Assembly: GCA_017592665.1 (NCBI GenBank)
Contig: JAGFNW010000025.1
Span: 1-64,000, forward strand
From: Streptosporangiaceae bacterium NEAU-GS5
Lineage (GTDB): Bacteria; Actinomycetota; Actinomycetes; Streptosporangiales; Streptosporangiaceae
DNA: 64,000 bases
Direction: 5' to 3'
The notes below the pieces were generated by a model. It was given only the letters and a program-made list of their open reading frames with translations, searched no databases and was not told where the DNA came from. This document shows positions 1-64,000 of the stretch, in pieces. Within the stretch, counting starts at the first letter, position 1. The number at the start of each line of letters is the position of its first letter. The position numbers and the translations under genes are program-made.

Positions 1-108
1 ACTCACCCGTTCGCCGCTCGAGTACCCCGAAGGGCCTTTCCGCTCGACTTGCATGTGTTAAGCACGCCGCCAGCGTTCGTCCTGAGCCAGGATCAAACTC
101 TCCAAACA
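1..108 (-). rRNA. rrs: 16S ribosomal RNA, 5' end (partial, runs off left edge)
   Basis: The reverse complement of positions 82-100 matches the universal 5' 16S primer site (GAGTTTGATCCTGGCTCAG), followed by the typical actinobacterial start of the molecule. The mature 5' end is placed about 8 nt upstream of that site by analogy with E. coli. Only about the first 108 nt are inside the window; the rest of the operon lies to the left. Confidence 0.97.
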
Positions 109-302
109 ATGCTTCGTCTGGAACCGTTAGTCCCAGCATCACAAAGGAATCCGTCAAAAATGACGGGGTATTCCAAATGATGCAAAATACTAGATTTGCA
201 TGCACTGGCTTTTAGCACACTGTTGAGTTCTCAAGAAACGGACGCGTTACGCTTCGTTTCCGTTCTGTCCGCTATCCTGTCATGCTGACCGGTTCGTGTC
301 AA
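109..302 (-). promoter_or_regulatory. rRNA operon promoter and leader
   Basis: On the minus strand a near-consensus promoter is visible: -35 TTGACA (302-297), a 17-bp spacer and -10 CAGGAT (279-274). The transcribed leader between it and 16S contains the block TTTCTTGAGAACTCAACA around 220-238. This is the conserved actinomycete rRNA leader element associated with processing and antitermination. The strong promoter and the leader fit an active rrn operon transcribed leftwards. Confidence 0.85.
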
Positions 303-565
303 TTTGACTTGATCTAGGTCAGTCGACAGGGATTGGACCGCCCCGGTTTCCGGGGCAACCCCTCTAACTTACCAGACCTGGGCCGTCCTCGCGAACGGAT
401 CTTCAGAACTGCCGAGTTAGAAGGGATTGCCGACGACGTACATGCGACACCCACTCGCTAGGGAGTGTGGGTTGCGCCGGACGACACCGACCACCAAACA
501 TTAGCAGCCCCTCCGAGTGCTCCGGCCCACCTCTCGAACAATCCCCTTCCACATAGACTCGGCGA
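303..565. other. intergenic region between the rrn promoter and the oligopeptidase gene
   Basis: This 263-bp gap separates the leftward rRNA promoter from the rightward peptidase gene. Short ORFs here have no recognisable product. An imperfect hairpin sits around 450-475 (CACCCACTC against GAGTGTGGGT, with a bulge). I see no RNA gene and no clear promoter for the downstream gene. Confidence 0.5.
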
Positions 566-2614
566 GTGAGCGACATGCCGCCGGTGGCGAAGAAGGTGCC
601 AGTCGAGCGCACGCATCACGGGGACACCGTGATCGACGAGTACGCGTGGCTGACCAATAAGGACGATCCCGACACCATCGCCTACCTGGAGGCGGAGAAC
701 GCCTTCACGAGTGAGGCGACGGCGCATCTCAAGGATCTCCAGGAGAGCATCTTCAAGGAGATCAAGGGACGGACGCTGGAGACCGACCTGTCGGTTCCCA
801 CGCGCAAGGGCGCGTGGTGGTATTTCGGGCGGACCGTGGAGGGCAAGCAGTACGGCATCCAGTGCCGGCTGCCCGTCACCTCCGACACGCCGCCCGAGCT
901 CAAGCCGGGTGAGGTGCTCGAGGGCGAGCAGGTCATGCTCGACGGCAACGAGCTCGCCGGCGAGAGTGCCTTCTTCTCGATCGGCACGAGCGCCGTCAGT
1001 CCCGACGGAAGCATGCTCGCCTACTCCACCGACTACAGCGGCGGTGAACGTTTCACGCTGCGGTTCAAGAATCTGGCCACCGGCGAGCTGCTGGCCGACG
1101 AGATTCCGGAGATCTTCTACGGCGGCACCTGGTCCGCCGACGGTTCGACGTTCTTCTACACGACGATCGACGAGACCTGGCGGCCCTATCGGGTGCACCG
1201 GCACAAGCTGGGCACCAGCCCGGACGCCGACACGCTTGTCTATCAGGAGGACGACGAGCGGTTCTGGGTCGGCGTCGGCCTCACCCGCAGCGAGCGCTAC
1301 CTGGTGCTCAGCGCGAGCAGCAAGATCACCAGCGAGATGCGGATCCTCGACGCCGCGACCCCTGACGGCGAGTTCCAGGTCGTACGGCCCCGGGCGACCG
1401 GCGTCGAATACGGTCTCGACCACGCCGGCGACCGGTTCCTCATCCTGCACAACGAGAACGCCGAGAACTTCGAGATCGCCTGGGCACCGCTCGACGCGCC
1501 CGGTGAGTGGACGCCGTTCGTCCCGCATCGTGCGGACACCCGGCTGCTCGACGTCGACGCGTTCGCCACGCACGCGGTCGTCCACTTCCGCCGTGAGGGG
1601 CAGACCGGCATCCGGATCCTCCCCCACGGGCAGGAGCCGTACGAGATCGAGTTCCCGGAGCCGATCTACGACGCGGGCCCCGGCGGGAACCCGGAGTTCG
1701 GCACCGACCGGCTGCGCCTCGGCTACACGTCAATGGTCACCCCGTCGTCCGTGTACGACTACGTGCTGGCCACCCGCGAGCTCGTCCTGCTGAAGCAGAA
1801 GCCGGTGCTCGGCGGCTATGACCCGGACGACTACGAGCAGTTCCGCGAGTGGGCGACCGCCGACGACGGCACCCGGATCCCCGTCTCGATCGTCGTACGC
1901 AAGGACTCCCCCCGCCCCACCCGCACCCTCCTCTACGGTTACGGCAGCTACGAGACCTCGGTCGACCCTTACTTCTCCGTCGCCCGCCTGTCACTGCTTG
2001 ACCGCGGCTTCGCCTTCGCCATCGCCCACGTGCGCGGCGGCGGCGAGATGGGCCGCCGGTGGTATGAGGACGGCAAGCTGGCACAGAAGAAGAACACGTT
2101 CACCGACTTCGTCGCGGTGGCCCGGCACCTGAGGTCCAAGGGCTGGTCGGATCGGATCGTGGCGCGCGGCGGCTCGGCGGGCGGGCTGCTCATGGGCGCG
2201 GTGGCCAACCTCGCTCCCGAGGAGTTCACGGCGGTCGTGGCCGAGGTGCCGTTCGTCGACGCGCTGAACACCATCCTCGATCCGTCGCTGCCGCTTACGG
2301 TCATCGAGTGGGACGAGTGGGGGGATCCCCTGCACAACTCGGACGTGTACGCCTACATGAAGTCGTACTCGCCGTATGAGAACGTCGACGGCAGGCCATA
2401 CCCGCCGATTCTGGCCATCACCAGCTTGAACGACACGCGCGTGCTCTATCACGAGCCGGCGAAGTGGGTCGCTCGGCTGCGGGCCACGGCGCGGGGCGGC
2501 CCGTTCCTGCTGAAGACAGAGATGGGCGCCGGGCATGGCGGCCGGAGCGGCCGTTACGACGCCTGGCGCGAGGAGGCCTTCGTGCTGGCCTGGATCATTG
2601 GAGTCACCTCATGA
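566..2614 (+). CDS. ptrB: prolyl oligopeptidase family serine peptidase (oligopeptidase B-like)
   Basis: This is a cytoplasmic serine peptidase of family S9A that cleaves short peptides, usually after basic residues in oligopeptidase B. The ~682-residue length fits the family. The N-terminal two thirds should form the beta-propeller. The catalytic alpha/beta domain carries the nucleophile motif GGSAGG near residues 534-539, the Asp in the segment SLNDTRV near 620 and the His in GAGHGG near 657. The GTG start at 566 was chosen; an ATG nine bases downstream (575) is equally possible. No signal peptide is seen. The stop overlaps the next gene's ATG (ATGA), so the two are probably translated together. 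Assignment to PtrB rather than a general prolyl oligopeptidase rests on the start of the protein and the catalytic region. Confidence 0.9.
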   Translation: MSDMPPVAKKVPVERTHHGDTVIDEYAWLTNKDDPDTIAYLEAENAFTSEATAHLKDLQESIFKEIKGRTLETDLSVPTRKGAWWYFGRTVEGKQYGIQCRLPVTSDTPPELKPGEVLEGEQVMLDGNELAGESAFFSIGTSAVSPDGSMLAYSTDYSGGERFTLRFKNLATGELLADEIPEIFYGGTWSADGSTFFYTTIDETWRPYRVHRHKLGTSPDADTLVYQEDDERFWVGVGLTRSERYLVLSASSKITSEMRILDAATPDGEFQVVRPRATGVEYGLDHAGDRFLILHNENAENFEIAWAPLDAPGEWTPFVPHRADTRLLDVDAFATHAVVHFRREGQTGIRILPHGQEPYEIEFPEPIYDAGPGGNPEFGTDRLRLGYTSMVTPSSVYDYVLATRELVLLKQKPVLGGYDPDDYEQFREWATADDGTRIPVSIVVRKDSPRPTRTLLYGYGSYETSVDPYFSVARLSLLDRGFAFAIAHVRGGGEMGRRWYEDGKLAQKKNTFTDFVAVARHLRSKGWSDRIVARGGSAGGLLMGAVANLAPEEFTAVVAEVPFVDALNTILDPSLPLTVIEWDEWGDPLHNSDVYAYMKSYSPYENVDGRPYPPILAITSLNDTRVLYHEPAKWVARLRATARGGPFLLKTEMGAGHGGRSGRYDAWREEAFVLAWIIGVTS

Positions 2615-3636
2615 CGTATATCGCCGCCGACGACCGTTACGGCGCGATGCCGTACAACCGGAGCGGGCGCAGTGGGCTGAAGCTGCCCGCCGTGTCGCTC
2701 GGGCTGTGGCACAACTTCGGCGACGACAAGCCGATCGAGTCGCAGCGCGCGATCCTGCGCCGGGCGTTCGACCGTGGCGTGACCCATTTCGACCTGGCCA
2801 ACAACTACGGCCCTCCGTACGGCTCGGCCGAGACGAACTTCGGCGGCGTCTTCGCCACCGATTTCAAGAAGTACCGCCATGAGCTGGTGATCTCGACGAA
2901 GGCCGGCTGGGACATGTGGCCGGGGCCGTACGGCGAGTTCGGCTCGCGCAAATATCTGCTCACGAGCCTCGATCAGTCGCTCGAGCGGATGGGTCTCGAC
3001 TACGTCGACATCTTCTACAGTCACCGCTTCGATCCGGACACTCCGCTCGAAGAGACGATGGGCGCCCTGGATCACGCGGTCCGCTCCGGCAAGGCGCTCT
3101 ACGCGGGGATCTCGTCGTACTCGCCCGAGCGTACGGCCGAGGCGGCGGGCATCCTGCGGGAGATGGGCACGCCGCTGCTGATCCACCAGCCGTCGTATTC
3201 GATGCTGAACCGCTGGATCGAGGGCGGCCTGCTCGACGTGCTCGAGCAGGAGGGTGTGGGCTGCATCGCGTTCTCGCCGCTCGCGCAGGGAATGCTGACC
3301 GACCGCTATCTGACGGGCATCCCGGAGGGCAGCCGCGCCGCGCAGGGCAAGTCGCTCGACCCGGGCATGCTCACGCCGGAGACGCTCGGCCACATCCGCA
3401 CGCTCAACGAGCTCGCGGCCCGCCGCGGGCAGACGCTGGCCCAGATGGCGCTGGCCTGGGCGCTCCGCGACAAGCGGGTCACGTCGGTGCTGATCGGCGC
3501 GAGCAGCGTCGGGCAACTCGACGACAGTCTCGGCGCGCTCGGCAATCTCGAGTTCGCCCAGGAGGAGCTGGACGCCATCGACAAGAACGCGGTCGAGGCC
3601 GGCATCGACCTCTGGCGAGGATCCAGCACGTCATAG
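2611..3636 (+). CDS. aldo/keto reductase (YghZ / L-glyceraldehyde 3-phosphate reductase-like)
   Basis: An NADPH-dependent aldo/keto reductase of 341 residues with a TIM-barrel fold. The catalytic tetrad is visible in order: Asp in DLANNYG with its Tyr, Lys in STKAG and His in SHRFD. The N-terminus (PYNRSGRSGLKLPAVSLGLW) and overall layout resemble the YghZ/Gpr branch that detoxifies glyceraldehyde 3-phosphate and methylglyoxal; the substrate is inferred. An open frame extends upstream to 2464, but that part lies inside the peptidase gene. The ATG at 2611 overlapping the peptidase stop is the natural start and implies translational coupling. The 3' end overlaps the convergent membrane gene by six bases. 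Confidence 0.9.
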   Translation: MTYIAADDRYGAMPYNRSGRSGLKLPAVSLGLWHNFGDDKPIESQRAILRRAFDRGVTHFDLANNYGPPYGSAETNFGGVFATDFKKYRHELVISTKAGWDMWPGPYGEFGSRKYLLTSLDQSLERMGLDYVDIFYSHRFDPDTPLEETMGALDHAVRSGKALYAGISSYSPERTAEAAGILREMGTPLLIHQPSYSMLNRWIEGGLLDVLEQEGVGCIAFSPLAQGMLTDRYLTGIPEGSRAAQGKSLDPGMLTPETLGHIRTLNELAARRGQTLAQMALAWALRDKRVTSVLIGASSVGQLDDSLGALGNLEFAQEELDAIDKNAVEAGIDLWRGSSTS

Positions 3637-6042
3637 GGCGTTGTGCCGCTGGAGCCAGGCGAAGGCGCCCCAGCCGGGCAGGACCGGGAGCCAGAAGGTC
3701 ATCAGGCGGAACAGTAGGACCGCCGAGGTGGCGACGGTGCCCGGCAGCCCGGCCACGGTCAGGCCCAGTGACAGCGACGCTTCGACCGCCCCCAGGCCGC
3801 CCGGCGTGGGGGCGGCCGAGCCGATCGCGTTGCCGGCGAGGAAGACGACGGCGACCGCGGTGAAGCTCAGCCCACCGCCGAAGGCCTCGACGCAGGCCTG
3901 CAGGCAGGTCACGAAGAACAGGGTCAGCAGCAGCGTGCCGCCGAACGCCTCGGTCACCTTGCGCGGCGACTGCAGCACGTCGAGCAGGCGCGGGACCACC
4001 CCGGAGAACATGGCTTTGACCCGGGTCGTCACCAGCCGCCGCAGCGGCCCCACGGCGAGCACGATCAGCATCACCACGGCCAGCGCGAGCAGCACGACGA
4101 TGACCGTGCGCGAGGGCGACAGGGTGGTGGTCTGCTGGGTGCCGGTGACGTATCCGAACAGCAGCAGCAGCGAGATGTGGAAGGCCAGCCCGACCAGCTG
4201 CGACGCGCCGACGCTGGCCACGGCCGGCCCCGGCGGGATGCCGCGCTTTTGCAGGTAGCGGGTGTTGATGGCGACGCCGCCCACGGCCGCGGGCGCGACC
4301 AGCTTGACGAACGAGGCGGCCAGCTGGGCCAGCACGGTCCGGCCGAGCGGCAGGTTCTCGGGGACGAACCCGCGCAGCATGATGGCCGCCGCCACGTAGC
4401 TGAGGCCGGCCGCGACCAGCGCGATCCCGCCCCACGCCCAGTTGGCCGAGGTGATCACCGAGACCAGGTTGACCTTGCTGAGCTGCGAGAGCAGGAAGTA
4501 CGCGGCGAGGGTGGACGCGATGATCGTCACGAGGGTCCGGGGACGGAACCGTTCGAGCCGGATCTCCTCCACCTCGACCTGCGGTTTCATCGCGACGATG
4601 TGCTCGCGGATGGCCGGCAGGAGCTCCTTGTCGCGGCTCATGGCGGCGCGGGTGACCCGGGTCAGCGCGATCCGCTGCAGCAGCGGCATGGCGCCGGCGA
4701 GCATGTTGGCCCCGAGGACGGCCGCGGCCGCCTTCACCGAACGCTCGGCGCCGACCCGCAGGCCGAGATAGGCCAGCAGCTGCACGACGTCGAGGCGGAG
4801 CAGCAGGTCGCCGGCGGCGATCTCGCCGCTGCGCGCGTCGACGAGGAGGACCCGGCCCGAGTCGTCGACCTGGATGCTTTCGCCGGTCAGGTGCCGGTGC
4901 GCGAGCCGGTGCGCGTGCAGCAGCCTGACCTGCTCCCAGATCCCGGCCAGCAGCTCGTCGTCCAGCTCGTCGTCGGGGATCTCGGCGATCGGGCGGCTGT
5001 CCACGTGCTCGTACGCCAGGAGGGCGGCCTCGGTGCCGACCTCGCTCGTGCCGAGCAGCCGCGGGATCGAGGCGCCGGCGGCCTGGGCCGCGTACGCCAT
5101 GAGGGCCTCGCGTTCGAGTTCGGCGCGCAGGGAGCGGATGGCGCGGCGATGGGTCTCGGTGTTGAGCCGGATGCGCCGCCATAGTCGATAGGCGAAGCCG
5201 GCCACCTGCTGGTCGCGGTCGAGCACCGTGACGTCGAGGCGGCGCTGGTCTTCCAGGCCGACGAGGTAGCGGCGGCTGCCCGACTGGTCGTCTTCGATCC
5301 GGCGCGCGCTTATCGGGTGGAAGCCGAGCCGTCTCAGGGCCGCGATGACCGAGCTGCCGGGTGGCCGGGTGTTGGCGCTGCCGATGCCGTACAAGGTGCC
5401 GAAGCCGACGGCCATGCCGACCAGGTAGCTCACGATGATGCCGAGCGCGGTCACCTTGGTGGCGGTGAACAGGGCGAACATGTCCAGCAGCAGAGCCGCC
5501 CACATCAGGGCCCGCCACTGCGGCCGCCGCGACATGCGCACGGCCGTCGCGTACGCGATGGCGGGGGTGAGCACCGTGCTGATCGGCTCGATGTCGCGGC
5601 CGCCGGTCAGCAGCTGCCGCAGCTCGGCCGGGCCGTGCGTGACGACCCACTCGTCGGCCGTGTATGCCAGCAGGAGCGCGAGGATCGCGGCCACGAGCCC
5701 CTGGGCGACGCGCATGCCGTCGCGGTGGAAGACCCGTTCGACCGCGAACGCCACGGGCACGATGAGCACCGCGACGCCGCCCAGCAGACCCGCGACCGAG
5801 GTCAGCAGGTCGGGCGCGCGGCCGGTGCCGGCCTGCACGTCGGTCTCCAGCCCGTTGAGCGTGCGCTGCAGCCCGAGCGCCAGCAGGATGACCGCGGCGA
5901 GGCTGGCCAGCGTGAGCAGGAACCGCAGCGCGTCGGACGGGCGGCGGATCCGCTGCGGCAGCAAGGGCTCGACGACGAGGACGACGCCGCCGCGATCCGG
6001 CGCCCCCGCCTGCTCGTCTCGTTCCTCGATGGCCCTCACCAC
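3631..6042 (-). CDS. UPF0104 / lysylphosphatidylglycerol synthase TM-like protein with an internal kinase-like domain
   Basis: An 803-residue membrane protein in three parts. Residues ~35-250 hold several hydrophobic helices. Residues ~255-480 are soluble and resemble a degenerate Ser/Thr or lipopolysaccharide kinase fold: a hinge-like AYEHVDSRPI, then LAHRHLTGESI and VLLVDARSGEI in place of the usual HRD and DFG motifs. Residues ~500-800 form the multi-helix flippase-like domain related to the MprF membrane half and the UPF0104 family. In MprF that domain flips aminoacylated phospholipid; the substrate here is unknown. The catalytic half of MprF is absent. Arginine replaces lysine at the start of the kinase-like stretch and DFG is not intact, so it may be a pseudokinase. 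The gene is convergent with the aldo/keto reductase. Confidence 0.85.
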   Translation of the reverse strand: MVRAIEERDEQAGAPDRGGVVLVVEPLLPQRIRRPSDALRFLLTLASLAAVILLALGLQRTLNGLETDVQAGTGRAPDLLTSVAGLLGGVAVLIVPVAFAVERVFHRDGMRVAQGLVAAILALLLAYTADEWVVTHGPAELRQLLTGGRDIEPISTVLTPAIAYATAVRMSRRPQWRALMWAALLLDMFALFTATKVTALGIIVSYLVGMAVGFGTLYGIGSANTRPPGSSVIAALRRLGFHPISARRIEDDQSGSRRYLVGLEDQRRLDVTVLDRDQQVAGFAYRLWRRIRLNTETHRRAIRSLRAELEREALMAYAAQAAGASIPRLLGTSEVGTEAALLAYEHVDSRPIAEIPDDELDDELLAGIWEQVRLLHAHRLAHRHLTGESIQVDDSGRVLLVDARSGEIAAGDLLLRLDVVQLLAYLGLRVGAERSVKAAAAVLGANMLAGAMPLLQRIALTRVTRAAMSRDKELLPAIREHIVAMKPQVEVEEIRLERFRPRTLVTIIASTLAAYFLLSQLSKVNLVSVITSANWAWGGIALVAAGLSYVAAAIMLRGFVPENLPLGRTVLAQLAASFVKLVAPAAVGGVAINTRYLQKRGIPPGPAVASVGASQLVGLAFHISLLLLFGYVTGTQQTTTLSPSRTVIVVLLALAVVMLIVLAVGPLRRLVTTRVKAMFSGVVPRLLDVLQSPRKVTEAFGGTLLLTLFFVTCLQACVEAFGGGLSFTAVAVVFLAGNAIGSAAPTPGGLGAVEASLSLGLTVAGLPGTVATSAVLLFRLMTFWLPVLPGWGAFAWLQRHNAL

Positions 6043-6080
6043 CAGTGATTGTGTGCGATCTTCGCACCTAGTATCAACAC

Positions 6081-6515
6081 ATGCGTATCTCCATTGCCGC
6101 TGACAGCCTCGACGGCGTTGCTGCGCGGGTCGTCAGCGAGGTAGAGCGGCGCGGCCACTCAGTCACACTCTATGGAGCGCTGGCCCCAAATGATCGGTCG
6201 GATTGGGCCTGGTGTTGTTCGGCCGCGGCGCGGGACATCCCGCAGGGCCGCGCCGACCAGGCCATCGTGTGCTGCTGGACCGGCACGGGCGCGTCCATCG
6301 CGGCCAACAAAATCCCTGGTGTGAGGGCCGCTCTCTGCGTGGACGCGGCCACCGCGGACGGCGCGCGCACGTGGAACGACGCCAACGCGCTCGCCCTCAG
6401 CCTGCGGCTGACCTCCGAGCAGACCCTGCTCGAAATCCTGGACGCCTGGTTCGCCGGGAAGCCCAGCACCGACCCCGCGGATGTGGCGAACATCACGGAG
6501 GTCAGCCGGCCTTGA
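6081..6515 (+). CDS. RpiB/LacA/LacB family sugar-phosphate isomerase
   Basis: A 144-residue protein with the RpiB fold. The active-site loop reads CCWTGTGASIAANK, where RpiB enzymes have CGTGIGMSIAANK, so the catalytic Cys and the phosphate/anion hole are kept. The later ANALALSLRL matches the family's ANVLALGxR helix. The enzyme would interconvert aldose and ketose phosphates, ribose-5-phosphate being the best-known substrate. A TAGTAT -10 box at 6069-6074 lies only 6 nt before the ATG, suggesting a leaderless transcript. The gene is divergent from the UPF0104 gene across 38 bp and overlaps the convergent regulator tail by 14 bp. True RpiB against a related pentose/hexose isomerase cannot be settled here. 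Confidence 0.85.
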   Translation: MRISIAADSLDGVAARVVSEVERRGHSVTLYGALAPNDRSDWAWCCSAAARDIPQGRADQAIVCCWTGTGASIAANKIPGVRAALCVDAATADGARTWNDANALALSLRLTSEQTLLEILDAWFAGKPSTDPADVANITEVSRP

Positions 6516-8511
6516 TGCGAAATGTCCGGTCGAACCACACGGTGTTGGCGTCGTCGAATCTGGAGACGGTGAAGGTCGCCTCCTGCACGTCCCCGGCATC
6601 GTCGAAGTCGATGGGGCCGCTGACTCCGTTGTAGTCGACGTCCGCGCCTCGCCGGAGCAGGTCGCGGCACACCACGAAGGTGGTGCAGACACGTCCTTCG
6701 CGGCTGACGCCGGTCAGCTGGGCGGCGGCCAGCAGGCCGCTGTCGTCGTGGGCCGCCTCAGCGGCGAGCGCGGCGAGGACGACCGCGTCGTAGGCCTCCG
6801 CGCCGTAGTAGTCGGTGTCGAGCGACGAGTCGATCTGGCTCATCCGCTCCCTGAGCCAGTCGGGCGGGTGGGTGTGCGGCGATATGGCCTTGACCTTCGC
6901 CAGCGCTCCGCGTGGGAGCGCGTCGTAGTAGTCGAAGACGGCGGTGTCCGCGAAATACCACTTCTTGTGGCGCATCGACCACCCGTAGGCAGGCAGCTCC
7001 TCGATCATGCCCTCGACGTCGTCGTCGTTCCCGATGAACACGACGGCGTCCGGGTCGAGGCGGCTGAGGTCGCGGGCGATATCGGCGAAATTGACCTCGC
7101 TGGTCACTCGGAACCAGCGCGCGATCTTGGCGCGTGACCGATCCAGGCCGGCGCGGAGACCCGCGCCGATGTCGCCGTCGTCGACGTAGGAGTAGACGAC
7201 GGCGACCTTGCGATGCCCGGCCTGCTCGACCAGCCGGGCCAGAGCCCTGCCCTCCAGGGCGTCGGTGCCCGCCAGCCGGAAGAACAGGCCCCGGTCGTCG
7301 TCGGTGGTGAAATACCTGCCGGTGTTGGACGGCGAGATCATGAGTATTCCGGCCGGCACTGCCTGGTCCAGCATCTCCAGAGGGCCTTCGTCGCAGGCGT
7401 CGACGATGACGTCCACATCCTGGCTGAGCAGGTCGCGCACGGCGGCCTCGTCGAATTCGGGCACGTCGCCGCCACCGACCAGCCGGACGGGCCGGCCGAG
7501 CACGCCGCCCGCCGCGTTGATCTCCTGCACCGCCACACGCATTCCGGCGATGGCCGCCGGGCCGTAGATGCAGGTGTCCGTCGTCGGGAGGAGCGCGCCG
7601 ATGGTGAGCTCATCGGCCGGTGCGACCGCGGCGGCCGGTGGCCGCGCCGTGCTGCGCTCCTGCCGCGCGGTGGCGGCCGGGACGACGGTGACCAGGAGCA
7701 GGGTGGCCGCGAAGCCGAGTGCGGCCGCCAGGCGAGCCCGGGAGGGGGGCGTGAGGCGGACCCGGGAGCCGGACGATAAGCGCAGGGCCGGGCTGGCGGT
7801 CAGGATGTCGCGTTGCAGCGCCCGCAGTTCGGGCCCAGGTTCGAGGCCGAGTTCCTCGACCAGCCGCGTCCTCGCGTCCTGGTAGGCGGAAAGGGCCTCT
7901 GCCTGGCGGCCGGAGTGGTAGAGGGCGAGCATCAGCTGGGCCCACAGGCGCTCACGCATGGGGTGTTCTTCGACCAGGCCGCGTAATCGCCCGACCAGCG
8001 TCTTGTGGCGGCCCATGGCCAGCTCGGCGTCGAAGCCCTCCTCGACGGCCGCGAGGCGTTCCTCGTCGAGCCGGATGGCGTACTCGCGGGCGACGCCGCC
8101 GAGCTCCACGCCTCCGAACGCGTCTCCGCGCCACAGCGCCAGCGCCTGCCCGTACGCCTCGGCCGCCCGCTCGCGCGGGGAGGCCGTCCGCGCCATCCGC
8201 AGCAGCCGCTCGAACCTGGCGGCGTCGACCTCGTCCGGGACCACGGTGAGCGCGTAGCCGCGAGTGGCCGCCGCGATCCGGCTCGCGTCGTCCATCATCC
8301 GGCGGAGCTGGGCCACGTACGCGCGGAGGTTGTCGGCGGCCGACCGCGGCGGCGCGACCGGCCAGAGCGCGTCGACCAGGCGGTCGACGGAGACCGCCGC
8401 GTTCGGATGCGCCAGCAGGCAGGCGAGCAACGCGCACAGCTTCGGCGTGGTGATGCGGGTCGCCAGCATCCCATGGCGGATCTCGACCGGCCCCAAGACG
8501 AGGATCTCCAC
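6502..8511 (-). CDS. transmembrane SARP regulator with extracellular LivJ-type receptor domain
   Basis: A 669-residue one-component signal protein. Residues 1-95 form an OmpR-like winged-helix DNA-binding domain and ~96-235 the bacterial transcriptional activation domain (BTAD), as in SARP/AfsR regulators. A single hydrophobic segment at about 260-280 follows. Residues 300-669 resemble a type 1 periplasmic binding protein of the branched-chain amino acid receptor class: ELTIGALLPTTD at its start, then EINAAGGVLGRPVRL and a C-terminal AYDAVVLAALA helix. The layout predicts that an extracellular ligand is sensed and passed to DNA-bound BTAD, as in ToxR/CadC proteins but with an SARP output. Start GTG at 8511 has GGGGGAG upstream. 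No permease or ATPase genes lie nearby, so a sensor is likelier than a transporter part. Confidence 0.88.
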   Translation of the reverse strand: MEILVLGPVEIRHGMLATRITTPKLCALLACLLAHPNAAVSVDRLVDALWPVAPPRSAADNLRAYVAQLRRMMDDASRIAAATRGYALTVVPDEVDAARFERLLRMARTASPRERAAEAYGQALALWRGDAFGGVELGGVAREYAIRLDEERLAAVEEGFDAELAMGRHKTLVGRLRGLVEEHPMRERLWAQLMLALYHSGRQAEALSAYQDARTRLVEELGLEPGPELRALQRDILTASPALRLSSGSRVRLTPPSRARLAAALGFAATLLLVTVVPAATARQERSTARPPAAAVAPADELTIGALLPTTDTCIYGPAAIAGMRVAVQEINAAGGVLGRPVRLVGGGDVPEFDEAAVRDLLSQDVDVIVDACDEGPLEMLDQAVPAGILMISPSNTGRYFTTDDDRGLFFRLAGTDALEGRALARLVEQAGHRKVAVVYSYVDDGDIGAGLRAGLDRSRAKIARWFRVTSEVNFADIARDLSRLDPDAVVFIGNDDDVEGMIEELPAYGWSMRHKKWYFADTAVFDYYDALPRGALAKVKAISPHTHPPDWLRERMSQIDSSLDTDYYGAEAYDAVVLAALAAEAAHDDSGLLAAAQLTGVSREGRVCTTFVVCRDLLRRGADVDYNGVSGPIDFDDAGDVQEATFTVSRFDDANTVWFDRTFRIKAG

Positions 8512-8587
8512 CGTCTCCCCCTGTTGTCACTGCCCCCACTATCGAAGACGCCTGACGGAGCAGCAGAGTTTCCCGCCCCAACATGCC

Positions 8588-8607
8588 CTATACGGATCTC
8601 TATACGG
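8588..8607 (-). promoter_or_regulatory. tandem CCGTATAG repeats upstream of the transmembrane SARP gene
   Basis: Read on the minus strand, two exact copies of CCGTATAG are separated by AGAT, a 12-bp period, about 80 bp before the GTG start of the SARP-receptor gene. Direct repeats of this size are the usual style of SARP binding sites (normally 11 bp), so autoregulation is possible. The TATAG parts could instead be -10 boxes. Confidence 0.4.
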
Positions 8608-8733
8608 CCCTCCTGCGACCGTGATCCTGGGTCACCGAATCTCCGGGGCATGGCTCCCGTCACAGGGGCCGGGAGCCGTACCCCGGCGAAACGCTGATGC
8701 CGTCAAACGGTGCCGGACCGTACATTGAACGTC

Positions 8734-10725
8734 ATGGAACTGCGGGTGTTGGGGGCTTGTCCGCTGGATTGCCCGGATACGTGTTCATGGGTGGTCACGG
8801 TCCGCGACGGGGAGGCGGTGAGCCTGCGCGGCAACCGCGATCATCCGTTCACACGCGGCGCGCTCTGCGTGAAGGTCAACCGCTACCTGGAGCACATGAA
8901 CGCCGACGACCGCATCCTCTATCCGATGAAGCGGATCGGGCCGAAGGGGGCCGGTGAGTTCGAGCGCATCTCGTGGGACGAGGCGCTCGACATCATCGCC
9001 GACCGGCTGACCCGGATCGTCGCCGAGCACGGCGGCGAGGCCATCTGGCCCTATCAGGGCACCGGCACGCTCGGCTACATCCAGGGCGAGATGGGCGAGG
9101 CCGGGCGCCGGTTCTGGAACGTGCTCGGCGCCTCGCGGCACGACCTCAACATCTGCTCGCGGGCCGGCGGCCTCGGCGTGAAGCTCGCCCAGGGAACCCA
9201 CGGCGGCCTGGATCCGGAGATGTTCGCGCAGGCCAAGCTGATCCTCCTGTGGGGCACCAACACCCTCACCAGCGGCCATCACCTGTGGAAGTTCATCCAG
9301 GACGCCGACGCGCACGTGGTCGCCATCGACCCGATCCGCACGCGTACGGCCGAGCAGGCCGACGAGCACCTGCCCATCCGGCCCGGCACCGACGCGGCCC
9401 TCGCGCTCAGCCTGCTGCACGTGGTCCTGGAGGAGGGCGCGGAGGACCGCGACTACATCGAGAACCACACGATCGGCTGGGACGAGTTCAAGAAGGAGAT
9501 CGAGAGCTTCCCGCCGGCCAAGGTGGCGGAGATCACCGGGCTGCCCGAGGAGCAGATCCGGGCGCTGGGCCGGCGGCTGGCGCACACCCGGCCGACCGCG
9601 ATCCGCGCCACGATGGGCATGCAGCGGCACGAGGGCGGCGGCAGCGCTCTTCGCGCCCTGGCCTGCATCCCCGGCGTGACCGGCGACTGGCGGCACCCGG
9701 GCGGCGGCCTGTCCTACATGACCGCCGCGTGGATGCCGCTGTCCATCGACGCCCGATATGACCTGCTGCCCAAGCCCGTCCGCACGCTCACGATGACCCG
9801 GCTGGCCGACCAGCTGGACGAGTCGGTGAAGTGCCTTTGGGTGTACGCCGCCAACCCGATGGGCTCCACCTCCGACCAGAACCGGATCCGCGCCCGCATG
9901 GCGCGGGAGGATCTGTTCACGGTCGTGATGGAGCAGTTCCCCACCGACACGGTCGACTACGCCGACCTGGTGCTGCCGGCGACCATGCAGCCCGAGCACG
10001 CCGACATCCACTCCGGCTACGGCCACATGTACGTGGTCTGGAACGAGCCCGCGATCGCCCCGGCCGGCGAGTGCCTGTCCACGAGCGAGACCTTCCGGCG
10101 GATCGCCCGGCACATGGGCCTGACCGAGCCGTCCCTGTACGACTCCGATCTCGACCTCGCCGCGCAGTTGCTCGACGGCAGCGGCATCGACCTGGCGGAG
10201 CTGCGCAAGCAGGGCTGGGCGAGGGTCGAGATCGGGCAACCGTTCGCCGACGGGTTCCCGACGCCGAGCGGCCGGCTGGAGTTCGCGACCGACCGGGCCG
10301 TGGAGGCCGGGCTGCCCCGGGTCGCGACCTATGTCCCTTCTTATACGGCGCGCACCAGGCGCGGCTCCCGGCTCGCGCTGATCACCCCGGCGTCCCACAC
10401 GTTCCTCAACACGATCTTCGCCAACAACCCCGAGCTGCTGCGCCGCTCGGGGGGCCCGACGATCGTGCTGAACCCCGCGGACGCGGCCGAGCGCGGCCTG
10501 GCCGACGGCCAGCCGGTCCGGGTGTACAACCGCGTCGGCGAGATCAGGGCGTATGTCGAGATCTCCGACAAGGTGCGGCCCGGGGTGGCGGCCACCGCGA
10601 AGGGCATGTGGCCCAAGCTCAGCCCCGACGGCGCCAACCCCAACGCGCTCATCGAGGAACGCGACGCCGACCTCGGCCGAGGCGCCACCTACCACGACAA
10701 CTTCGTTCAGGTGGCGCCCGCGTAA
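8734..10725 (+). CDS. molybdopterin oxidoreductase family protein (4Fe-4S, DMSO reductase superfamily)
   Basis: A 663-residue Mo-bisMGD enzyme. The N-terminal iron-sulfur motif is complete: C9, C13 and C17 (CPLDCPDTC), then C45 in GALCVK. The cofactor-binding body follows, with LLWGTNTL and AIDPIRTRTAEQAD nucleotide loops. The C-terminal molybdopterin-dinucleotide domain runs from about ALITPASHTFLNTIFANN. The active-site region reads CSRAGG, compatible with a Ser or Cys Mo ligand. There is no twin-arginine signal, so it is cytoplasmic. The natural substrate is unknown; no membrane anchor or FeS partner gene is adjacent. A GTG at 8710 is possible. The ATG at 8734 is preferred because it lies exactly 7 nt after a TACATT -10 box, the spacing of a leaderless start, and because the motif begins just after it. 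Confidence 0.9.
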   Translation: MELRVLGACPLDCPDTCSWVVTVRDGEAVSLRGNRDHPFTRGALCVKVNRYLEHMNADDRILYPMKRIGPKGAGEFERISWDEALDIIADRLTRIVAEHGGEAIWPYQGTGTLGYIQGEMGEAGRRFWNVLGASRHDLNICSRAGGLGVKLAQGTHGGLDPEMFAQAKLILLWGTNTLTSGHHLWKFIQDADAHVVAIDPIRTRTAEQADEHLPIRPGTDAALALSLLHVVLEEGAEDRDYIENHTIGWDEFKKEIESFPPAKVAEITGLPEEQIRALGRRLAHTRPTAIRATMGMQRHEGGGSALRALACIPGVTGDWRHPGGGLSYMTAAWMPLSIDARYDLLPKPVRTLTMTRLADQLDESVKCLWVYAANPMGSTSDQNRIRARMAREDLFTVVMEQFPTDTVDYADLVLPATMQPEHADIHSGYGHMYVVWNEPAIAPAGECLSTSETFRRIARHMGLTEPSLYDSDLDLAAQLLDGSGIDLAELRKQGWARVEIGQPFADGFPTPSGRLEFATDRAVEAGLPRVATYVPSYTARTRRGSRLALITPASHTFLNTIFANNPELLRRSGGPTIVLNPADAAERGLADGQPVRVYNRVGEIRAYVEISDKVRPGVAATAKGMWPKLSPDGANPNALIEERDADLGRGATYHDNFVQVAPA

Positions 10726-10794
10726 GAGGTGGTTCAGGGTCCGGTCAGGGGCATCCCCGATCCGCATGAACGTGCCCGAAGGCACGCTAAAGGT

Positions 10795-11241
10795 ATGAAC
10801 GAACTCACTCGACGCGACGAAATGTCGCTGGCGGGCGCGGCGCTCCGTGGGGCCCCGTGGACGCCGGCCGCCGTGGCCGGTGGCGCCATGGCCGCGATCA
10901 GCTTCGTGTCCGGCGTCATCCTGCCGGGATCTGCCAGCCTCACCGCGGCGCTGTGCCTCGGCATATCGGTTTTCGCCGTCGTGGCCGCGGTCGGCGCGAT
11001 CGCGCGGCCCGATGTCGGCGACCGGACGACGCAGCAGGCGCGCCGCTGGTCGCTGCGGCACCCGTGGCGGTTCGCGCTGTATCCGGGTGCGGCGGCCGCG
11101 GCCCTGACGTATCCGGTCCAGTTGGTCTTCGACCACGAAGGCGTCATCGGCGCCGCTTGGGACGCCGCATGGAACGGTTTCTGGGTGTTCCTGTTCACCG
11201 GCGTGATCGGCATGTTCATGCGCGGGCGGAAGCGCCAGTAA
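10795..11241 (+). CDS. small integral membrane protein of unknown function
   Basis: A 148-residue protein with four predicted hydrophobic segments, near residues 23-46, 48-70, 93-112 and 126-142, and a basic C-terminus ending RGRKRQ. I recognise no family. The upstream frame is open to 10729; the ATG at 10795 is chosen because the extra residues look random. A short hairpin (CGTGCC-CGAA-GGCACG, 10771-10786) lies just before the start and could affect initiation. The gene follows the molybdopterin oxidoreductase by 69 bp and may be co-transcribed, but nothing in the protein suggests an electron-transfer role. Confidence 0.7.
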   Translation: MNELTRRDEMSLAGAALRGAPWTPAAVAGGAMAAISFVSGVILPGSASLTAALCLGISVFAVVAAVGAIARPDVGDRTTQQARRWSLRHPWRFALYPGAAAAALTYPVQLVFDHEGVIGAAWDAAWNGFWVFLFTGVIGMFMRGRKRQ

Positions 11242-11247
11242 CAACCC

Positions 11248-12012
11248 CTATTTGCGGACATCCCACCACATGGTGATGAATGTCCTTGGCCGCGACGGCC
11301 ACACACCGAGCGCCTCGGCGGCGGCGATGACCTCCGGGGCACGAGACGGGTCGAGGCAGAGCCGGCGGCAGGCGCTGTCGGCCATCTCCTCGGCCGAGGG
11401 GAACATCGGCTCCGGCGCCGGCCGTGACTCCAGGGTCACGTCGAAGCCCAGCGAGGCCGCGATCTCCGCGGCGTCGTCGCTGGTCGGCCGGGTCGGCCTG
11501 ACCAGCCCGTGAAAGTGCTCCCACAGAGGGTTGAGCCAGCTGGTCGGGTGAACGTCGGACAGCTCGACCACGACCCGCTTGCGCGCGTGGTCGTCCAGCG
11601 CCACCAGGAACTGCGCCAGCTCCGGCACGTTGTAGACCACGTGCGCGCAGACCACCACGTCGGCCTCGGGGGCCTCCACGTCGGGCCAGCGGCCCTCGAT
11701 CAGCCGCGCGTCCGGCCGCAGGCGGCCGAGCTCGGCCAGCATCTCCGGGTTCTGGTCGACCGCGATCAGCTCGGCCGGCTCCAGCGGCAGGCTCGCCGCC
11801 CCGGCTCCGGCCCCGACGTCGAGGACCGATTCTCCCATTGCCTGCCTGGCCCGGTCGTACGTGGGGCCCGCGGGCGCGGAGATCTCACTCGCCGCCCGGC
11901 GGGACATTCGCTGGACATTGTGCAGCCACGGATTGACCGTGGTCGTACGGAGGATCTCGTCCGGGATCGCCCAGGATTCCAAATCGGCCTGCCAACGCGC
12001 GTTCAGGTCCAT
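11248..12012 (-). CDS. class I SAM-dependent methyltransferase
   Basis: A 254-residue Rossmann-fold methyltransferase. Motif I is VLDVGAGAGAAS at about residues 63-74, followed by an acidic ribose-binding residue in LIAVDQN and the motif IV-like VVVCAHVVYNV. A preceding helix region (PWLHNVQRMSRRA) may shape the substrate pocket. The substrate cannot be deduced. The gene sits alone on the minus strand, convergent with the membrane protein gene (6-bp gap) and divergent from the acyl-CoA dehydrogenase gene. Confidence 0.85.
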   Translation of the reverse strand: MDLNARWQADLESWAIPDEILRTTTVNPWLHNVQRMSRRAASEISAPAGPTYDRARQAMGESVLDVGAGAGAASLPLEPAELIAVDQNPEMLAELGRLRPDARLIEGRWPDVEAPEADVVVCAHVVYNVPELAQFLVALDDHARKRVVVELSDVHPTSWLNPLWEHFHGLVRPTRPTSDDAAEIAASLGFDVTLESRPAPEPMFPSAEEMADSACRRLCLDPSRAPEVIAAAEALGVWPSRPRTFITMWWDVRK

Positions 12013-12057
12013 ACGCCCGATTCTCCGTGAGACAGGTCACGCGTATGTTCGGCTACC

Positions 12058-12102
12058 GGTGGGTAACATTGAATTGATAGGGTTACCCACCAGTACGTAA
12101 CC
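12058..12102. promoter_or_regulatory. overlapping inverted repeats upstream of the acyl-CoA dehydrogenase gene
   Basis: A perfect 10-bp inverted repeat, GGTGGGTAAC (12058-12067) and GTTACCCACC (12082-12091), has a 14-bp spacer. A second repeat, GGTTAC (12081-12086) with GTAACC (12097-12102), overlaps its right arm. The GTTAC/GTAAC arms resemble TetR- or GntR-type operators of fatty-acid catabolic genes. The sites lie 28-72 bp before the ATG of the acyl-CoA dehydrogenase. Confidence 0.6.
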
Positions 12103-12129
12103 GGGTCTTGACCGTGGGGAGCGCGTGCC

Positions 12130-13935
12130 ATGGGCCACTACAAGAGCAACATCCGTGACCTCGAGTTCAACCTGTTCGAGGTGCTGGGGCGCGGCGAGGT
12201 CCTCGGTAGGGGCCCGTTCGCCGACATCGACGAGGACACGGCACGCAGCATCCTCGACGAGGTCGACCGGCTTGCCACGGGGCCGCTCGCGGAGTCGTTC
12301 GCCGACGCCGACCGCCATCCGCCGGTCTTCGACCCGAAGACGCACACCGTGACCATGCCGGAGAGCTTCAAGAAGTCGTATCAGGCCTGGGTGGACGCCG
12401 AATGGTGGCGCTTGGAGCTCCAGCCTGAGCTCGGCGGCACGGTCGCGCCACGCAGCCTCGTCTGGGCCGTCGCCGAAATGGTCCTCGGCGCCAACCCGGC
12501 CGTGTGGATGTTCGGCAGCGGACCGGCCTTCTGCCACCTGCTGTACGAGCTCGGCACCCCCGAGCAGAAGCGTTTCGCCGAGCTCGCGGTCGAGCGGCAC
12601 TGGGGCTCGACCATGGTCCTGACCGAGCCGGACGCCGGCTCCGACGTGGGCGCGGGCCGTACGAAGGCGGTCGAGCAGCCCGACGGCAGCTGGCACATCG
12701 AGGGCGTCAAGCGCTTCATCACCAGCGCCGAGCACGACCTGGCCGAGAACATCTTCCACCTGGTGCTGGCCCGCCCCGAGGGCGCCGGCCCCGGCACCAA
12801 GGGCCTGTCGATGTTCCTGGTCCCCAAGTATCTGGTCGACCTCGAGACCGGTGAGCTCGGCGCGCGCAACGGCGTCTACGTGACCAACGTCGAGAAGAAG
12901 ATGGGCCTGAAGGTGTCGACGACCTGTGAGCTCACCTTCGGCGAGCACGAGCCCGCGGTCGGCTATCCGGTCGGCGGCGTGCACGACGGCATCCGCCAGA
13001 TGTTCATGGTCATCGAGCACGCGCGGATGATGGTCGGCACGAAGGCCATCGCCACGCTGTCCACCGGCTACCTCAACGCGCTCGCGTACGCCAAGGAGCG
13101 CGTGCAGGGCGCCGACCTCACCCGCATGGCCGACAAGACGGCCCCGCGCGTTCCGATCACCCATCACCCCGACGTGCGCCGCGAGCTCATGCTCCAGAAG
13201 GCGTACGCCGAGGGCATGCGCGCCCTGGTCCTCTACACGGCCACCTTCCAGGACGCCGTCCAGATGGACCCGTCGGACACCGCGGCCGTGCACATGAACG
13301 ACCTGCTGCTGCCGCTGGTCAAGGGCGTCGGCTCCGAGCGGTCGTACGAGCTGCTGGCCCGGTCGCTGCAGACCCTGGGCGGCTCGGGCTTCCTGCAGGA
13401 CTACCCGATCGAGCAGTACATCCGCGACGCGAAGATCGACTCCCTCTACGAGGGGACGACCGCGATCCAGGGCATGGACCTGTTCTTCCGCAAGGTCCTC
13501 CGCAACCAGGGCGAGTCGCTCGGCACGCTGTACGCCGAGATCAAGGCCTTCGCCGCCTCCGACGCCGGCAACGGGCGGCTGAAGGCCGAGCGCGCCCTGC
13601 TCGGCGAGGCTGCCGACGAGGTCAAGGCCATGGCCGACATCATGGCGGGATGGGCCATCGGCTCCCTGGAGACCCCCGCCGAGGTCTACAAGGTCGGCCT
13701 CAACACCACCCGCTTCCTGATGGCCCTCGGCGACCTGGTGATCGGCTGGCTGCTGCTGCGCCAGGCCGAGGTCGCGCTGACCGCCCTGGCAGCCCGGGAG
13801 GACCCGTTCTACCAGGGCAAGGTGGCCGCGGCCGGCTTCTTCGCGCAGACCGTGCTGCCGCGCCTGGCCGCCGAGCGCAAGGTGGTCGCCGCCACCGGGC
13901 AGGACCTGATGGACCTGCCCGAAGAGGCCTTCTAG
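12130..13935 (+). CDS. fadE5: acyl-CoA dehydrogenase, FadE5 type
   Basis: A 601-residue FAD-dependent acyl-CoA dehydrogenase for the first step of beta-oxidation. The N-terminus ([20 protein letters not shown]) and the block [20 protein letters not shown] are very close to what I recall of mycobacterial FadE5, including the extra N-terminal helical region that makes this class about 600 residues instead of 380. Flavin/substrate segments include [14 protein letters not shown]. The catalytic Glu lies in [11 protein letters not shown] at about residue 441. The ATG at 12130 aligns with the family start. The gene stands alone, with a probable operator just upstream, and is convergent with the exopolysaccharide operon (7-bp gap). 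Confidence 0.93.
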
Positions 13936-13942
13936 AGCAGTT

Positions 13943-14653
13943 CTAGATCCGGGACAGGGCCCGGTCGCTGACGAAGCAGTAGATGCCGAACTCGCGCGCA
14001 CGCCGCTGGGCGTACGCGGTGAGTTCGGCGCTGTCGGCGTAGTCCAGGGCGTAGACGTCGACGTCCAATTTGAGAAGTTCCTCGGCGATGGAGGCATGCG
14101 TCTCCAGCACGTCGTCGGGCCACGGGGCGTAGCTCCCGAAATCGGTCCACCGGGCCGAGAACGACTCGAACAGCACGCCGTCGACCAGCTCCGCGAGCCG
14201 TGGCAGCAGGCCGAAACCCCGGTTGGCCAGCAGATACTCCGGGCCGGCCTCCTGGCGGACGGCCGCGATGAGGGTCAGCAGGTGCGGCAGGTCCTCCGGA
14301 TAGGTCGACTCGATGTTGAGCGTGTCGAGGAACAGCCCCGAGAATCCGGCCGCCATGGCCGCTCTGGCCTGCCCCACCACGTGGGCCGTCCAGCGGGGAT
14401 CCCCCACGTGCACATAGGCGCCGCCCCAGTCGGGGTTGCGCGCCTGGCGATGCCAGGGAGCGGCGGGGCCGGGATCCTCGGTGAGGGACAGGTAGCCGAG
14501 CGCGCCCACCCCGCGCTCCCGCAGCCAGGCCAGCTCCCCGGCCGAGTAGAAGTCGGCCTGCAGCACGACCGTCTTGTAGCGGGTCAGGCGTTCGAGCTTG
14601 TCGGCCCCGTAGTAGAAGCCGATCGGCTCGGTCGTGACACGTGTCGCATCCAC
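13943..14653 (-). CDS. GH114-like glycoside hydrolase without signal peptide (endo-alpha-1,4-polygalactosaminidase family)
   Basis: A ~236-residue TIM-barrel protein resembling the TM1410/GH114 family, whose characterised members cut alpha-1,4-linked galactosamine polymers. Visible features are an early strand with IGFYYGADKLERLTRY, the family Asp in SGLFLDTLNIE and a C-terminal Glu in VDGVLFESF. No secretion signal is present, unlike the second family member in this operon, so it may act in the cytoplasm or need partner-dependent export. The open frame reaches 14761, but that part lies within the preceding epimerase gene. The GTG at 14653 overlaps the epimerase stop (TAGTG) and is preferred; GTG codons at 14662 and 14665 are alternatives. 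It is the last gene of the nine-gene operon. Confidence 0.75.
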   Translation of the reverse strand: MDATRVTTEPIGFYYGADKLERLTRYKTVVLQADFYSAGELAWLRERGVGALGYLSLTEDPGPAAPWHRQARNPDWGGAYVHVGDPRWTAHVVGQARAAMAAGFSGLFLDTLNIESTYPEDLPHLLTLIAAVRQEAGPEYLLANRGFGLLPRLAELVDGVLFESFSARWTDFGSYAPWPDDVLETHASIAEELLKLDVDVYALDYADSAELTAYAQRRAREFGIYCFVSDRALSRI

Positions 14654-15585
14654 TATGACCACCACTCGCGATACCAGTCGAAGGTGCGCCGGACCCCCTC
14701 CTCCAACGGCACGCGCGGCTCGAAGCCGGTGAGCTCGCGTAGGAGGGTGATGTCCGGGCAACGGCGGGCGACCGCGCCCGGCGGCGCCGGGCGCGGGTCG
14801 AGCTGCGGGCTCATCCCGGCCATGCGCAGGATGAGCTTGGCCAGATCCCCGATGTTGGTCTCGACGCCGGCGCCGATGTGGACGATCCGGCCGGCCGCGC
14901 CGGGCGCGCCCATCAGCCGGATCATGGCGTCGACCGCGTCGTCCACGTAGCAGAAGGCCCGGGTCTGGTCGGAGCCGTACAGGAGGAAGGGGTCCTCGCC
15001 GCGGACGGCCCGCAGCGACAGCTCGGGGATCACGTGGTCGGCGCCCATCCGCGGGCCGTACACGTTGTGGAATCTGCCGATCACCGCGTGCGGCGCGGTG
15101 TGGCGGACGGCCGCCTCGCCCCAGAGCTTGCTCACGGCGTACGCGAAGCGGTGCGCCCCGATGTCCTCGATTACCAGCGGCACGTTCTCCGGCGTCGGGA
15201 CCGGCACGAGGCCCGCGCCCACCCCGCCCGCGTACGCCTCGCTCGTCGACGCGAAGAACAGCGGCTCGCCGTCGAGCCAGTCGAGCAGATGCATCAACGC
15301 CAACGTGTTGACCCGCATCACCCGCGCCGGGTCGGCCTCGACGTTCCGCACGCCCACGACGGCGGCCAGCATGTACACCTGGTCCCAGCGGTGCGGGAGT
15401 GCCGCGTACGCGGCCGGATCGGTCAGATCGGCCGAGAGCACCTCGATCGGAAGGGTGGCGACGGCCTCGTCCCTGCGGCCCCGGGAGAAGTCGTCGACGA
15501 CGGTGACGGCGTGGCCCTCCTCCGCCAGCCGCCGCGTCAGATGCAGCCCGATGAACCCGGCGCCGCCAAGAACCAGCACCCTCAT
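14653..15585 (-). CDS. NAD-dependent sugar-nucleotide epimerase/dehydratase
   Basis: A 310-residue extended short-chain dehydrogenase. The NAD motif GGAGFIG is at residues 7-13. The catalytic Tyr149 and Lys153 are in YAVSK, with a Ser in FASTSEAY. It presumably makes or modifies a UDP-sugar for the polysaccharide, for example a UDP-glucose/galactose or UDP-hexuronic acid 4-epimerase, or a UDP-glucuronate decarboxylase. The exact reaction is not readable from the sequence. Its ATG overlaps the stop of the UDP-sugar dehydrogenase gene (ATGA), and that pairing favours a uronic-acid-type substrate. Confidence 0.85.
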   Translation of the reverse strand: MRVLVLGGAGFIGLHLTRRLAEEGHAVTVVDDFSRGRRDEAVATLPIEVLSADLTDPAAYAALPHRWDQVYMLAAVVGVRNVEADPARVMRVNTLALMHLLDWLDGEPLFFASTSEAYAGGVGAGLVPVPTPENVPLVIEDIGAHRFAYAVSKLWGEAAVRHTAPHAVIGRFHNVYGPRMGADHVIPELSLRAVRGEDPFLLYGSDQTRAFCYVDDAVDAMIRLMGAPGAAGRIVHIGAGVETNIGDLAKLILRMAGMSPQLDPRPAPPGAVARRCPDITLLRELTGFEPRVPLEEGVRRTFDWYREWWS

Positions 15586-16889
15586 CGGACCGGCACCCCC
15601 GACGGCTGGTAGCCGATGCCCGCGTAGCGGACGCCGCGCCCGGTGATCGCGGCCTCGTCGAGGATCCGCCACGAGTCGAAGACGATCCGAAGCTCGGCGC
15701 CTTCCAGCAGGTGGCCCACCTCGATGGCCCGGTAGTCCGGGTGATCGTTGATCACCAGCAGCGCGTCGCTCTCGGAGAACGCCTTGTCCAGGCTCACCGG
15801 GTGCCCGCCGTACTCCCTGATCACCTGCGGCGAGACCAGCGGGTCGTGGCCCCGCACGCTCAGCCCGGCGGCGCGGAAGATCGGCATCATGGGCGCGATC
15901 GGCGTGCCGCGCATGTCGTCCGTGGGCGGCCAGCCCTTGTACGCCCAGCCGAGCACCGACAGCCGCACCTTCTCCGCGGTGCCGAACTCGGTCCTGATCA
16001 GCTCGACCATGCGCTCGGCCACGTGCACCGGCAGGTGCTCGTTGAGCCGCCGCGCCGCCCCGATCAGATAGGGCGTGTGCCCGGACGTGCTGGCCAGCAT
16101 GATGTACGGATCCTTCGACAGGCATCCGCCGCCCACGTACCCCGGCTTGATCAGATCGGGCCGCGGATATCCGGCGTTGGCCGCCTGGATGACCTCGAGC
16201 GGGTCGAGCCCGTGCCGTTCGGCGATGAGCGCCATTTCGTTGCCGTAGGAGTAGATGACGTCGGTGTGGCAGTTGTTGGCGAGCTTGACCATCTCGGCCG
16301 CCTCGAGGCTCGACACGGGCGACACCCGCTCGGCCAGGCCGCCGAACACCTCGGTGGCCAGGTGGAGGCTCTCCTCGTCGAGCCCGCCGACCACCTGCGG
16401 CAGGTCGACGAGCTCGCGCAGGGCCTGCCCCTGGATAGTCCGCTCGGGGGCCATCGCCAGCCGGGCCCTGCCCCAGCGCGCGAGCAGCGCGGGCAGCACC
16501 ACGCTCCGGGTGGCGCCGATGGGGACCGTGCTCCGCACCACCACCAGCGTCTCGGGGTGACAGCGCTCGGCCACGTGCTCGGCGGCGGCGGCCAGGCTGC
16601 GGAGGTCGGGCCGGAGCGTGGTCTCGTCGATGGGCGTCGACACGCAGATGATCGCGGCGTCGAGCCAGATGGACGGCAGTTCGGTGTCGATGAAGACGGT
16701 GGTCCCCACGCATTCCTCGAAGACCTCCGCCACGCCCGGCTCGTAAACGTGCAGCCGGCCGCTCGACAGCGACTCGACGACGGCGGGATTGGCGTCGGCG
16801 CCATGGACGACGACGCCCTTTCTCGCCAGGGCGGCGGTGAGCGTCAGGCCTACGTAACCCATGCCGACCACGCCGATTTTCATGGACAT
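15582..16889 (-). CDS. nucleotide-sugar 6-dehydrogenase (UDP-glucose/UDP-ManNAc dehydrogenase family)
   Basis: A 435-residue enzyme that oxidises C6 of a UDP-hexose to a uronic acid in two NAD-dependent steps. It has the N-terminal dinucleotide motif GVVGMGYVG, the conserved Lys in MVKLANN near residue 202, the catalytic Cys256 in GGGCLSKDP and the C-terminal sugar domain. The central block VRSTVPIGATR and the PERTIQGQA segment look closer to the WecC/WbpA (N-acetyl-hexosamine) branch than to UDP-glucose dehydrogenase. If correct, the product would be an N-acetylhexosaminuronate donor. The frame opens at a TTG (16904); the ATG at 16889 follows GAGAGGTG and is chosen. The gene begins 15 bp after the preceding hydrolase gene. 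Confidence 0.85.
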   Translation of the reverse strand: MSMKIGVVGMGYVGLTLTAALARKGVVVHGADANPAVVESLSSGRLHVYEPGVAEVFEECVGTTVFIDTELPSIWLDAAIICVSTPIDETTLRPDLRSLAAAAEHVAERCHPETLVVVRSTVPIGATRSVVLPALLARWGRARLAMAPERTIQGQALRELVDLPQVVGGLDEESLHLATEVFGGLAERVSPVSSLEAAEMVKLANNCHTDVIYSYGNEMALIAERHGLDPLEVIQAANAGYPRPDLIKPGYVGGGCLSKDPYIMLASTSGHTPYLIGAARRLNEHLPVHVAERMVELIRTEFGTAEKVRLSVLGWAYKGWPPTDDMRGTPIAPMMPIFRAAGLSVRGHDPLVSPQVIREYGGHPVSLDKAFSESDALLVINDHPDYRAIEVGHLLEGAELRIVFDSWRILDEAAITGRGVRYAGIGYQPSGVPVR

Positions 16890-16904
16890 CGCGACACCTC
16901 TCAA

Positions 16905-17837
16905 TCAGTCGCAGGGAGAGCTGATCCGGTCGAGCGCGGGCACCGTCACGTTGCCCGCGAAACCGTTGGTTCGATAGAGCGCGCACGCGGCGCGCAGGTT
17001 GTCGGAGCGCTCGGCGTAGTCGGTCGCGAGGACGGGCTTGCCCTGCCGGCGCAGGGCCACGGCCTCGGCCAGATTTTCGGCGCACCAGTCTTCGTCGCAG
17101 GGCCGATCGGTGGCGCGGAAGAACAGCTCCTCCATTCCGATGCCGTCGATGGCCTGCGTGTAACCGGAGAAATGGCGCAGTTCTGGCGAGTTCTGCGGCA
17201 CGATCAGGAAGCCGGGCCTGCGGCTCCTGGCGTAGGCGCTGATCCGGATGATCAGGTCGACCATCCGCCGGCCCAGGCTGTGCCGGCTCTCCCCCCGTGC
17301 CATGGCGAGGTCGATCTCCTCGTACGCGAGCGGCGTGTCGAGGTAGACCCCGTCGAAACCGGCACGCAGCGCCTGATCAGCGCGCGGACGGACGACCGAA
17401 TCCCACCACCGCGGATCCCAGTAGCGGACGAAGTGCTCATCCGGCCACTCGGCCCAGCGGTTGAGAACGAGGTCGGGATGGCGGCGGCGCACGAGCCCCC
17501 ACTCGTCGCGGAACTCCTCTATCGAGCCGATCTCGAAGTAGGCGAGGACCAGCTTCCCGGCCCCCCGCAGCCGGGCGATCTCGGCGGCCGTGAACGCGCC
17601 GCGCGCGGTGCCGTCGCGGGACAGGTCGATGATGGCGAGCGGCTGCGGCGCGCCGGCGATCGCGTCGAGCCGGTCGTCGGTGTATCGCTGCAACTGGTAG
17701 ACGAAGGAACGGACGGCGCTCAGGGAGGGCTGCGGCGCCTGCGGGAGCTGTGCTCCCGCGCGACCGTCCGCGCACGCCACCGCGGCGAGCGCAAGCGCGC
17801 ACGCGGTCAGCGACGACCGACGCCCCTCCCATTTCAC
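16905..17837 (-). CDS. secreted GH114-family hydrolase, putative endo-alpha-1,4-polygalactosaminidase
   Basis: A 310-residue exported protein. Residues 1-30 are a signal sequence with basic residues, a hydrophobic core and AAVACADG, a weak lipobox, so it could be a surface lipoprotein or a cleaved Sec protein. The mature part matches the GH114/MJ1477 family. Blocks include FVYQLQRYTDDRL, LAIIDLSRDG, LVLAYFEIGSIEEFRDEW, YWDPRWWDSVV and DGVYLDTPLAYEE, with conserved acidic residues. Characterised homologues cleave galactosaminogalactan or Pel, so it could trim or release the polymer made by this operon. The GTG at 17837 overlaps the epimerase stop (GTGA); an open frame further upstream overlaps the epimerase and is rejected. 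Confidence 0.85.
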   Translation of the reverse strand: MKWEGRRSSLTACALALAAVACADGRAGAQLPQAPQPSLSAVRSFVYQLQRYTDDRLDAIAGAPQPLAIIDLSRDGTARGAFTAAEIARLRGAGKLVLAYFEIGSIEEFRDEWGLVRRRHPDLVLNRWAEWPDEHFVRYWDPRWWDSVVRPRADQALRAGFDGVYLDTPLAYEEIDLAMARGESRHSLGRRMVDLIIRISAYARSRRPGFLIVPQNSPELRHFSGYTQAIDGIGMEELFFRATDRPCDEDWCAENLAEAVALRRQGKPVLATDYAERSDNLRAACALYRTNGFAGNVTVPALDRISSPCD

Positions 17838-18712
17838 TCGGCCACCACACCCTTCAGCGAGTCGGCGAGCGTGTGACGGGGCCGCCAGCCGAGGGCGTCG
17901 CGCGCCCGGGAGATGTCGGCCACGCTCCAGGGCACCTCCGCGGAACGCGTGGAAGCGCGGGCGTTCTCGTGGATCTCGCCAGAGAATCCGAGCTCCGCGG
18001 CCAGCCGCCGGACGGCGTCCCGTACGGTGACGGCCTGCCCGCTCCCGACGTTGAACACGCGCGCCGTCAGCACTGGCGCGAACGCCGCCGCGACCACGGC
18101 CGAGGCCACGTCGCGCACGTCGACGAAGTCGCGCACCGCCCCCAGCGGGCCGAACCGCACGGGACCGAGCCCGTCCGCCGCCCGGAGCACCTCGGCGGCC
18201 CGGCCGAGCACGGTGGCGTCCGTGATGCCGGGCCCGACGGGGTTGAAGACCCGGAGCGTCGCGCCGTCGATCCGGCCGTCGTCGGCGGCCACCTCGAGCA
18301 GCCGCGTCCCGGCCAGATGGCTCACGCCGTACGCGCTGACAGGCCGCGCGCACTGATCCTCGGTGACGGCCTGCCCGGCCGGAGCCGGGCCGTATTCGGC
18401 CGCGCTGCCCAGTCTGATCAGCCGGGCGCCCGGTGCCACACCCGCCAGCGCCTCGATCAGCGTCACGGTCACGCCCGCGTTGCCCCTGAGCAGCTCGTCG
18501 ATCCCGCCGCTGAGCCGGCCGACGCAGTTGAGCACCACGTCGGGCCGGAGGCCGGCGAGCAGCCGCGCCGCGTCGGTGGCGCTCGCGGCGAGCAGGTCGA
18601 GCCGGGCACGGCCCGGAGTGGCGACATCGGACACCCGAGGGTCCGCCTTCAGCTGCGCCAGGACCTGCCGCCCGAGGAACCCCGAGGCGCCGAACAGCAC
18701 CACCCGGGTCAT
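17834..18712 (-). CDS. NAD-dependent epimerase/dehydratase family protein with altered YxxxK motif
   Basis: A 292-residue extended SDR protein with the nucleotide motif GASGFLG at residues 8-14 and the Ser region SAAEYG. The usual catalytic YxxxK reads YGVSH, so Lys is replaced by His132 after Tyr128. The fold is otherwise intact: RVFNPVGPG, VRDFVDVRDVA and FNVGSGQAVTV are all typical of sugar-nucleotide SDRs. Activity may therefore be lowered or changed, for example to a reductase (RmlD-like) or a regulatory role. It lies between the nucleotidyltransferase and the GH114 gene with 4-bp overlaps on both sides, so it clearly belongs to the operon. Confidence 0.8.
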   Translation of the reverse strand: MTRVVLFGASGFLGRQVLAQLKADPRVSDVATPGRARLDLLAASATDAARLLAGLRPDVVLNCVGRLSGGIDELLRGNAGVTVTLIEALAGVAPGARLIRLGSAAEYGPAPAGQAVTEDQCARPVSAYGVSHLAGTRLLEVAADDGRIDGATLRVFNPVGPGITDATVLGRAAEVLRAADGLGPVRFGPLGAVRDFVDVRDVASAVVAAAFAPVLTARVFNVGSGQAVTVRDAVRRLAAELGFSGEIHENARASTRSAEVPWSVADISRARDALGWRPRHTLADSLKGVVAE

Positions 18713-19482
18713 CGCGTGCCCCTTCGGGAGTGCTCGCGCGAGGCGACCAGCTGCGGGCCCACGGCGAGGCCGCCGGACGGGATGAGCTGGGCGCGTATCT
18801 CGTCGAAGTGCAGATTGGCCTCGTCGTAGTCGTCGGGGCGGCCGATGTCGAGCCAGTAGCCGTCGTGTTCGAAGATGGCCGGATACTCCTCCTGGGCCAG
18901 CAGGTCGAGCACGAGCTCGTCGAAGCCGAACGACATTCCTTCGGGATATTTCGCGATGGTCTCGCGTGACAATCCGTAGACGCCCATGCTCACCAGGTAA
19001 CTCAGCAGCGGTTTCTCCCGGAACGCGATGATCTGGCCGCGCCGCGCCTCCAGCACCCCGAAGTCGATCTTGACGATCCGCGGCGCCGTGGCGACCGTCA
19101 GCGCGGCGCCGGACATGCTGTGCTGCTGGAGCACGTCGGCGAAGTTCAGGGTCGTCAGCACGTCACCGTTCATCACCAGGAAGTGCTCGGGCAGCCGGTC
19201 GCGGATGGAGAACAGCGGGCCGATCGTCGACAGGGGCGCCGACTCCTCGTTGTAGTCGACGTCGATGGCCCAGCGCGACCCGTCGCCGACGAAGGCGCGG
19301 ATCAGCGGGCTCAGATGTCCCACGGCGAGCGTCGCGCGGGTGAATCCGTACGCGCGTAACTGCTGCAGGATGATGTCGAGGATGGCGTACTCCTCGCCGA
19401 TGGGGACCAAGGGTTTGGGCAGCGCGGATGTGAAGGGGCGCAGCCGCACCCCTCGCCCGCCGGCAAGAATGACCACGTGCAT
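18709..19482 (-). CDS. sugar-1-phosphate nucleotidyltransferase
   Basis: A 257-residue NTP-transferase (GT-A-like fold) that activates a sugar 1-phosphate to a nucleotide sugar. The signature LAGGRGVRLRPFTSALPKPLVPIG-type loop is at residues 6-29, with metal-binding Asp in VMNGDVLTT and the sugar-binding Lys in FREKPL. It lacks the C-terminal acetyltransferase or isomerase domains of GlmU and ManC, resembling single-domain RfbA/DDAH-type enzymes. The sugar is not determined. GGAGG precedes the ATG at 19482. It begins 31 bp after the exporter-like gene and overlaps the epimerase by 4 bp. Confidence 0.88.
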   Translation of the reverse strand: MHVVILAGGRGVRLRPFTSALPKPLVPIGEEYAILDIILQQLRAYGFTRATLAVGHLSPLIRAFVGDGSRWAIDVDYNEESAPLSTIGPLFSIRDRLPEHFLVMNGDVLTTLNFADVLQQHSMSGAALTVATAPRIVKIDFGVLEARRGQIIAFREKPLLSYLVSMGVYGLSRETIAKYPEGMSFGFDELVLDLLAQEEYPAIFEHDGYWLDIGRPDDYDEANLHFDEIRAQLIPSGGLAVGPQLVASREHSRRGTR

Positions 19483-19513
19483 GGGGGTTGCCTCCTGTGT
19501 CGCTTACCGGCTG

Positions 19514-20929
19514 TCAGCCGTACTGCTGGACGTGCCTGAGACTTGCCATCGCGAAGCCGAGCAGGATGAGCAGGAAGGAGACGCCGGCGGCGAGGAACAC
19601 CGTGACGTCGAGGATCGGGGTCCGCGGGCCCGGCGGCAGCAGCCACAGACCTGGGTGGATCGCGAGCGCGACACACTGAGCCACGCAGAGCAGCGCGGTC
19701 TTGCCTTGATTGGCGAGGACGAAGGCGAGGAAGTAACCGCCTCCGATCACGACATGGGCCGAGGCCATGACCACGACCTCGGGGGCGACCGGTCCCGCCG
19801 TGTGGAGCAGGGCGAGCAGCCCGGCCGCCGGCAGGGCGAGCGACAGCAGGCAGATGGCCAGCCCGCGGAGCAGCATCCGCCTGGTCCTCCCGGTGAACTG
19901 GCGGGGGTAGCGGATCCGCCGCAGCAGGTCCCTGGCCTGGTCCTCGAACCGGTGCGTGCGATATTCGACCACGCCCATCCCGAGCACGAGCGGCACGCCC
20001 GCGATCGCGATGTCCGTCCGGCCGAGCACGTACGTGGCCTCCGCCTGCAGCAGGAAGAACGCCGACAGCACGCTGTAGCCGAGCGAGGGCAGCTGCCGCG
20101 GCAGCTCCGATCGGGTCAGCAGCGGCCGGCGGGCGGGGTCGGCCGGGACCCGGTAGGTCAGCGTCACGGCGCACGCGGTGATCACCGCCACCGAGCCGAT
20201 GCCGAGCTCGACCGCGACCAGCGCCACCGGCATCTCGCCGATCAGCAGATAGGCCACGCCCGCCACGACGGCCGGCGCCATGAGCGCGCCGAGCCAGCCC
20301 TCGCCCCGATAGAACAGCAGCACGGCGGCCGACATCTGGAACGCCATCTGGGTGCCGCAGAGCACGACCAGCCCCGGCCCGCCGCCCTGCCAGTAGGACA
20401 GGGCCCCGATGCTCACGAGCGCGCCGGCCAGGCCGATGAGCATCGTGCCGCGCAGCGTCCGGCCGGCCGCCTGCGGCAGCCCGCGGCCCAGCAGTCCGTA
20501 CGCGACCCGGGCGCCGGCGCTGCCCCAGATCCAGCCGACCGCCGTGGTGACCACGAGGCCGGGCATCAGGTAGTTCACGCCGACGATGGCCGAGGCGGCC
20601 GGCAGCAGAGCGGCCGGCAGCGCGTACAGCAATCCGTGCGCCACCTGGGCGAAGGCCCTGGCTTGCGGCGACTCGGCGGCGGGAGCCGGAGGTGGCGCCG
20701 GGCGGCCGAGCCGGGAGAAGGTCTCGTGCGCCAGGTCGAAGACGTCGGCGAAGCCGTAGCGGTCGCGGGCGATCCGGTCGGTGATCCCGTCGGATTCGAG
20801 CGCCGCCGCCACCTGAAGCGGCTCGACCGCCCATTCCAGCCGGGGCAGCATCCGCTGGACCAGCTCGTCCACCGACTCCTTCAGCGACTCTCTATGAGGC
20901 CGGTCGCCCGCGGCGACGGCAGCGGTCAT
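19514..20929 (-). CDS. 12-TM membrane protein, PelG-like polysaccharide exporter candidate
   Basis: A 471-residue protein with a ~95-residue cytoplasmic N-terminus (helical, containing LEWAVEPLQVAAALESDG), a proline-rich linker and about twelve hydrophobic helices from residue ~100 to the end. In Pel systems the gene next to pelF encodes PelG, a 12-TM transporter of the MATE/Wzx-like (MOP) group. Position, size and topology match that role, but sequence identity to PelG is not obvious by eye, and the N-terminal domain is an extra. The ATG at 20929 overlaps the pelF stop (ATGA), so both are made together. Transport of the nascent polymer is inference. Confidence 0.7.
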   Translation of the reverse strand: MTAAVAAGDRPHRESLKESVDELVQRMLPRLEWAVEPLQVAAALESDGITDRIARDRYGFADVFDLAHETFSRLGRPAPPPAPAAESPQARAFAQVAHGLLYALPAALLPAASAIVGVNYLMPGLVVTTAVGWIWGSAGARVAYGLLGRGLPQAAGRTLRGTMLIGLAGALVSIGALSYWQGGGPGLVVLCGTQMAFQMSAAVLLFYRGEGWLGALMAPAVVAGVAYLLIGEMPVALVAVELGIGSVAVITACAVTLTYRVPADPARRPLLTRSELPRQLPSLGYSVLSAFFLLQAEATYVLGRTDIAIAGVPLVLGMGVVEYRTHRFEDQARDLLRRIRYPRQFTGRTRRMLLRGLAICLLSLALPAAGLLALLHTAGPVAPEVVVMASAHVVIGGGYFLAFVLANQGKTALLCVAQCVALAIHPGLWLLPPGPRTPILDVTVFLAAGVSFLLILLGFAMASLRHVQQYG

Positions 20930-22335
20930 CCCCCGGCCTCCGTCAGTTCCTCGTACACGTGGCGGTAGTCGTCGAGGGAGCGGCCGAGCGTGAAGCGGTC
21001 CAGAACCCGGTCGCGGGCGGCCGCGCCGAGCTTGGCGCGTAATTCCCGATCCGACAGCAGGGTCAGGCACGCGTCGGCGACCGCCTCCGGGTTGCGCGGC
21101 GGCACGATCAGCCCGGCCGACCCCACCGCCTCGGCCAGGCCGCCGACGTTGGTGCAGACCACGGGCCGTCCGCAGGCCATGGCCTCCACCACCGTGTAGG
21201 GGAAGCCCTCGGAGATGCTGGTGAGCGCCACCAGATGACCGACGTGGTAGGCGTCGGCCGGGTTGGCGATCCGGCCTTCCAGGACGGCGTTCTCGGTGAG
21301 GTCCAGCTCGTCGATCAGGTCGGCGCAGCTCGCGGCGTAGACGTCGCCCTCGGCGTATCCGCCGAACAGGCGCAGCCGCGCGTCCGGAAGCACCTCCCTG
21401 ACCAGGGCGAACGCCCTGATCAGGGTGTGCAGGTCCTTCAGCGGGTCGATCCGGCCCATGAAGACCACGGTCGGCCGGTCCGGCTCGTCCGTCGCCACCG
21501 GGAAGTGCATGGGATCCACGCCGTTGTACATGGTCCTGATCCGCCCCGGGTCGGCGCCGTTGCGCACCTGCCAGCGCCGGTTGTACGACGAGTGCGGCGC
21601 GATCCGGTCGGCCACCTGGTAGGCGGCGCCGACGAGCCGGCGGTAGAAGCTGAGCAGCAGCACCCTGATGCCGTGCGACACCGGCTCCGTCAGGTATTGC
21701 AGATATCTCTCCCGCAGGTAGACGCCGTGCTCGGACAGGACGATCGGGGTGCCGTGCCGCCACTTGGCCGCCATGGCCACCAGGGCGCTGATGCCGTTCA
21801 TCGCCAGGTGCACCACGTCGGTCCGGACGGGCGGCTCGGTCAGCGGCTGCAGCATCCGGCCCATCAGCCGGGCCGCCACCAGGGCGTCGGCCAGGCTGAT
21901 CCGGTCGTCGCGGCTCTCCTGCCAGGCGTCCATCAGCTGGGTGAGCGCGTCGTTGGACAGCAGCGCGCCGATCAGGTCGCCACCGTCGTTGGCGTAGCAG
22001 AACAGCCGGTGCAGCACGGCCGCGAACCGCTCGCTGTCCTCGCCCATCGCCGCCGGAGTGAGCACGATGCCGAGGAACTCGGCGTAGATGTTCTTGAAGG
22101 CCTCCCCGGCGTACGGCCGGCCGCGGCGCGGGCTCGCCGGGCCCCAGACCGGTATCGCCAGCACGTCGCCGAGGTTGTCGGGGATGTCCCAGACGGGCTG
22201 TTCCGTGCCGTCCACGGTGAGCGTGACCACGTCCCACGCGTAGTCCGGCATGCCGCGGATGAGCTGGTCCATCCAGACGCTCACTCCGCCCATCGCGAAG
22301 GGGTAGGTGCCCTCCGATACCAGCGTCACCTTCAC
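20926..22335 (-). CDS. pelF: PelF-type GT4 family glycosyltransferase
   Basis: A 469-residue GT-B retaining glycosyltransferase. The N-terminus VTLVSEGTYPFAMGGVSVW carries the EGTYP...GGVS signature of PelF proteins, which polymerise N-acetylgalactosamine/galactosamine units. The segment VVLSEHGVYLRERYL-like (TPIVLSEHGVYLRE) is also PelF-like. The C-terminal donor domain has VVFMGRIDPLKD and the EX7E motif in SEGFPYTVVEAMACGRPVV. It is soluble and should work at the inner face of the membrane with the adjacent 12-TM protein. It overlaps both neighbours by 4 bp. The family call is firm; the sugar specificity is inferred from the linked deacetylase and GH114 genes. Confidence 0.9.
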   Translation of the reverse strand: MKVTLVSEGTYPFAMGGVSVWMDQLIRGMPDYAWDVVTLTVDGTEQPVWDIPDNLGDVLAIPVWGPASPRRGRPYAGEAFKNIYAEFLGIVLTPAAMGEDSERFAAVLHRLFCYANDGGDLIGALLSNDALTQLMDAWQESRDDRISLADALVAARLMGRMLQPLTEPPVRTDVVHLAMNGISALVAMAAKWRHGTPIVLSEHGVYLRERYLQYLTEPVSHGIRVLLLSFYRRLVGAAYQVADRIAPHSSYNRRWQVRNGADPGRIRTMYNGVDPMHFPVATDEPDRPTVVFMGRIDPLKDLHTLIRAFALVREVLPDARLRLFGGYAEGDVYAASCADLIDELDLTENAVLEGRIANPADAYHVGHLVALTSISEGFPYTVVEAMACGRPVVCTNVGGLAEAVGSAGLIVPPRNPEAVADACLTLLSDRELRAKLGAAARDRVLDRFTLGRSLDDYRHVYEELTEAGG

Positions 22336-24476
22336 GGCAGCACGCTCGCCGGAACGGTGACCGGGGCGCCGGCGGCCAAGGCGACGTTGGAGATCGAATC
22401 ACCGCCGTAGGCGACGAATCCGGTGGCCCGGGCGCCACTGACGAAGACCGATCCGGCGGCCGGCGAGCTGACGGTGATGGTGTGCGCGACCGGGTCGTAG
22501 ACGGCGTCCACGCCCGCGCCGAGCTCGGCGAAGTGGGCGTTGCGCTGGACGACGTAGGCGGCGAGGTCGGGCCAGGCCGGGGTCAGCATCGGCGTGTTGT
22601 AGTAGAGGGAGTACTTGTCGAGCACCTTGTTCAGCCAGTCGAAGACCAGGCTCTTGTTGGCGCCGTAGTTGCGCAGATTGCCCTGATGGAAGGTGTGGAC
22701 GTAGGCCGACCCCGTCATCACGTGCTGGAGCGCGACGTCCGTCTCGTAGTCGAGGATCTGCGCGTACGTGAGGTCCTGCGGCCAGAAGGGGAACCTGCCG
22801 TTGGGCCCGTAGTAGGAGTTGTAGAAGAGCGTCTCCTCGTCGGGCGTCGTCACGTGGTAGGCGATGTTGGTCGGCCAGTCCGGGATGATCATCAAGACGG
22901 GCCGGAGCGGGTGATAGATGCCCCCGTTGAAGACGGCCGGTTGGTGGCTGCCGAACGACATGTTCCCGTGCAGGTAGCGGACGCCCGCGGCGTCGGCGGC
23001 CTGCAGCAGACTTGTGTTGGACGCGCCGAGGCCGAAGTCGGTCGGCGGATCGATGTCGTTGGCCGGATCGGGGTTGTAGACGCCGAGGCCCGAGTATTCG
23101 CCGGTCTTCAGCACGTTCGCCGGGGTGCCGAGCCCCAGCTGGGTGGCGACCGTCAGGTTGTCGGCGATCTCGGAGTAGCTCGTCGCGTAGTCGGTGAAGT
23201 TCATCTTCGGGTGGCTGAAGGTGTGGTTGATCCACCGGAAGGAGGTCGAGCGGCAGCGTGAGTAGCTGGTCAGGCCGTCCGGCACGGTGGCCGTGCAGGA
23301 GTTCGGGGCGGCCGTCTCGGCGCCGTCGCCGTTGAACGGGATGTTGAGCTTGAAGTCCGAGGTCAGCGCGCGCGCCCGGAAGCTGTTCTGCTGGGTGTAG
23401 ACGCTGACGGCGTCGTTCCTGGTCAGCCGGAAGCCGGGGTCGACCTCGAGGTGGCCGTCGGCGTACAGGTGGTCGGTGGTGTTGAACCAGTCGTCCACGT
23501 CCACGTTGATGTAGCGGCGGTGCTCGCCGAGGAACAGGCCCTTGGCCGTCCAGCGGAGCACGCCGTAGACGAGCAGGTCGGCGTGGAGGAGGTACTGGTT
23601 GGAGGTGAAGGTGAGCGCGATCCGCTCGCGGCCGTCCGTCGAGGTGGTCCGTACGCCGAGGATCGAGCTCCCGGACTTGACGATCGAGGTGGCGGCGCAG
23701 CCGGCCTGGATCGAGTCGCGGTAGATGTAGGAGTAGGTGATCGGCACCGTGGCGGTCGACTTCACGTAGCCGAACACGCTCGCGCCCTGCGCCGTCAACG
23801 TGGCGCTCAGCGGGGTGGCGTCCACGCCGCCCTCACTGACCGGGCGCAGGCAGTAGTCCTCGGGAAAGGTGCCGTAGCTGGTGTAGAGCGAGGCCTGCCG
23901 CACCGCGAAGTCCCGCTCGTACGCCCAGAGCAGGTTCCACTCGTTGCCGTCGAGGCCGCTGACGAATCCGCCGCCGGCGTCCTGGTAGAGCAGGGAGTTG
24001 TTGGTGAGCAGGATGGCGTTGTAGCGGCCGACGCCGTCGGGGCGGATCAGATTGGCCGCGGTGAGCGGCTCGGTCCTGGTGCGGATGACGTCGTAGGCGG
24101 CGCCCGCCCGGTCGAGGGTCGCCGTCCAGGTCGCGATGCCGAAATCGGCGTCGTCGACCGCGACGACGAGGGCGCGCAGCGCCACCTTGTTGGTCACGAC
24201 CGCCGCGGCGGCCGTGGCGGACGCGCGCGCCGAAAGGCCGGCCTTGAGCGTCACCTTGCCGGTCTTCACCGGCAGCGGGCCGGGGACCTTCGGGATGACG
24301 GGCGCGATCGGCGCGCGGAGCGGGTTCCCCGCCGAGTGCCCGTGCCCGGGGTGCGGGCGAGGCGTGGCCGCGGATGTGATGGCGACGAGAACACCGCCGG
24401 CGAGGAGGATCGCCGCAAATAAAGTGCGAACCTTGTGCCAATGGATAAAATTATGTCGAGGCGTACGAACGTCCAT
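22332..24476 (-). CDS. Agd3-like (CE18) polysaccharide deacetylase, exported
   Basis: A 714-residue exported or membrane-anchored protein. Residues 15-38 are a signal/anchor helix followed by a Pro/His-rich linker. Residues ~95-310 form a beta-rich domain that could be the carbohydrate-binding part. From ~318 a deacetylase barrel begins with the metal site D326/D328/D329 (NVDVDDWF), H418 and H422 (HTFSH) and a late HTFHQ (594-598). This order matches the Agd3 family of Aspergillus galactosaminogalactan deacetylases. It would remove acetyl groups from GalNAc to give a cationic adhesive polymer. It is the first gene of the operon, starting 212 bp from the divergent SARP gene. CE18 membership is by motif recall and should be confirmed. 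Confidence 0.82.
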   Translation of the reverse strand: MDVRTPRHNFIHWHKVRTLFAAILLAGGVLVAITSAATPRPHPGHGHSAGNPLRAPIAPVIPKVPGPLPVKTGKVTLKAGLSARASATAAAAVVTNKVALRALVVAVDDADFGIATWTATLDRAGAAYDVIRTRTEPLTAANLIRPDGVGRYNAILLTNNSLLYQDAGGGFVSGLDGNEWNLLWAYERDFAVRQASLYTSYGTFPEDYCLRPVSEGGVDATPLSATLTAQGASVFGYVKSTATVPITYSYIYRDSIQAGCAATSIVKSGSSILGVRTTSTDGRERIALTFTSNQYLLHADLLVYGVLRWTAKGLFLGEHRRYINVDVDDWFNTTDHLYADGHLEVDPGFRLTRNDAVSVYTQQNSFRARALTSDFKLNIPFNGDGAETAAPNSCTATVPDGLTSYSRCRSTSFRWINHTFSHPKMNFTDYATSYSEIADNLTVATQLGLGTPANVLKTGEYSGLGVYNPDPANDIDPPTDFGLGASNTSLLQAADAAGVRYLHGNMSFGSHQPAVFNGGIYHPLRPVLMIIPDWPTNIAYHVTTPDEETLFYNSYYGPNGRFPFWPQDLTYAQILDYETDVALQHVMTGSAYVHTFHQGNLRNYGANKSLVFDWLNKVLDKYSLYYNTPMLTPAWPDLAAYVVQRNAHFAELGAGVDAVYDPVAHTITVSSPAAGSVFVSGARATGFVAYGGDSISNVALAAGAPVTVPASVLP

Positions 24477-24567
24477 CTAGCCCCCCACAGGCTCCGTCCG
24501 GGAACAAAGATCGCCCTGGGCTGCGATCGATGACTTCCCGAATCCAGGTGGAGTTTCAGATAGAGGC

Positions 24568-24611
24568 GTTTCGAACCGATTTCGTGAAGATTTCACTGCC
24601 ACCCGTATAGG
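24568..24611 (+). promoter_or_regulatory. SARP-type heptad direct repeats and -10 element
   Basis: Three heptads, GTTTCGA (24568-24574), ATTTCGT (24579-24585) and ATTTCAC (24590-24596), are separated by exactly 4 bp each, an 11-bp period. A -10-like GTATAG/TATAGG starts 8-9 bp after the last heptad. This is the described geometry of SARP binding sites. A fourth copy, GTTTCAG, is at 24553-24559 but is out of phase. It lies between the divergent SARP gene and the exopolysaccharide operon. Confidence 0.7.
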
Positions 24612-24688
24612 CGATCGCCCAACGGGCTCCTATGGTCGATCTGTAGTCACATGCGCAGCTCAGATGGGATCTTCAAGCGAGGGGGCTC

Positions 24689-26512
24689 ATGAAGTTCGGC
24701 ATCCTGGGTGCACTTGAGGTCACGCACGACGGGGCATTAGTCCCCATCCGATCGACAAAGCAGCGAATACTGCTTGCCATCCTCTTATGTCGGGTTGGCG
24801 AACTGGCCCCGAGCGACGTTCTCATCGACGCGCTTTGGCAGTCGGAGCACGGAGAAGTCAACACCACCCGGTTGCGGCTCCAGGTTCACCGGCTCCGCTG
24901 CACGCTCGGGGAAATGGCCCAGATCATCTATCAATCGCCCGGATATGTGCTGCATATACCTCCGCAGATGCTCGACAGCTGGCAGTTCGAGGCGCTCGTC
25001 CAGGAAGGGCGGCGGGTGATCGACTCCGGCGACCTGGCCCGCGGCACCGACCTGCTCCGCGCGGCGCTCGACCTCTGGCGCGGCGCACCGCTGGCCGGCA
25101 TGGAGAGCGTGCCGATCCTCCATCAGGAGGCCATGCGCCTGACCGAGCAGCGGATCACGGCGCTGGCCGGCCGCATCGACGCCGACCTCCGGCTGCGCCG
25201 GCACGCCGATCTGATCGGCGAGCTGCAGGTCCTGGTCGAGCAATATCCGCTGCAGGAACGCTTCCGCGGCCAGCTGATGACGGCCCTCTATCGCACCAGC
25301 CGCCAGGTCGAAGCCCTGCAGGTCTACCGCGACGGCCGGCGCACGCTCCGCAACGAGCTCGGGCTCGAGCCGTCCGCCGAGCTGCGCCACCTTGAGCACG
25401 CCATCCTCAACCGCGACCCGGCACTGTTATCCCAGGCCGACGTCCCGCCGCCGGCCGAGGAACCGACACCCTCGGCCGGCGAGACCGGGTTCGTCGGCCG
25501 GGCACGCGAGCTGATCGAGCTGTCCGTCCTGGTCCGCTCGACACCCCTGATCACTCTGGAGGGCCCGCCCGGGGCCGGCAAGTCGCGCCTCGCGCGCGAG
25601 CTCGGCAAGCAGGAGGAGCCCTATTATCCGGGCGGCGTCTGGACGGCCGACCTGTCGAACGTCTCGGAGTCGTCGCCGGCCCTGTGGGCCACGGCCACCC
25701 ACACCGGCTCCGGCGGCCCGGCCGCCTCGCCACTGCCGACGTCCTCGGCGCTGCCGGTGGCCGAGCTGCTGTGGCGGCTGCCGGCCACCCCGGCGCTGCT
25801 GATCCTCGACAACTGCGACCCCATGGCGGAGCGGCTCGGCACGCTGATCCGCGATCTCGGCAAGACCCTTCCCGAGTTGCGCGTGCTCGCCACCTGCCGC
25901 AAACGGCTGGCCGCCGTCGACCAGTTCCCGTGGCGGGTCCGCCCGCTTTCTCTGCCGTACGACGACTCCTTCCACGCGGTGCGCACGTCGGAGGCGGGCC
26001 GGCTCTTCCTGGACCGCGCCATGGAGGCCGACCACGAGTTCTCCCTGTGCCGGCACAACGCGGCCGCGGTGGCCCGGATCTGCCGCGCCGTGGACGGCAT
26101 CCCGCTCGCTCTGGAGCTCGCCGCGACCCTGACCGGTTCCGTGCCGGTCGAGCGGCTCGCCGGACAGCTCGACCGGCAGCTGGATCTGCTGGCCGACCAG
26201 GGGCGCCTCACCCCGCGGCACCGATCCCTGCGCGCCGCCATCGACTGGAGCTTCTCCCGGCTCAGCCCCGAGGAGCAGCAGGCCTACGCCCAGCTCTCGG
26301 TCTTCACGCGGCCGTTCAGGGTGGAGGACGCGGCGGTCAGCAGCGGCATCCCCCGCCCGCGGATGCGCGACCTCGTCGCCACCTTCATCGAGCACTCGCT
26401 TCTCACGGTCGAGAAGGCGCAGGACGGCCCGCGCTACCGCCTGCTCGAAATGCTGCGGCAATACGGCGCGCAGCAGCGTTTGGACCGTTCCGGATCTTTG
26501 GCCACCGGATAG
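24689..26512 (+). CDS. AfsR-like SARP transcriptional regulator with NB-ARC ATPase domain
   Basis: A 607-residue cytoplasmic regulator. Residues 1-95 are the OmpR-type winged helix (MKFGILGALEVTHDGALV) and 96-245 the BTAD (LWRGAPLAGMES, NELGLEPSAELR). Residues ~265-560 are an NB-ARC/STAND ATPase with Walker A GPPGAGKS at about 291-298 and Walker B-like LLILDNCD. No TPR array follows, so it is shorter than full AfsR. SARPs activate clusters by binding direct repeats and recruiting RNA polymerase. Its divergent position and the heptads in the shared intergenic region make it the likely activator of the Pel-like operon and of itself. The ATG at 24689 follows GAGGGGG. Confidence 0.9.
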   Translation: MKFGILGALEVTHDGALVPIRSTKQRILLAILLCRVGELAPSDVLIDALWQSEHGEVNTTRLRLQVHRLRCTLGEMAQIIYQSPGYVLHIPPQMLDSWQFEALVQEGRRVIDSGDLARGTDLLRAALDLWRGAPLAGMESVPILHQEAMRLTEQRITALAGRIDADLRLRRHADLIGELQVLVEQYPLQERFRGQLMTALYRTSRQVEALQVYRDGRRTLRNELGLEPSAELRHLEHAILNRDPALLSQADVPPPAEEPTPSAGETGFVGRARELIELSVLVRSTPLITLEGPPGAGKSRLARELGKQEEPYYPGGVWTADLSNVSESSPALWATATHTGSGGPAASPLPTSSALPVAELLWRLPATPALLILDNCDPMAERLGTLIRDLGKTLPELRVLATCRKRLAAVDQFPWRVRPLSLPYDDSFHAVRTSEAGRLFLDRAMEADHEFSLCRHNAAAVARICRAVDGIPLALELAATLTGSVPVERLAGQLDRQLDLLADQGRLTPRHRSLRAAIDWSFSRLSPEEQQAYAQLSVFTRPFRVEDAAVSSGIPRPRMRDLVATFIEHSLLTVEKAQDGPRYRLLEMLRQYGAQQRLDRSGSLATG

Positions 26513-26622
26513 CGCACGCATTCACGGGTGCGCTCCGGACGACCCGGGTATGACCTTCTCCGCACACGGCGTTTACCCTGCGAATGCTGCTAATTCCCGT
26601 CAAACTTCCCGGAGGTCGCTCG

Positions 26623-26841
26623 ATGGGCATCGGGGTCAGCATCTTCATCATCACGCTCGGGGCGATCCTGAAGTTCGCCATCGACCCCAAGGTGTTCGCC
26701 GTCGTCAAGATCGACGTGATCGGCGTCATCTTCATGATCGTGGGCGGCGCGGGCCTCGTCCTCAGCATCCTGCTCGGCACGCGGCGCGGGCAGACCTCGG
26801 ACAACACGCTGATGGAGCACGAGAACCGGCCGCCCAACTGA
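26623..26841 (+). CDS. small membrane protein, DUF6458 family
   Basis: A 72-residue protein with two hydrophobic helices (GVSIFIITLGAILKFAI and VIGVIFMIVGGAGLVLSILLG) and a polar C-terminal tail. It matches the common actinobacterial DUF6458 pattern MGIGxSIFxIxxGAIL. Function is unknown. The ATG at 26623 has GGAGG 7 bp upstream; an in-frame ATG at 26584 lacks one. The stop abuts the end of convergent purL with no gap. Confidence 0.85.
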   Translation: MGIGVSIFIITLGAILKFAIDPKVFAVVKIDVIGVIFMIVGGAGLVLSILLGTRRGQTSDNTLMEHENRPPN

Positions 26842-29096
<2,255 letters not shown>

Positions 29097-29100
<4 letters not shown>

Positions 29101-29771
29101 GCCGTCACCAGCTTCGCGAGGATCGAGGCGAAGAAACCGCGGCCGTCGAGACTGGGCGCTCCGGTGAGCTCCTCGACCGCGTGCTCCGGATGTGGCATCA
29201 GGCCGACGATGGTGCCGGCCGCGTTGGCGATGCCGGCGATGTCGTTCATCGAGCCGTTGGGGTTGCCGCCGGCGTAGCGGAAGACCACCCGGCCGGAGCC
29301 TTCGAGCTCGTGGAGCACCTCAGGGGCGGCCACGTAGCGGCCCTCGCCGTGCTTGATCGGGAGCAGGATCTCCTGGCCTTTGGTGAAGGCCGACGTCCAG
29401 GCGGTGCCGGCGTTCTCCACGCGGACGCGCTGGTCGCGGCAGACGTAGTGGAGGCCTTCGTTGCGGGTGAGCGCGCCGGGGAGCAGGTGGGCCTCACAGA
29501 GGATCTGGAAGCCGTTGCAGGTGCCGAGCACCGGCAGACCGTCGCGGGCGGCGGGTATGAGCTCATCCATAATGGGGGCGAATCTGGAGATCGCGCCGCA
29601 GCGCAGGTAGTCGCCGTAGGAGAAGCCGCCGGGCAGGAAGACCGCGTCGACCCCCCTCAGATCGTGGTCGGCGTGCCAGAGGGGCACCGCCTCCGCCCCC
29701 GCGAGCCGCACGGCTCGCGCGGCGTCCTGGTCGTCGAGAGTTCCGGGAAAGGTGACGACTCCCACCCGCAT
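29097..29771 (-). CDS. purQ: phosphoribosylformylglycinamidine synthase subunit PurQ
   Basis: The 224-residue class I glutamine amidotransferase subunit of FGAM synthase. It releases ammonia from glutamine for PurL. The nucleophile Cys is in [10 protein letters not shown]; the catalytic His and Glu are in [24 protein letters not shown] forms the oxyanion region. The ATG at 29771 ([10 protein letters not shown]) is the family start; the frame extends to 29798 without support. It overlaps purL by 4 bp. Confidence 0.97.
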
Positions 29772-29867
29772 TGTGTTGGCCTCCCAGGCGCACGCCACCG
29801 TTTCCTGGCAACGGCGGTACGCCTCAGGCTATCGGACGCCCGTCACCGGACAGCGCCGACCACCAGC

Positions 29868-30383
29868 TCAGACCGATGCCAGCTGGCGGCCGCGCGCCAC
29901 GGCCTCGTCCTCCCAGTCCAACTCCTTGCTCAGCCGGACCGTGGTGCCGTTGCCCGGCGTGGTGTCGAAGGAGATCTCGTCGACCACGGACTGCATGATG
30001 AGAATGCCTCTGCCGTGCTCGGTGTCGGGCGGCGGGTATTGCCTCGGGATCGTCATCAGCCCGTGCCCGCGGTCGGTGATCCTGACCACGCAGCGGCCGG
30101 CGCCGATCGTGGCGACGACGTGATATCGATTGGCCGGACCGCCGTGCCGGACCGCATTGGTGCAGGCCTCCGACGCGGCCAGCAAGATGTCGGCGACACA
30201 CTCCTCGGTGACGCCGAGCGAGCGGAGCGCATCCCCCAGCACCCGCCGGACCATTGGTATGCCGATCGCGTCGCGAGGCAATGCCATCGCGAACTCGATG
30301 TCCACCGGACCCCCCTTCCTCCCCGCGAAGGTCACCATGAAAGGCTTCCCCGAGGATTCAGGGCTAATCGTGAAATCACTCAC
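29868..30383 (-). CDS. RsbW-like ATP-binding protein (anti-sigma factor / HATPase_c_2)
   Basis: A 171-residue single-domain histidine-kinase-like ATPase of the RsbW/SpoIIAB type, which in actinomycetes bind sigma factors or phosphorylate anti-anti-sigma proteins. The N box is in ASEACTNAVRHGG, the G1 box in ITDRGHGL and the G2 box in HGRGILIMQSVVDE. It lies between purS and purQ on the same strand with gaps of 35 bp and 96 bp, an unexpected place. No sigma or anti-anti-sigma gene is adjacent. The start is the GTG at 30383; an internal ATG at about 30338 is possible. Confidence 0.88.
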   Translation of the reverse strand: MSDFTISPESSGKPFMVTFAGRKGGPVDIEFAMALPRDAIGIPMVRRVLGDALRSLGVTEECVADILLAASEACTNAVRHGGPANRYHVVATIGAGRCVVRITDRGHGLMTIPRQYPPPDTEHGRGILIMQSVVDEISFDTTPGNGTTVRLSKELDWEDEAVARGRQLASV

Positions 30384-30418
30384 GTGTTATTTCGGCCTGT
30401 CCGATTCGGTGGACGGCC

Positions 30419-30655
30419 TCACTGCTCCAGCCGGATCGTGAAGTCTTCGATCACTGTGTTCGCCAGCAAGGTCTCGGCCATCTTCGTTATCTCGGCCTCG
30501 TCGGCCGGGCCGTCGATCTCGATCTCGAACCGTTTGCCCTGCCGTACGTCGGCCACGCGGGAGAAGCCGAGCCGTGGGAGCGCGCGGGCGATGGCCTGCC
30601 CCTGGGGGTCGAGGATCTCCGGCTTGAGCATCACGTCCACGATGACGCGCGCCAC
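30419..30655 (-). CDS. purS: phosphoribosylformylglycinamidine synthase subunit PurS
   Basis: The 78-residue PurS, which bridges PurQ and PurL and channels ammonia. The sequence ARVIVDVMLKPEILDPQGQAIARAL and the C-terminal EDFTIRLE match the family in full length. The GTG at 30655 is chosen because AGGAGGAA stands just upstream; the longer open frame to 30832 has no support. It begins the purS-rsbW-like-purQ-purL series. Confidence 0.95.
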   Translation of the reverse strand: MARVIVDVMLKPEILDPQGQAIARALPRLGFSRVADVRQGKRFEIEIDGPADEAEITKMAETLLANTVIEDFTIRLEQ

Positions 30656-30879
30656 GATGTTCCTCCTGGTAAATATGCGATCGGGGCTACCAAGCGTAGC
30701 GGCCCCGACAGGGGGAACGGTGAGGGCGTGGAGAGGCCTTGCATGGATGGACATGGACTCTGCCACTATGTCCGCATGCGGCGGCGGGTTCACCACCCCG
30801 AGCCGGTTGCCGTGAGGAACCCGGCCGTTCACCGTGGCGACCCCACATCCGGACGGCCCTGGACGTACAGGAGTGGCTC

Positions 30880-31947
30880 ATGACAGCCTCCCCGGAGCTC
30901 GTGCAACTGCTCACCCCAGAAGGGGAGCGGGTCGAGCATCCCGACTACGACATCGAGCTCACCGCAGAAGAGGTGCGCTCGCTCTACCGCGACCTGGTCC
31001 TGGTGCGGAGGGTCGACCTCGAGGCGGTGTCCCTGCAGCGGCAGGGCGAGCTCGGGATCTGGGCCTCGCTGCTCGGCCAGGAGGCCGCCCAGATCGGCTC
31101 GGGCCGTGCGATGGCCGAAACCGACATGGCGTTCCCGACCTACCGCGAGCACGGCGTGGCCTGGTGCCGCGGCGTCGACCCGCTCTATCTGCTCGGCCTG
31201 TTCCGCGGCGTGCACAACGGCGGATGGGATCCCTACGAGCACAACTTCGGCCTCTACACCATCGTCATCGGCGCGCAGACCCTGCATGCGGTCGGCTACG
31301 CCATGGGCGTGCAGCGCGACGGCGCCGAGACCGCCACGATCGTCTACTTCGGCGACGGCGCCACCTCCCAGGGCGACGTCAACGAGTCGTTCATCTGGGC
31401 CTCGGTGACCAACGCGCCGGTCGTGTTCTTCTGCCAGAACAACCAGTGGGCCATCTCCGAGCCGCTGGAGAAGCAGACGAGGATCCCGCTCTACAAGAGG
31501 GCCTCCGGATTCGGCTTCCCGGGCGTGCGGGTCGACGGCAACGACGTGTTCGCCTGCCTCGCCGTCACCCGGAAGGCGCTCGCCGACGCCCGCGCCGGCC
31601 AGGGCCCCACGCTGGTCGAGGCGTTCACCTACCGGATGGGCGCGCACACCACCTCCGACGACCCCACCCGCTATCGGATGGCGGCCGAGCTCGAGGCGTG
31701 GAAGCTGAAGGATCCCATCGAGCGGGTCAAGGCTTATCTGTTCAAGAACCAGCTCGCCGACCAGGCGTTCTTCGACAAGGTCGACGAGGAGGCCGACCAG
31801 CTCGGCCGGGACACCAGGCGCCGCTGCCTGGAGCTGCCCGACCCCGAGCCGGTGGCCATATTCGAGAACGTCTACTCGGGCCCGCACGCCACGCTCGAAG
31901 AAGAGCGCGATCAGTACGCGTCCTACCTTGCGGGGTTCGCAGAATGA
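30880..31947 (+). CDS. bkdA: 2-oxoacid dehydrogenase E1 component, alpha subunit (branched-chain/pyruvate type)
   Basis: A 355-residue thiamine-diphosphate enzyme subunit that decarboxylates a 2-oxoacid. The ThDP/Mg motif runs from GDGATSQGDVNE to NNQWAIS, and the phosphorylation-loop region TYRMGAHTTSDDPTRYR is typical. It forms an alpha2beta2 E1 with the next gene product. Separate E1a/E1b plus E2, without E3, is the arrangement of actinobacterial branched-chain complexes, so Bkd is favoured, but pyruvate cannot be excluded. The ATG at 30880 follows CAGGAG. A small inverted repeat GGACAT...ATGTCC lies upstream at about 30748-30772. Confidence 0.9.
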   Translation: MTASPELVQLLTPEGERVEHPDYDIELTAEEVRSLYRDLVLVRRVDLEAVSLQRQGELGIWASLLGQEAAQIGSGRAMAETDMAFPTYREHGVAWCRGVDPLYLLGLFRGVHNGGWDPYEHNFGLYTIVIGAQTLHAVGYAMGVQRDGAETATIVYFGDGATSQGDVNESFIWASVTNAPVVFFCQNNQWAISEPLEKQTRIPLYKRASGFGFPGVRVDGNDVFACLAVTRKALADARAGQGPTLVEAFTYRMGAHTTSDDPTRYRMAAELEAWKLKDPIERVKAYLFKNQLADQAFFDKVDEEADQLGRDTRRRCLELPDPEPVAIFENVYSGPHATLEEERDQYASYLAGFAE

Positions 31948-32912
31948 CGACGTTGACATTGGCCAAGGCGCTGAACGAAGGACTGCGCCGATCCATGGAG
32001 GCCGACTCCAAGGTCCTGGTGATGGGCGAGGACGTCGGCAAGCTCGGCGGAGTGTTCCGGGTCACCGACGGCCTGCAGAAGGACTTCGGCGAAGACCGGG
32101 TGATCGACACCCCGCTCGCCGAGTCCGGCATCATCGGCACGGCCATCGGGCTCGCGCTCCGCGGCTATCGGCCGGTGTGCGAGATCCAGTTCGACGGCTT
32201 CGTGTTCCCCGCCGCCGACCAGATCATCACCCAGCTCGCCAAGATGCCGCTGCGCTCGCTCGGGCACGTCAAGCTCCCGGTGGTCATCCGCATCCCCTGC
32301 GGTGGCGGCATCGGCGCGGTCGAGCACCACTCCGAGTCCCCCGAGGCGTATTTCACGCACACCGCCGGTCTCCGGGTCGTGGCCTGCTCCAACCCCGCCG
32401 ACGCGTATTCGATGATCCAGGACGCGGTGCGCATCGACGACCCGATCATCTTCTTCGAGCCCAAGCGCCGTTATTGGGACAAGGCCGAGGTCGACCTGTC
32501 CGCCCCGGGTCTCCCCCTCGACCGGGCGCGGGTCGTGCGGCAGGGCGACGACGTGACCCTCCTGGCGTACGGGCCGATGGTGAAGACCTGCCTGGAGGCG
32601 GCCGCGGCCGAGGAGGGCCGGTCGATCGAGGTGATCGACGTGCGCTCGCTCAACCCCCTCGACTCCGGTGTGCTGGCCGAGTCCGTGCGCCGGACGGGCC
32701 GCTGCGTGGTGGTCCACGAGGCCCCCGTGTTCAACGGCTACGGCGCCGAGCTCGCGGCCCGGCTGACCGAGATGTGCTTCTACCACCTCGAGGCCCCCAT
32801 TCTCCGGGTCGGCGGGTTCTCCACCCCTTATCCGCCCTCGCGGCTGGAGGATCACTACCTGCCCGACCTCGACCGAGTCCTGGACGCCGTCGACCGCGTC
32901 TTCGCCTACTGA
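31944..32912 (+). CDS. bkdB: 2-oxoacid dehydrogenase E1 component, beta subunit
   Basis: A 322-residue transketolase-like beta subunit of E1. Family blocks include VLVMGEDVGKLGGVFRVT, DTPLAESGIIGTAIG, the Glu that activates ThDP within that region, and EIQFDGFVFPAADQI. The C-terminal transketolase domain contains VIDVRSLNPLD. It overlaps the alpha gene by 4 bp (ATGA), ensuring equal production. GAGGAGG overlapping its stop serves the E2 gene. Confidence 0.93.
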   Translation: MTTLTLAKALNEGLRRSMEADSKVLVMGEDVGKLGGVFRVTDGLQKDFGEDRVIDTPLAESGIIGTAIGLALRGYRPVCEIQFDGFVFPAADQIITQLAKMPLRSLGHVKLPVVIRIPCGGGIGAVEHHSESPEAYFTHTAGLRVVACSNPADAYSMIQDAVRIDDPIIFFEPKRRYWDKAEVDLSAPGLPLDRARVVRQGDDVTLLAYGPMVKTCLEAAAAEEGRSIEVIDVRSLNPLDSGVLAESVRRTGRCVVVHEAPVFNGYGAELAARLTEMCFYHLEAPILRVGGFSTPYPPSRLEDHYLPDLDRVLDAVDRVFAY

Positions 32913-32923
32913 GGAGGCGCGTC

Positions 32924-34321
32924 ATGATCAAGGAATTCCGGCTGCCGGACGTCGGCGAGGGCCTCCAGGAGGCCGAGATCGTCAAGTGGCACGTCCATTC
33001 CGGCGACACCGTCAAGGTCAACCAGACGATCGTGGAGATCGAGACGGCCAAGGCCGTGGTCGAGCTGCCCTGCCCGTTCGACGGGGTCGTCTCGGCCGTG
33101 ATGGTCGCCGAGGGCGACACGGTCGACGTCGGCACGCCCATCATCGCCGTCGAGACCGACCCGTCCGGGGACGCGCCCCCGGTCGGGAAAGCGGCATCGG
33201 GTGAGAAGGCGGCTTCGGGCGAGAAGGCTTCGGGCGGCAAGGCGGAGAAGACCGCCGAGAAGCGGACGCCGGTGCTGGTGGGTTACGGCGTGAAGGCCAG
33301 CTCCACCCAGCGCCGGGCACGCAAGCCGGCCGCCGCCGAGACACCGCCCGAAGAGGCTCAGGAGGCGGTCCAGGAGGCGTTCACGACCACCCCCGCGGCG
33401 CCGACCTCCGGGCTGACGTCCGCGCCCGGCGCGCCAGCGCCGGCACCTGCGCCGACCCCGGCCCGGGTGGCGGTGCTGGCCAAGCCGCCCGTCCGCAAGC
33501 TGGCCAGGGACCTCGGCGTCGATCTGGCCGCCATCGAGGGATCGGGGCCACAGGGCTCCATCACCCGCGACGACGTCCAGGCCGCCGCGGCCACGCCTTC
33601 ACCGGCGGCACGAGCGACGCCGGGCGAGCGCGAGGAGCGGATCCCGGTCAAGGGCGTGCGCAAGGCGACCGCCGCGGCCATGGTGGCGAGCGCCTTCACC
33701 GCGCCGCACGTGACCGAGTTCCTGCAGATCGATGTGACCGAGACGATGGCCGCGGTCCGGCGGCTGCGCGAGCTGCCCGACTTCGGCGACGTGAAGGTGT
33801 CGCCGCTGCTGCTGGTGGCCAAGGCGCTGCTGACGGCCGTCAAGCGGCACCCGACGGCCAACGCCGTGTGGAGCGACGACGCGATCGTCGTGAAGCACTA
33901 CGTGAATCTCGGCATCGCCGCCGCCACCGAGCGCGGGCTCATCGTGCCCAACGTCAAGGACGCGCACGCGATGTCGCTGCCCGAGCTGGCCCGCGCGCTC
34001 GCCGAGCTGACCGAGCGGGCCAGGGCCGGGCGCTGTCAGCCGGCCGAGCTGACCGGCGGCACGATCACGATCACCAATGTGGGCGTGTTCGGCATCGACT
34101 CCGGCACGCCGATCCTGAATCCCGGCGAGTCCGCGATCCTGGCGTTCGGCCAGGTGAGGGACATGCCGTGGGTGGTCGACGGGCAGCTCGCGGTGCGCAA
34201 GGTGACCACGCTGGCGCTGTCGTTCGACCACCGGGTGATCGACGGCGAGCTCGGCTCGTACGTGCTGCGCGACGTGGGCGCCATGCTGGAAGACCCGCTG
34301 CGTATGCTCGCCTGGAGCTGA
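32924..34321 (+). CDS. bkdC: 2-oxoacid dehydrogenase E2 component (dihydrolipoamide acyltransferase)
   Basis: A 465-residue E2. Residues 1-78 are the lipoyl domain with the lipoylated Lys43 in IETAKAVVEL. A flexible linker (~85-190) holds ASGEK repeats and an Ala/Pro-rich stretch. The peripheral subunit-binding domain is near 192-228 (PPVRKLARDLGVDL). The catalytic domain ends with SFDHRVIDG, supplying the active-site His and Asp. A single lipoyl domain and no E3 gene fit a branched-chain complex. The start follows GAGGAGG, 11 bp after the E1b stop. Confidence 0.94.
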   Translation: MIKEFRLPDVGEGLQEAEIVKWHVHSGDTVKVNQTIVEIETAKAVVELPCPFDGVVSAVMVAEGDTVDVGTPIIAVETDPSGDAPPVGKAASGEKAASGEKASGGKAEKTAEKRTPVLVGYGVKASSTQRRARKPAAAETPPEEAQEAVQEAFTTTPAAPTSGLTSAPGAPAPAPAPTPARVAVLAKPPVRKLARDLGVDLAAIEGSGPQGSITRDDVQAAAATPSPAARATPGEREERIPVKGVRKATAAAMVASAFTAPHVTEFLQIDVTETMAAVRRLRELPDFGDVKVSPLLLVAKALLTAVKRHPTANAVWSDDAIVVKHYVNLGIAAATERGLIVPNVKDAHAMSLPELARALAELTERARAGRCQPAELTGGTITITNVGVFGIDSGTPILNPGESAILAFGQVRDMPWVVDGQLAVRKVTTLALSFDHRVIDGELGSYVLRDVGAMLEDPLRMLAWS

Positions 34322-34340
34322 CAACCAAAAGGAGAGTCGA

Positions 34341-34637
34341 ATGTTCCGCCACGTGGTGTTGCTCGGCTGGAAGGACGACGCGACCGAGGAGCAGAAGGCC
34401 GAGGTCGCGGCCCAGCTGAGCAAGCTCCCCGGTGTCATCCCCGAACTTCGGGCGTATGTCATCGGGGCCGACGCGGGCGTCAACGAAGGCAACCACGACT
34501 ACGCGGTCGTGGCGGACTTCGACTCGGCCGAGGACTACATCGTCTACCGCGACCACCCGGCGCATCAGGCGATCATCGCCCAGCACATCCGCCCGATCCT
34601 CGCGAATCGGGCGGCTGTGCAGTATTGGACGATCTAA
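34341..34637 (+). CDS. Dabb family stress-responsive protein
   Basis: A 98-residue alpha/beta-barrel (Dabb) domain protein. It begins MFRHVVLLGWKDDATEEQK and has the core HDYAVVADFDSAEDYIVYRDHPAHQ, both typical of the family. Such proteins form dimers; some are stress-induced and some catalyse cyclisation. The role here is unknown. It starts 19 bp after E2, with AGGAGAG upstream, and is probably the fourth gene of the bkd transcript. Confidence 0.88.
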   Translation: MFRHVVLLGWKDDATEEQKAEVAAQLSKLPGVIPELRAYVIGADAGVNEGNHDYAVVADFDSAEDYIVYRDHPAHQAIIAQHIRPILANRAAVQYWTI

Positions 34638-34664
34638 CGGCCGTCAGGCGTCAGGCTTCGGGCG

Positions 34665-36020
34665 TCAGGCCGAGGGCACGCAGAGGACGTAGACGGAGCC
34701 GGAGATGTGGTCGCCGCCGACCTTCCAGCCGGTCGGCTTGTTCTGGGCGTTGAGTGACGGCAAGCTGCTGGTCACGAAGTCGTTCTGGCCGCTTGTCACG
34801 TCGAAGCCGCCGCCGGTGGCCACCTCGCCGGCGCTGCAGAACACGGTCCTGGTGCTGAAGCTGTTGAAGCTGAAGGTCGACGACCTCACGACGACCGACG
34901 CGCCGGCGGAGGCGCCCGCCGGGCCGGCCGGGCCCTGCGCGCCCTGGGCGCCGACGAGCGAGGCGAGGAACTGGGCCTCCGTCTTGTTGCTGTTGCCGGG
35001 CTGGAGCTTCCAGATCTCGTAGGCGCTCTTGCCGGGGTCGCCCTGCGCGCCCTTCAGCGAGGCCAGGAACTGGTTGAGGGTGCCGGTGTTGCCGGCGTTC
35101 ACCCAGAGCTCGTACGCGCTCTTGCCGTTGGAGCCGTCGGTCCCGTTCGTACCGTTGGAGCCGTTAGACCCGTTTGATCCGGCATCGCCCTTTTCACCCT
35201 TTTCGCCCTGCAAGCCTTGGTCGCCCTGAAGGCCTTGGTCGCCCTGCTTGCCCTGCTCGCCTTGGAGGCCCTGATCGCCTTGAAGGCCCTGGTCGCCCTT
35301 CGCACCCTGGTCGCCCTGATCGCCCTTGTCGCCTTGGGCTCCCTTGTCACCTTGGGCGCCCTGCGCGCCGGTGTCGCCCTTCGTGCCCTTGATGGCACCC
35401 AGGAAGTCGGACTCATCGCCCGAGTTGCCCTGGTTCAGCCACACCTGGTAGGCACTGAGGCCGTCCTTGCCGTCCGCACCCTTCAGCGAGGCCAGGAAAT
35501 CGGCGGCCGTGCCGTCGTGGCCCGCGGCCTTCCACAGCTCGTAGGCGCTGAGCCCGTCGTGCCCGTTGAGCCCCGCGGCGCCGTCCATGCCCGCCGCTCC
35601 GGTGGCCCCGGTGGCTCCCGTCGCGCCCGTGGCACCCGTCTCGCCCTTGGCGCCCTGGGCACCCTGCGCGCCGGTGTCGCCCTTCGGGCCGGTCGCTCCC
35701 GTGGCTCCACGGTCACCCTTGGCGCCCTTGGCCCCGGTCGCCCCGAGGGCGCCCTGCTGGCCGCGCGGACCCTGGTCGCCGACCGGACCCTCCTGGTTCC
35801 AGGAGAAGCGGCTCTCTCCCGTACGGCACTTGCCGGTCTGGCCGACGATCCGTACCAGCTGGGTCTTCTTGCTCACACAGGCGTAGATCTTGCCGTCCGA
35901 CGACGCGCTCACCAAAGCAACCCCACCGGCCGCGAAGCCACCGCCAACGACCACTCCGGCCACGAGCATGGCCGCCAGCGGCAGGGCGCGACCCGCCGAC
36001 TTCCGACTACGTCCCATCAT
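34665..36020 (-). CDS. secreted collagen-like Gly-X-Y repeat protein with SAY-W insert modules
   Basis: A 451-residue surface or secreted protein. Residues 12-38 are a hydrophobic signal/anchor. A cysteine pair region (YACVSKKT, GKCRTG) follows. Gly-X-Y triplets run at ~78-155 and ~213-298, with a short run near 357-371. Four ~26-residue modules of the form G(L/K)SAYxxW...DFLASLKG interrupt the collagen tract at 156-181, 187-212, 299-324 and 330-357. The C-terminal domain (~375-451) has TVFCSAGEVATGGGF and VYVLCV, a cysteine-paired module common in actinobacterial secreted proteins. It may form a triple-helical stalk. Start ATG 36020 (or 36017) follows GGAAGGG. Frequent GAC/GGC codon repeats make the DNA internally repetitive. 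Confidence 0.88.
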   Translation of the reverse strand: MMGRSRKSAGRALPLAAMLVAGVVVGGGFAAGGVALVSASSDGKIYACVSKKTQLVRIVGQTGKCRTGESRFSWNQEGPVGDQGPRGQQGALGATGAKGAKGDRGATGATGPKGDTGAQGAQGAKGETGATGATGATGATGAAGMDGAAGLNGHDGLSAYELWKAAGHDGTAADFLASLKGADGKDGLSAYQVWLNQGNSGDESDFLGAIKGTKGDTGAQGAQGDKGAQGDKGDQGDQGAKGDQGLQGDQGLQGEQGKQGDQGLQGDQGLQGEKGEKGDAGSNGSNGSNGTNGTDGSNGKSAYELWVNAGNTGTLNQFLASLKGAQGDPGKSAYEIWKLQPGNSNKTEAQFLASLVGAQGAQGPAGPAGASAGASVVVRSSTFSFNSFSTRTVFCSAGEVATGGGFDVTSGQNDFVTSSLPSLNAQNKPTGWKVGGDHISGSVYVLCVPSA

Positions 36021-36395
36021 GAGACCCTTCCGCCCGATTGCCGGGCATCCCGTGCGTACGAAGAAGAGCAGAGCCCGGCCGGATGCGGCGCCCCCACGGC
36101 ACGGCATCCGGCCGGGTCCCGGCGCCGGCGCTGCCAATGCGGGCGCCAGGTCTTACCAGGCCTTCCTGGATCGGCCCTCGGCGTGCACGAGGCACGCGGT
36201 GCACGAGGGGACCAAGTGATTCACGGTTCAATCGTTCGAGCGGTTGACAGGTCCCATGTCACGGATGCGCATCAGCCGAATGAGTAATAGTTCACGGTCA
36301 AATCATTCGATCTTGGCGGTCCGGTTCAGGGCCGGAATAATCAACCACGTTCGCGGTCAGCGCTTTCCCCTACGGCCGGGGACGGAGGATTTCCC
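36021..36395. promoter_or_regulatory. divergent intergenic region with 22-bp imperfect direct repeats
   Basis: This 375-bp gap separates the collagen-like gene from the adenylate cyclase gene. Two 22-bp copies beginning TTCACGGT and ending TTCGANC lie at 36220-36241 and 36291-36312 (18 of 22 identical, starts 71 bp apart, same orientation). They flank a TTGACA (36244-36249). They are probably binding sites for a regulator of the cyclase-CRP operon. No gene is seen in the gap. Confidence 0.55.
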
Positions 36396-38465
36396 GTGCC
36401 CACCAACCAGCCCGGGCTCAACGATCTGCCTGGGACGACCAACCGACCAGGGCCTTTCTTACCGCCCGCTACCCAGCCGGTGCGCGGATTGGTGTGGGCT
36501 CTTCATCTCGCCCTGCCGTTGCTCGGCCTGTGGCTCCTGCTCGCCAACCCATCCCACTCGGTCAACGGCGTCGGCGTCGGGCTCGACGTCGAGTGGCACC
36601 ACAATCCGAGCCACTTCTGGCTGATTCTCACCGTGGCCGGGGTCAACGTCGTGCTCGGCTGGCTGATCAGCCAGGCCGCGGCACGTCGCGGCGACGCCCG
36701 GCTCCTGCTGGTCTCGCTGGTGTTCCTGAGCAGCGCCGGGTTCTTCCTGCTGCACGGCCTCGCCACCCCGATGATCTTTCTGGACGAGGGGACCAAGGGC
36801 TTCGACCTGGCCCAGCCGGTCGGCCTCACGATCGCCTCGATCTTCGCGTTCATCTCGGCGCTGCCGCTCGGTGAGCGGGCCGCGGGCACCGTGCTCCGCG
36901 CCCAGGGCGTGCTGCGCGGCGGGCTGGCCCTGATCCTCCTCGGGTTCGGGGTGGCCTCCCTCGTGCCCGGCCTGACACCGCTCAGCGACGAGCTACCGCC
37001 CGGCGGCATGAGCCTCGGGCCTTATTCACTGATCGGGGTGGCCCTTTACGCGGTCTCCACGGTCATGATGTTCCGGCTCCACCGCAAGCGCCCGGCGGCG
37101 GTCCTGATCAGTCTCATCACGGCGTACGCGCTGCTGGCCGAGGCGATGATCGCCGGGATGTCGCACCACAACTGGCACCTGTCGTGGTGGGAGTGGCACC
37201 TCCTGCTGCTGTTCGCCTTCCTGTTCGTGGCCTACAGCGCCTACATCCAGTTCAGGCGCGAAGGATCGAGCGGAGGCCTGTTCGACGCGGTGGCCCTGTC
37301 GGCGACCGCCCGCCGGATCCAGGCCCAATACGAGCAGGCCCTGGAGGAGGTCGTCGCCCACGTGCGACAGGGCCGCCCGCTCGCGGCCAGTCGCCTGGCC
37401 GGCCGCTTCAAGCTCTCGGAGGGCCAGGCCGCGGTGCTCGACCGGGCCGCGGGCGCGCTCGCCAACGAGCGCGAGCTGTCCGAACGGCTGGCGGCCCTGG
37501 CCGAACTCGGCCGCCAGGCGCGGGTGGGCCTCTCCGAGGACGACCTCGTCTCCGTCAGTCTCGAGCGCGTGCGCGAGACGTTCGGCGACGTACGGCTCAG
37601 CCTGGTCCGCGACGGGGCCCTGCAGGGGGTCACCGACGACGAGCACGCCGAACTCGACCGCGGCGAGGTCGTCACGCGCGACGGCGACGCGCTCCACCCG
37701 CTCACCGTGAAAAACCGGCTGGCCGGGGTGCTGGCGATCCCTTCGGGCCCGATGCCCGAGATGGCCGCCACCCTCGCCAACCAGATGTCGATCGCGCTGG
37801 AGAACGCGCGCATCTACCACGAGGTGGACACGCTGTTCCGGCAGTACATGTCGCCGGACGTGGCGCAGAGCCTGCTCGCCGACCCCGACCAGGCCGCCCT
37901 CGGCGGTTCGCTGGCCGAGGTGACCACGCTCTTCGCCGACCTCCGCGGGTTCACCACGTTCTCGGAGAAGGTCGAGCCGGGACAGATCGTCGAGATGCTC
38001 AACCGCTACCACACGGCCGCCGTCCCGTGCATCCTGCGGCACGGGGGTACGATCGTCCAGTTCGTGGGCGACGCGCTGCTGGCGTTGTTCAACGCGCCCA
38101 CCCGGCAGCCGGATCACGCGGCGAGAGCCGTACGGGCCGCGCTGGAGATGCAGGAGGCGGCGGCGCGCGTGTCGGCGGAGGTCGCCGGGGCCGAGGTCGA
38201 GTGGCCGCGGTTCCGGGTCGGGGTCAACACCGGGCCGGCGCTCGTCGGCAACATCGGCAGCCCCGAGTTCCGCGGCTTCAACGCCATGGGTGACGCGGTC
38301 AACGTGGCCGCCCGGCTGCAGGCGCTGGCCGAGCCCGGCACAGTGGTGATCGGACAGGCGACCCGCGACCTGATCGGCCCGGCAGAACTCGTCTCGCTCG
38401 GCGACCTGTCGTTGAAGGGCAAGGAGCAGACAGTCCACGCCTACCGACTTGAGAGGCTCCGATGA
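36396..38465 (+). CDS. membrane-bound class III adenylate/guanylate cyclase
   Basis: A 689-residue protein. Residues ~30-290 contain about eight hydrophobic helices. A linker and a GAF-like region (~330-480) follow. The class III cyclase domain (~500-685) has both metal-binding Asp residues in LFADLRGFT (near 515) and VGDALLALF, and the transition-state NxxxR in NAMGDAVNVAARLQ. It makes cAMP (or cGMP) from ATP/GTP in response to an unknown membrane or cytoplasmic signal. The GTG start at 36396 lies after GGAGGAT. The stop overlaps the CRP-family gene (ATGA), so the enzyme and a likely receptor for its product are translationally coupled. Confidence 0.92.
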   Translation: MPTNQPGLNDLPGTTNRPGPFLPPATQPVRGLVWALHLALPLLGLWLLLANPSHSVNGVGVGLDVEWHHNPSHFWLILTVAGVNVVLGWLISQAAARRGDARLLLVSLVFLSSAGFFLLHGLATPMIFLDEGTKGFDLAQPVGLTIASIFAFISALPLGERAAGTVLRAQGVLRGGLALILLGFGVASLVPGLTPLSDELPPGGMSLGPYSLIGVALYAVSTVMMFRLHRKRPAAVLISLITAYALLAEAMIAGMSHHNWHLSWWEWHLLLLFAFLFVAYSAYIQFRREGSSGGLFDAVALSATARRIQAQYEQALEEVVAHVRQGRPLAASRLAGRFKLSEGQAAVLDRAAGALANERELSERLAALAELGRQARVGLSEDDLVSVSLERVRETFGDVRLSLVRDGALQGVTDDEHAELDRGEVVTRDGDALHPLTVKNRLAGVLAIPSGPMPEMAATLANQMSIALENARIYHEVDTLFRQYMSPDVAQSLLADPDQAALGGSLAEVTTLFADLRGFTTFSEKVEPGQIVEMLNRYHTAAVPCILRHGGTIVQFVGDALLALFNAPTRQPDHAARAVRAALEMQEAAARVSAEVAGAEVEWPRFRVGVNTGPALVGNIGSPEFRGFNAMGDAVNVAARLQALAEPGTVVIGQATRDLIGPAELVSLGDLSLKGKEQTVHAYRLERLR

Positions 38466-39127
38466 AGAATTCCGAGCCGGGCGAGTTCCTCGCCCTGTTG
38501 AACGCCGAGGAGGTCGCCGACCTGCGCGAGGCCGGCCGGCCGCGGCGATGGGAACGCGGCGCGACGGTGATGGGCGAAGGCGACACGTCCGACTGGGTGC
38601 TGGTGCTGACCTCGGGGCGGGTGAAGGTGTCCTCGCACACCGCGAGTGGCACCGAGGTCGTCCTCGCGGTCCGCGGGCCGGGCGCCCTGGTGGGCGACAT
38701 GTCCGCGCTTGACGGTCATCCCCGATCGGCCACGGTGACCGCGCTCGAACCTATCGAAGGCCTGGTGGTCCACGATTTCGCCGGTTATCTGCGCGGCCAC
38801 GGCCGGGTGGCGGTGCTGCTCATGCAGCTCATCGTCAGCCGGCTGCGGGACGCCGACCGCAAGCGGGTCGAATACGGCGCGTTCGACACGACGGGCCGGG
38901 TCGCCACCCGGCTGGTCGAGCTGGCCGAACGCTTCGGCGAGCCCACCAACGGCGGCGTCCGGGTGATGCTGCCGCTCTCGCAGGACGAACTGGCCGGCTG
39001 GACGGGCGCCTCCCGCGAGGCCGTCAGCAAGGCCCTGCGCTCCCTCCGCGACCGCGGCCTGATCGAGACGGGCCGCCGCCGGGTGATCATCTACGACCTG
39101 GAAGGCCTCCGCAAGCGGGCCCGGTAG
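38462..39127 (+). CDS. Crp/Fnr family transcriptional regulator
   Basis: A 221-residue regulator. The N-terminal cyclic-nucleotide-binding barrel (~20-130) keeps the phosphate-binding cassette as GDMSALDGHPRSATVTA, close to the consensus with Arg and Ser-Ala. The C-terminal winged helix has LPLSQDELAGWTGASREAVSKALRSL. This strongly suggests real cAMP binding. It overlaps the cyclase gene by 4 bp, forming a self-contained signal module. Its DNA targets are unknown; the 22-bp repeats upstream of the operon are candidates for autoregulation. Confidence 0.93.
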   Translation: MKNSEPGEFLALLNAEEVADLREAGRPRRWERGATVMGEGDTSDWVLVLTSGRVKVSSHTASGTEVVLAVRGPGALVGDMSALDGHPRSATVTALEPIEGLVVHDFAGYLRGHGRVAVLLMQLIVSRLRDADRKRVEYGAFDTTGRVATRLVELAERFGEPTNGGVRVMLPLSQDELAGWTGASREAVSKALRSLRDRGLIETGRRRVIIYDLEGLRKRAR

Positions 39128-39133
39128 CGGCGC

Positions 39134-39150
39134 GACGTACGGTGTACGTC
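39134..39150. promoter_or_regulatory. palindromic operator (GTAC-N3-GTAC) upstream of MFS gene 1
   Basis: GACGTACGGTGTACGTC is a perfect 7+3+7 inverted repeat. Its core GTAC-GGT-GTAC reappears, in reverse complement, in front of the nearby TetR gene. It overlaps a TACGGT -10-like box and ends 11 bp before the GTG start of the MFS transporter. Confidence 0.75.
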
Positions 39151-39161
39151 ACACTTGGGGC

Positions 39162-40571
39162 GTGAGTTCCCCCGAGCTGCGGTATGCGTGGAAAGTGTGC
39201 TCGGTCACGAGCCTCGGGCTGGTGCTTATTGGAGTCAATGCCAGCACGCTCAATGTGGCGCTTCCGGCCGTGGTGCGGCATTTCCGGCCGAGTCCGTTGG
39301 GGGCGAGCTGGATTCTGCTGTCGTTCCTGCTGGTGAGCACCGCGTCGCTGGTGTTCTTCGGCCGGGTCGCCGATCTGCTCGGGCGGCGCGAGGTCTACCT
39401 GACGGGGTTCGCCATCTTCACCGGCGCGTCCGTGCTGGCCGGGCTCGCCCCCAACGTGGGCGTCCTGATCGCGCTGCGCTCGGTCCAGGCCATCGGGGCG
39501 GCGATGATCCTCGCCAACGGGACCGTCATCATCACGGACGCGTTCCCGCCCGATCGCCTCAGCCAGGGCATGGGCGTCTATATCGGCACCCTGTCCGTGG
39601 CGCAGCTGGCCGGGCCGACGCTGGGCGGCCTGATCGCCGAGACGTTGGGCTGGCGCTGGATCTTCTGGATCAACGTGCCGGCCGGGATCGTCGCGCTGGT
39701 GTGGGGCGCGCTCGTGCTGCGCCGTACGCCGCGGGGCGCGCGTGAGCCGGTCGACGCGCCGGGCAACCTGCTGGTGTTCCTCGCGCTGTCGGCGCTGCTG
39801 TTCGGGCTGTCCAACGGCTCGTGGGCGGCGCTGGCGGCCTTCGCGGTGCTGGTGCCGCTGGTGATCGTGGCCGAGCGGCGGGCGTCCCATCCGGTGCTGA
39901 ACGTGGCGCTGTTCCGGGATCGGATGCTGGCCTTCGCCAATCTTGCCGCGTTCTGCGCGGCGCTCGCCCGCGCGTCGCTGATCCTGCTGGCCGGGCTCTA
40001 CTTTCAGGCCGCGAGGGGCGTGGACGCGTTCACGGCCGGTCTGGCCGTGCTCCCCGTGCCCGTGGGGATGGCGCTCGCCTCGCCGATCGCCGGGAGCCTT
40101 CGCTCCGTACGGCCTATGGCGTTATCCGTTGGTGGCGCCCTGCTGAGCGCGGCCGGTCTGGCGTTCCTGCTGGCCGGCACGGGCGGGCCCTACTGGGTGA
40201 CGGCAGCCGGGCTGTTTCTGGCGGGATGCGGGAACGGGGCCTTCCTCACGGGCAACACAACTCAGGTCATGCGGGCGCTGCCGTCCGGCGGGCTGGGCGT
40301 GATCAACGGGTTTCGGCTGATGACCATGAACACCGGGATCGTGCTCAGCGTCTCGATCTCGCTGACCGTGCTGACCAGCGCCGTCTCCCCCGAGGTGCGC
40401 GGCCAGATCTACGCGGGCACGCTGTCGCGGGTCAGCCCGGTGGCGCTGGACGAGCTCATCTCGGGCTTCCAGCGCGCCTACGCGGTGCTGCTGGGGGTGG
40501 CGCTGCTCGGCGCCTTCTTCGCGGCCATGGCCTCGACCCCGGCCATGAGCAGGTCGATGCCGAAGGCGTAG
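39162..40571 (+). CDS. MFS transporter (DHA2 drug:H+ antiporter type), pump 1
   Basis: A 469-residue transporter with ~14 hydrophobic helices. The motif A loop reads GRVADLLGRREVYL, motif C-like residues are in GPTLGGLIAE, and the early LNVALPAV segment is typical of drug exporters. The substrate is unknown. The GTG at 39162 follows the palindromic operator. Its 3' end overlaps the convergent TetR gene by 94 bp, with both frames looking genuine. Confidence 0.9.
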   Translation: MSSPELRYAWKVCSVTSLGLVLIGVNASTLNVALPAVVRHFRPSPLGASWILLSFLLVSTASLVFFGRVADLLGRREVYLTGFAIFTGASVLAGLAPNVGVLIALRSVQAIGAAMILANGTVIITDAFPPDRLSQGMGVYIGTLSVAQLAGPTLGGLIAETLGWRWIFWINVPAGIVALVWGALVLRRTPRGAREPVDAPGNLLVFLALSALLFGLSNGSWAALAAFAVLVPLVIVAERRASHPVLNVALFRDRMLAFANLAAFCAALARASLILLAGLYFQAARGVDAFTAGLAVLPVPVGMALASPIAGSLRSVRPMALSVGGALLSAAGLAFLLAGTGGPYWVTAAGLFLAGCGNGAFLTGNTTQVMRALPSGGLGVINGFRLMTMNTGIVLSVSISLTVLTSAVSPEVRGQIYAGTLSRVSPVALDELISGFQRAYAVLLGVALLGAFFAAMASTPAMSRSMPKA

Positions 40572-41170
40572 AACTCCTCGAGGTCGGGCTCGATCTCGAA
40601 GGTCTGGGAGAACTCGACCATCAGCGGGAACTGGTCGGCCGGCAGTGACTCCAGCGCCAGCCGCTTCTGCCGCCGCCACTCGACCGCCTCCTGCGGCGTC
40701 ATGTACTTCGGGCAGCCGGGCTCCCCGTCGACCAGCGCCAGCGAGCCGTCGAGCAGGTAGGAGGCGATCCGGAAGCCTTCGGTGAGCGTGAACCCGGCCG
40801 TGGACAGCAGGTCGAGAGCCGCTTCCGTGGCCCGGGTGAAGCTGTGCATCTGGCCTTTTTCGACGCCGTGGAAGATGTCGTGCGCGCTCGGATGCCGGCG
40901 CAGCACGCCCACCAGCGCCTCGACCATCTTGCGCAGCCGCCCGTTCCATGGGTCGGCCGGGTCGAAGTCGGGGGTCACATCGGCCATGACGTGCTCGGCC
41001 ACCCCGGCCAGCAGCTCGTCCTTGTTCTTGAAATGCCAGTAGAGGGCCATCGGCGTCACGCCGAGGTCCTGCGCCAGCCGGCGGATCGTCAACGCCTCGA
41101 CGCCGTCGGTGTCCGCCACTTTCAGAGCCTGCTCGATCACCGCGAGTCGGCTCAATTTCTCGGGAGCCAC
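40478..41170 (-). CDS. TetR family transcriptional repressor (TetR_C-type), regulator of the two MFS pumps
   Basis: A ~230-residue repressor. The N-terminal HTH reads TIRRLAQDLGVTPMALYWHFKNKDELL, typical of the TetR/TetR_C subgroup that controls efflux pumps. The ligand domain extends to EEFYAFGIDLLMAGVEA plus an extra Ala/Ser tail of about 17 residues. The GTG at 41170 is chosen over the GTG at 41185: it lies 6 nt after a TACAGT -10 box, and the longer form would start inside the operator. It sits between two MFS genes and should control both, since all carry GTAC-N3-GTAC sites. The ligand is presumably a substrate of the pumps. Confidence 0.9.
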   Translation of the reverse strand: MAPEKLSRLAVIEQALKVADTDGVEALTIRRLAQDLGVTPMALYWHFKNKDELLAGVAEHVMADVTPDFDPADPWNGRLRKMVEALVGVLRRHPSAHDIFHGVEKGQMHSFTRATEAALDLLSTAGFTLTEGFRIASYLLDGSLALVDGEPGCPKYMTPQEAVEWRRQKRLALESLPADQFPLMVEFSQTFEIEPDLEEFYAFGIDLLMAGVEAMAAKKAPSSATPSSTA

Positions 41171-41178
41171 TTGACAAC

Positions 41179-41250
41179 TGTACACCGTACAAGCTGTCCT
41201 GTACTACATACATGTACGGCGTACATGTACGACGAACAGGTACCTCGTAT
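41179..41250. promoter_or_regulatory. cluster of GTAC-N3-GTAC operators between tetR and MFS gene 2
   Basis: TGTACACCGTACA (41179-41191) overlaps the probable tetR -10 box (41182-41177). ACATGTACGGCGTACATGT (41210-41228) is a perfect 9+1+9 palindrome. A weaker copy, GTACCTCGTAT, is at 41240-41250. All share GTAC-N3-GTAC (or GTAT) with the site before MFS gene 1, so one repressor probably binds all. Confidence 0.78.
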
Positions 41251-41267
41251 AGGAGAAAGGGTTCATC

Positions 41268-42677
41268 ATGAACCGTTGGTGGGCGTTGGGGGCCGTCGCG
41301 CTGGCGACCTTCATGACGTACCTGGACAACAACGTGGTCAACGTCGCGCTGCCGACAATCCAGCGCGACCTCCACCTCACGATCTCCGGCCTGGAGTGGA
41401 TCGTGAGCGCGTACATCCTGGTCTTCGCCGGCTTGTTGCTGGTCGGCGGGCGGCTGGCCGACCTGTTCGGCCGGCGGGCCGTGTTCTTCACCGGCCTGGC
41501 GATCTTCACGATCGCCTCCGTCGTCGCCGGGCTCTCCGGCAGCCAGGACATGCTGATCGCAGCCCGCGCCGTGCAGGGCGTCGGCGCCGCCCTGCTGACC
41601 CCGGCGACTTTGCCGCTCCTGCTCGACCTGTTCCCCAACCCGCGTGAGCGGGCCACCGCCGTCGGCGTGTGGGGGGCCGTCGGCGCGCTCGCCCTGGCCC
41701 TCGGCCCGCTGCTCGGCGGCCTGCTCAGCGAGAACGTCGCGTGGGGCTGGATCTTCCTGATCAACGCGCCGATCGGCGTGATCACCGCGGTGCTGGCCCT
41801 GCTGTCGCTACGCAAGCCGAGCCAGGCCGCCACCCGTGCCCGCCTCGACCTGCCCGGACTGGTCACCTCCTCGGGCGCCCTGTTCGCCCTGACGTTCGCG
41901 CTCATCGAGGGCGAGCGCCGCGGCTGGACCTCCGCCGCGATCCTGAGCTCGTTCGCCGCGGCCGCGGTGGCCTTCGCGATGTTCCTGGTGATCGAGTCGC
42001 GGACCCGGCAGCCCATGATCGACCTGTCGCTGTTCCGCGAGCGGTTCTTCACCGGCGGCCTGGCCGTGATGGGCCTGTGGGCGTTCGGGGTGTTCGGGAT
42101 CTACTTCTTCACCGCGATCTACCTGCAGAACGCGCTCGGGTTCAGCCCGATCGAGGCGGGGGCCGGTTTCGTGCCGATGGCGCTGATCATGGCGGTCCTC
42201 GCGGGGGTGTCGCCGCGGATCGCCGAACGCTTCGGCACGGGCCGCACCATCTCCGCCGGGATGATCCTGATGGCGATCGCGATCGCCGGCCTGTCCCAGG
42301 CGGGCGCCGGATCCGACTACTTCGACGTGCTCCCCTGGTTCCTGCTCTACGGCGCGGGCGGCGGCTCTCTGGTCCCGCTGACCAACATCATCCTGGGCGC
42401 CATGCCGCCGGCCCGCTCGGGTGTCGCCTCCGGCGTGCTGAACGCCTCGCGTGAGGTCTTCGGCCTGCTCGGCGTGACCGTGCTGGGCGCGATCCTGGGC
42501 GCGCGGCAGGTTGCCCCGACCATGCCCGCCTTCCTCGACGCCTACCAATTCACGCTGATCATCGCGGCGGTCGTGGTCCTGGCCGGGGTTCCGATCAGCC
42601 TGTACGCCCTGCGGGAGCGCCGCCGCCCGGCCGAGGCCGCGGCCGAGGTCCCGGAGACGGAGCTGGTCGCCGGATAA
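41268..42677 (+). CDS. MFS transporter (EmrB/QacA, DHA2 type), pump 2
   Basis: A 469-residue, ~14-helix drug exporter. [16 protein letters not shown] has the motif D1 layout of the DHA2 family, [14 protein letters not shown] is motif A and [18 protein letters not shown] is motif C. Proton-driven export of a hydrophobic compound is expected. The ATG at 41268 follows AGGAGAAAGG. It is divergent from tetR, with two or three operator copies between them. Confidence 0.93.
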
Positions 42678-42685
42678 TCGACTCC

Positions 42686-43126
42686 GTGCCCACACGGAGA
42701 CTCGAGATCGCGAAACTGCGGGCCGCCCTGGACGACCAACTGGCCGACCTGGGCGAGCCCGCTTTTTCCGGTCCTGACGGCGCGGTCGGCGCCGCGGCGG
42801 CGGGCGCCGTGCTGGCCGCCTACGAATCGGGCCGCGCCCCGCTGAGGGACGCGGCCCGGTTCGCCGTCCGCCACCTGCTCGAGGAGCTGGCCGCCCTGGC
42901 CCCCGGCCGTACGGTCGAGGTCAGGGTGCCGCCCTACGCCGCGGTCCAATGCGTGGAAGGGCCCCGGCACACCCGCGGCACGCCGCCCAACGTGATCGAG
43001 ACCGACGCCCGGACATGGCTGGAGCTGGCCCTGGGCCGTACGGAATGGGAGGCCGCGGTGGTGGCCGGGCGCGTCCGCGCCAGCGGCACCAGAGCCGACC
43101 TGTCGCCTTATCTGCCCCTGGGCTAG
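42686..43126 (+). CDS. sterol carrier family protein (SCP2-like), conserved actinobacterial
   Basis: A 146-residue soluble protein resembling the actinobacterial 'sterol carrier family' proteins found near purF. The block [41 protein letters not shown] is characteristic (residues ~78-118). The fold would bind a hydrophobic ligand, but its role is not known. The GTG at 42686 lies 9 bp after the MFS stop. The 3' end overlaps the convergent membrane gene by 4 bp. Confidence 0.8.
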
Positions 43127-43551
43127 TTGCCCGAGATGTCGCCGTTGAGCTTGTGCTCGAGGCACTTCTGCGAGGACTCCTGCGTCGGGTGGAGCGTCGT
43201 GTCGAAGCACTCCCCGAGGTTCTTGTCCCGGACGACGTTGAACAGCCACACCCCGAAGACGACGGCGAGCACGAGCGTGAGCCCGCTCAGGACCAGGCCG
43301 ACGATGGCGCGGGTCCGGTTCGACCCCTTGATCAACGCGATGATGCCGACCACGATGCCGGCGACCGCGGTCAGGATGCCGATCCCGCAGGCCACCAGCA
43401 GCACGATGCTGACGATGCCCAGCACCAGCGTGGCCGTGCCCAGCCCGCCGCCGCCGCGCGGAGGCGCCTCCGTCTGCCACTGCCCCGGCTGCATCTGCGG
43501 GGGAAGTGGATACATCTCGGGCTGTGGCGTGTTCTCGTCAGGTGTCGACAC
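43123..43551 (-). CDS. DUF4190-like membrane protein
   Basis: A 142-residue protein with a Pro/Gln-rich N-terminus (~1-35), two hydrophobic helices (near 38-75 and 82-106) and an extracellular C-terminal tail with two cysteines (GECFDTT, QKCLEHK). The layout [15 protein letters not shown]...IIALIKG resembles DUF4190 proteins. Function is unknown. The start is GTG 43551, divergent from purF. Confidence 0.8.
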
Positions 43552-43642
43552 ATGTCCACACTCGCGGAGCGTCGCGGGTCGGCGGGGGCCGACACGGCAA
43601 AGTCAAGGCGAATGTTCGGGCAGGAAGGACGAGGACCCGGGG

Positions 43643-43671
43643 TTCGAGCAAGGCGCCGGCCGAAATAGACT
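43643..43671 (+). promoter_or_regulatory. purF promoter, probably leaderless
   Basis: -35 TTCGAG (43643-43648), a 17-bp spacer and -10 TAGACT (43666-43671) end 7 nt before the GTG of purF. This spacing places transcription initiation at or next to the start codon. No ribosome-binding site is seen. Confidence 0.6.
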
Positions 43672-43678
43672 CAGGCAC

Positions 43679-45115
43679 GTGCTTAAAGGCGACGGCCGGC
43701 TGAGCCAAGACCTGGACCCTGACGAGCGAGCTCCCAAGGACGCCTGTGGCGTCTTCGGGGTGTGGGCCCCGGGAGAGGATGTCTCCAAACTCACCTACTA
43801 CGGGCTGTACGCGTTGCAGCATCGCGGCCAGGAGTCCGCGGGCATCGCGGTCAGCGAGGGCACCCGGATCCTCGTCTACAAGGACATGGGCCTGGTCGCC
43901 CAGGTCTTCGACGAGTCGGTCCTCGGCACCCTGAAGGGTCACCTGGCCATCGGCCACTGCCGCTACTCGACCACCGGGTCGAGCGTCTGGGAGAACGCCC
44001 AGCCGACGTTGAGCTCCACCGACGTCGGCGGCCTCGCCCTCGCGCACAACGGCAACCTGATCAACACGGCCGAGCTCGCGCTCCGCCTCACCCCCGGCAC
44101 CACCCGCGCCACCACCGACACCGAGGTCCTGACGACCCTGCTCGCGCAGGATCGCACGCGTTCGGTCGAAGACGCGGCCGCCGAGCTGCTACCGCAGGTC
44201 AAGGGCGCCTACTCGCTCGTGTGGATGGACGAGACGACGCTCTACGCCGCCCGCGACCCGCAGGGCATCCGCCCGCTGGTCCTCGGGCGGCTCGAGCGCG
44301 GCTGGGTGGTCGCCAGCGAGACAGCGGCGCTCGACATCGTGGGCGCCGTCTTCGTACGCGAGATCGAGCCGGGCGAGCTGATCACGATCGACGAGCGCGG
44401 GGTCCGCGCTCGCACGTTCGCGGCCGCGCAGCCCAAGGGCTGCCTGTTCGAATACGTCTACCTGGCCAGGCCCGACACCACGATCGCCGGGCGCGGCGTC
44501 CAGGCGACCCGCGTCGAGGTGGGCCGCCGGCTGGCGCGCGAGCATCCGGCCGACGCCGACCTGGTGATCCCCACGCCCGAGTCCGGCACTCCCGCGGCCA
44601 TCGGATACGCCGAGCAGAGCGGCATCCCCTACGGCCAGGGCCTGGTCAAGAACTCCTACGTCGGGCGCACCTTCATCCAGCCCTCGCAGACCATCCGCCA
44701 GCTGGGCATCCGGCTCAAGCTCAATCCGCTGCGCGAGGTCATTCAGGGCAAGCGCCTGGTCGTGGTCGACGACTCGATCGTGCGCGGCAACACCCAGCGG
44801 GCCATCGTCCGGATGCTGCGCGAGGCGGGCGCGACCGAGGTCCACGTGCGGATCTCGTCACCACCGGTGGCCTGGCCGTGCTTCTACGGCATCGACTTCG
44901 CCACCCGCGCCGAGCTGATCGCCGGGTCGCTGTCGGTGGAGGAGATCCAGGCCTCGCTCGGCGCCGACTCGCTCGGCTACATTTCCCTCGAAGGCCTGAC
45001 CCAGGCCACCACGCTCCCGGCCGAACGGCTCTGCCGGGCCTGCTTCAACGGCCAGTATCCCATCGCCGTCGATCATGACCAGGTCGGCAAATACGTGCTG
45101 GAGACCGCGAAATGA
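43679..45115 (+). CDS. purF: amidophosphoribosyltransferase
   Basis: The 478-residue first enzyme of purine synthesis, making phosphoribosylamine from PRPP and glutamine. The start at GTG 43679 gives a ~22-residue propeptide before the N-terminal nucleophile Cys23 (DACGVFGVW), as in the Bacillus-type enzyme. The glutaminase domain (YGLYALQHRGQESAG) is followed by the phosphoribosyltransferase domain with LVVVDDSIVRGNT. Cysteines in KGCLFEY, WPCFYG and RLCRACFN match the 4Fe-4S ligands of that type. The frame extends upstream to 43127, but this part overlaps the divergent gene. The purM ATG overlaps its stop. Confidence 0.97.
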   Translation: MLKGDGRLSQDLDPDERAPKDACGVFGVWAPGEDVSKLTYYGLYALQHRGQESAGIAVSEGTRILVYKDMGLVAQVFDESVLGTLKGHLAIGHCRYSTTGSSVWENAQPTLSSTDVGGLALAHNGNLINTAELALRLTPGTTRATTDTEVLTTLLAQDRTRSVEDAAAELLPQVKGAYSLVWMDETTLYAARDPQGIRPLVLGRLERGWVVASETAALDIVGAVFVREIEPGELITIDERGVRARTFAAAQPKGCLFEYVYLARPDTTIAGRGVQATRVEVGRRLAREHPADADLVIPTPESGTPAAIGYAEQSGIPYGQGLVKNSYVGRTFIQPSQTIRQLGIRLKLNPLREVIQGKRLVVVDDSIVRGNTQRAIVRMLREAGATEVHVRISSPPVAWPCFYGIDFATRAELIAGSLSVEEIQASLGADSLGYISLEGLTQATTLPAERLCRACFNGQYPIAVDHDQVGKYVLETAK

Positions 45116-46137
45116 CCTCCTACGCGGCGGCCGGGGTCGACATCGCGGCCGGTGACCGCGCCGTCGAGCTGATGAAGTCGAAGGTGGCCCTGGCCCGCCG
45201 GCCGGAGGTCGTCGACGACGCCAGCGGCTTCGCCGGGCTCTTCGACGTGTCCGCCCTGCTGAAATACCGGCGCCCGCTGCTGGCCACGTCCACCGACGGG
45301 GTCGGCACCAAGGTTCTGCTGGCCTCCCGGCTCGGCGTCTACGACACGATCGGCCGCGACCTGGTCGGCATGGTGGTCGACGATCTGGTGGTGTGCGGCG
45401 CGGAGCCGCTGTTCATGACCGACTACATCGCCACCGGCAAGGTCGTCCCCGAGCGGATCGCCGAGATCGTCGGCGGCGTCGCCGACGGCTGCCGCCTGGC
45501 CGGCTGCGCCCTCGTGGGCGGCGAGACGGCCGAGCATCCGGGCGCCATGGCGGCCGACGAGTTCGATCTGGCCGGAGCCGGCACGGGCGTGGTCGAGGCG
45601 GACGAACTGCTGGGGCCCGACCTCGTCCGCCCGGGCGACGTGGTCCTCGCCCTTGCCTCCTCTGGCGTGCATGCCAACGGGTTCTCGCTGGTGAGGCACA
45701 TCGTGGCCGAGGCCGGGCTGGATCTGGCGGCCGAGCTTCCCGAGCTGGGCCGTACGCTCGGCGAGGAGCTGCTGGAGCCGACGAAGATCTACGCGCTCGA
45801 CTGCCTGACGCTCGCGCGCGAGGCCGGCGTGCACGCGTTCGCCCACATCACGGGCGGTGGACTGGCGGCCAACCTGGCCCGGTCACTGCCGGCCACGGCC
45901 GACGCCGTCCTCGACCGGAGCTCATGGACGCCTCCGGCGATCTTCGAAGTGCTGGCCGGCCACGGCGCCGTCCCCCCGCAAGAGATGGACCGAACCTTCA
46001 ACCTCGGCGTCGGCATGTGCGCCATCGTGCCGTCCGACGCTGCCGACCAGGCCCTGCGGCTCCTGAACGACCGCCGAACACCAGCCTGGATCCTCGGCGA
46101 AATCACCCCCGGCACAGGCCAAGCCCACTTCCACTAA
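45112..46137 (+). CDS. purM: phosphoribosylformylglycinamidine cyclo-ligase
   Basis: The 341-residue AIR synthetase, which closes the imidazole ring using ATP. Family blocks are present in order: TSYAAAGVDIAAGDRAVELMK, STDGVGTK, ALVGGETAEHPG, ASSGVHANGFSLVR and HITGGGL. Its ATG overlaps the purF stop (ATGA), so the two enzymes are translated from one message. Downstream lie a repeat element and a terminator-like hairpin. Confidence 0.97.
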   Translation: MTSYAAAGVDIAAGDRAVELMKSKVALARRPEVVDDASGFAGLFDVSALLKYRRPLLATSTDGVGTKVLLASRLGVYDTIGRDLVGMVVDDLVVCGAEPLFMTDYIATGKVVPERIAEIVGGVADGCRLAGCALVGGETAEHPGAMAADEFDLAGAGTGVVEADELLGPDLVRPGDVVLALASSGVHANGFSLVRHIVAEAGLDLAAELPELGRTLGEELLEPTKIYALDCLTLAREAGVHAFAHITGGGLAANLARSLPATADAVLDRSSWTPPAIFEVLAGHGAVPPQEMDRTFNLGVGMCAIVPSDAADQALRLLNDRRTPAWILGEITPGTGQAHFH

Positions 46138-46151
46138 CCCCCCCTTTTCGC

Positions 46152-46247
46152 GCGTGATCTTGCAGAAGGTCACGGTCGGCCAGGTGGCGCACCGTGGTGA
46201 TCATGCAGGACCTGGCGTGCACGACGGGGAAGCCTGCAAGATCACGC
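46152..46247. repeat. GTGATCWTGCA intergenic repeat element, locus 1
   Basis: A perfect 14-bp inverted pair, GCGTGATCTTGCAG (46152-46165) and CTGCAAGATCACGC (46234-46247), encloses a degenerate copy GTGATCATGCAGG (46198-46210). The same core occurs three times after the hexosaminidase gene at 54296-54390. It starts 15 bp after purM and has no coding signal. Confidence 0.65.
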
Positions 46248-46292
46248 CCGGGGTTGGGGTGGGGCGTGGGGGGTGGTGCGGGCACGACAAAG

Positions 46293-46316
46293 ACACCCGG
46301 CGGTTGGGCCGGGTGT
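46293..46316. terminator. hairpin between convergent purM and the DUF3073 gene
   Basis: ACACCCGGC (46293-46301), a GGTTGG loop and GCCGGGTGT (46308-46316) form a perfect 9-bp stem. It lies between two converging genes and so could end both transcripts. There is no U-tract, as is common in GC-rich actinobacteria. Confidence 0.65.
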
Positions 46317-46335
46317 CAGTTGTCACAAACTCGAC

Positions 46336-46569
46336 TCAGCGGCGCCGGGGCTCGTCTTCGTCGTCGTCCCCGTCGTCTTCGTCGTCGTCGGCCAGATCGG
46401 CATACCGGTCGGCCAGCTCGTCGTAAGGGTCGTACTCGTCACTTTGGTCGGAATCGTTGCCCTCGACTCCGAGCTCCGCGCGCAGGCGCTCAAGGTCCGT
46501 GCCGCCGCTGTTGTACTTCAGCTGGCGGGCAACCTTGACCTGCTTGGCCTTGGCTCGGCCGCGCCCCAT
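46336..46569 (-). CDS. DUF3073 family protein
   Basis: A 77-residue protein. The basic N-terminus GRGRAKAKQVKVARQLKY is the DUF3073 signature; the C-terminus is a highly acidic, probably disordered tail rich in Asp/Glu ending RRR. The family is near-universal in actinobacteria and lies beside purM in Streptomyces as I recall. Function is unknown; the mixed charge suggests nucleic-acid or protein contacts. Confidence 0.92.
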   Translation of the reverse strand: MGRGRAKAKQVKVARQLKYNSGGTDLERLRAELGVEGNDSDQSDEYDPYDELADRYADLADDDEDDGDDDEDEPRRR

Positions 46570-46769
46570 TGGCTCGACCCCCTCATGCGGGGTCGTGGTC
46601 GACCCCTCGTCGCTAACTCAATCACGCATCACGTTCAACCGACGGCGATTTTCCCCCACACCGATGGTGAGGACGCGTCAGTTGCTCGTTCCGCATACAA
46701 CCGTACCTGTTTTGCGCCCCGCTCGGTACGCCGTACGGCCACCGTCGGGGTGCCGCGCGAGCCCGGAGA

Positions 46770-47879
46770 TCAGCGTCCGAGCCAAATGGCCCTAAGCCGC
46801 CCGACTTCCGACATTCTGCGCTCGGCCAGCCTATCTGCTGCCACGGCGGGAGGAACCCCCTCTTCAGCAGCCATCTCGAAGATCCGCAGCGTCGTGTGGA
46901 AGATCTTGGCGGCCCTGCTCCGGGCCCGGGCCATGTCGAAGCCGCCCGTCTCCAGGTGCTCGGCCTCGTCGGCCACCTGGATGACGCCGCCGGAGTTGAC
47001 CACGTAGTCAGGCGCGTACAGGATCCCGCGATCGGCGAGCTGCTTTTCCACGCCCGGATGCGCGAGCTGGTTGTTGGCGCCGCCGCACACGATCCTCGCG
47101 CGCAGCCGCGCGACGGACGCGTCGTCGAGCGCGCCACCGAGCGCGCACGGAGCGTAGATGTCGATGTCGCCGCCGGTCAGGGCCACGCTGTCGGCGACCA
47201 CCTCGATCTGGGGGCGCAGCTGCCGGACGCGGTCGACCGCTTCCTCATCGACGTCGCAGACGACCACTTCGGCGCCGTCGTCGGTCAGGAGCTCGACCAG
47301 GCGGTGCCCCACCTTGCCGACGCCTTCGATGCCGACCCGGCGGCCGTGCAGGCTCGGCGAGCCGTAGGCGTGTTCGGCGGCCGCGCGCATGCCCTGGTAG
47401 ACGCCGAAGGCGGTGAGGATGGAGGAATCCCCGGCGCCGCCGTGCGCTTCGGTGCGTCCTGTGACGTACGAACACTCGCGCGCCACGATGTCCATGTCCT
47501 CGCTGTACGTCCCGACATCGCACGCGGTGTAATAGCGCCCGCCGAGCGACTGGACGAAGCGTCCGTAGGCGCGCAGCAGCGCCTCGGATTTGTCGGTGGC
47601 CGGATCGCCGATGATGACGGCCTTCCCGCCGCCGTGGTCCAGCCCGGCCAACGCGTTCTTGTACGCCATGGCCCGCGAGAGGTTGAGAACGTCGGTCAGA
47701 GCGTCCTGTTCGTTCGCGTAAGGGTAGAAACGGGTGCCCCCAAGCCCTGGTCCAAGGGCCGTACTAAATAGGGCGATGATGGCATAAAGGCCGCTGCGAT
47801 CATCGGCGCAGAACACGACCTGCTCATGCCTCGGATGGTGGCTCTGTTGCTGGTGGGAGAGCCCGAAGACGTTCGTCAC
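46770..47879 (-). CDS. vdh: Glu/Leu/Phe/Val dehydrogenase (valine dehydrogenase type)
   Basis: A 369-residue NAD-dependent amino acid dehydrogenase that deaminates branched-chain amino acids to 2-oxoacids. The catalytic Lys is in [13 protein letters not shown] near residue 88, and the dinucleotide motif is [14 protein letters not shown]. The neighbourhood (purM, DUF3073, then bldC) matches that of valine dehydrogenase in Streptomyces, which supports the name. Its product could feed the bkd complex encoded at 30880-34321. Start GTG 47879. Confidence 0.9.
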
Positions 47880-48006
47880 TGTGGTGACTCCTCGCCTACT
47901 TCGGCGCCCGCCGCCCCATTGCGGCGGGTCACGGCTTCCACACTACAGAACGGCGAAGTGCCACGATCATGGAAACTGATGGTCGGCTCATGGCACCATT
48001 CCAGGT

Positions 48007-48879
48007 GTGCTGCCCTATGCCGCGTATCTACGCGTCTACGAGCCGCTGATCGCCTTCCCCGAGCATGACCGGCGGATGTGGGCCGAATATGCGGAGTCAC
48101 GGACGCGGCCGCGCCGTGCCGTCGCCCTGGAAGCCGAGCACGGCGAATCCGTCCGCCGCCTTATTGGCATCCCTCCGGTTCCCGTTCCCGATCGGGAAAG
48201 CGTCAATGCTTATCTCCGGAGGGTCGAAGAGACCCTCTATGTCTGCCCGTGGCAGAGCCGGCTGCGATCCTGGCTGGCCTTCGCCCACTTCCGCGGGAGC
48301 CTGCCGGCCAAACTGTCCGAGCGGTTCGTGCCGCCCACGGTCGCCGATCAGACGGCCGACGACTTCGACCGCTTCAAGCGCGGCGACCGTTCTCTTCGCA
48401 CGCACATCAGGACCAGCACCTGGCATGTGCCGACGCCCTGGTTCGTGCCGTTCGACTCGGCCGAGCGCTGGCTGGTGCTGGGCGACGAGCCCACGCCCGA
48501 AGAGCCGGCCACGCACGGCACCACCACCACGCCCACCCGGAACATGCTGTACGTCACGTCCATGTCGAAGGCGCGCCGCCGGGTGGCCCGCGCGCTCGTG
48601 GTGATCCGCCGCCACGTCGGCGACGTCGGCGCCCTCACCGAGGTCGAGGACGTGGCGCGCTGGCTTGAGGAGTTCCATCCACATTCGCTCGTCGAGCTGG
48701 ACTACGGCGGCCTGGTCCACATCATGGACGACGAGACCCTCCGGACCGATCAGTCCGTGGCCGAGCTGGCCACCGCCCTCACGGGTTTGGACAACGGTCA
48801 GGAAGAACTTGCTTTCGCGATGTATCAGCGGGTGATCCTCCGCTGGCGGTCGATCCAGGGTCTGGAGTCGGCCAACTAG
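48007..48879 (+). CDS. conserved actinobacterial hypothetical protein beside bldC
   Basis: A 290-residue soluble protein with no membrane segment or known catalytic motif. Notable blocks are LPYAAYLRVYEPLIAFPEHDRR at the start, CPWQSRLRSWLAFAHFRGSLP, and TSTWHVPTPWFVPFDSAERWL; the last third reads MLYVTSMSKARRRVARALVVIRR. It keeps the position between vdh and bldC known from Streptomyces, where its function is also undefined to my knowledge. Start GTG 48007, divergent from vdh across 127 bp. Confidence 0.8.
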   Translation: MLPYAAYLRVYEPLIAFPEHDRRMWAEYAESRTRPRRAVALEAEHGESVRRLIGIPPVPVPDRESVNAYLRRVEETLYVCPWQSRLRSWLAFAHFRGSLPAKLSERFVPPTVADQTADDFDRFKRGDRSLRTHIRTSTWHVPTPWFVPFDSAERWLVLGDEPTPEEPATHGTTTTPTRNMLYVTSMSKARRRVARALVVIRRHVGDVGALTEVEDVARWLEEFHPHSLVELDYGGLVHIMDDETLRTDQSVAELATALTGLDNGQEELAFAMYQRVILRWRSIQGLESAN

Positions 48880-49202
48880 AGCCCAAGGCGCGGCTCCGAC
48901 GTGCGCATTCGGGTAAACGGATGCCCGATCTCACATCTGCGAACTGAGTAGTTTGCCGTTTTCACTGCGATACCACGAAACGTGTCGCTAGAATCACCCA
49001 GCGTGACATCAACATGTGGTCGAGACGTTGCGCCCCAGAGGGCTCGCCAATCGCACTACGTGGCTGTATGGTCACATCGGGTGATGCCGCAAATGGTCCA
49101 GAAAACCCGCACTTACTGGGCCATTTGGGGACATCCGTGACAAGCGCCAACAAAAGTCGCAGGATCGCTGTCGCCGGTCCACACGGAGGAGAGGCCGCAC
49201 AA
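48880..49202 (+). promoter_or_regulatory. long bldC upstream region with stem-loop
   Basis: This 323-bp gap has no credible gene. Near its centre an 11-bp stem, AAATGGTCCAG (49091-49101) with CTGGGCCATTT (49116-49126, one G-U pair) and a 14-nt loop, could form in the bldC leader. Several AT-richer stretches around 48945-49000 could hold the promoter and BldC-type binding sites. Autoregulation is plausible but not shown. Confidence 0.45.
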
Positions 49203-49406
49203 ATGTCAGCTCGTACACCCGAGGCCGAGCCATTGCTCACCCCGGCGGAGGTAGCAACCATGTTCCGGGTCGACCCCAAGACCGTCACGCGGTGGGCGAA
49301 GGCCGGCAAGTTGACCTCCATCCGCACCCTCGGAGGTCATCGGCGCTATCGGGAGACCGAGGTGCGGGCGCTGCTGGCGGGGATTCCGCAGCAGCGCTCG
49401 GAGTAG
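49203..49406 (+). CDS. bldC: developmental transcriptional regulator BldC
   Basis: A 67-residue MerR-like winged-helix DNA-binding protein. LLTPAEVATMFRVDPKTVTR and the C-terminal LLAGIPQQRSE are nearly identical to what I recall for Streptomyces BldC, which binds head-to-tail along direct repeats and times the change from growth to sporulation. The ATG at 49203 reproduces the family start (MSARTPEAEPLLTP); the open frame from 49014 is upstream leader. Two GC-rich hairpins follow. Confidence 0.97.
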   Translation: MSARTPEAEPLLTPAEVATMFRVDPKTVTRWAKAGKLTSIRTLGGHRRYRETEVRALLAGIPQQRSE

Positions 49407-49442
49407 GCACCCGGGGGCACCAACCAGAGGGGGGAAGTAAGG

Positions 49443-49504
49443 CGCGCTCGCGTCCCAGATGTGAGCGCGTCGGACGACCGAAACGGCGCCGCCCGCCCGG
49501 CGCC
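49443..49504 (+). terminator. GC-rich hairpins after bldC
   Basis: CGCGCTC (49443-49449) pairs with GAGCGCG (49463-49469), and GGCGCC (49485-49490) with GGCGCC (49499-49504). They lie between bldC and the convergent tetR gene and may end transcription. No U-tract is present. Confidence 0.45.
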
Positions 49505-49565
49505 GCCCTAATCCAGGGCCGTCGTCTTGTTCCCAGTCATTCCAGCCGCGTTATGCGCGCCGCCC

Positions 49566-50231
49566 CTATTCCAGCGCCAGTGTCTGCACCAGCTCCGCGA
49601 CTTGCGGGTCGTGCGTGGCAGCGACACCCAGCAGCGCGATCATCTGATCCACCAGCACCCGCTCCAGCCGCCCGCGCTCCAGGTCGCGATTTTCCAGCCA
49701 ATCCAGGCCGGCCGTCTCGACCGAGGCGATCCATGAGCGGAGCGTGATCCTCAGCACCGGCCCCGGGTCTGCCACCTGCATCTGGATCATGATCAAGTGG
49801 AACATCCGACGGCGCACGCCGTCGACGATCTCCCCGATCTCACCGGTGCGGTTGGCCGGGCCGCCGCGCAGCAGCGCCGCGAAGCCGGCCGCGTGCTCCT
49901 CGACGAAATCGAAGTAGCGGGCCAGCCCCGCGGCCAGCTCGTCGAGCGGGCGGCCCTCGTCATGGGGGCGAAGCCGGGCCTCCAGCTCTTCGGCCGCGCT
50001 CCGCAGCGCGGCCACATACAGCTCCTGCTTGCCGCCGAAATAGTGGTAGACGAGCGCGCGGGACGCCCCGGCCGCGGTGGCCACGTCGTCGATCGACACA
50101 TCCTCGGCGTCGTGTCTGCTGAACAGCTCCAGCGCGGCGGCGATGAGCTCCTCGCGACGGCGGTCGACGCTCAGGCGACGACGGACCGGCCGCCCGTCGG
50201 CCGCCTTCTCGTCCTTCGCCGTCGCTGCCAC
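49566..50231 (-). CDS. TetR family transcriptional regulator
   Basis: A ~221-residue repressor. The N-terminus (VRRRLSVDRRREELIAAALELF) leads into the HTH DVSIDDVATAAGASRALVYHYFGGKQEL, a textbook TetR motif. The ligand domain is generic; effector and targets are unknown. The frame opens at a TTG (50318) within the control region of the divergent LacI gene; the GTG at 50231 is far more likely. It is divergent from the LacI gene across 117 bp and convergent with bldC. Confidence 0.88.
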   Translation of the reverse strand: MAATAKDEKAADGRPVRRRLSVDRRREELIAAALELFSRHDAEDVSIDDVATAAGASRALVYHYFGGKQELYVAALRSAAEELEARLRPHDEGRPLDELAAGLARYFDFVEEHAAGFAALLRGGPANRTGEIGEIVDGVRRRMFHLIMIQMQVADPGPVLRITLRSWIASVETAGLDWLENRDLERGRLERVLVDQMIALLGVAATHDPQVAELVQTLALE

Positions 50232-50348
50232 AGATCTGAGAGTATCGGAGCGGATCCGCGTCAAGCGCGCCGCGATCAACCCGTATCGTTTACGCGCCTC
50301 GATCGTTTGGTCTGACAAGATGCACGTCCGCGCATCGTGGGGAGCGAC

Positions 50349-51449
50349 ATGTCAGGACCGTCCATGCAGACGACAACTGCCCGGCACGATCTCGAGGTGC
50401 CCATCAGCGACCTTCCTGAGGGTTTCGCGCCGAAGCCGCGCCCGACCATCCGCAATGTGGCCGAGCGCGCCGGAGTCTCGAAGTCGTTGGTGTCCCTCGT
50501 GCTGCGCGGCTCGCCGCACGTGAGCGAGCATCGCCGGGAGGCCGTCCTGCAGGCGGCCCGCGAGCTCGGATATCGGCCCAACGCGGTCGCGAGGAGCCTG
50601 GTCGAGGGCCGCACCCACCTGGTGGGCGCGCTCGTATCCGACCTGCACAACCCGTTCTACGCCGAGTTCCTCGACGGCCTGCAGGAGAGCCTGCACGGCG
50701 AGGGCCTGCGGCTGCTGATCGGCAGCGGCCGGTGGGACCCGGCGTTCGAGGACGAGGCCGTCGAGGCCTTCCTCGAGCTGCGGGTCGACGGGCTGGTGCT
50801 GCTGGGGGTGGCGCCGTCGAGCGACGCCCTGGCCGAGGCCGCCGCGTACACCCCCACGGTCGTGGTCGGCGAGCGAGACGTGGAGCTCGAGGGCGTCGAC
50901 ATCGTCGTCGACGACGACCAGCTGGGCGCCCGGCTGGCCGTCGACCACCTGGTCGAGCTCGGCCACACGCGGATCGCGCACATCGAGGGCACCCCGTCGT
51001 CTGCGGCCCGCTGCCGCTGCGAGGGCTACCTGGTCGCGATGCGAAGGCACGCGCTCGCGCCGTACATCATGGTCGAGCACGGCGACTTCAGCGAGGAGGG
51101 CGGGCGGCGCGCGGCGCTGGCCCTGCTGACCCGCGAGCCGCGGCCGACGGCCATCTTCGCGGCCAACGACATCGTGGCGCTCGGCGTGCTCAGCGCCGCC
51201 AGCGAGCTCGGGCTGCGGGTGCCGGAAGACCTGTCGGTCGTCGGCTACGACAACACGCACCTGGCCGCCGTCCACCACATCTCGCTCACCAGCATCGACC
51301 AGCCCCGCCGTGCCATGGGCCGCTCGGCCGCGGCGCTGCTCAGCGACCGCATCACCGAGCCCGGCAAGGTCGCGCGCCTCCGCCAGGTGACCCCCCACCT
51401 CGTCGTACGGCGCAGCACCGGGCCCGTGCCAAAAGACGCTGAAGACTGA
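50349..51449 (+). CDS. LacI family transcriptional regulator
   Basis: A 366-residue regulator with an N-terminal extension of ~30 residues before the HTH (TIRNVAERAGVSKSLVSLVLRG), the hinge helix around RPNAVARSLV and a periplasmic-binding-protein-like sugar domain (VVGYDNTHLAAVHHISLTSIDQP). Start ATG 50349 follows GGGGAG; GTG 50337 is an alternative. The ligand is probably a sugar or amino sugar. Downstream genes encode a peptidoglycan amidase and a hexosaminidase, so control of amino-sugar use is possible but speculative. Confidence 0.9.
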   Translation: MSGPSMQTTTARHDLEVPISDLPEGFAPKPRPTIRNVAERAGVSKSLVSLVLRGSPHVSEHRREAVLQAARELGYRPNAVARSLVEGRTHLVGALVSDLHNPFYAEFLDGLQESLHGEGLRLLIGSGRWDPAFEDEAVEAFLELRVDGLVLLGVAPSSDALAEAAAYTPTVVVGERDVELEGVDIVVDDDQLGARLAVDHLVELGHTRIAHIEGTPSSAARCRCEGYLVAMRRHALAPYIMVEHGDFSEEGGRRAALALLTREPRPTAIFAANDIVALGVLSAASELGLRVPEDLSVVGYDNTHLAAVHHISLTSIDQPRRAMGRSAAALLSDRITEPGKVARLRQVTPHLVVRRSTGPVPKDAED

Positions 51450-51515
51450 GTCAACCCCCGCCGCGTCCAATGGCCCGAGGTGTTGACTCGGGCTTTGGAC
51501 CGATCGGGGGTTGAC
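51448..51515 (+). promoter_or_regulatory. nested, mutually exclusive inverted repeats between the LacI gene and a small gene
   Basis: GTCAACCCCC (51450-51459) pairs perfectly with GGGGGTTGAC (51506-51515). GAGTCAAC (51448-51455) also pairs with GTTGACTC (51482-51489). GCCCGAG (51473-51479) pairs with CTCGGGC (51487-51493). Not all can form together, as in attenuators or double operators. The stop of the LacI gene overlaps the first arm and the next ATG follows the last. Confidence 0.5.
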
Positions 51516-51516
51516 T

Positions 51517-51765
51517 ATGCGTGATCCAGAATTGGTTTCCTGCGCGCAGCGTGCGGCGGCCGAGCTCGAACGGGCCTGGGCCCGGTGGCGGGCGGTCCGG
51601 GGGCGGCCCGATGATCCTGGCGCGGAGTCCGTGGCGAGCTACGTGGCCCACTCGATCAACCATCCGTGGGGGCGTCCTCGCGTCGTCCTCGGTTTGGACG
51701 CCGAAGACGCCCGCGATCTCGCCGCGCTGCTGTCCCGGGAGGACGCGTCCGAGCCTTCGTGGTGA
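51517..51765 (+). CDS. small conserved hypothetical protein
   Basis: An 82-residue soluble, partly helical protein (ELVSCAQRAAAELERAWARWRAVRG, then HPWGRPRVVLGLDAEDARDLAALLSRE). It looks like a small conserved actinobacterial protein, but I recognise no domain. The ATG at 51517 is just downstream of the inverted repeats. It is 67 bp after the LacI gene and could share its transcript. Confidence 0.65.
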   Translation: MRDPELVSCAQRAAAELERAWARWRAVRGRPDDPGAESVASYVAHSINHPWGRPRVVLGLDAEDARDLAALLSREDASEPSW

Positions 51766-51847
51766 CGCTTCGGGTATAACGGCCTGATCACACTCCCCGC
51801 CCACGTAGGTTGGGGTGCGGACCGGAGCCGGCGAAGGGACACCGATC

Positions 51848-52693
51848 GTGACGACCCGCCTGAGCCGCCTGTCAGCCGTGACAGCGCTCACCCTGTGCGG
51901 TTTCGGCGCCACCGCCTGCGGTGGCGCCACCTCCTCCCCCGGTGGCGGCGCGGCGGCGCCCGCCGCCTCCGACGCGGGAGCGCTCACGGTGACCTCGGCC
52001 CAGCAGCCCTCGGCGGCCCGATCGCCCAAGACCAAGCCGCTGACCGGCAAGGTCATCGTGATCGATCCGGGGCACAACGGCGGCAACTACAAGCATCCGG
52101 AGATCATCAACCGGCAGGTCGACATCCTGACCGAGAAGAAGGCCTGCGACACGACCGGCACGGCGACCAACGCGGGTTACAGCGAGGCCGCCTTCACCTG
52201 GGACGTCTCCAATCGCCTGGCCAAGCTGCTGCGCGCGCAGGGCGCGACGGTCAAGCTGACCCGGCCCAGCAACACCGGCGTCGGGCCGTGCATCACCCAG
52301 CGCGCGGCCATCGGAAACAAGGCCAAGGCCGACGCGGCCATCTCCATCCACGGCGACGGCGCCGGCGCCTCCGCCCACGGCTTCCACATCATCATGCCCA
52401 AGAAGATCCACGGCCCGGTCGATCCGGTGGTCGCGGCGTCGTCCCAGCTCGGGATCGCGATCCGCAACGCCTACCACGCGGGCACCGGCCTCGCCTATTC
52501 CACCTACATCGGCAAGAACGCCCTCAACTACCGGAGCGACCTCGGCGGGCTCAACCTGTCGACCGTGCCGAAGATCTTCATCGAGTGCGGCAACATGCGA
52601 AACCGAGGCGACGCGGCCAAGATGATGGACCCCCAGTTCCGCCAGAAGATGGCGGCGTCGCTGGCCAAGGGCTTCGTCAATTACCTGAACTAA
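51848..52693 (+). CDS. N-acetylmuramoyl-L-alanine amidase (Amidase_3), lipoprotein
   Basis: A 281-residue zinc amidase that cuts the bond between muramic acid and the peptide stem. Residues 1-28 are a signal with a possible lipobox (GATACGG), followed by a Gly/Ala/Pro-rich linker. The catalytic domain starts with GKVIVIDPGHNGGN, giving the first Zn His. The Glu and second His are in the region ending AAISIHGDGAG, and the C-terminal Glu is in IFIECGNMRNRGDAAKM. Start GTG 51848. It is probably membrane-anchored and acts outside. The hexosaminidase gene starts 9 bp later. Confidence 0.92.
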   Translation: MTTRLSRLSAVTALTLCGFGATACGGATSSPGGGAAAPAASDAGALTVTSAQQPSAARSPKTKPLTGKVIVIDPGHNGGNYKHPEIINRQVDILTEKKACDTTGTATNAGYSEAAFTWDVSNRLAKLLRAQGATVKLTRPSNTGVGPCITQRAAIGNKAKADAAISIHGDGAGASAHGFHIIMPKKIHGPVDPVVAASSQLGIAIRNAYHAGTGLAYSTYIGKNALNYRSDLGGLNLSTVPKIFIECGNMRNRGDAAKMMDPQFRQKMAASLAKGFVNYLN

Positions 52694-52701
52694 CGGGCAT
52701 T

Positions 52702-54300
52702 ATGGGCGCCATGGACGATTTCCTCCCGCGCCCTCAGTCGGCCGACGTCACTCCCGGTTCGTTCGCGCTCCCGGCGGGCGCGGCCGTGTCCGGTCCTTTC
52801 GCCGACGCCGTACGGCTCCCGCTCGCGGCCCTGGATCTGATTCCCGGCGAGGACGGTCCGGTCCGCGTCGTCCACGAGCCGCGCCTCGGCCCCGAGGCGT
52901 ACGCGCTGGAGATCGGCGCGGATGGGGTGCGGATCACGGCGGGAGACCGGGCCGGGGCCTTCTACGCGGCGCAGACGCTCCGCCAGCTCGCCGGCCCGGC
53001 GGCGTTCCGGTCGTCCTCGGACGGGGCCGAGCTCGCGTACGCGCGGATCGAAGACGCGCCCGCTTATGCGTGGCGGGGGGCCCACCTCGACGTGGCGCGG
53101 CACTTCCAGCCGAAGCGTGAGGTGCTCCGGTTCATCGACCTGATCGCCGCGCACAAGCTCAACCGCCTGCATCTGCACCTGGTCGACGACCAGGGCTGGC
53201 GGGTCGAGAGCCCCGCCTATCCCCTGCTCCACGAGGTCGGCTCCCACCGGCCGCAGACGGACGTCAGCTACTACGGCGAAGAGCCGGCGCTCGACGGCAC
53301 GCCTCACGGGGGCTACTACACGCGGGCCGACCTGGCCGAGATCGGCGCCTACGCCCGGGCCCGCGCGGTGACAGTGGTGCCCGAGATCGACGTGCCGGGC
53401 CACGCGACCGCCATTCTCGCCGCCTATCCGTCGCTCGGCTCACGGGCCGGAGAGTCCCACGCGGTGATGCAGGAGTGGGGGATCTCTCGCGCGATCCTGT
53501 CGCCGCTGCCGCCGACCGTGGAGTTCCTGGAGACCGTCTTCGACGAGGTGATCGGGGCGCTGGGTTCGACACCGTATTTCCACGTGGGCGGTGACGAGTG
53601 TGTGCTCGACGACTGGAAGGCATCCCCGGAGATCGCGGCCTACCAGGCCTCGCTCGGCCTGGCCGGGGTGGGTGAGCTGCACGCGTGGTTCCTCCGGACC
53701 CTGGCCGACTCGCTGGCCGAGCGCGGCAGCCGGGCCGTGGTCTGGGACGAGGCGTTCGTGAGCGGCAAGCTCCGCGACGACACGGTCGTGATGCCGTGGC
53801 GTGGCGCCGGAGTCGGCCGCCGGGCCGCCGCGGCGGGACACGACGTGGTGATGACGCCGGTCTTCCCGCTGTACTTCGACTACGCCGAGGCCGCGTCCGT
53901 GGAGGAGCCGCTCGCGATCGGCGAGGCGGTCACCGTGGCGGACGTGGCCGCCTTCGACCCGGCCGTCGCGCCGCAGGTGATCGGCCTGCAGTTCCAGCTG
54001 TGGAGCGAGCGGATCCCTGATGGGCGGACCCTCGACTACCGCGCCTGGCCGCGCGGCTGCGCCGCCGCCGAGGTCGCCTGGGCGGGGAACGCCTCGGCGG
54101 ATTTCCCGCGCCGGCTGAGCACCCACCTGGAGCGCCTTACCGCCTTCGGCGTCGAATATCGCCCCCCGGCCGGCCCCCACCCCTGGCAACGCGGCGGCGC
54201 CGGCCCCCGCCGCCACCGCCCCGGCGTCGTCCCCGTGCACGACGTCGTCCGCCACCTTGACGAAATGACCCACACCCCCGACTCCACCCGCCCCTCGTGA
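52702..54300 (+). CDS. beta-N-acetylhexosaminidase (GH20)
   Basis: A ~532-residue enzyme that removes terminal GlcNAc/GalNAc. The N-terminal GH20b domain precedes the TIM barrel. HLHLVDDQGWRVES, VVPEIDVPGHATA and the catalytic Asp-Glu pair in YFHVGGDEC are intact; a C-terminal WSERI block is also seen. There is no signal peptide, so it is cytoplasmic, which fits recycling of cell-wall or chitin fragments. The start is ATG 52702 or 52711. The Arg/Pro-rich C-terminal ~50 residues look unusual and end within the first copy of a GTGATC repeat (stop TGA at 54298). Confidence 0.92.
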   Translation: MGAMDDFLPRPQSADVTPGSFALPAGAAVSGPFADAVRLPLAALDLIPGEDGPVRVVHEPRLGPEAYALEIGADGVRITAGDRAGAFYAAQTLRQLAGPAAFRSSSDGAELAYARIEDAPAYAWRGAHLDVARHFQPKREVLRFIDLIAAHKLNRLHLHLVDDQGWRVESPAYPLLHEVGSHRPQTDVSYYGEEPALDGTPHGGYYTRADLAEIGAYARARAVTVVPEIDVPGHATAILAAYPSLGSRAGESHAVMQEWGISRAILSPLPPTVEFLETVFDEVIGALGSTPYFHVGGDECVLDDWKASPEIAAYQASLGLAGVGELHAWFLRTLADSLAERGSRAVVWDEAFVSGKLRDDTVVMPWRGAGVGRRAAAAGHDVVMTPVFPLYFDYAEAASVEEPLAIGEAVTVADVAAFDPAVAPQVIGLQFQLWSERIPDGRTLDYRAWPRGCAAAEVAWAGNASADFPRRLSTHLERLTAFGVEYRPPAGPHPWQRGGAGPRRHRPGVVPVHDVVRHLDEMTHTPDSTRPS

Positions 54301-54390
54301 TCTTGCACGAATTCCCGCGCCCCTGGTCACGCCGTTCGTGATCTTGCACTGGTTCCCGAAGCGCAGCTCACAGCTTCGGTGATCATGCAG
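54296..54390. repeat. GTGATCWTGCA intergenic repeat element, locus 2
   Basis: Three same-strand copies: CGTGATCTTGCA (54297-54308), CGTGATCTTGCA (54338-54349) and GGTGATCATGCAGG (54378-54391), spaced about 40 bp. The first and second are followed by similar bases (GAATTCCCG, TGGTTCCCG). The core is the same as at 46152-46247. Confidence 0.65.
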
Positions 54391-54732
54391 GGCCGTGCTG
54401 CGCGACCGCCGGCCCAGGCGGAGCGCGGCCCGCACGTGCGCATCCGGCGCGGGAAGCGCCTCGCCGTGCGCCGCCAGACCGGCCGCCGCGGCGGCGAGCA
54501 CGAGCCCGACGCGCGCGCCGTTCCCATCACGGTGAACATTCAGCTGCAGGCCATGGGCGGCCAGGACATGCGGCAGATGGGACGGGTCGTCGTGCTCTGG
54601 CGGCGGGTCATCGCCGCCGTTTCCGCCGACGCGCTTTTCCCCGCGCTCCGGCATTTGGCTCTGGCCCTCGGCCTGCCGGCCGAGCAGAGCGGCGGCGACC
54701 AGGGCCTGCGCGACGACTGCGCCGCGACGCCG
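54301..54732. other. 432-bp gap without a supported gene
   Basis: Open frames here (for example 54379-54846 on the plus strand) are Arg-rich and match no family; they look like GC-rich shadows. The left third holds the tandem GTGATCWTGCA repeats. The rest could be a decayed coding fragment, but I cannot identify one. Confidence 0.5.
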
Positions 54733-55809
54733 TCACTGTGGGCCGGTTACCTGCACGCCGGGGCCCGAGGACTTGCCGATGACGGCTTCGATGGAGGTGT
54801 GGCCGTGGCGGCGGAGGCGGACGGCCAGCTCGCGGTGGATGCGTGAGGCCCAGAGCGGGCCCGCGTAGATCATGCCGGTGTAGCCCTGGACGAGCGTGGC
54901 CCCGGCGAGCAGGCGCTCCCACACGTCGTCCACATCTTCGACGCCGCCGACGGAGATCAGGGTGAGGCGGTCGCCGACCCTGGCGTACAGGCGGCGGAGG
55001 ACCTCGAGCGAGCGGGCCTTCAGCGGACGGCCGGACAGGCCGCCGGTCTCCGTGCTGCGCACGCCCGGGCGGCCGATCGTGGTGTTGGTGGCGATGATCC
55101 CGGCCAGGCCGAGGTCGGCGGCGAGGTCGGCAACCGCGTCCACGTCCTCGTCGGCCAGATCCGGCGCGATCTTCACCAGCAGCGGCGTACGGCCCGCGAC
55201 GTCCTTGACCGCTTCGAGCAGCGGCCGGAGCAGTTCGACGGCCTGCAGGTCGCGCAGGCCGGGCGTGTTGGGCGAGCTCACGTTGACGACCAGGTAGTCG
55301 GCCAGCGGCGCGAGCTCCTTGGCGCTCGCCGCGTAGTCGGCGGCGGCCTCGGCCTCCGGCACGACCTTCGTCTTGCCGATGTTGATCCCCACGACGGCCG
55401 TGCGCGGCTTGCGGAGTTGATCGGCCGCCGCCGACGCGCCGTGGTTGTTGAAGCCCATCCTGTTGATGACCGCGCGTTCCTTCGGGAGGCGGAACAGGCG
55501 GGGCCGGGCGTTGCCGGGCTGCGCGTAGGCCGTGACCGTGCCGGCCTCGACATGGCTGAAGCCGAACGCGGCCAGCGCCTCGACGCACTCGGCGTCCTTG
55601 TCGAAGCCCGCCGCCAGGCCGAAGGGCCCTGGGAAGCGTACGCCGAAGGCCGTCACGCGCAGGGCGGGATCGCGCGGCGCGAGGAGGCGCCGGAGCAGGC
55701 CCGTCGCGAACGGCAGCGCGCCGAGAAGCCGCAGGGCCCGCAGTGTCAGGCGATGCACGGCCTCGGCGTCGAACCGGCGCAGAACCTGCGTGAAGATCAG
55801 TCGATACAT
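54733..55809 (-). CDS. pyrD: quinone-dependent dihydroorotate dehydrogenase
   Basis: A 358-residue class 2 enzyme that oxidises dihydroorotate to orotate in pyrimidine synthesis. The N-terminal extension ([27 protein letters not shown]) is the membrane-contact helix pair of class 2. [25 protein letters not shown] and [14 protein letters not shown] (catalytic Ser) follow, then [15 protein letters not shown] for FMN phosphate. The ATG at 55809 fits the family; the frame is open slightly further. It is close to, and on the same strand as, the ANTAR gene upstream (39 bp). Confidence 0.96.
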
Positions 55810-55848
55810 CACGCGCAAGATTACCCGCCGCACCTGCCGGACGACTGA

Positions 55849-56571
55849 TCAGGAGGCCGCGGGGTCATCCGGCCCCTCCTCCTCGGCGCCCCTGAGCAGT
55901 TCGGCGGCCAGGTCGGCGACCGTGCGGCGGCTGTCGCGGGCGCGTTTGCGCAGGCCGTTGAAAGCCTCGGTGGCGTTCATGTCGTCCTTGCCCATGAGGT
56001 AGCCGATGGCGCGCTCGATCAGGACGCGGTAGTCGAGGGCGTATTGGAGCTGGTCGGCCAGCCGGGCCTGCTCCTCGGCCTCGATGGCCGCGGCGAGAAC
56101 CTGCTCGATCACCTGGGCGCAGTCGTGGAGGAGCTCGACGTCCGACTCGTCCCATGTGTACGGCTCCGCCTGATAGACGTCGAGCGTCCCGACCGTGGCG
56201 CCGAGCCGTACGGGAATCGAGGCGACGGCCCGGACGGCGGGGTCGATCGAGCCGGCCAGCTCCGGCCAGCGCCGGTCGGCCGGTACGTCGGTGGAGAAGA
56301 CGGCCTCGCCCTGGTCGAAGGCGGCGAAGGAGGGCCCGTCACGCAGCTTCACCTGGGCGAGCCCGAACGCCCGCCCTGGCTCGTCCGTGGCGAACAGGCC
56401 GCGCAGCGCGCGTCCGTCGTCGGCGAGCATGAGGCCGGCGCCGGCGTAGCCCAGGATCCGGGCGACCACCTGGACGATGCGCTCGAGATGGTGGACGATC
56501 CCGCCTTCCGAAGACGGCCCCCGCAGCCGGCGCAGGCTGGCGACGAGGGCCTCGTGGTCGACATCGGTCAC
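55849..56571 (-). CDS. GAF and ANTAR domain RNA-binding antitermination regulator
   Basis: A ~240-residue regulator. Residues ~20-165 form a GAF sensory domain (IVQVVARILGYAGAGLMLADDG, AVASIPVRLGATVGTLDVY). Residues ~175-235 form an ANTAR domain with LADQLQYALDYRVLIERAIGYLMGKDDMNATEAFNGLRKRAR. ANTAR proteins bind paired RNA hexaloops and block termination. The GTG at 56571 is preferred to the far upstream opening at 56850, which overlaps the divergent gene. The signal and RNA targets are unknown; pyrD follows directly. Confidence 0.9.
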   Translation of the reverse strand: MTDVDHEALVASLRRLRGPSSEGGIVHHLERIVQVVARILGYAGAGLMLADDGRALRGLFATDEPGRAFGLAQVKLRDGPSFAAFDQGEAVFSTDVPADRRWPELAGSIDPAVRAVASIPVRLGATVGTLDVYQAEPYTWDESDVELLHDCAQVIEQVLAAAIEAEEQARLADQLQYALDYRVLIERAIGYLMGKDDMNATEAFNGLRKRARDSRRTVADLAAELLRGAEEEGPDDPAAS

Positions 56572-56749
56572 CCGCGCCCACTTCCCACCCCCGACCGAAA
56601 CCAACCTCCCGAACTCGATCAACAGGGATGTGATCGTTAACACGTCGGCAATCGGGGTTAACGCGGCCAAAAACCATGAGCGTTCTACTTGGCGCAGTTT
56701 CGTGGGCTTCGTATGGCTCGCGCGACTTCGCATGCACGAAAGGAACGTC

Positions 56750-59116
56750 ATGAGGCTCTCCAGGGCCGCCCGCCGTAGCAGTCTGACCGCCTTAGCCGTC
56801 GCGGCGATGACCGGAATCGTCGCGATCCCCGCTCCTGCCGCCGCCGACACCTGGTCGATCGTGCCGGTCGACGGTGGATATCAGCTGACCTTACGTCTGG
56901 ACGAACCCGTGCCCGTACGGGACGCCGCCCCGGAGCTCGCGGTCGACGGGCAGCCGCTCGGCTATGCCACCGAAAGCGACGAAGGTCACACGCTCACCCT
57001 GCTGACCTCCGACCCGCGAGCCGGCGATGCGAGCATCGTCCAGGTCGCCTGGAACGGCGTCGTCGAATCCAGGGTTGCGGCGCGCGCGGCGGTCTACACC
57101 CCGCCACCCAGCCCTCAGCCGACCACGATCGCCACCGATCCGGGCGTCGCCGGGCCGTACGAGGTCGAGGAGAGCACCTACGACCTGGGCGACACCGCGA
57201 TCAGTCTGGCGGGTCTCGGTGGCCGGCTGGGCGAACTGCGAGCCGAGGTCTACCTGCCGAAGGCCGCGCCCGGCCGCCGGCCGCTGGTCATCTTCCTCCA
57301 CGGGCGGCATTCCGCCTGCTACGACCCGATCACACGCCGGACCAGCAATAACGCATGGCCATGCCCGGCCGGCCAGCAGCCGATCGAGAGCTTCAAAGGC
57401 TACAAGGGACCGGCCGACGCGCTGGCGAGCCACGGCTACGCGGTCGTGTCGGTGAGCGCCGACGCCGTCAACGCCTTCGACGCCAACTTCTCGGAGGACC
57501 GGGGAGCACTGGCCCGAAGCGAAGTCGTCATGCGCCACCTGGACCTGCTCAACGCGGCAGAGCGCGGCAAGGGCGACCCGCAGTTGGTCTCGCTGTTCAA
57601 GGGCCGGATCGATCTGGACAACGTCGGCCTGATGGGGCACTCTCGCGGCGGCGAAGGCGTCGCGAAGGCCGTGCTCGTGAACGCCGGACGGGCCAAGCCG
57701 TACGGGATCCGGGCCGTGCTGCCGCTCGCGCCGACCGACTTCGCCCGCGCGTCACTGCCCGGCATCCCGACCGCGACGATCCTGCCGTACTGCGACGGCG
57801 ACGTCTCCAACCAGCAGGGACAGCACTTCTACGACGACTCCCTGTACGCCGTGCCCGGCGACAGCGCGTTCCGGTCGGCGCTGCTGGTGATGGGCGCCGA
57901 CCACAACTTCTTCAACACCGAGTGGACCCCGGGCGTGGCCACAGCGCCCGCATCCGACGACTGGTCGAACAACAACGACCCGGTCTGCGGCAATCGCGCG
58001 GAGTCCAGGTTGAGCGCGTCCGAGCAGTATGCGGTCGGGACCGCGTTCATCGCCGGATTCTTCCGGCTCGTCCAGGGCCAGGAGACCGCGCTGATGCCTC
58101 TGTTCGACGGCAGCGGCAAGACCGTCGCGTCGACCGGCAGGGCCGTCGTGTACGCCGTCGGCCAGGCGCCGGCCTCCAGCAGAATCGACGTGGCGAGCTT
58201 CGCCGGGGCTTCTCCCTTCGTGGTCTCCGGCGCGGCCACCGGCGCCCTCTGCGCGAGCATGCTCGGCCGGTCGCCGCAGAGCGGCCTCGCGACCTGCGCG
58301 ACCAAACTGACCACCTCGCAGGCCCCGTCGTGGACGCCCGCGACCTACCTGCCCAACGCCACCGCCACCCCTGTCATGCGCTTCGCCTGGCAGGACGCCT
58401 CCGGGAAGCTGACCGTGCCCCTCGCGCCCGGATCGCGGAACATCTCCAAAGCCGAACTGCTCACCTTCCGGGTCGCACGAGACGAGAACGTCCCGGCGTC
58501 CGCCCCGCTCGACATGACCGTCACCTTGGTCGACGGGCGCGACCGGAGTGTCACGGTGCCCGTGTCGACGCTCAGCCCTGCGCTGGGGGCGCTGCCGGGG
58601 GCCACGTCGCCGCTGCCGAAGACGTGGCTGCGGACCGTACAGCTGCCGTTGAGCGGGCTCAGCGGCATCGACAAGAAGGACATAAAGGAGGTGACCCTGG
58701 CGGGAACCGCCGCCCCCGGCGGCGTCTACCTGGCCGACCTGGCCTTCACACGGTCGCGGGTCGGTGAGGAGAGCGTCGCCGGCCTGCCACAGGTGTCGGT
58801 CGGCGACCTCACCGTCCCCGAAGACGACGGCCCCGGTTTCGCGCAGATCCCGGTGGCGCTGTCCAGGCCGTCGGACCTGCCGGTCGCGGTGTCCGTGCAG
58901 TCCCTCCCCACCGGGACCGGGCCGGTCATCGCGCAGATCGCGGCCACGGTGACGATCCCGGCCGGACAGACGGGCGGCGTCTTCACGGTCCCGCTGATCG
59001 GCAACGACGTCGCCACTGCCGTGACGCAGTCGTATCAGGTCGTGGCAGGCGTTTCGGCCAACGCCACCATCGGTGACGGCTTCGCCCGCCTCGTCGTCAC
59101 CGACGACGACGCCTGA
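56750..59116 (+). CDS. secreted alpha/beta hydrolase with C-terminal Calx-beta-like domain
   Basis: A 788-residue exported protein. Residues 1-34 are a signal ending APAAADT. A beta-rich region (~35-130) is followed by an alpha/beta hydrolase core (~155-460) with LVIFLHGRHSACYD as oxyanion strand, the nucleophile Ser297 in GHSRGG and a late ADHNFFNTEW that may supply the His. Two further beta domains follow. The last ~105 residues (VSVGDLTVPEDDGPGFAQIPVALS to TDDDA) look like a calcium-binding Calx-beta repeat. Ester or amide substrates are unknown. Start ATG 56750 has AAAGGA upstream. A strong hairpin ends the gene. Confidence 0.85.
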   Translation: MRLSRAARRSSLTALAVAAMTGIVAIPAPAAADTWSIVPVDGGYQLTLRLDEPVPVRDAAPELAVDGQPLGYATESDEGHTLTLLTSDPRAGDASIVQVAWNGVVESRVAARAAVYTPPPSPQPTTIATDPGVAGPYEVEESTYDLGDTAISLAGLGGRLGELRAEVYLPKAAPGRRPLVIFLHGRHSACYDPITRRTSNNAWPCPAGQQPIESFKGYKGPADALASHGYAVVSVSADAVNAFDANFSEDRGALARSEVVMRHLDLLNAAERGKGDPQLVSLFKGRIDLDNVGLMGHSRGGEGVAKAVLVNAGRAKPYGIRAVLPLAPTDFARASLPGIPTATILPYCDGDVSNQQGQHFYDDSLYAVPGDSAFRSALLVMGADHNFFNTEWTPGVATAPASDDWSNNNDPVCGNRAESRLSASEQYAVGTAFIAGFFRLVQGQETALMPLFDGSGKTVASTGRAVVYAVGQAPASSRIDVASFAGASPFVVSGAATGALCASMLGRSPQSGLATCATKLTTSQAPSWTPATYLPNATATPVMRFAWQDASGKLTVPLAPGSRNISKAELLTFRVARDENVPASAPLDMTVTLVDGRDRSVTVPVSTLSPALGALPGATSPLPKTWLRTVQLPLSGLSGIDKKDIKEVTLAGTAAPGGVYLADLAFTRSRVGEESVAGLPQVSVGDLTVPEDDGPGFAQIPVALSRPSDLPVAVSVQSLPTGTGPVIAQIAATVTIPAGQTGGVFTVPLIGNDVATAVTQSYQVVAGVSANATIGDGFARLVVTDDDA

Positions 59117-59126
59117 CCCCACGAAC

Positions 59127-59156
59127 GTGGCGGTGGTCTCCGGGGACCACCGCCAC
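59127..59156 (+). terminator. strong hairpin after the secreted hydrolase gene
   Basis: GTGGCGGTGGTC (59127-59138) and GACCACCGCCAC (59145-59156) form a perfect 12-bp stem with a 6-nt loop. It lies 11 bp after the stop codon and before the padR promoter. No U-tract is present. Confidence 0.75.
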
Positions 59157-59165
59157 AGCGCCCTG

Positions 59166-59195
59166 TTCGACATATGTAGGCGACATATGTAGAGT
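59166..59195 (+). promoter_or_regulatory. padR promoter with tandem ACATATGT operator
   Basis: CGACATATGTAG occurs twice (59168-59179 and 59181-59192), a 13-bp period; each holds the palindrome ACATATGT. They overlap a promoter, -35 TTCGAC (59166-59171), 18 bp, -10 TAGAGT (59190-59195), which ends 7 nt before the GTG of padR. AT-rich palindromes like this are typical PadR targets, so self-repression is likely. Confidence 0.7.
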
Positions 59196-59202
59196 CGCCC
59201 GG

Positions 59203-59532
59203 GTGAAATTGACGGGACCACTGGAGCGCGTGCTGCGCGTCTTCCTGGAAGACCCTGATGCCCATCGCTATGGCTATGACCTGATGAAGGCGGCGAAACT
59301 GGCGAGCGGGACCCTCTATCCGATGCTGGCCCGCCTGCAGGAAGAGGGATTGCTGGCCTCCGAATGGGAGGCGCCGCGCGACGACGCCGGCGGGAGACCG
59401 CCGCGCAAGTATTACCGGTTGACCGGAGAAGGGGTGCGCATCAGCCGTCTCGAGCTTGCTCAGGCCGCGTTGAGCGCCCCTCGCGACGGTGTCGACGGGC
59501 ACGTGATCCGCCCGACCCGGAGCGTGCCGTGA
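59203..59532 (+). CDS. PadR family transcriptional regulator
   Basis: A 109-residue winged-helix repressor. HRYGYDLMKAAKLASGTLYPMLARLQEEGLL is the PadR HTH, and RPPRKYYRLTGEGV is the wing. It is short, with only one C-terminal helix (PadR-s2). Start GTG 59203 is probably leaderless. The stop overlaps the next gene's GTG (GTGA), so it heads a three-gene coupled operon. Confidence 0.92.
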   Translation: MKLTGPLERVLRVFLEDPDAHRYGYDLMKAAKLASGTLYPMLARLQEEGLLASEWEAPRDDAGGRPPRKYYRLTGEGVRISRLELAQAALSAPRDGVDGHVIRPTRSVP

Positions 59533-60353
59533 ACATCACCTCATGGACCCTGCGAATGGCCGAGCGGTTACTCGCGCACGCGTGTCGCCGGTTGCCGATC
59601 GAAACAGCGGAAGAGCGCTACCTGGAATGGTCCGCGGAGCTTCCCGCCATTCTCGAGGACCCCGAGGTGCGGCCGAGACTGCGCCGGATCTTTCGCGTTC
59701 TCGCGTTCGCGCTCGACCAGAGCCGCGGCGCCCGGGCGCTGCGGAGCCTGCCGGCCCAGCCGCATTCCCTGGTTTTCACCGCTCAGCACGGCGGTTTCCT
59801 GAGCCGGCGGATCAGCAGCATATGCCTCTACGGGGAATCGGCCCTTCCGGCGTTGCTGCAGACCAGGGACTACGCCGAGGCGCTGGCCGACACGGTGACC
59901 CTGCCGTCCTTGGTGCCGGCCAGAATCGCGCACTGGCGTGAACGGCAGAAAGTCCTCCATGGCCGGCGCGGGCCGGTCATCTGGGCGATCATCGACGAGA
60001 TAAGCCTGCGACGGCCGGTCGGCGGACGCGAGGTGATGCGTGGTCAGATCGAGCATCTGATCGAGCTGAGCCGTCGGCCCAACATACGGATCCAGCTCTT
60101 ACCGTTCAGCTACAGCGGAGGTCCCGTGCCCGGCGGATCCTTCAGCGTGCTGGGCATCGACGACAAGGACTCCAGCGAAGTCATCCACATCGAGCGGATA
60201 TCGCACTCGATCTACATAAACGAAGACGTGCAAGTGGATCGATATACCGAGACCTTCGACCGCCTTTCCACCGCGAGCCAGAGCCCCGAGGAGTTCACCG
60301 AGCTTCTCCGGAAGCTACTGCGCGTCCTCTCGAACGACGTGCCGGTGCGGTGA
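59529..60353 (+). CDS. DUF5753 domain protein fused to a PadR-partner N-terminal domain, lacking an HTH
   Basis: A 274-residue protein. Residues 1-75 (WTLRMAERLLAHACRRLPIE, YLEWSAELPAILEDPE) resemble the start of small proteins commonly encoded after padR genes in actinobacteria. Residues ~90-270 match DUF5753: LPALLQTRDYAEAL, LRRPVGGREVMRGQIEHLIEL and a VQLLPFSYSGG-like core. DUF5753 normally sits behind an XRE helix-turn-helix and works with a DUF397 partner; neither is present. The DNA-binding module thus seems replaced. It overlaps both neighbours by 4 bp. The fusion is real as read; no frameshift signs are seen. Confidence 0.75.
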   Translation: MNITSWTLRMAERLLAHACRRLPIETAEERYLEWSAELPAILEDPEVRPRLRRIFRVLAFALDQSRGARALRSLPAQPHSLVFTAQHGGFLSRRISSICLYGESALPALLQTRDYAEALADTVTLPSLVPARIAHWRERQKVLHGRRGPVIWAIIDEISLRRPVGGREVMRGQIEHLIELSRRPNIRIQLLPFSYSGGPVPGGSFSVLGIDDKDSSEVIHIERISHSIYINEDVQVDRYTETFDRLSTASQSPEEFTELLRKLLRVLSNDVPVR

Positions 60354-60595
60354 CGGCAATGGTGCGGCCGCGCCGCCTCATGGCGGCCAAGTTGGCGGGC
60401 GCGCCCTTGGTCGCCGCGATGTCGATTTCCGACCTCCCGTGGGGAATCTGGGCAGGCGTCATCGCCGCGATTCTTCTCTACAGCCTGTGCGGCCTTTTCC
60501 TGGCGTACAAAGTCGGCGTACGCGCCCTGGACAAGGTGGACTCGGCTGAGGTGCCGTCGGTCGTGGCCACCCTCTTCGGAGGAGACGAGCGCTGA
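60350..60595 (+). CDS. small single-pass membrane protein
   Basis: An 81-residue protein with a basic N-terminus and one long hydrophobic stretch (IWAGVIAAILLYSLCGLFLAYKVG, near residues 33-56), then an acidic tail ending GGDER. No family is recognised. Its GTG overlaps the DUF5753 gene stop (GTGA), so it is the third gene of the padR operon. It may be the membrane half of a module split from the protein before it. Confidence 0.7.
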   Translation: MTAMVRPRRLMAAKLAGAPLVAAMSISDLPWGIWAGVIAAILLYSLCGLFLAYKVGVRALDKVDSAEVPSVVATLFGGDER

Positions 60596-60596
60596 C

Positions 60597-61850
60597 CTAA
60601 CCGCGGGAGGTGTGGGTGTAGGCCGCGGTGACGGTGGCGAGTTCGGCCGGGGTCAGGACGTCGGCGATGGACGTGAAGCCGTGCGGGGCGCGGTCGGCCA
60701 CCAGAGTGAGGATGTCGTCGGCGGGCATGGCGCGGCAGGCCGTGACGATGGCGCTGGTGACAGGGAGACGTGCCTGTTCGTAAGCGCGGAGGGCGGCCTC
60801 GGGGTCGCAGGTCATGGCGAGGGCGGTGGCCAGGACCCGCGCGTCGATGATCGCCTGCGAGCCGCCGTTGGATCCGATGGGATACATGGGGTGGGCCGCG
60901 TCGCCGAGGAGGGTGACGCGGGATTCTCCCCAGGCGGGCAGCGGGTCGCGGTCGGTCATGGGGAGTTCGAGGATCTCGGGCGCCGCTGTGAACAGGGTCC
61001 GTACGTCGAAGTGCGGGAGGGACCAGCCTTCGAAATGGGACAGGAGCGTCCGTTCGATGGCTTCGCGAGCGCGCCTGGGCTGGGCCGGCGCGGCGGTGCG
61101 GGCCTCGGCGACCCAGTTGAGGTGGATTCTGCCGCCGGAGGCATGGGCGACGGGATAGACGACGAGCTTGGCTTTGGCGTTGCACCCGTAGACGGCGACC
61201 GTCCCTCGGACCGGCGTGGTGCCGCCCGCCGCCGAAGCGGTGAGGGCGGCCGCCAGGGGCGTCGCGGCGGGATCGGCCAGGACGACGGTGGAGTCCGCCG
61301 GCGTGATGCCGCGCCACATGGTGATGCCGTTGGCGAGCGGTGGCCCCTCGCCGGCGTGGAGAAGGCGGCGGACGGTCGAGTGGAGGCCGTCGGCGCCGAT
61401 GAGGACGTCGGCACGGAGACTCGTCAGCTCCCCCGACGCGCGGTCGCGAACCGTCGTCGTGACGCCACCCTCGTCGGGCGCGAAGGCCGTGACGGCCTTG
61501 CCGAAACGGACGGCATCGTGGCCCAGCCGCGATCGGACGGCGCCCAGCAGCATCATTTGGAGTTCGCCCCGGTGGACCGAGTATTGGCCGTCGCGGGGTT
61601 CGCTCCAGATGAGGTTGCCGTGCCGGTCGAAGTGCGCCATCTCGGCGACGGGCACGGCGATCGCGTGCAGGTCGTCGCCGAGCCCCAGCTCCGCGAGCTC
61701 GGCGACCGCCGCCGGCAGGAGATTGAGGCCGACGCCGATCGGCTCGAAGGTGAGGGCGGCCTCGGCGAGGGTCACCGGGAAACCGGCCGCGTGCAGGCAC
61801 AGGGCGGCCGTGAGGCCGCCGATCCCCGCGCCGGCGATCAGCACCCGCAT
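60597..61850 (-). CDS. FAD-dependent monooxygenase (PhzS/salicylate hydroxylase-like)
   Basis: A 417-residue class A flavoprotein hydroxylase. The FAD motif GAGIGGLTAAL is at residues 7-17; the DG motif is in VLIGADGLHSTVR; the GD motif is VTLLGDAAHPMYPIGSNGGSQAI. It uses NAD(P)H and O2 to hydroxylate an aromatic or related ring. The resemblance to phenazine and salicylate hydroxylases is by pattern only. The ATG at 61850 overlaps the methyltransferase stop by one base (TGATG), so the two enzymes are coupled and probably act in one pathway. Confidence 0.9.
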   Translation of the reverse strand: MRVLIAGAGIGGLTAALCLHAAGFPVTLAEAALTFEPIGVGLNLLPAAVAELAELGLGDDLHAIAVPVAEMAHFDRHGNLIWSEPRDGQYSVHRGELQMMLLGAVRSRLGHDAVRFGKAVTAFAPDEGGVTTTVRDRASGELTSLRADVLIGADGLHSTVRRLLHAGEGPPLANGITMWRGITPADSTVVLADPAATPLAAALTASAAGGTTPVRGTVAVYGCNAKAKLVVYPVAHASGGRIHLNWVAEARTAAPAQPRRAREAIERTLLSHFEGWSLPHFDVRTLFTAAPEILELPMTDRDPLPAWGESRVTLLGDAAHPMYPIGSNGGSQAIIDARVLATALAMTCDPEAALRAYEQARLPVTSAIVTACRAMPADDILTLVADRAPHGFTSIADVLTPAELATVTAAYTHTSRG

Positions 61851-63436
61851 CAGTCCGCGACCGCCTCGATCAGATGCACGTCGAGCGGCAACTCGACTCG
61901 TGAGACGAACGTGAATCCGGCCGCCCCCAGCATGTCGCGGTATTCGGGCAGCGTGCGCTCTCGCCCGCCGACGTTGTTGACCATCATGTGGACGTCCCAC
62001 GCGGCGGCCAGCGACCGCTGCTCCGGCTGATCGGGCAGGACCCGCTCGATGACCGCGAGCCGGGCTCCCGGCTCCATCGCCCGGCGGCAGCAGGCGAGGA
62101 GGCCGGCGCATGCCGCGTCGTCCCAGTCGTGCAGGATCCGCGACAGGATGACCAGGTCGCCACCGGGGACCTCGGTGAACAGGTCGCCACCGATCAGGCT
62201 GATCCGCGGTCCGAACCGCGCGCCGAGATCCGACCGCACGGTCTCGACGGTCGCGGGCGTGTCGAACAGGACGCCCGTGATCTGCGGCGCGTGGTCGAGG
62301 ATCCGCCCGAGCAGCACGCCCGTGCCACCGCCGAGGTCGGTGACGGTGCCGACCCCCGTGAGATCGAGCGAGGTCACGACGGAGTCGAAGACGTCGCGGC
62401 ACTGGTCGGCCATCGCCCGCTGGAACACGGCGGCATCGGCCGGGTTGCCATCGAGATGCGCGAACGGCGCGATCCCGTGGGCCAGCTCGAATCCGCTCAC
62501 CCCAGACCGGATGGTCTCAGGCAGCCGGCCGAAGCTCCGGAAGAACAGCCCCCCGTAGAGCAGGGCCACTCCGTGCAGAGACTGCGGTGACTCACTCGCG
62601 AGCGTCGCCCCGAGCGGGGTCAGGCCGATCAACTCACCCACCCGGTGGACGACACCCAGCTGTTCGAGGTAGCGCACCAGACGAGCGAGCCTGTCCGCCG
62701 GGCACGCCGTCTCTTCGGCGAGGACGTCCAGGCCCAGGACCCGCCCGTACAGCCGGTCGGCGATGCCGAGGGACGCGGCGGCGTGCAGCGCCTGCGTCGT
62801 CCAGGCGCCCGTGAGGAGCCCCAGCATCCGCCTGCGCTCGTCGCCGTTGTCGACGTGCCGTGCGAGGTCGTCCTCCTGGTGTCCCGCTATGACGATCTCC
62901 AGCCGGTCGCCGCCCTGCGGGTCCCGGAAGTAGAAGACCGTGCGCCCCGTCGGGCCCTCGTCGGCGTTGAATCCGCCGCCGTCCGGGATCAGCCCCTGCT
63001 CGCGCAAGGACGTGAGGACCTTGAGGTCGCCAGGCCGCGCCTCGTACGCCAGGTGTGTCTCCCGCTCGCGCGCACGCTCGTCGGCGGCGACCCGCCACGG
63101 GCAGTCCTCCAGCAGGAACAGCTCGACGGTCCGACCTTCACCCGCATCGAGATGCGCGATGACGATGTCCGGGTCCACTAGGCCGTAGCGCCGCACGAGC
63201 CTGTCGCGGACGACGACGCTCCTCAGCTTCCGGACGACCGGCAGCCCCTCGCCTTCCAGGAGGGACAGCGCCCCGTCGACGGACCGTGGGAACAGCATCA
63301 GCCCCGCGTGATCGAACCGCAGCCCCTCCGGCCCGATGAGGTCATCGCGGACGATCCCCGTCATCCGCCGCACCCTGCGCAGATCGGTCTCGTCAATCTC
63401 AGTGGTTCCCGCCGCGACCGCGGCCCCCGTGCTCAC
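61850..63436 (-). CDS. fusion of a VOC/glyoxalase-like domain with an O-methyltransferase
   Basis: A ~528-residue protein. Residues ~40-190 look like a vicinal-oxygen-chelate domain: FDHAGLMLFPRSVDGALSLLE, VELFLLEDCPWRV and TVFYFRDPQGGDRLEIVIAG. Residues ~205-528 are a plant/fungal-type O-methyltransferase with a dimerisation wing (AASLGIADRLYG) and a SAM domain with VTDLGGGTGVLLGRIL and LVILSRILHDWDD. Such methyltransferases modify phenols or polyketides. The frame opens at a TTG (63517); GTG 63436 is chosen. It is followed at once by the FAD monooxygenase. Confidence 0.82.
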   Translation of the reverse strand: MSTGAAVAAGTTEIDETDLRRVRRMTGIVRDDLIGPEGLRFDHAGLMLFPRSVDGALSLLEGEGLPVVRKLRSVVVRDRLVRRYGLVDPDIVIAHLDAGEGRTVELFLLEDCPWRVAADERARERETHLAYEARPGDLKVLTSLREQGLIPDGGGFNADEGPTGRTVFYFRDPQGGDRLEIVIAGHQEDDLARHVDNGDERRRMLGLLTGAWTTQALHAAASLGIADRLYGRVLGLDVLAEETACPADRLARLVRYLEQLGVVHRVGELIGLTPLGATLASESPQSLHGVALLYGGLFFRSFGRLPETIRSGVSGFELAHGIAPFAHLDGNPADAAVFQRAMADQCRDVFDSVVTSLDLTGVGTVTDLGGGTGVLLGRILDHAPQITGVLFDTPATVETVRSDLGARFGPRISLIGGDLFTEVPGGDLVILSRILHDWDDAACAGLLACCRRAMEPGARLAVIERVLPDQPEQRSLAAAWDVHMMVNNVGGRERTLPEYRDMLGAAGFTFVSRVELPLDVHLIEAVAD

Positions 63437-63526
63437 GCCAGCCAAGCTATCGTCGCTTTTAGCGTCAATCTCGCTACTATCCGCAACCTTCCTCGCTGAT
63501 GAGAACCAACCGGTCAACGGGACTGG

Positions 63527-64000
63527 TTACGCATGAGGGCCGATGACCTCACCGGAACCTCGCTGGATCAGCGTGGTCGGGACGAAGTGGGTCGTCGGCA
63601 TCCAATGCTCCCCGTCGAGGCGGCGGAACAGTAGCGAGGCGGCGAGCCGGCCCATTTCCGCGGGATTCTGGGCCACCACGGTGACGGCGGGCTGCAGCAG
63701 GTCGGCCAGCGGGAAGTCGTCGAAGCCGACCAGCGCCACCTGATGCTGGCGGTCATGGTCCCGCAGTGCCCGTACGGCGCCGATGGTGACGAGGTTCTGC
63801 GAGGTGAACAGGGCGGTCGGCGGGGTGGGGCCGGCGAGCAGGCGGGCCGCCGCGTCACGTGCCGCGGATTCGGTGTGCAGGTCGTGGACGACGTGGTCCG
63901 GCTGCGGCCGGACGCCGTGATCCGCCAGAGCCTCGCGGAAGCCTTGGTAGCGCTGTTGCGCGGTCGTGATGGTGCGCAGATCGCCGAGGTAGGCGATGTC
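63527..64000 (-). CDS. LacI family transcriptional regulator, C-terminal part (cut by window edge)
   Basis: The frame is open from 64000 down to a TAA at 63527-63529, 157 residues of a LacI-type ligand-binding domain. It begins with DIAYLGDLRTITTAQQRYQGF and includes PTALFTSQNLVTIGAVRAL, QVALVGFDDFPLADLLQPAVTVVAQ and a final TLIQRGSG. The N-terminal HTH lies beyond the right edge. Short ATG-started subframes are not the true gene. Regulated genes are unknown; the gene ends 91 bp before the chosen start of the methyltransferase-monooxygenase pair, on the same strand. Confidence 0.9.
   Translation of the reverse strand, partial: DIAYLGDLRTITTAQQRYQGFREALADHGVRPQPDHVVHDLHTESAARDAAARLLAGPTPPTALFTSQNLVTIGAVRALRDHDRQHQVALVGFDDFPLADLLQPAVTVVAQNPAEMGRLAASLLFRRLDGEHWMPTTHFVPTTLIQRGSGEVIGPHA

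What the first reader, a model, noticed from the sequence alone, without database searches (positions are those of the whole stretch)
13943..26512. Pel/galactosaminogalactan-like exopolysaccharide system in an actinobacterium, under SARP control
Nine coupled genes combine a PelF-type GT4 enzyme, a 12-TM PelG-like protein, an Agd3/CE18-like deacetylase, two GH114-like hydrolases and four sugar-nucleotide enzymes. Established knowledge: PelF/PelG make and export the Pel polymer; Agd3 and GH114 (Ega3) process fungal galactosaminogalactan. No PelD-type GGDEF receptor, PelE or PelB/C is seen; instead an AfsR-type SARP is divergent. The set resembles the fungal cluster as much as bacterial pel. Product chemistry, a cationic partly deacetylated GalNAc polymer possibly with uronic acid, is inference.
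Basis: partly seen in the sequence, partly recalled or inferred. Interest (0 to 1): 0.88.

Follow-up and report, generated by a model that had tools for sequence, protein, structure and literature searches.

The report
Pel-like sticky-sugar operon of actinomycetes
This soil actinomycete carries a conserved set of genes, apparently switched on by a regulator normally linked to antibiotics, that most likely makes and trims a sticky amino-sugar coat related to Pel of bacterial biofilms and to a fungal biofilm sugar; relatives of the set were already known, but its exporter, its enzyme chemistry and its control differ.

Summary
Nine tightly coupled minus-strand genes (24476-13943) and a divergent SARP gene form an operon that recurs, in much the same order, in Nonomuraea, Spongiactinospora, Micromonosporaceae and Meiothermus. 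Several assignments change. The GT4 enzyme is a true PelF-clade member. The membrane protein has the MOP-flippase fold but no detectable PelG relationship; PelFs beside it branch apart from PelG-linked PelFs. The two 'GH114' genes are GH191-like and PelA-hydrolase (GH166)-like, the latter without a recognisable signal peptide. The deacetylase has the Agd3/CE18 fold, but its base-activating arginine (Agd3 R613) is Asp or Cys in 23 of 23 window-type rows and Arg in 57 of 57 others, while a lysine appears at the MT3-like site in the same 23. SARP control is supported by a triple GAAAY repeat (11-bp period) plus a -10-like hexamer in 15 of 15 window-type loci with the divergent SARP, found once in the 9.96-Mb genome. 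PelD was not detected. Bacterial CE18 operons with a glycosyltransferase, membrane protein and GH114-type genes were described in 2020 (PMC7229062), so this is a new variant of a known kind. The polymer's chemistry is inference.

The parts
22332..24476 (-). CE18/Agd3-like carbohydrate deacetylase (714 aa; N-terminal hydrophobic signal or anchor segment, CBM87, CE and beta-rich domains); CM1 D328/D329, CM2 H418/H422 and CM4 H597 kept; CM3 Arg replaced by D533, with K457 at the MT3-like site
20926..22335 (-). PelF-clade GT4 glycosyltransferase (469 aa), EX7E motif kept; predicted polymerase
19514..20929 (-). Polytopic membrane protein (471 aa): MOP-fold (MATE/Wzx/MurJ-like) part from about residue 86, preceded by a conserved soluble helical domain (about residues 13-75); occupies the PelG position without detectable PelG homology
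18709..19482 (-). Sugar-1-phosphate nucleotidyltransferase (GDP-mannose pyrophosphorylase/MurU-like)
17834..18712 (-). NAD-dependent SDR, nearest solved relative a GDP-6-deoxy-4-hexulose reductase
16905..17837 (-). GH191-like endo-galactosaminidase (310 aa) with an N-terminal hydrophobic segment in the window; catalytic D and E kept
15582..16904 (-). Nucleotide-sugar 6-dehydrogenase (UDP-ManNAc/UDP-Glc dehydrogenase type); start uncertain
14653..15582 (-). NAD-dependent SDR, nearest solved relatives UDP-glucuronate decarboxylase and UDP-Glc 4-epimerase
13943..14674 (-). GH166 (PelA hydrolase domain)-like protein (243 aa, start uncertain), no recognisable signal peptide; catalytic D and E kept; predicted cytoplasmic
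24568..24594 (-). Predicted SARP operator GAAAY-N6-GAAAY-N6-GAAAY (three direct repeats, 11-bp period), pointing at the operon; only copy in the genome
24552..24557 (-). -10-like hexamer exactly 10 bp after the third repeat (GAAACT here; CACACT in 10 of 15 loci)
24689..26512 (+). Divergent AfsR/SARP-family activator (607 aa: DNA-binding domain, BTAD, partial NTPase); 13 of 14 relatives carry a 268-288 aa SARP at this place

Best explanation
The locus is a synthase-dependent exopolysaccharide operon of an actinomycete branch of Pel-like systems. Shown: gene content, family relations, conservation, catalytic residues, and a conserved operator that is unique in the genome. Inferred: the SARP binds the triple GAAAY repeat and switches the operon on; PelF polymerises a nucleotide amino sugar (probably UDP-GalNAc) in the cytoplasm; the MOP-fold membrane protein, standing where PelG stands elsewhere, passes the chain across the membrane, perhaps docking PelF or a regulator through its soluble N-terminal domain in place of PelD/PelE; outside, the CE18-type enzyme removes acetyl groups, using K457 at the MT3-like site instead of the CM3 arginine to activate its base D328; the GH191-like enzyme trims or frees deacetylated polymer outside; and the GH166-like enzyme cuts acetylated chain in the cytoplasm, as quality control or length control of chains that are not exported. 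The four sugar-nucleotide genes form an accessory module that adds or supplies a further sugar.
For: Window-type core genes: CE18, PelF and membrane protein in 24 of 24 further loci; GH166 in 21 of 24, the three misses being L050 and L055 (the contig ends before that place) and L058 (no hit within the stretch held). N. dietziae (L032/L060) has, in the stretch held, only SARP, CE18, PelF, membrane protein and GH166, so these are the likely minimum. PelF clade against GT4 outgroups 100/98; window-type clade 100/99. Predicted CE18 fold matches Agd3 with Z 34.8, rmsd 2.5 A over 562 residues. Reciprocal change in CE18: position 533 D 20/C 3 against R 57 of 57; position 457 K 23 of 23 against V 50/I 7; R613 is needed in Agd3 (PMC7229062, passages). 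MOP fold: MATE Z about 21, WzxE Z about 18. GH166 catalytic D and E kept in 20 of 20 rows, D and E of GH191 in 17 of 17. No signal peptide seen on GH166 by inspection of 18 relatives; its N-terminal hydropathy (1.11; 14 relatives 0.26-1.27) is near that of PelF (0.93), not of CE18 (2.79). Operator: 15 of 15 window-type loci with the divergent SARP, with fixed 10-bp spacing to a -10-like hexamer, 0 expected in 100 shuffles of the window, once in the whole genome. SARP sites are described as heptameric direct repeats, classically in 11-bp units (PMC10972967, passages).
Against: No chemistry or expression data. PelF's donor sugar is unproven. A soluble GH166 could leave the cell by a route not recognised here. 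GH191 is absent from 7 of 24 loci (two of them because contigs end), and secretion of GH191 rests on the window's own N-terminus (hydropathy 2.11); 11 relatives score 0.37-1.82, median 1.29, with uncertain starts. No SARP hit or operator was found in the 10 other window-type loci (L035, L051-L059; L053 holds under 300 bp upstream, so it cannot speak), so SARP control is a lineage trait, not part of the machine. The operator pattern also occurs elsewhere in the order (80 matches in 61 of 345 genomes, 15 of them at these operons; reversed-pattern control 26 in 19; my count). In the CE18 variant, residues that Agd3 needs (R613, M666) are changed, so activity may be altered or lost. Several sugar-nucleotide genes look more like GDP-mannose and UDP-glucuronate chemistry than GalNAc supply.
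Confidence: 0.6

Rival explanations
1. It is an ordinary Gram-positive Pel operon (pelD-E-A-F-G type) whose PelG and deacetylase have merely drifted, and it makes canonical Pel.
For: PelF equivalog above cut-off; membrane protein with MOP fold in the PelG position; GH166-like hydrolase; deacetylase present.
Against: No PF16933 match in G000 or in the four other window-type genomes tested (G456, G204, G640, G641), while seven other CE18-bearing genomes have a PelG of 211-486 bits; profile comparison with PelG at 0.6% and 0.1%; PelG-linked PelFs form a separate clade (100/100); PelD not detected; deacetylase is CE18-type, not the CE21 or CE26 type of Pel systems.
Confidence: 0.12
2. It makes an acidic or mixed capsule-like heteropolymer (uronic acid, deoxyhexose or other sugars), and the CE18 variant de-acetylates another sugar or an O-acetyl group.
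For: NDP-sugar dehydrogenase, UXS-like SDR, GDP-mannose pyrophosphorylase-like and GDP-4-keto-6-deoxyhexose reductase-like genes inside the operon, each in 20-23 of 24 loci; rewired CE18 active site.
Against: Two loci keep the core without SDR1, NDH and SDR2 (L039, L060), one of them (L060) also without NTP; both hydrolases belong to galactosaminidase lineages.
Confidence: 0.2
3. The CE18 protein is a catalytically dead or structural member (polymer-binding), so the polymer stays acetylated.
For: Loss of the CM3 arginine and of M666 in all 23 window-type rows compared; Agd3 mutants at either residue lose activity in the adhesion assay (PMC7229062, passages).
Against: Metal ligands, base and acid (D328, D329, H418, H422, H597) are invariant in 80 of 80 rows; a lysine is gained in parallel at the MT3-like site; PaPelA (CE21) also lacks the MT3/CM3 arginine and is active (PMC12022489, passages).
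Confidence: 0.08

Closest known systems
Bacterial CE18 (Agd3-homologue) operons described with the Agd3 structure (PMC7229062)
   Same: CE18 gene next to a cytoplasmic glycosyltransferase, a multi-spanning membrane protein and GH114-type hydrolase genes, in Actinobacteria among others
   Different: The term PelF does not occur in that paper (listing counts); the passages I saw do not give the MOP fold, GH166/GH191, a SARP, or the variant active site; they do say CM3 is kept in most, not all, bacterial homologues
Gram-positive Pel system pelDEADAFG of Bacillus cereus (PMC7112168, PMC13254593)
   Same: PelF-type synthase with a polytopic membrane partner and an extracellular de-N-acetylase with an N-terminal CBM-like domain
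   Different: There PelG, PelD with c-di-GMP control, PelE and a CE26 deacetylase; here a non-PelG MOP protein, no detected PelD, a CE18-type deacetylase, SARP control and two hydrolase genes
Pseudomonas Pel system, PelA (PMC12022489)
   Same: GH166-type hydrolase and a deacetylase serve one polymer
   Different: In PelA both are domains of one periplasmic protein (GH166 plus CE21); here two separate proteins, the GH166-like one without recognisable signal peptide
Fungal galactosaminogalactan cluster (Uge3, Gtb3, Agd3, Ega3, Sph3)
   Same: Agd3-type deacetylase fold (Z 34.8) plus galactosaminidase-type hydrolases
   Different: No fungal sequence other than the solved chains was compared; Gtb3, Sph3 and Uge3 relationships were not tested

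Membership tests
PelF (GT4, DUF3492) | Score over the curated PelF equivalog and DUF3492 cut-offs | tested here: met
   183.4 against 100; 167.8 against 23.3 bits
PelF (GT4, DUF3492) | Falls in the PelF clade apart from other GT4 enzymes | tested here: met
   42 PelF rows against 17 GT4 outgroup rows, 100/98
PelG | Match to PelG family model PF16933 | tested here: not met
   No hit by the protein nor anywhere in genome G000
PelG | MOP-superfamily fold (that PelG belongs to MOP is recalled) | tested here: inconclusive
   Model pLDDT 83; MATE Z 21, WzxE Z 18, MurJ Z 16: MOP fold, but no PelG structure was compared
Gram-positive Pel operon (pelDEADAFG) | PelD-type GGDEF c-di-GMP receptor | tested here: not met
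   PF16963 0 matches in G000; rings in G646
Gram-positive Pel operon (pelDEADAFG) | PelE | not tested
   No PelE model searched; no tenth gene was seen in the operon
Gram-positive Pel operon (pelDEADAFG) | Partly deacetylated GalNAc polymer | not testable with these tools
   Needs chemistry
CE18 / Agd3 | Agd3_CE and CBM87 profiles over cut-off; three-domain Agd3 fold | tested here: met
   54.3 and 34.8 bits against 27.6; 6nwz Z 34.8 over 562 residues
CE18 / Agd3 | CM1 Asp-Asp, CM2 HxxxH, CM4 His | tested here: met
   D328, D329, H418, H422, H597
CE18 / Agd3 | CM3 base-coordinating arginine (Agd3 R613) | tested here: not met
   Asp in the window; D 20/C 3 in 23 window-type rows, R in 57 of 57 others. 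The Agd3 paper says CM3 is kept in most bacterial homologues, not all
GH191 | Closest to characterised GH191 rather than GH114; catalytic D and E | tested here: met
   9ep5 E 2e-77 against Ega3 0.08; D and E in 17 of 17
GH191 | NCBIfam TIGR01370 cut-off (MJ1477/TM1410 family) | tested here: not met
   168.8 against 181.25 bits
GH166 (PelA hydrolase) | Closest to PelA hydrolase; catalytic D and E | tested here: met
   5tcb E 1e-16 over residues 18-240; 20 of 20 keep D and E
GH166 (PelA hydrolase) | Extracytoplasmic location | tested here: inconclusive
   No signal peptide by inspection in the window and 18 relatives and low hydropathy; no predictor was available
GH114 | Pfam Glyco_hydro_114 cut-off 27 bits | tested here: inconclusive
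   96.4 bits for 16905-17837, 22.2 bits for 13943-14674; the first is nonetheless nearest to a GH191 chain, so this model does not separate the two
SARP regulators | BTAD domain and OmpR-type DNA-binding domain | tested here: met
   BTAD 156.2 bits; Trans_reg_C 24.1, just under its cut-off 26.2
SARP regulators | Direct repeats in 11-bp units near the target promoter | tested here: met
   15 of 15 window-type loci with the divergent SARP; binding itself not testable

The most novel reading that the evidence does not exclude
Actinomycetes carry a second branch of the Pel family in which the PelF synthase is paired with an unrelated MOP-type exporter bearing a soluble docking domain instead of PelG/PelD/PelE. 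In the window's sub-branch the CE18 deacetylase has moved its base-activating cation from the CM3 arginine to a lysine at the MT3-like site, the PelA-type hydrolase lives in the cytoplasm as a separate chain-length or quality-control enzyme, and in the Nonomuraea family synthesis is tied to a SARP activator, that is, to antibiotic-style regulation, rather than to c-di-GMP.
Probability: 0.4. Interest if true: 0.7.

Novelty: new variant of a known kind. Interest (0 to 1): 0.52.

Why it matters
If right, the Pel synthase PelF is not bound to PelG or to PelD-type control: it works with a different flippase-fold partner in a group of soil actinomycetes whose matrix sugars are little known. The loci give natural experiments (a five-gene minimal set in N. 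dietziae, and sets with and without the sugar module) for asking what is essential for an alpha-galactosamine-type polymer. The reciprocal R/K change in CE18 is a sharp, testable case of how carbohydrate esterases re-site the residue that activates their base. A SARP operator on an exopolysaccharide operon would link matrix production with specialised metabolism. A galactosaminidase from such a locus may also serve as a tool against Pel and fungal GAG biofilms.

Tried and rejected
Canonical Pel operon: rejected as a label because PelG and PelD tests were not met. Two GH114 enzymes: replaced by GH191-like and GH166-like after the solved-structure comparison. Full AfsR: rejected by its cut-off. 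Pfam Agd3_CE as a census tool: unsafe, because it missed Streptomyces-type CE18 genes that profiles built here found beside PelF (12 of 17 loci). A PelF census with NF038011 in 296 phylum genomes rang in 284 through generic GT4 matches and passed the cut-off in 16, so I relied on over-cut-off matches. Exact sugars of the accessory module: not resolvable. Fungal origin of the cluster: not tested, no fungal sequence set was at hand.

Limits of sampling: one search kept the best 80 of 183 confirmed stretches (79 loci), found by two short motifs of the query (one at CM2, one around CM4), so they are not a random sample; L070, L071 and L087 come from one MAG, and L039-L050 and L060 repeat loci already fetched as L021-L026 and L028-L034. 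The CE18 residue counts use window plus L039-L060 against L061-L117; L027 and L035 were read only. The 43 loci L075-L117 include one Myxococcales locus (L087) and some short contigs. GT4 outgroup rows were 17 loci that I picked from sub-cut-off matches, some on long branches. Of 30 order genomes with PelF but no Agd3_CE match, 15 were looked at, plus two loci of another genome of the class and one locus each of two other phylum genomes. GH166 hydropathy was taken after cutting each relative to 12 residues before its first conserved strand.

Literature: searches (one held library, open-licence papers only) listed no paper that by title or shown abstract is on a SARP-controlled Pel- or CE18-type operon or on this CE18 variant. 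Of PMC7229062, PMC13254593, PMC7112168, PMC12054363, PMC12022489 and PMC10972967 I saw passages found by term, not the whole texts; supplements were not available. That PelG belongs to the MOP superfamily, that PelF uses UDP-sugars, and that Nonomuraea belongs to Streptosporangiaceae is recalled.

Full report
What is there. Nine minus-strand ORFs run from 24476 down to 13943 with overlaps or almost no gaps, and a tenth ORF on the plus strand (24689-26512) faces away from them. In order of transcription they are: an Agd3/CE18-like deacetylase; a PelF-type GT4 glycosyltransferase; a polytopic membrane protein; a sugar-1-phosphate nucleotidyltransferase (NTP); an SDR (SDR1); a GH191-like hydrolase; a nucleotide-sugar dehydrogenase (NDH); a second SDR (SDR2); and a GH166-like hydrolase. 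The flanking genes (acyl-CoA dehydrogenase 12130-13935 on the plus strand; PurL-like and PurQ-like genes from 26842) are unrelated. The genome has 9.96 Mb in 127 contigs and is unnamed. Its family holds Nonomuraea and Spongiactinospora, judged from matching contig lengths.

Is it a real unit? Yes. In the 345 genomes of the order, Agd3_CE is found in 14 genomes at 15 places, the window included. All 14 other places carry CE18, PelF and the membrane protein in this order with a divergent SARP gene. A scan of named genomes gave 79 loci. Of these, 22 are of the window's type: Nonomuraea (11 loci), Spongiactinospora (2), Micromonospora (4), Dactylosporangium aurantiacum, Asanoa, Actinocrispum, a Micromonosporaceae MAG and Meiothermus granaticius, a member of another phylum whose CE18 is 54% identical. 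Adding two more genomes (L027, L035) gives 24 window-type loci besides the window. CE18, PelF and the membrane protein are in 24 of 24, NTP in 23, SDR1 in 22, GH166 in 21, NDH and SDR2 in 20, GH191 in 17, SARP in 14. Contigs end early in L050 and L055. The smallest set, in N. dietziae (L032/L060), is SARP, CE18, PelF, membrane protein and GH166. One of two N. soli loci (L039) lacks SDR1, NDH and SDR2. A more distant version, in many Streptomyces and some Dactylosporangium, typically has CE18, PelF and membrane protein, and in 31 of 43 loci (L075-L117) also NTP, SDR1 and an SDR; GH166, GH191 and NDH were found in 0 of 43 each and a SARP in 1 of 43 (L114, not beside CE18 and without the operator pattern).

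PelF. The protein passes the PelF equivalog and DUF3492 cut-offs and keeps the EX7E motif. In a tree of 59 rows, 42 PelF rows separate from 17 other GT4 rows at 100/98. PelFs that sit beside a true PelG form one clade (8 rows, 100/100). The other 34 rows, actinomycetes and a few kin, form another (96/85), with the window type as one clade (13 rows, 100/99) and Meiothermus as its first branch; for two of the 34 (L074, L135) a membrane partner was not established.

The membrane partner. The 471-aa protein has no Pfam or NCBIfam match. The predicted structure (pLDDT 83, pTM 0.75) resembles MATE (Z about 21), WzxE (about 18) and MurJ (about 16) over residues 86-470, that is, the MOP fold. Profile comparison with eight real PelG sequences gave 0.6% and 0.1% probability. 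Of 18 genomes searched with PF16933, it is absent from the five window-type ones (G000, G456, G204, G640, G641) and from four others (G645, G648, G649, G651); seven others with a CE18 gene score 211-486 bits, two of them with an operon that reads PelF, PelG, CE18; one Streptomyces genome (G650) has a partial 29-bit match, not checked further, and G001 a sub-cut-off one. Members of this membrane family lie beside PelF in 24 of 24 window-type loci and in 18 of 19 further loci examined, the exception (L196) having a PelG-profile match instead. In the 21 members aligned they share a conserved N-terminal stretch of about 60 residues with no known match. So PelF pairs with PelG in one branch and with this protein in the other. 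Whether the two are very distant relatives or independent recruits cannot be told here.

The deacetylase. The model (pLDDT 88) matches Agd3 along its whole length (Z 34.8, 2.5 A over 562 residues; next, human NDST1, Z 25.6). The metal ligands and catalytic residues are kept: D328, D329, H418, H422, H597, each invariant in 80 of 80 rows. Aligned with the Agd3 chain, the CM3 arginine R613, which Agd3 needs (PMC7229062, passages), falls on D533. Across loci the split is complete: window type D 20, C 3 of 23; all others R, 57 of 57. In the same rows position 457, two residues before the place of the proline of the MT3-like motif, is K in 23 of 23 window-type rows and V or I in 57 of 57 others (the proline itself is Gly in the window and kept in L035); position 326 (base minus 2) is D against H, Q or E; position 595 (Agd3 M666) is T against F, Y or M. 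L027 and L035 agree with the window type. [quoted passage not shown] The simplest reading is that the window type has put a lysine back at the MT3 site as the CM3 arginine was lost. This is inference from sequence. The Agd3 authors already noted that CM3 is not kept in all bacterial homologues.

The hydrolases. Gene 16905-17837 is closest to Env-GH191 (PDB 9ep5, E 2e-77), well ahead of PelA (2e-7) and Ega3 (0.08). GH191 was defined in 2025 with activity shown for one member (PMC12054363, passages). The window's protein has an N-terminal hydrophobic stretch (2.11); relatives are less clear (0.37-1.82, starts uncertain), so its secretion is likely rather than shown. Gene 13943-14674 is closest to the PelA GH166 domain (5tcb, E 1e-16; GH191 only 2e-4). 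Its catalytic D and E are kept in 20 of 20 rows, yet no signal peptide is seen in it or in 18 relatives, and N-terminal hydropathy is low (1.11, 14 relatives 0.26-1.27, PelF 0.93, CE18 2.79). A cytoplasmic PelA-type hydrolase, kept even in the smallest operon, suggests a role during synthesis rather than in matrix remodelling.

Regulation. The SARP-CE18 intergenic stretch varies in length (129-266 bp) and sequence, but 15 of 15 loci hold GAAAY-N6-GAAAY-N6-GAAAY followed after exactly 10 bp by a hexamer of the form [CG]ANA[CA]T, CACACT in 10 of 15. The pattern is the only one in the window, with 0 expected in 100 shuffles, and the only one in the 9.96-Mb genome. Among the 197 loci held it occurs once in each of 41 entries, all of them stretches over the 14 other SARP-bearing window-type loci (many fetched two or three times), and in none of the remaining 156. 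Across the order there are 80 matches in 61 of 345 genomes, 15 of them at these operons, against 26 in 19 for the reversed pattern (my count), so other genes may carry such sites. Three direct repeats in 11-bp units near the promoter is a classical SARP arrangement (PMC10972967, passages). PelD was not found in this genome, while the same model rang in another genome. The ten window-type loci without a SARP hit (L035, L051-L059) also lack the pattern, though L053 holds too little upstream DNA to count.

What it most likely makes. A partly deacetylated alpha-galactosamine-type polymer is the best guess from PelF, CE18 and two galactosaminidase-type hydrolases. The NTP, SDR1, NDH and SDR2 genes look most like GDP-mannose/GDP-deoxyhexose and UDP-uronate enzymes. 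As L039 and L060 lack three or all four of them, a second sugar or a uronic acid is possible but not part of the core. No composition data exist here.

Known or new. Operons with CE18, a glycosyltransferase, a membrane protein and GH114-type genes in bacteria, Actinobacteria among them, were reported in 2020 with a suggestion of gene transfer to fungi (PMC7229062, passages). Gram-positive Pel operons with PelD/PelE/PelG were reported the same year (PMC7112168, passages). New here, as far as the searches listed under Tried and rejected show: the assignment to the PelF clade with a change of membrane partner; the CE18 active-site variant with its lysine; the separate GH166-like protein without recognisable signal peptide; and a conserved SARP operator. 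I rate it a new variant of a known kind.

Noticed in passing
L059 (Meiothermus granaticius): A member of Deinococcota carries the actinomycete window-type operon (CE18 54% identical); its PelF is the first branch of the window-type clade, which suggests transfer between phyla.
   Followed up: partly
L058 (Actinocrispum wychmicini) 9998-14250: Two CE18 genes stand in tandem before PelF; both match the window-type profile.
   Followed up: no
window 19514-20929, residues 13-75 of the protein: A conserved soluble helical domain of unknown family precedes the MOP part in the 21 members aligned, Streptomyces included; a possible docking site for PelF or a regulator.
   Followed up: partly
L182, L184, L190, L193: PelF, the same membrane protein and SDR genes without a CE18 gene found in the stretch held; these PelFs form one clade (100/100), so another deacetylase or none may serve them.
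   Followed up: no
L196: A genome of the phylum with PelF, a PelG-profile match and a GH191-profile match in one stretch, i.e. GH191 may also go with PelG-type systems.
   Followed up: no
window CE18 (22332-24476): Predicted fold is also close to human heparan sulfate N-deacetylase NDST1 (Z 25.6), and the profile of the bacterial family finds NDST1 chains at E about 7e-4: a possible distant kinship of CE18 and NDST deacetylases.
   Followed up: no
GAAAY triple repeats elsewhere, e.g. L205-L211: The SARP-like triple repeat recurs at other places in one genus of the family (two per genome in the seven g216 genomes), possibly targets of other SARPs.
   Followed up: no
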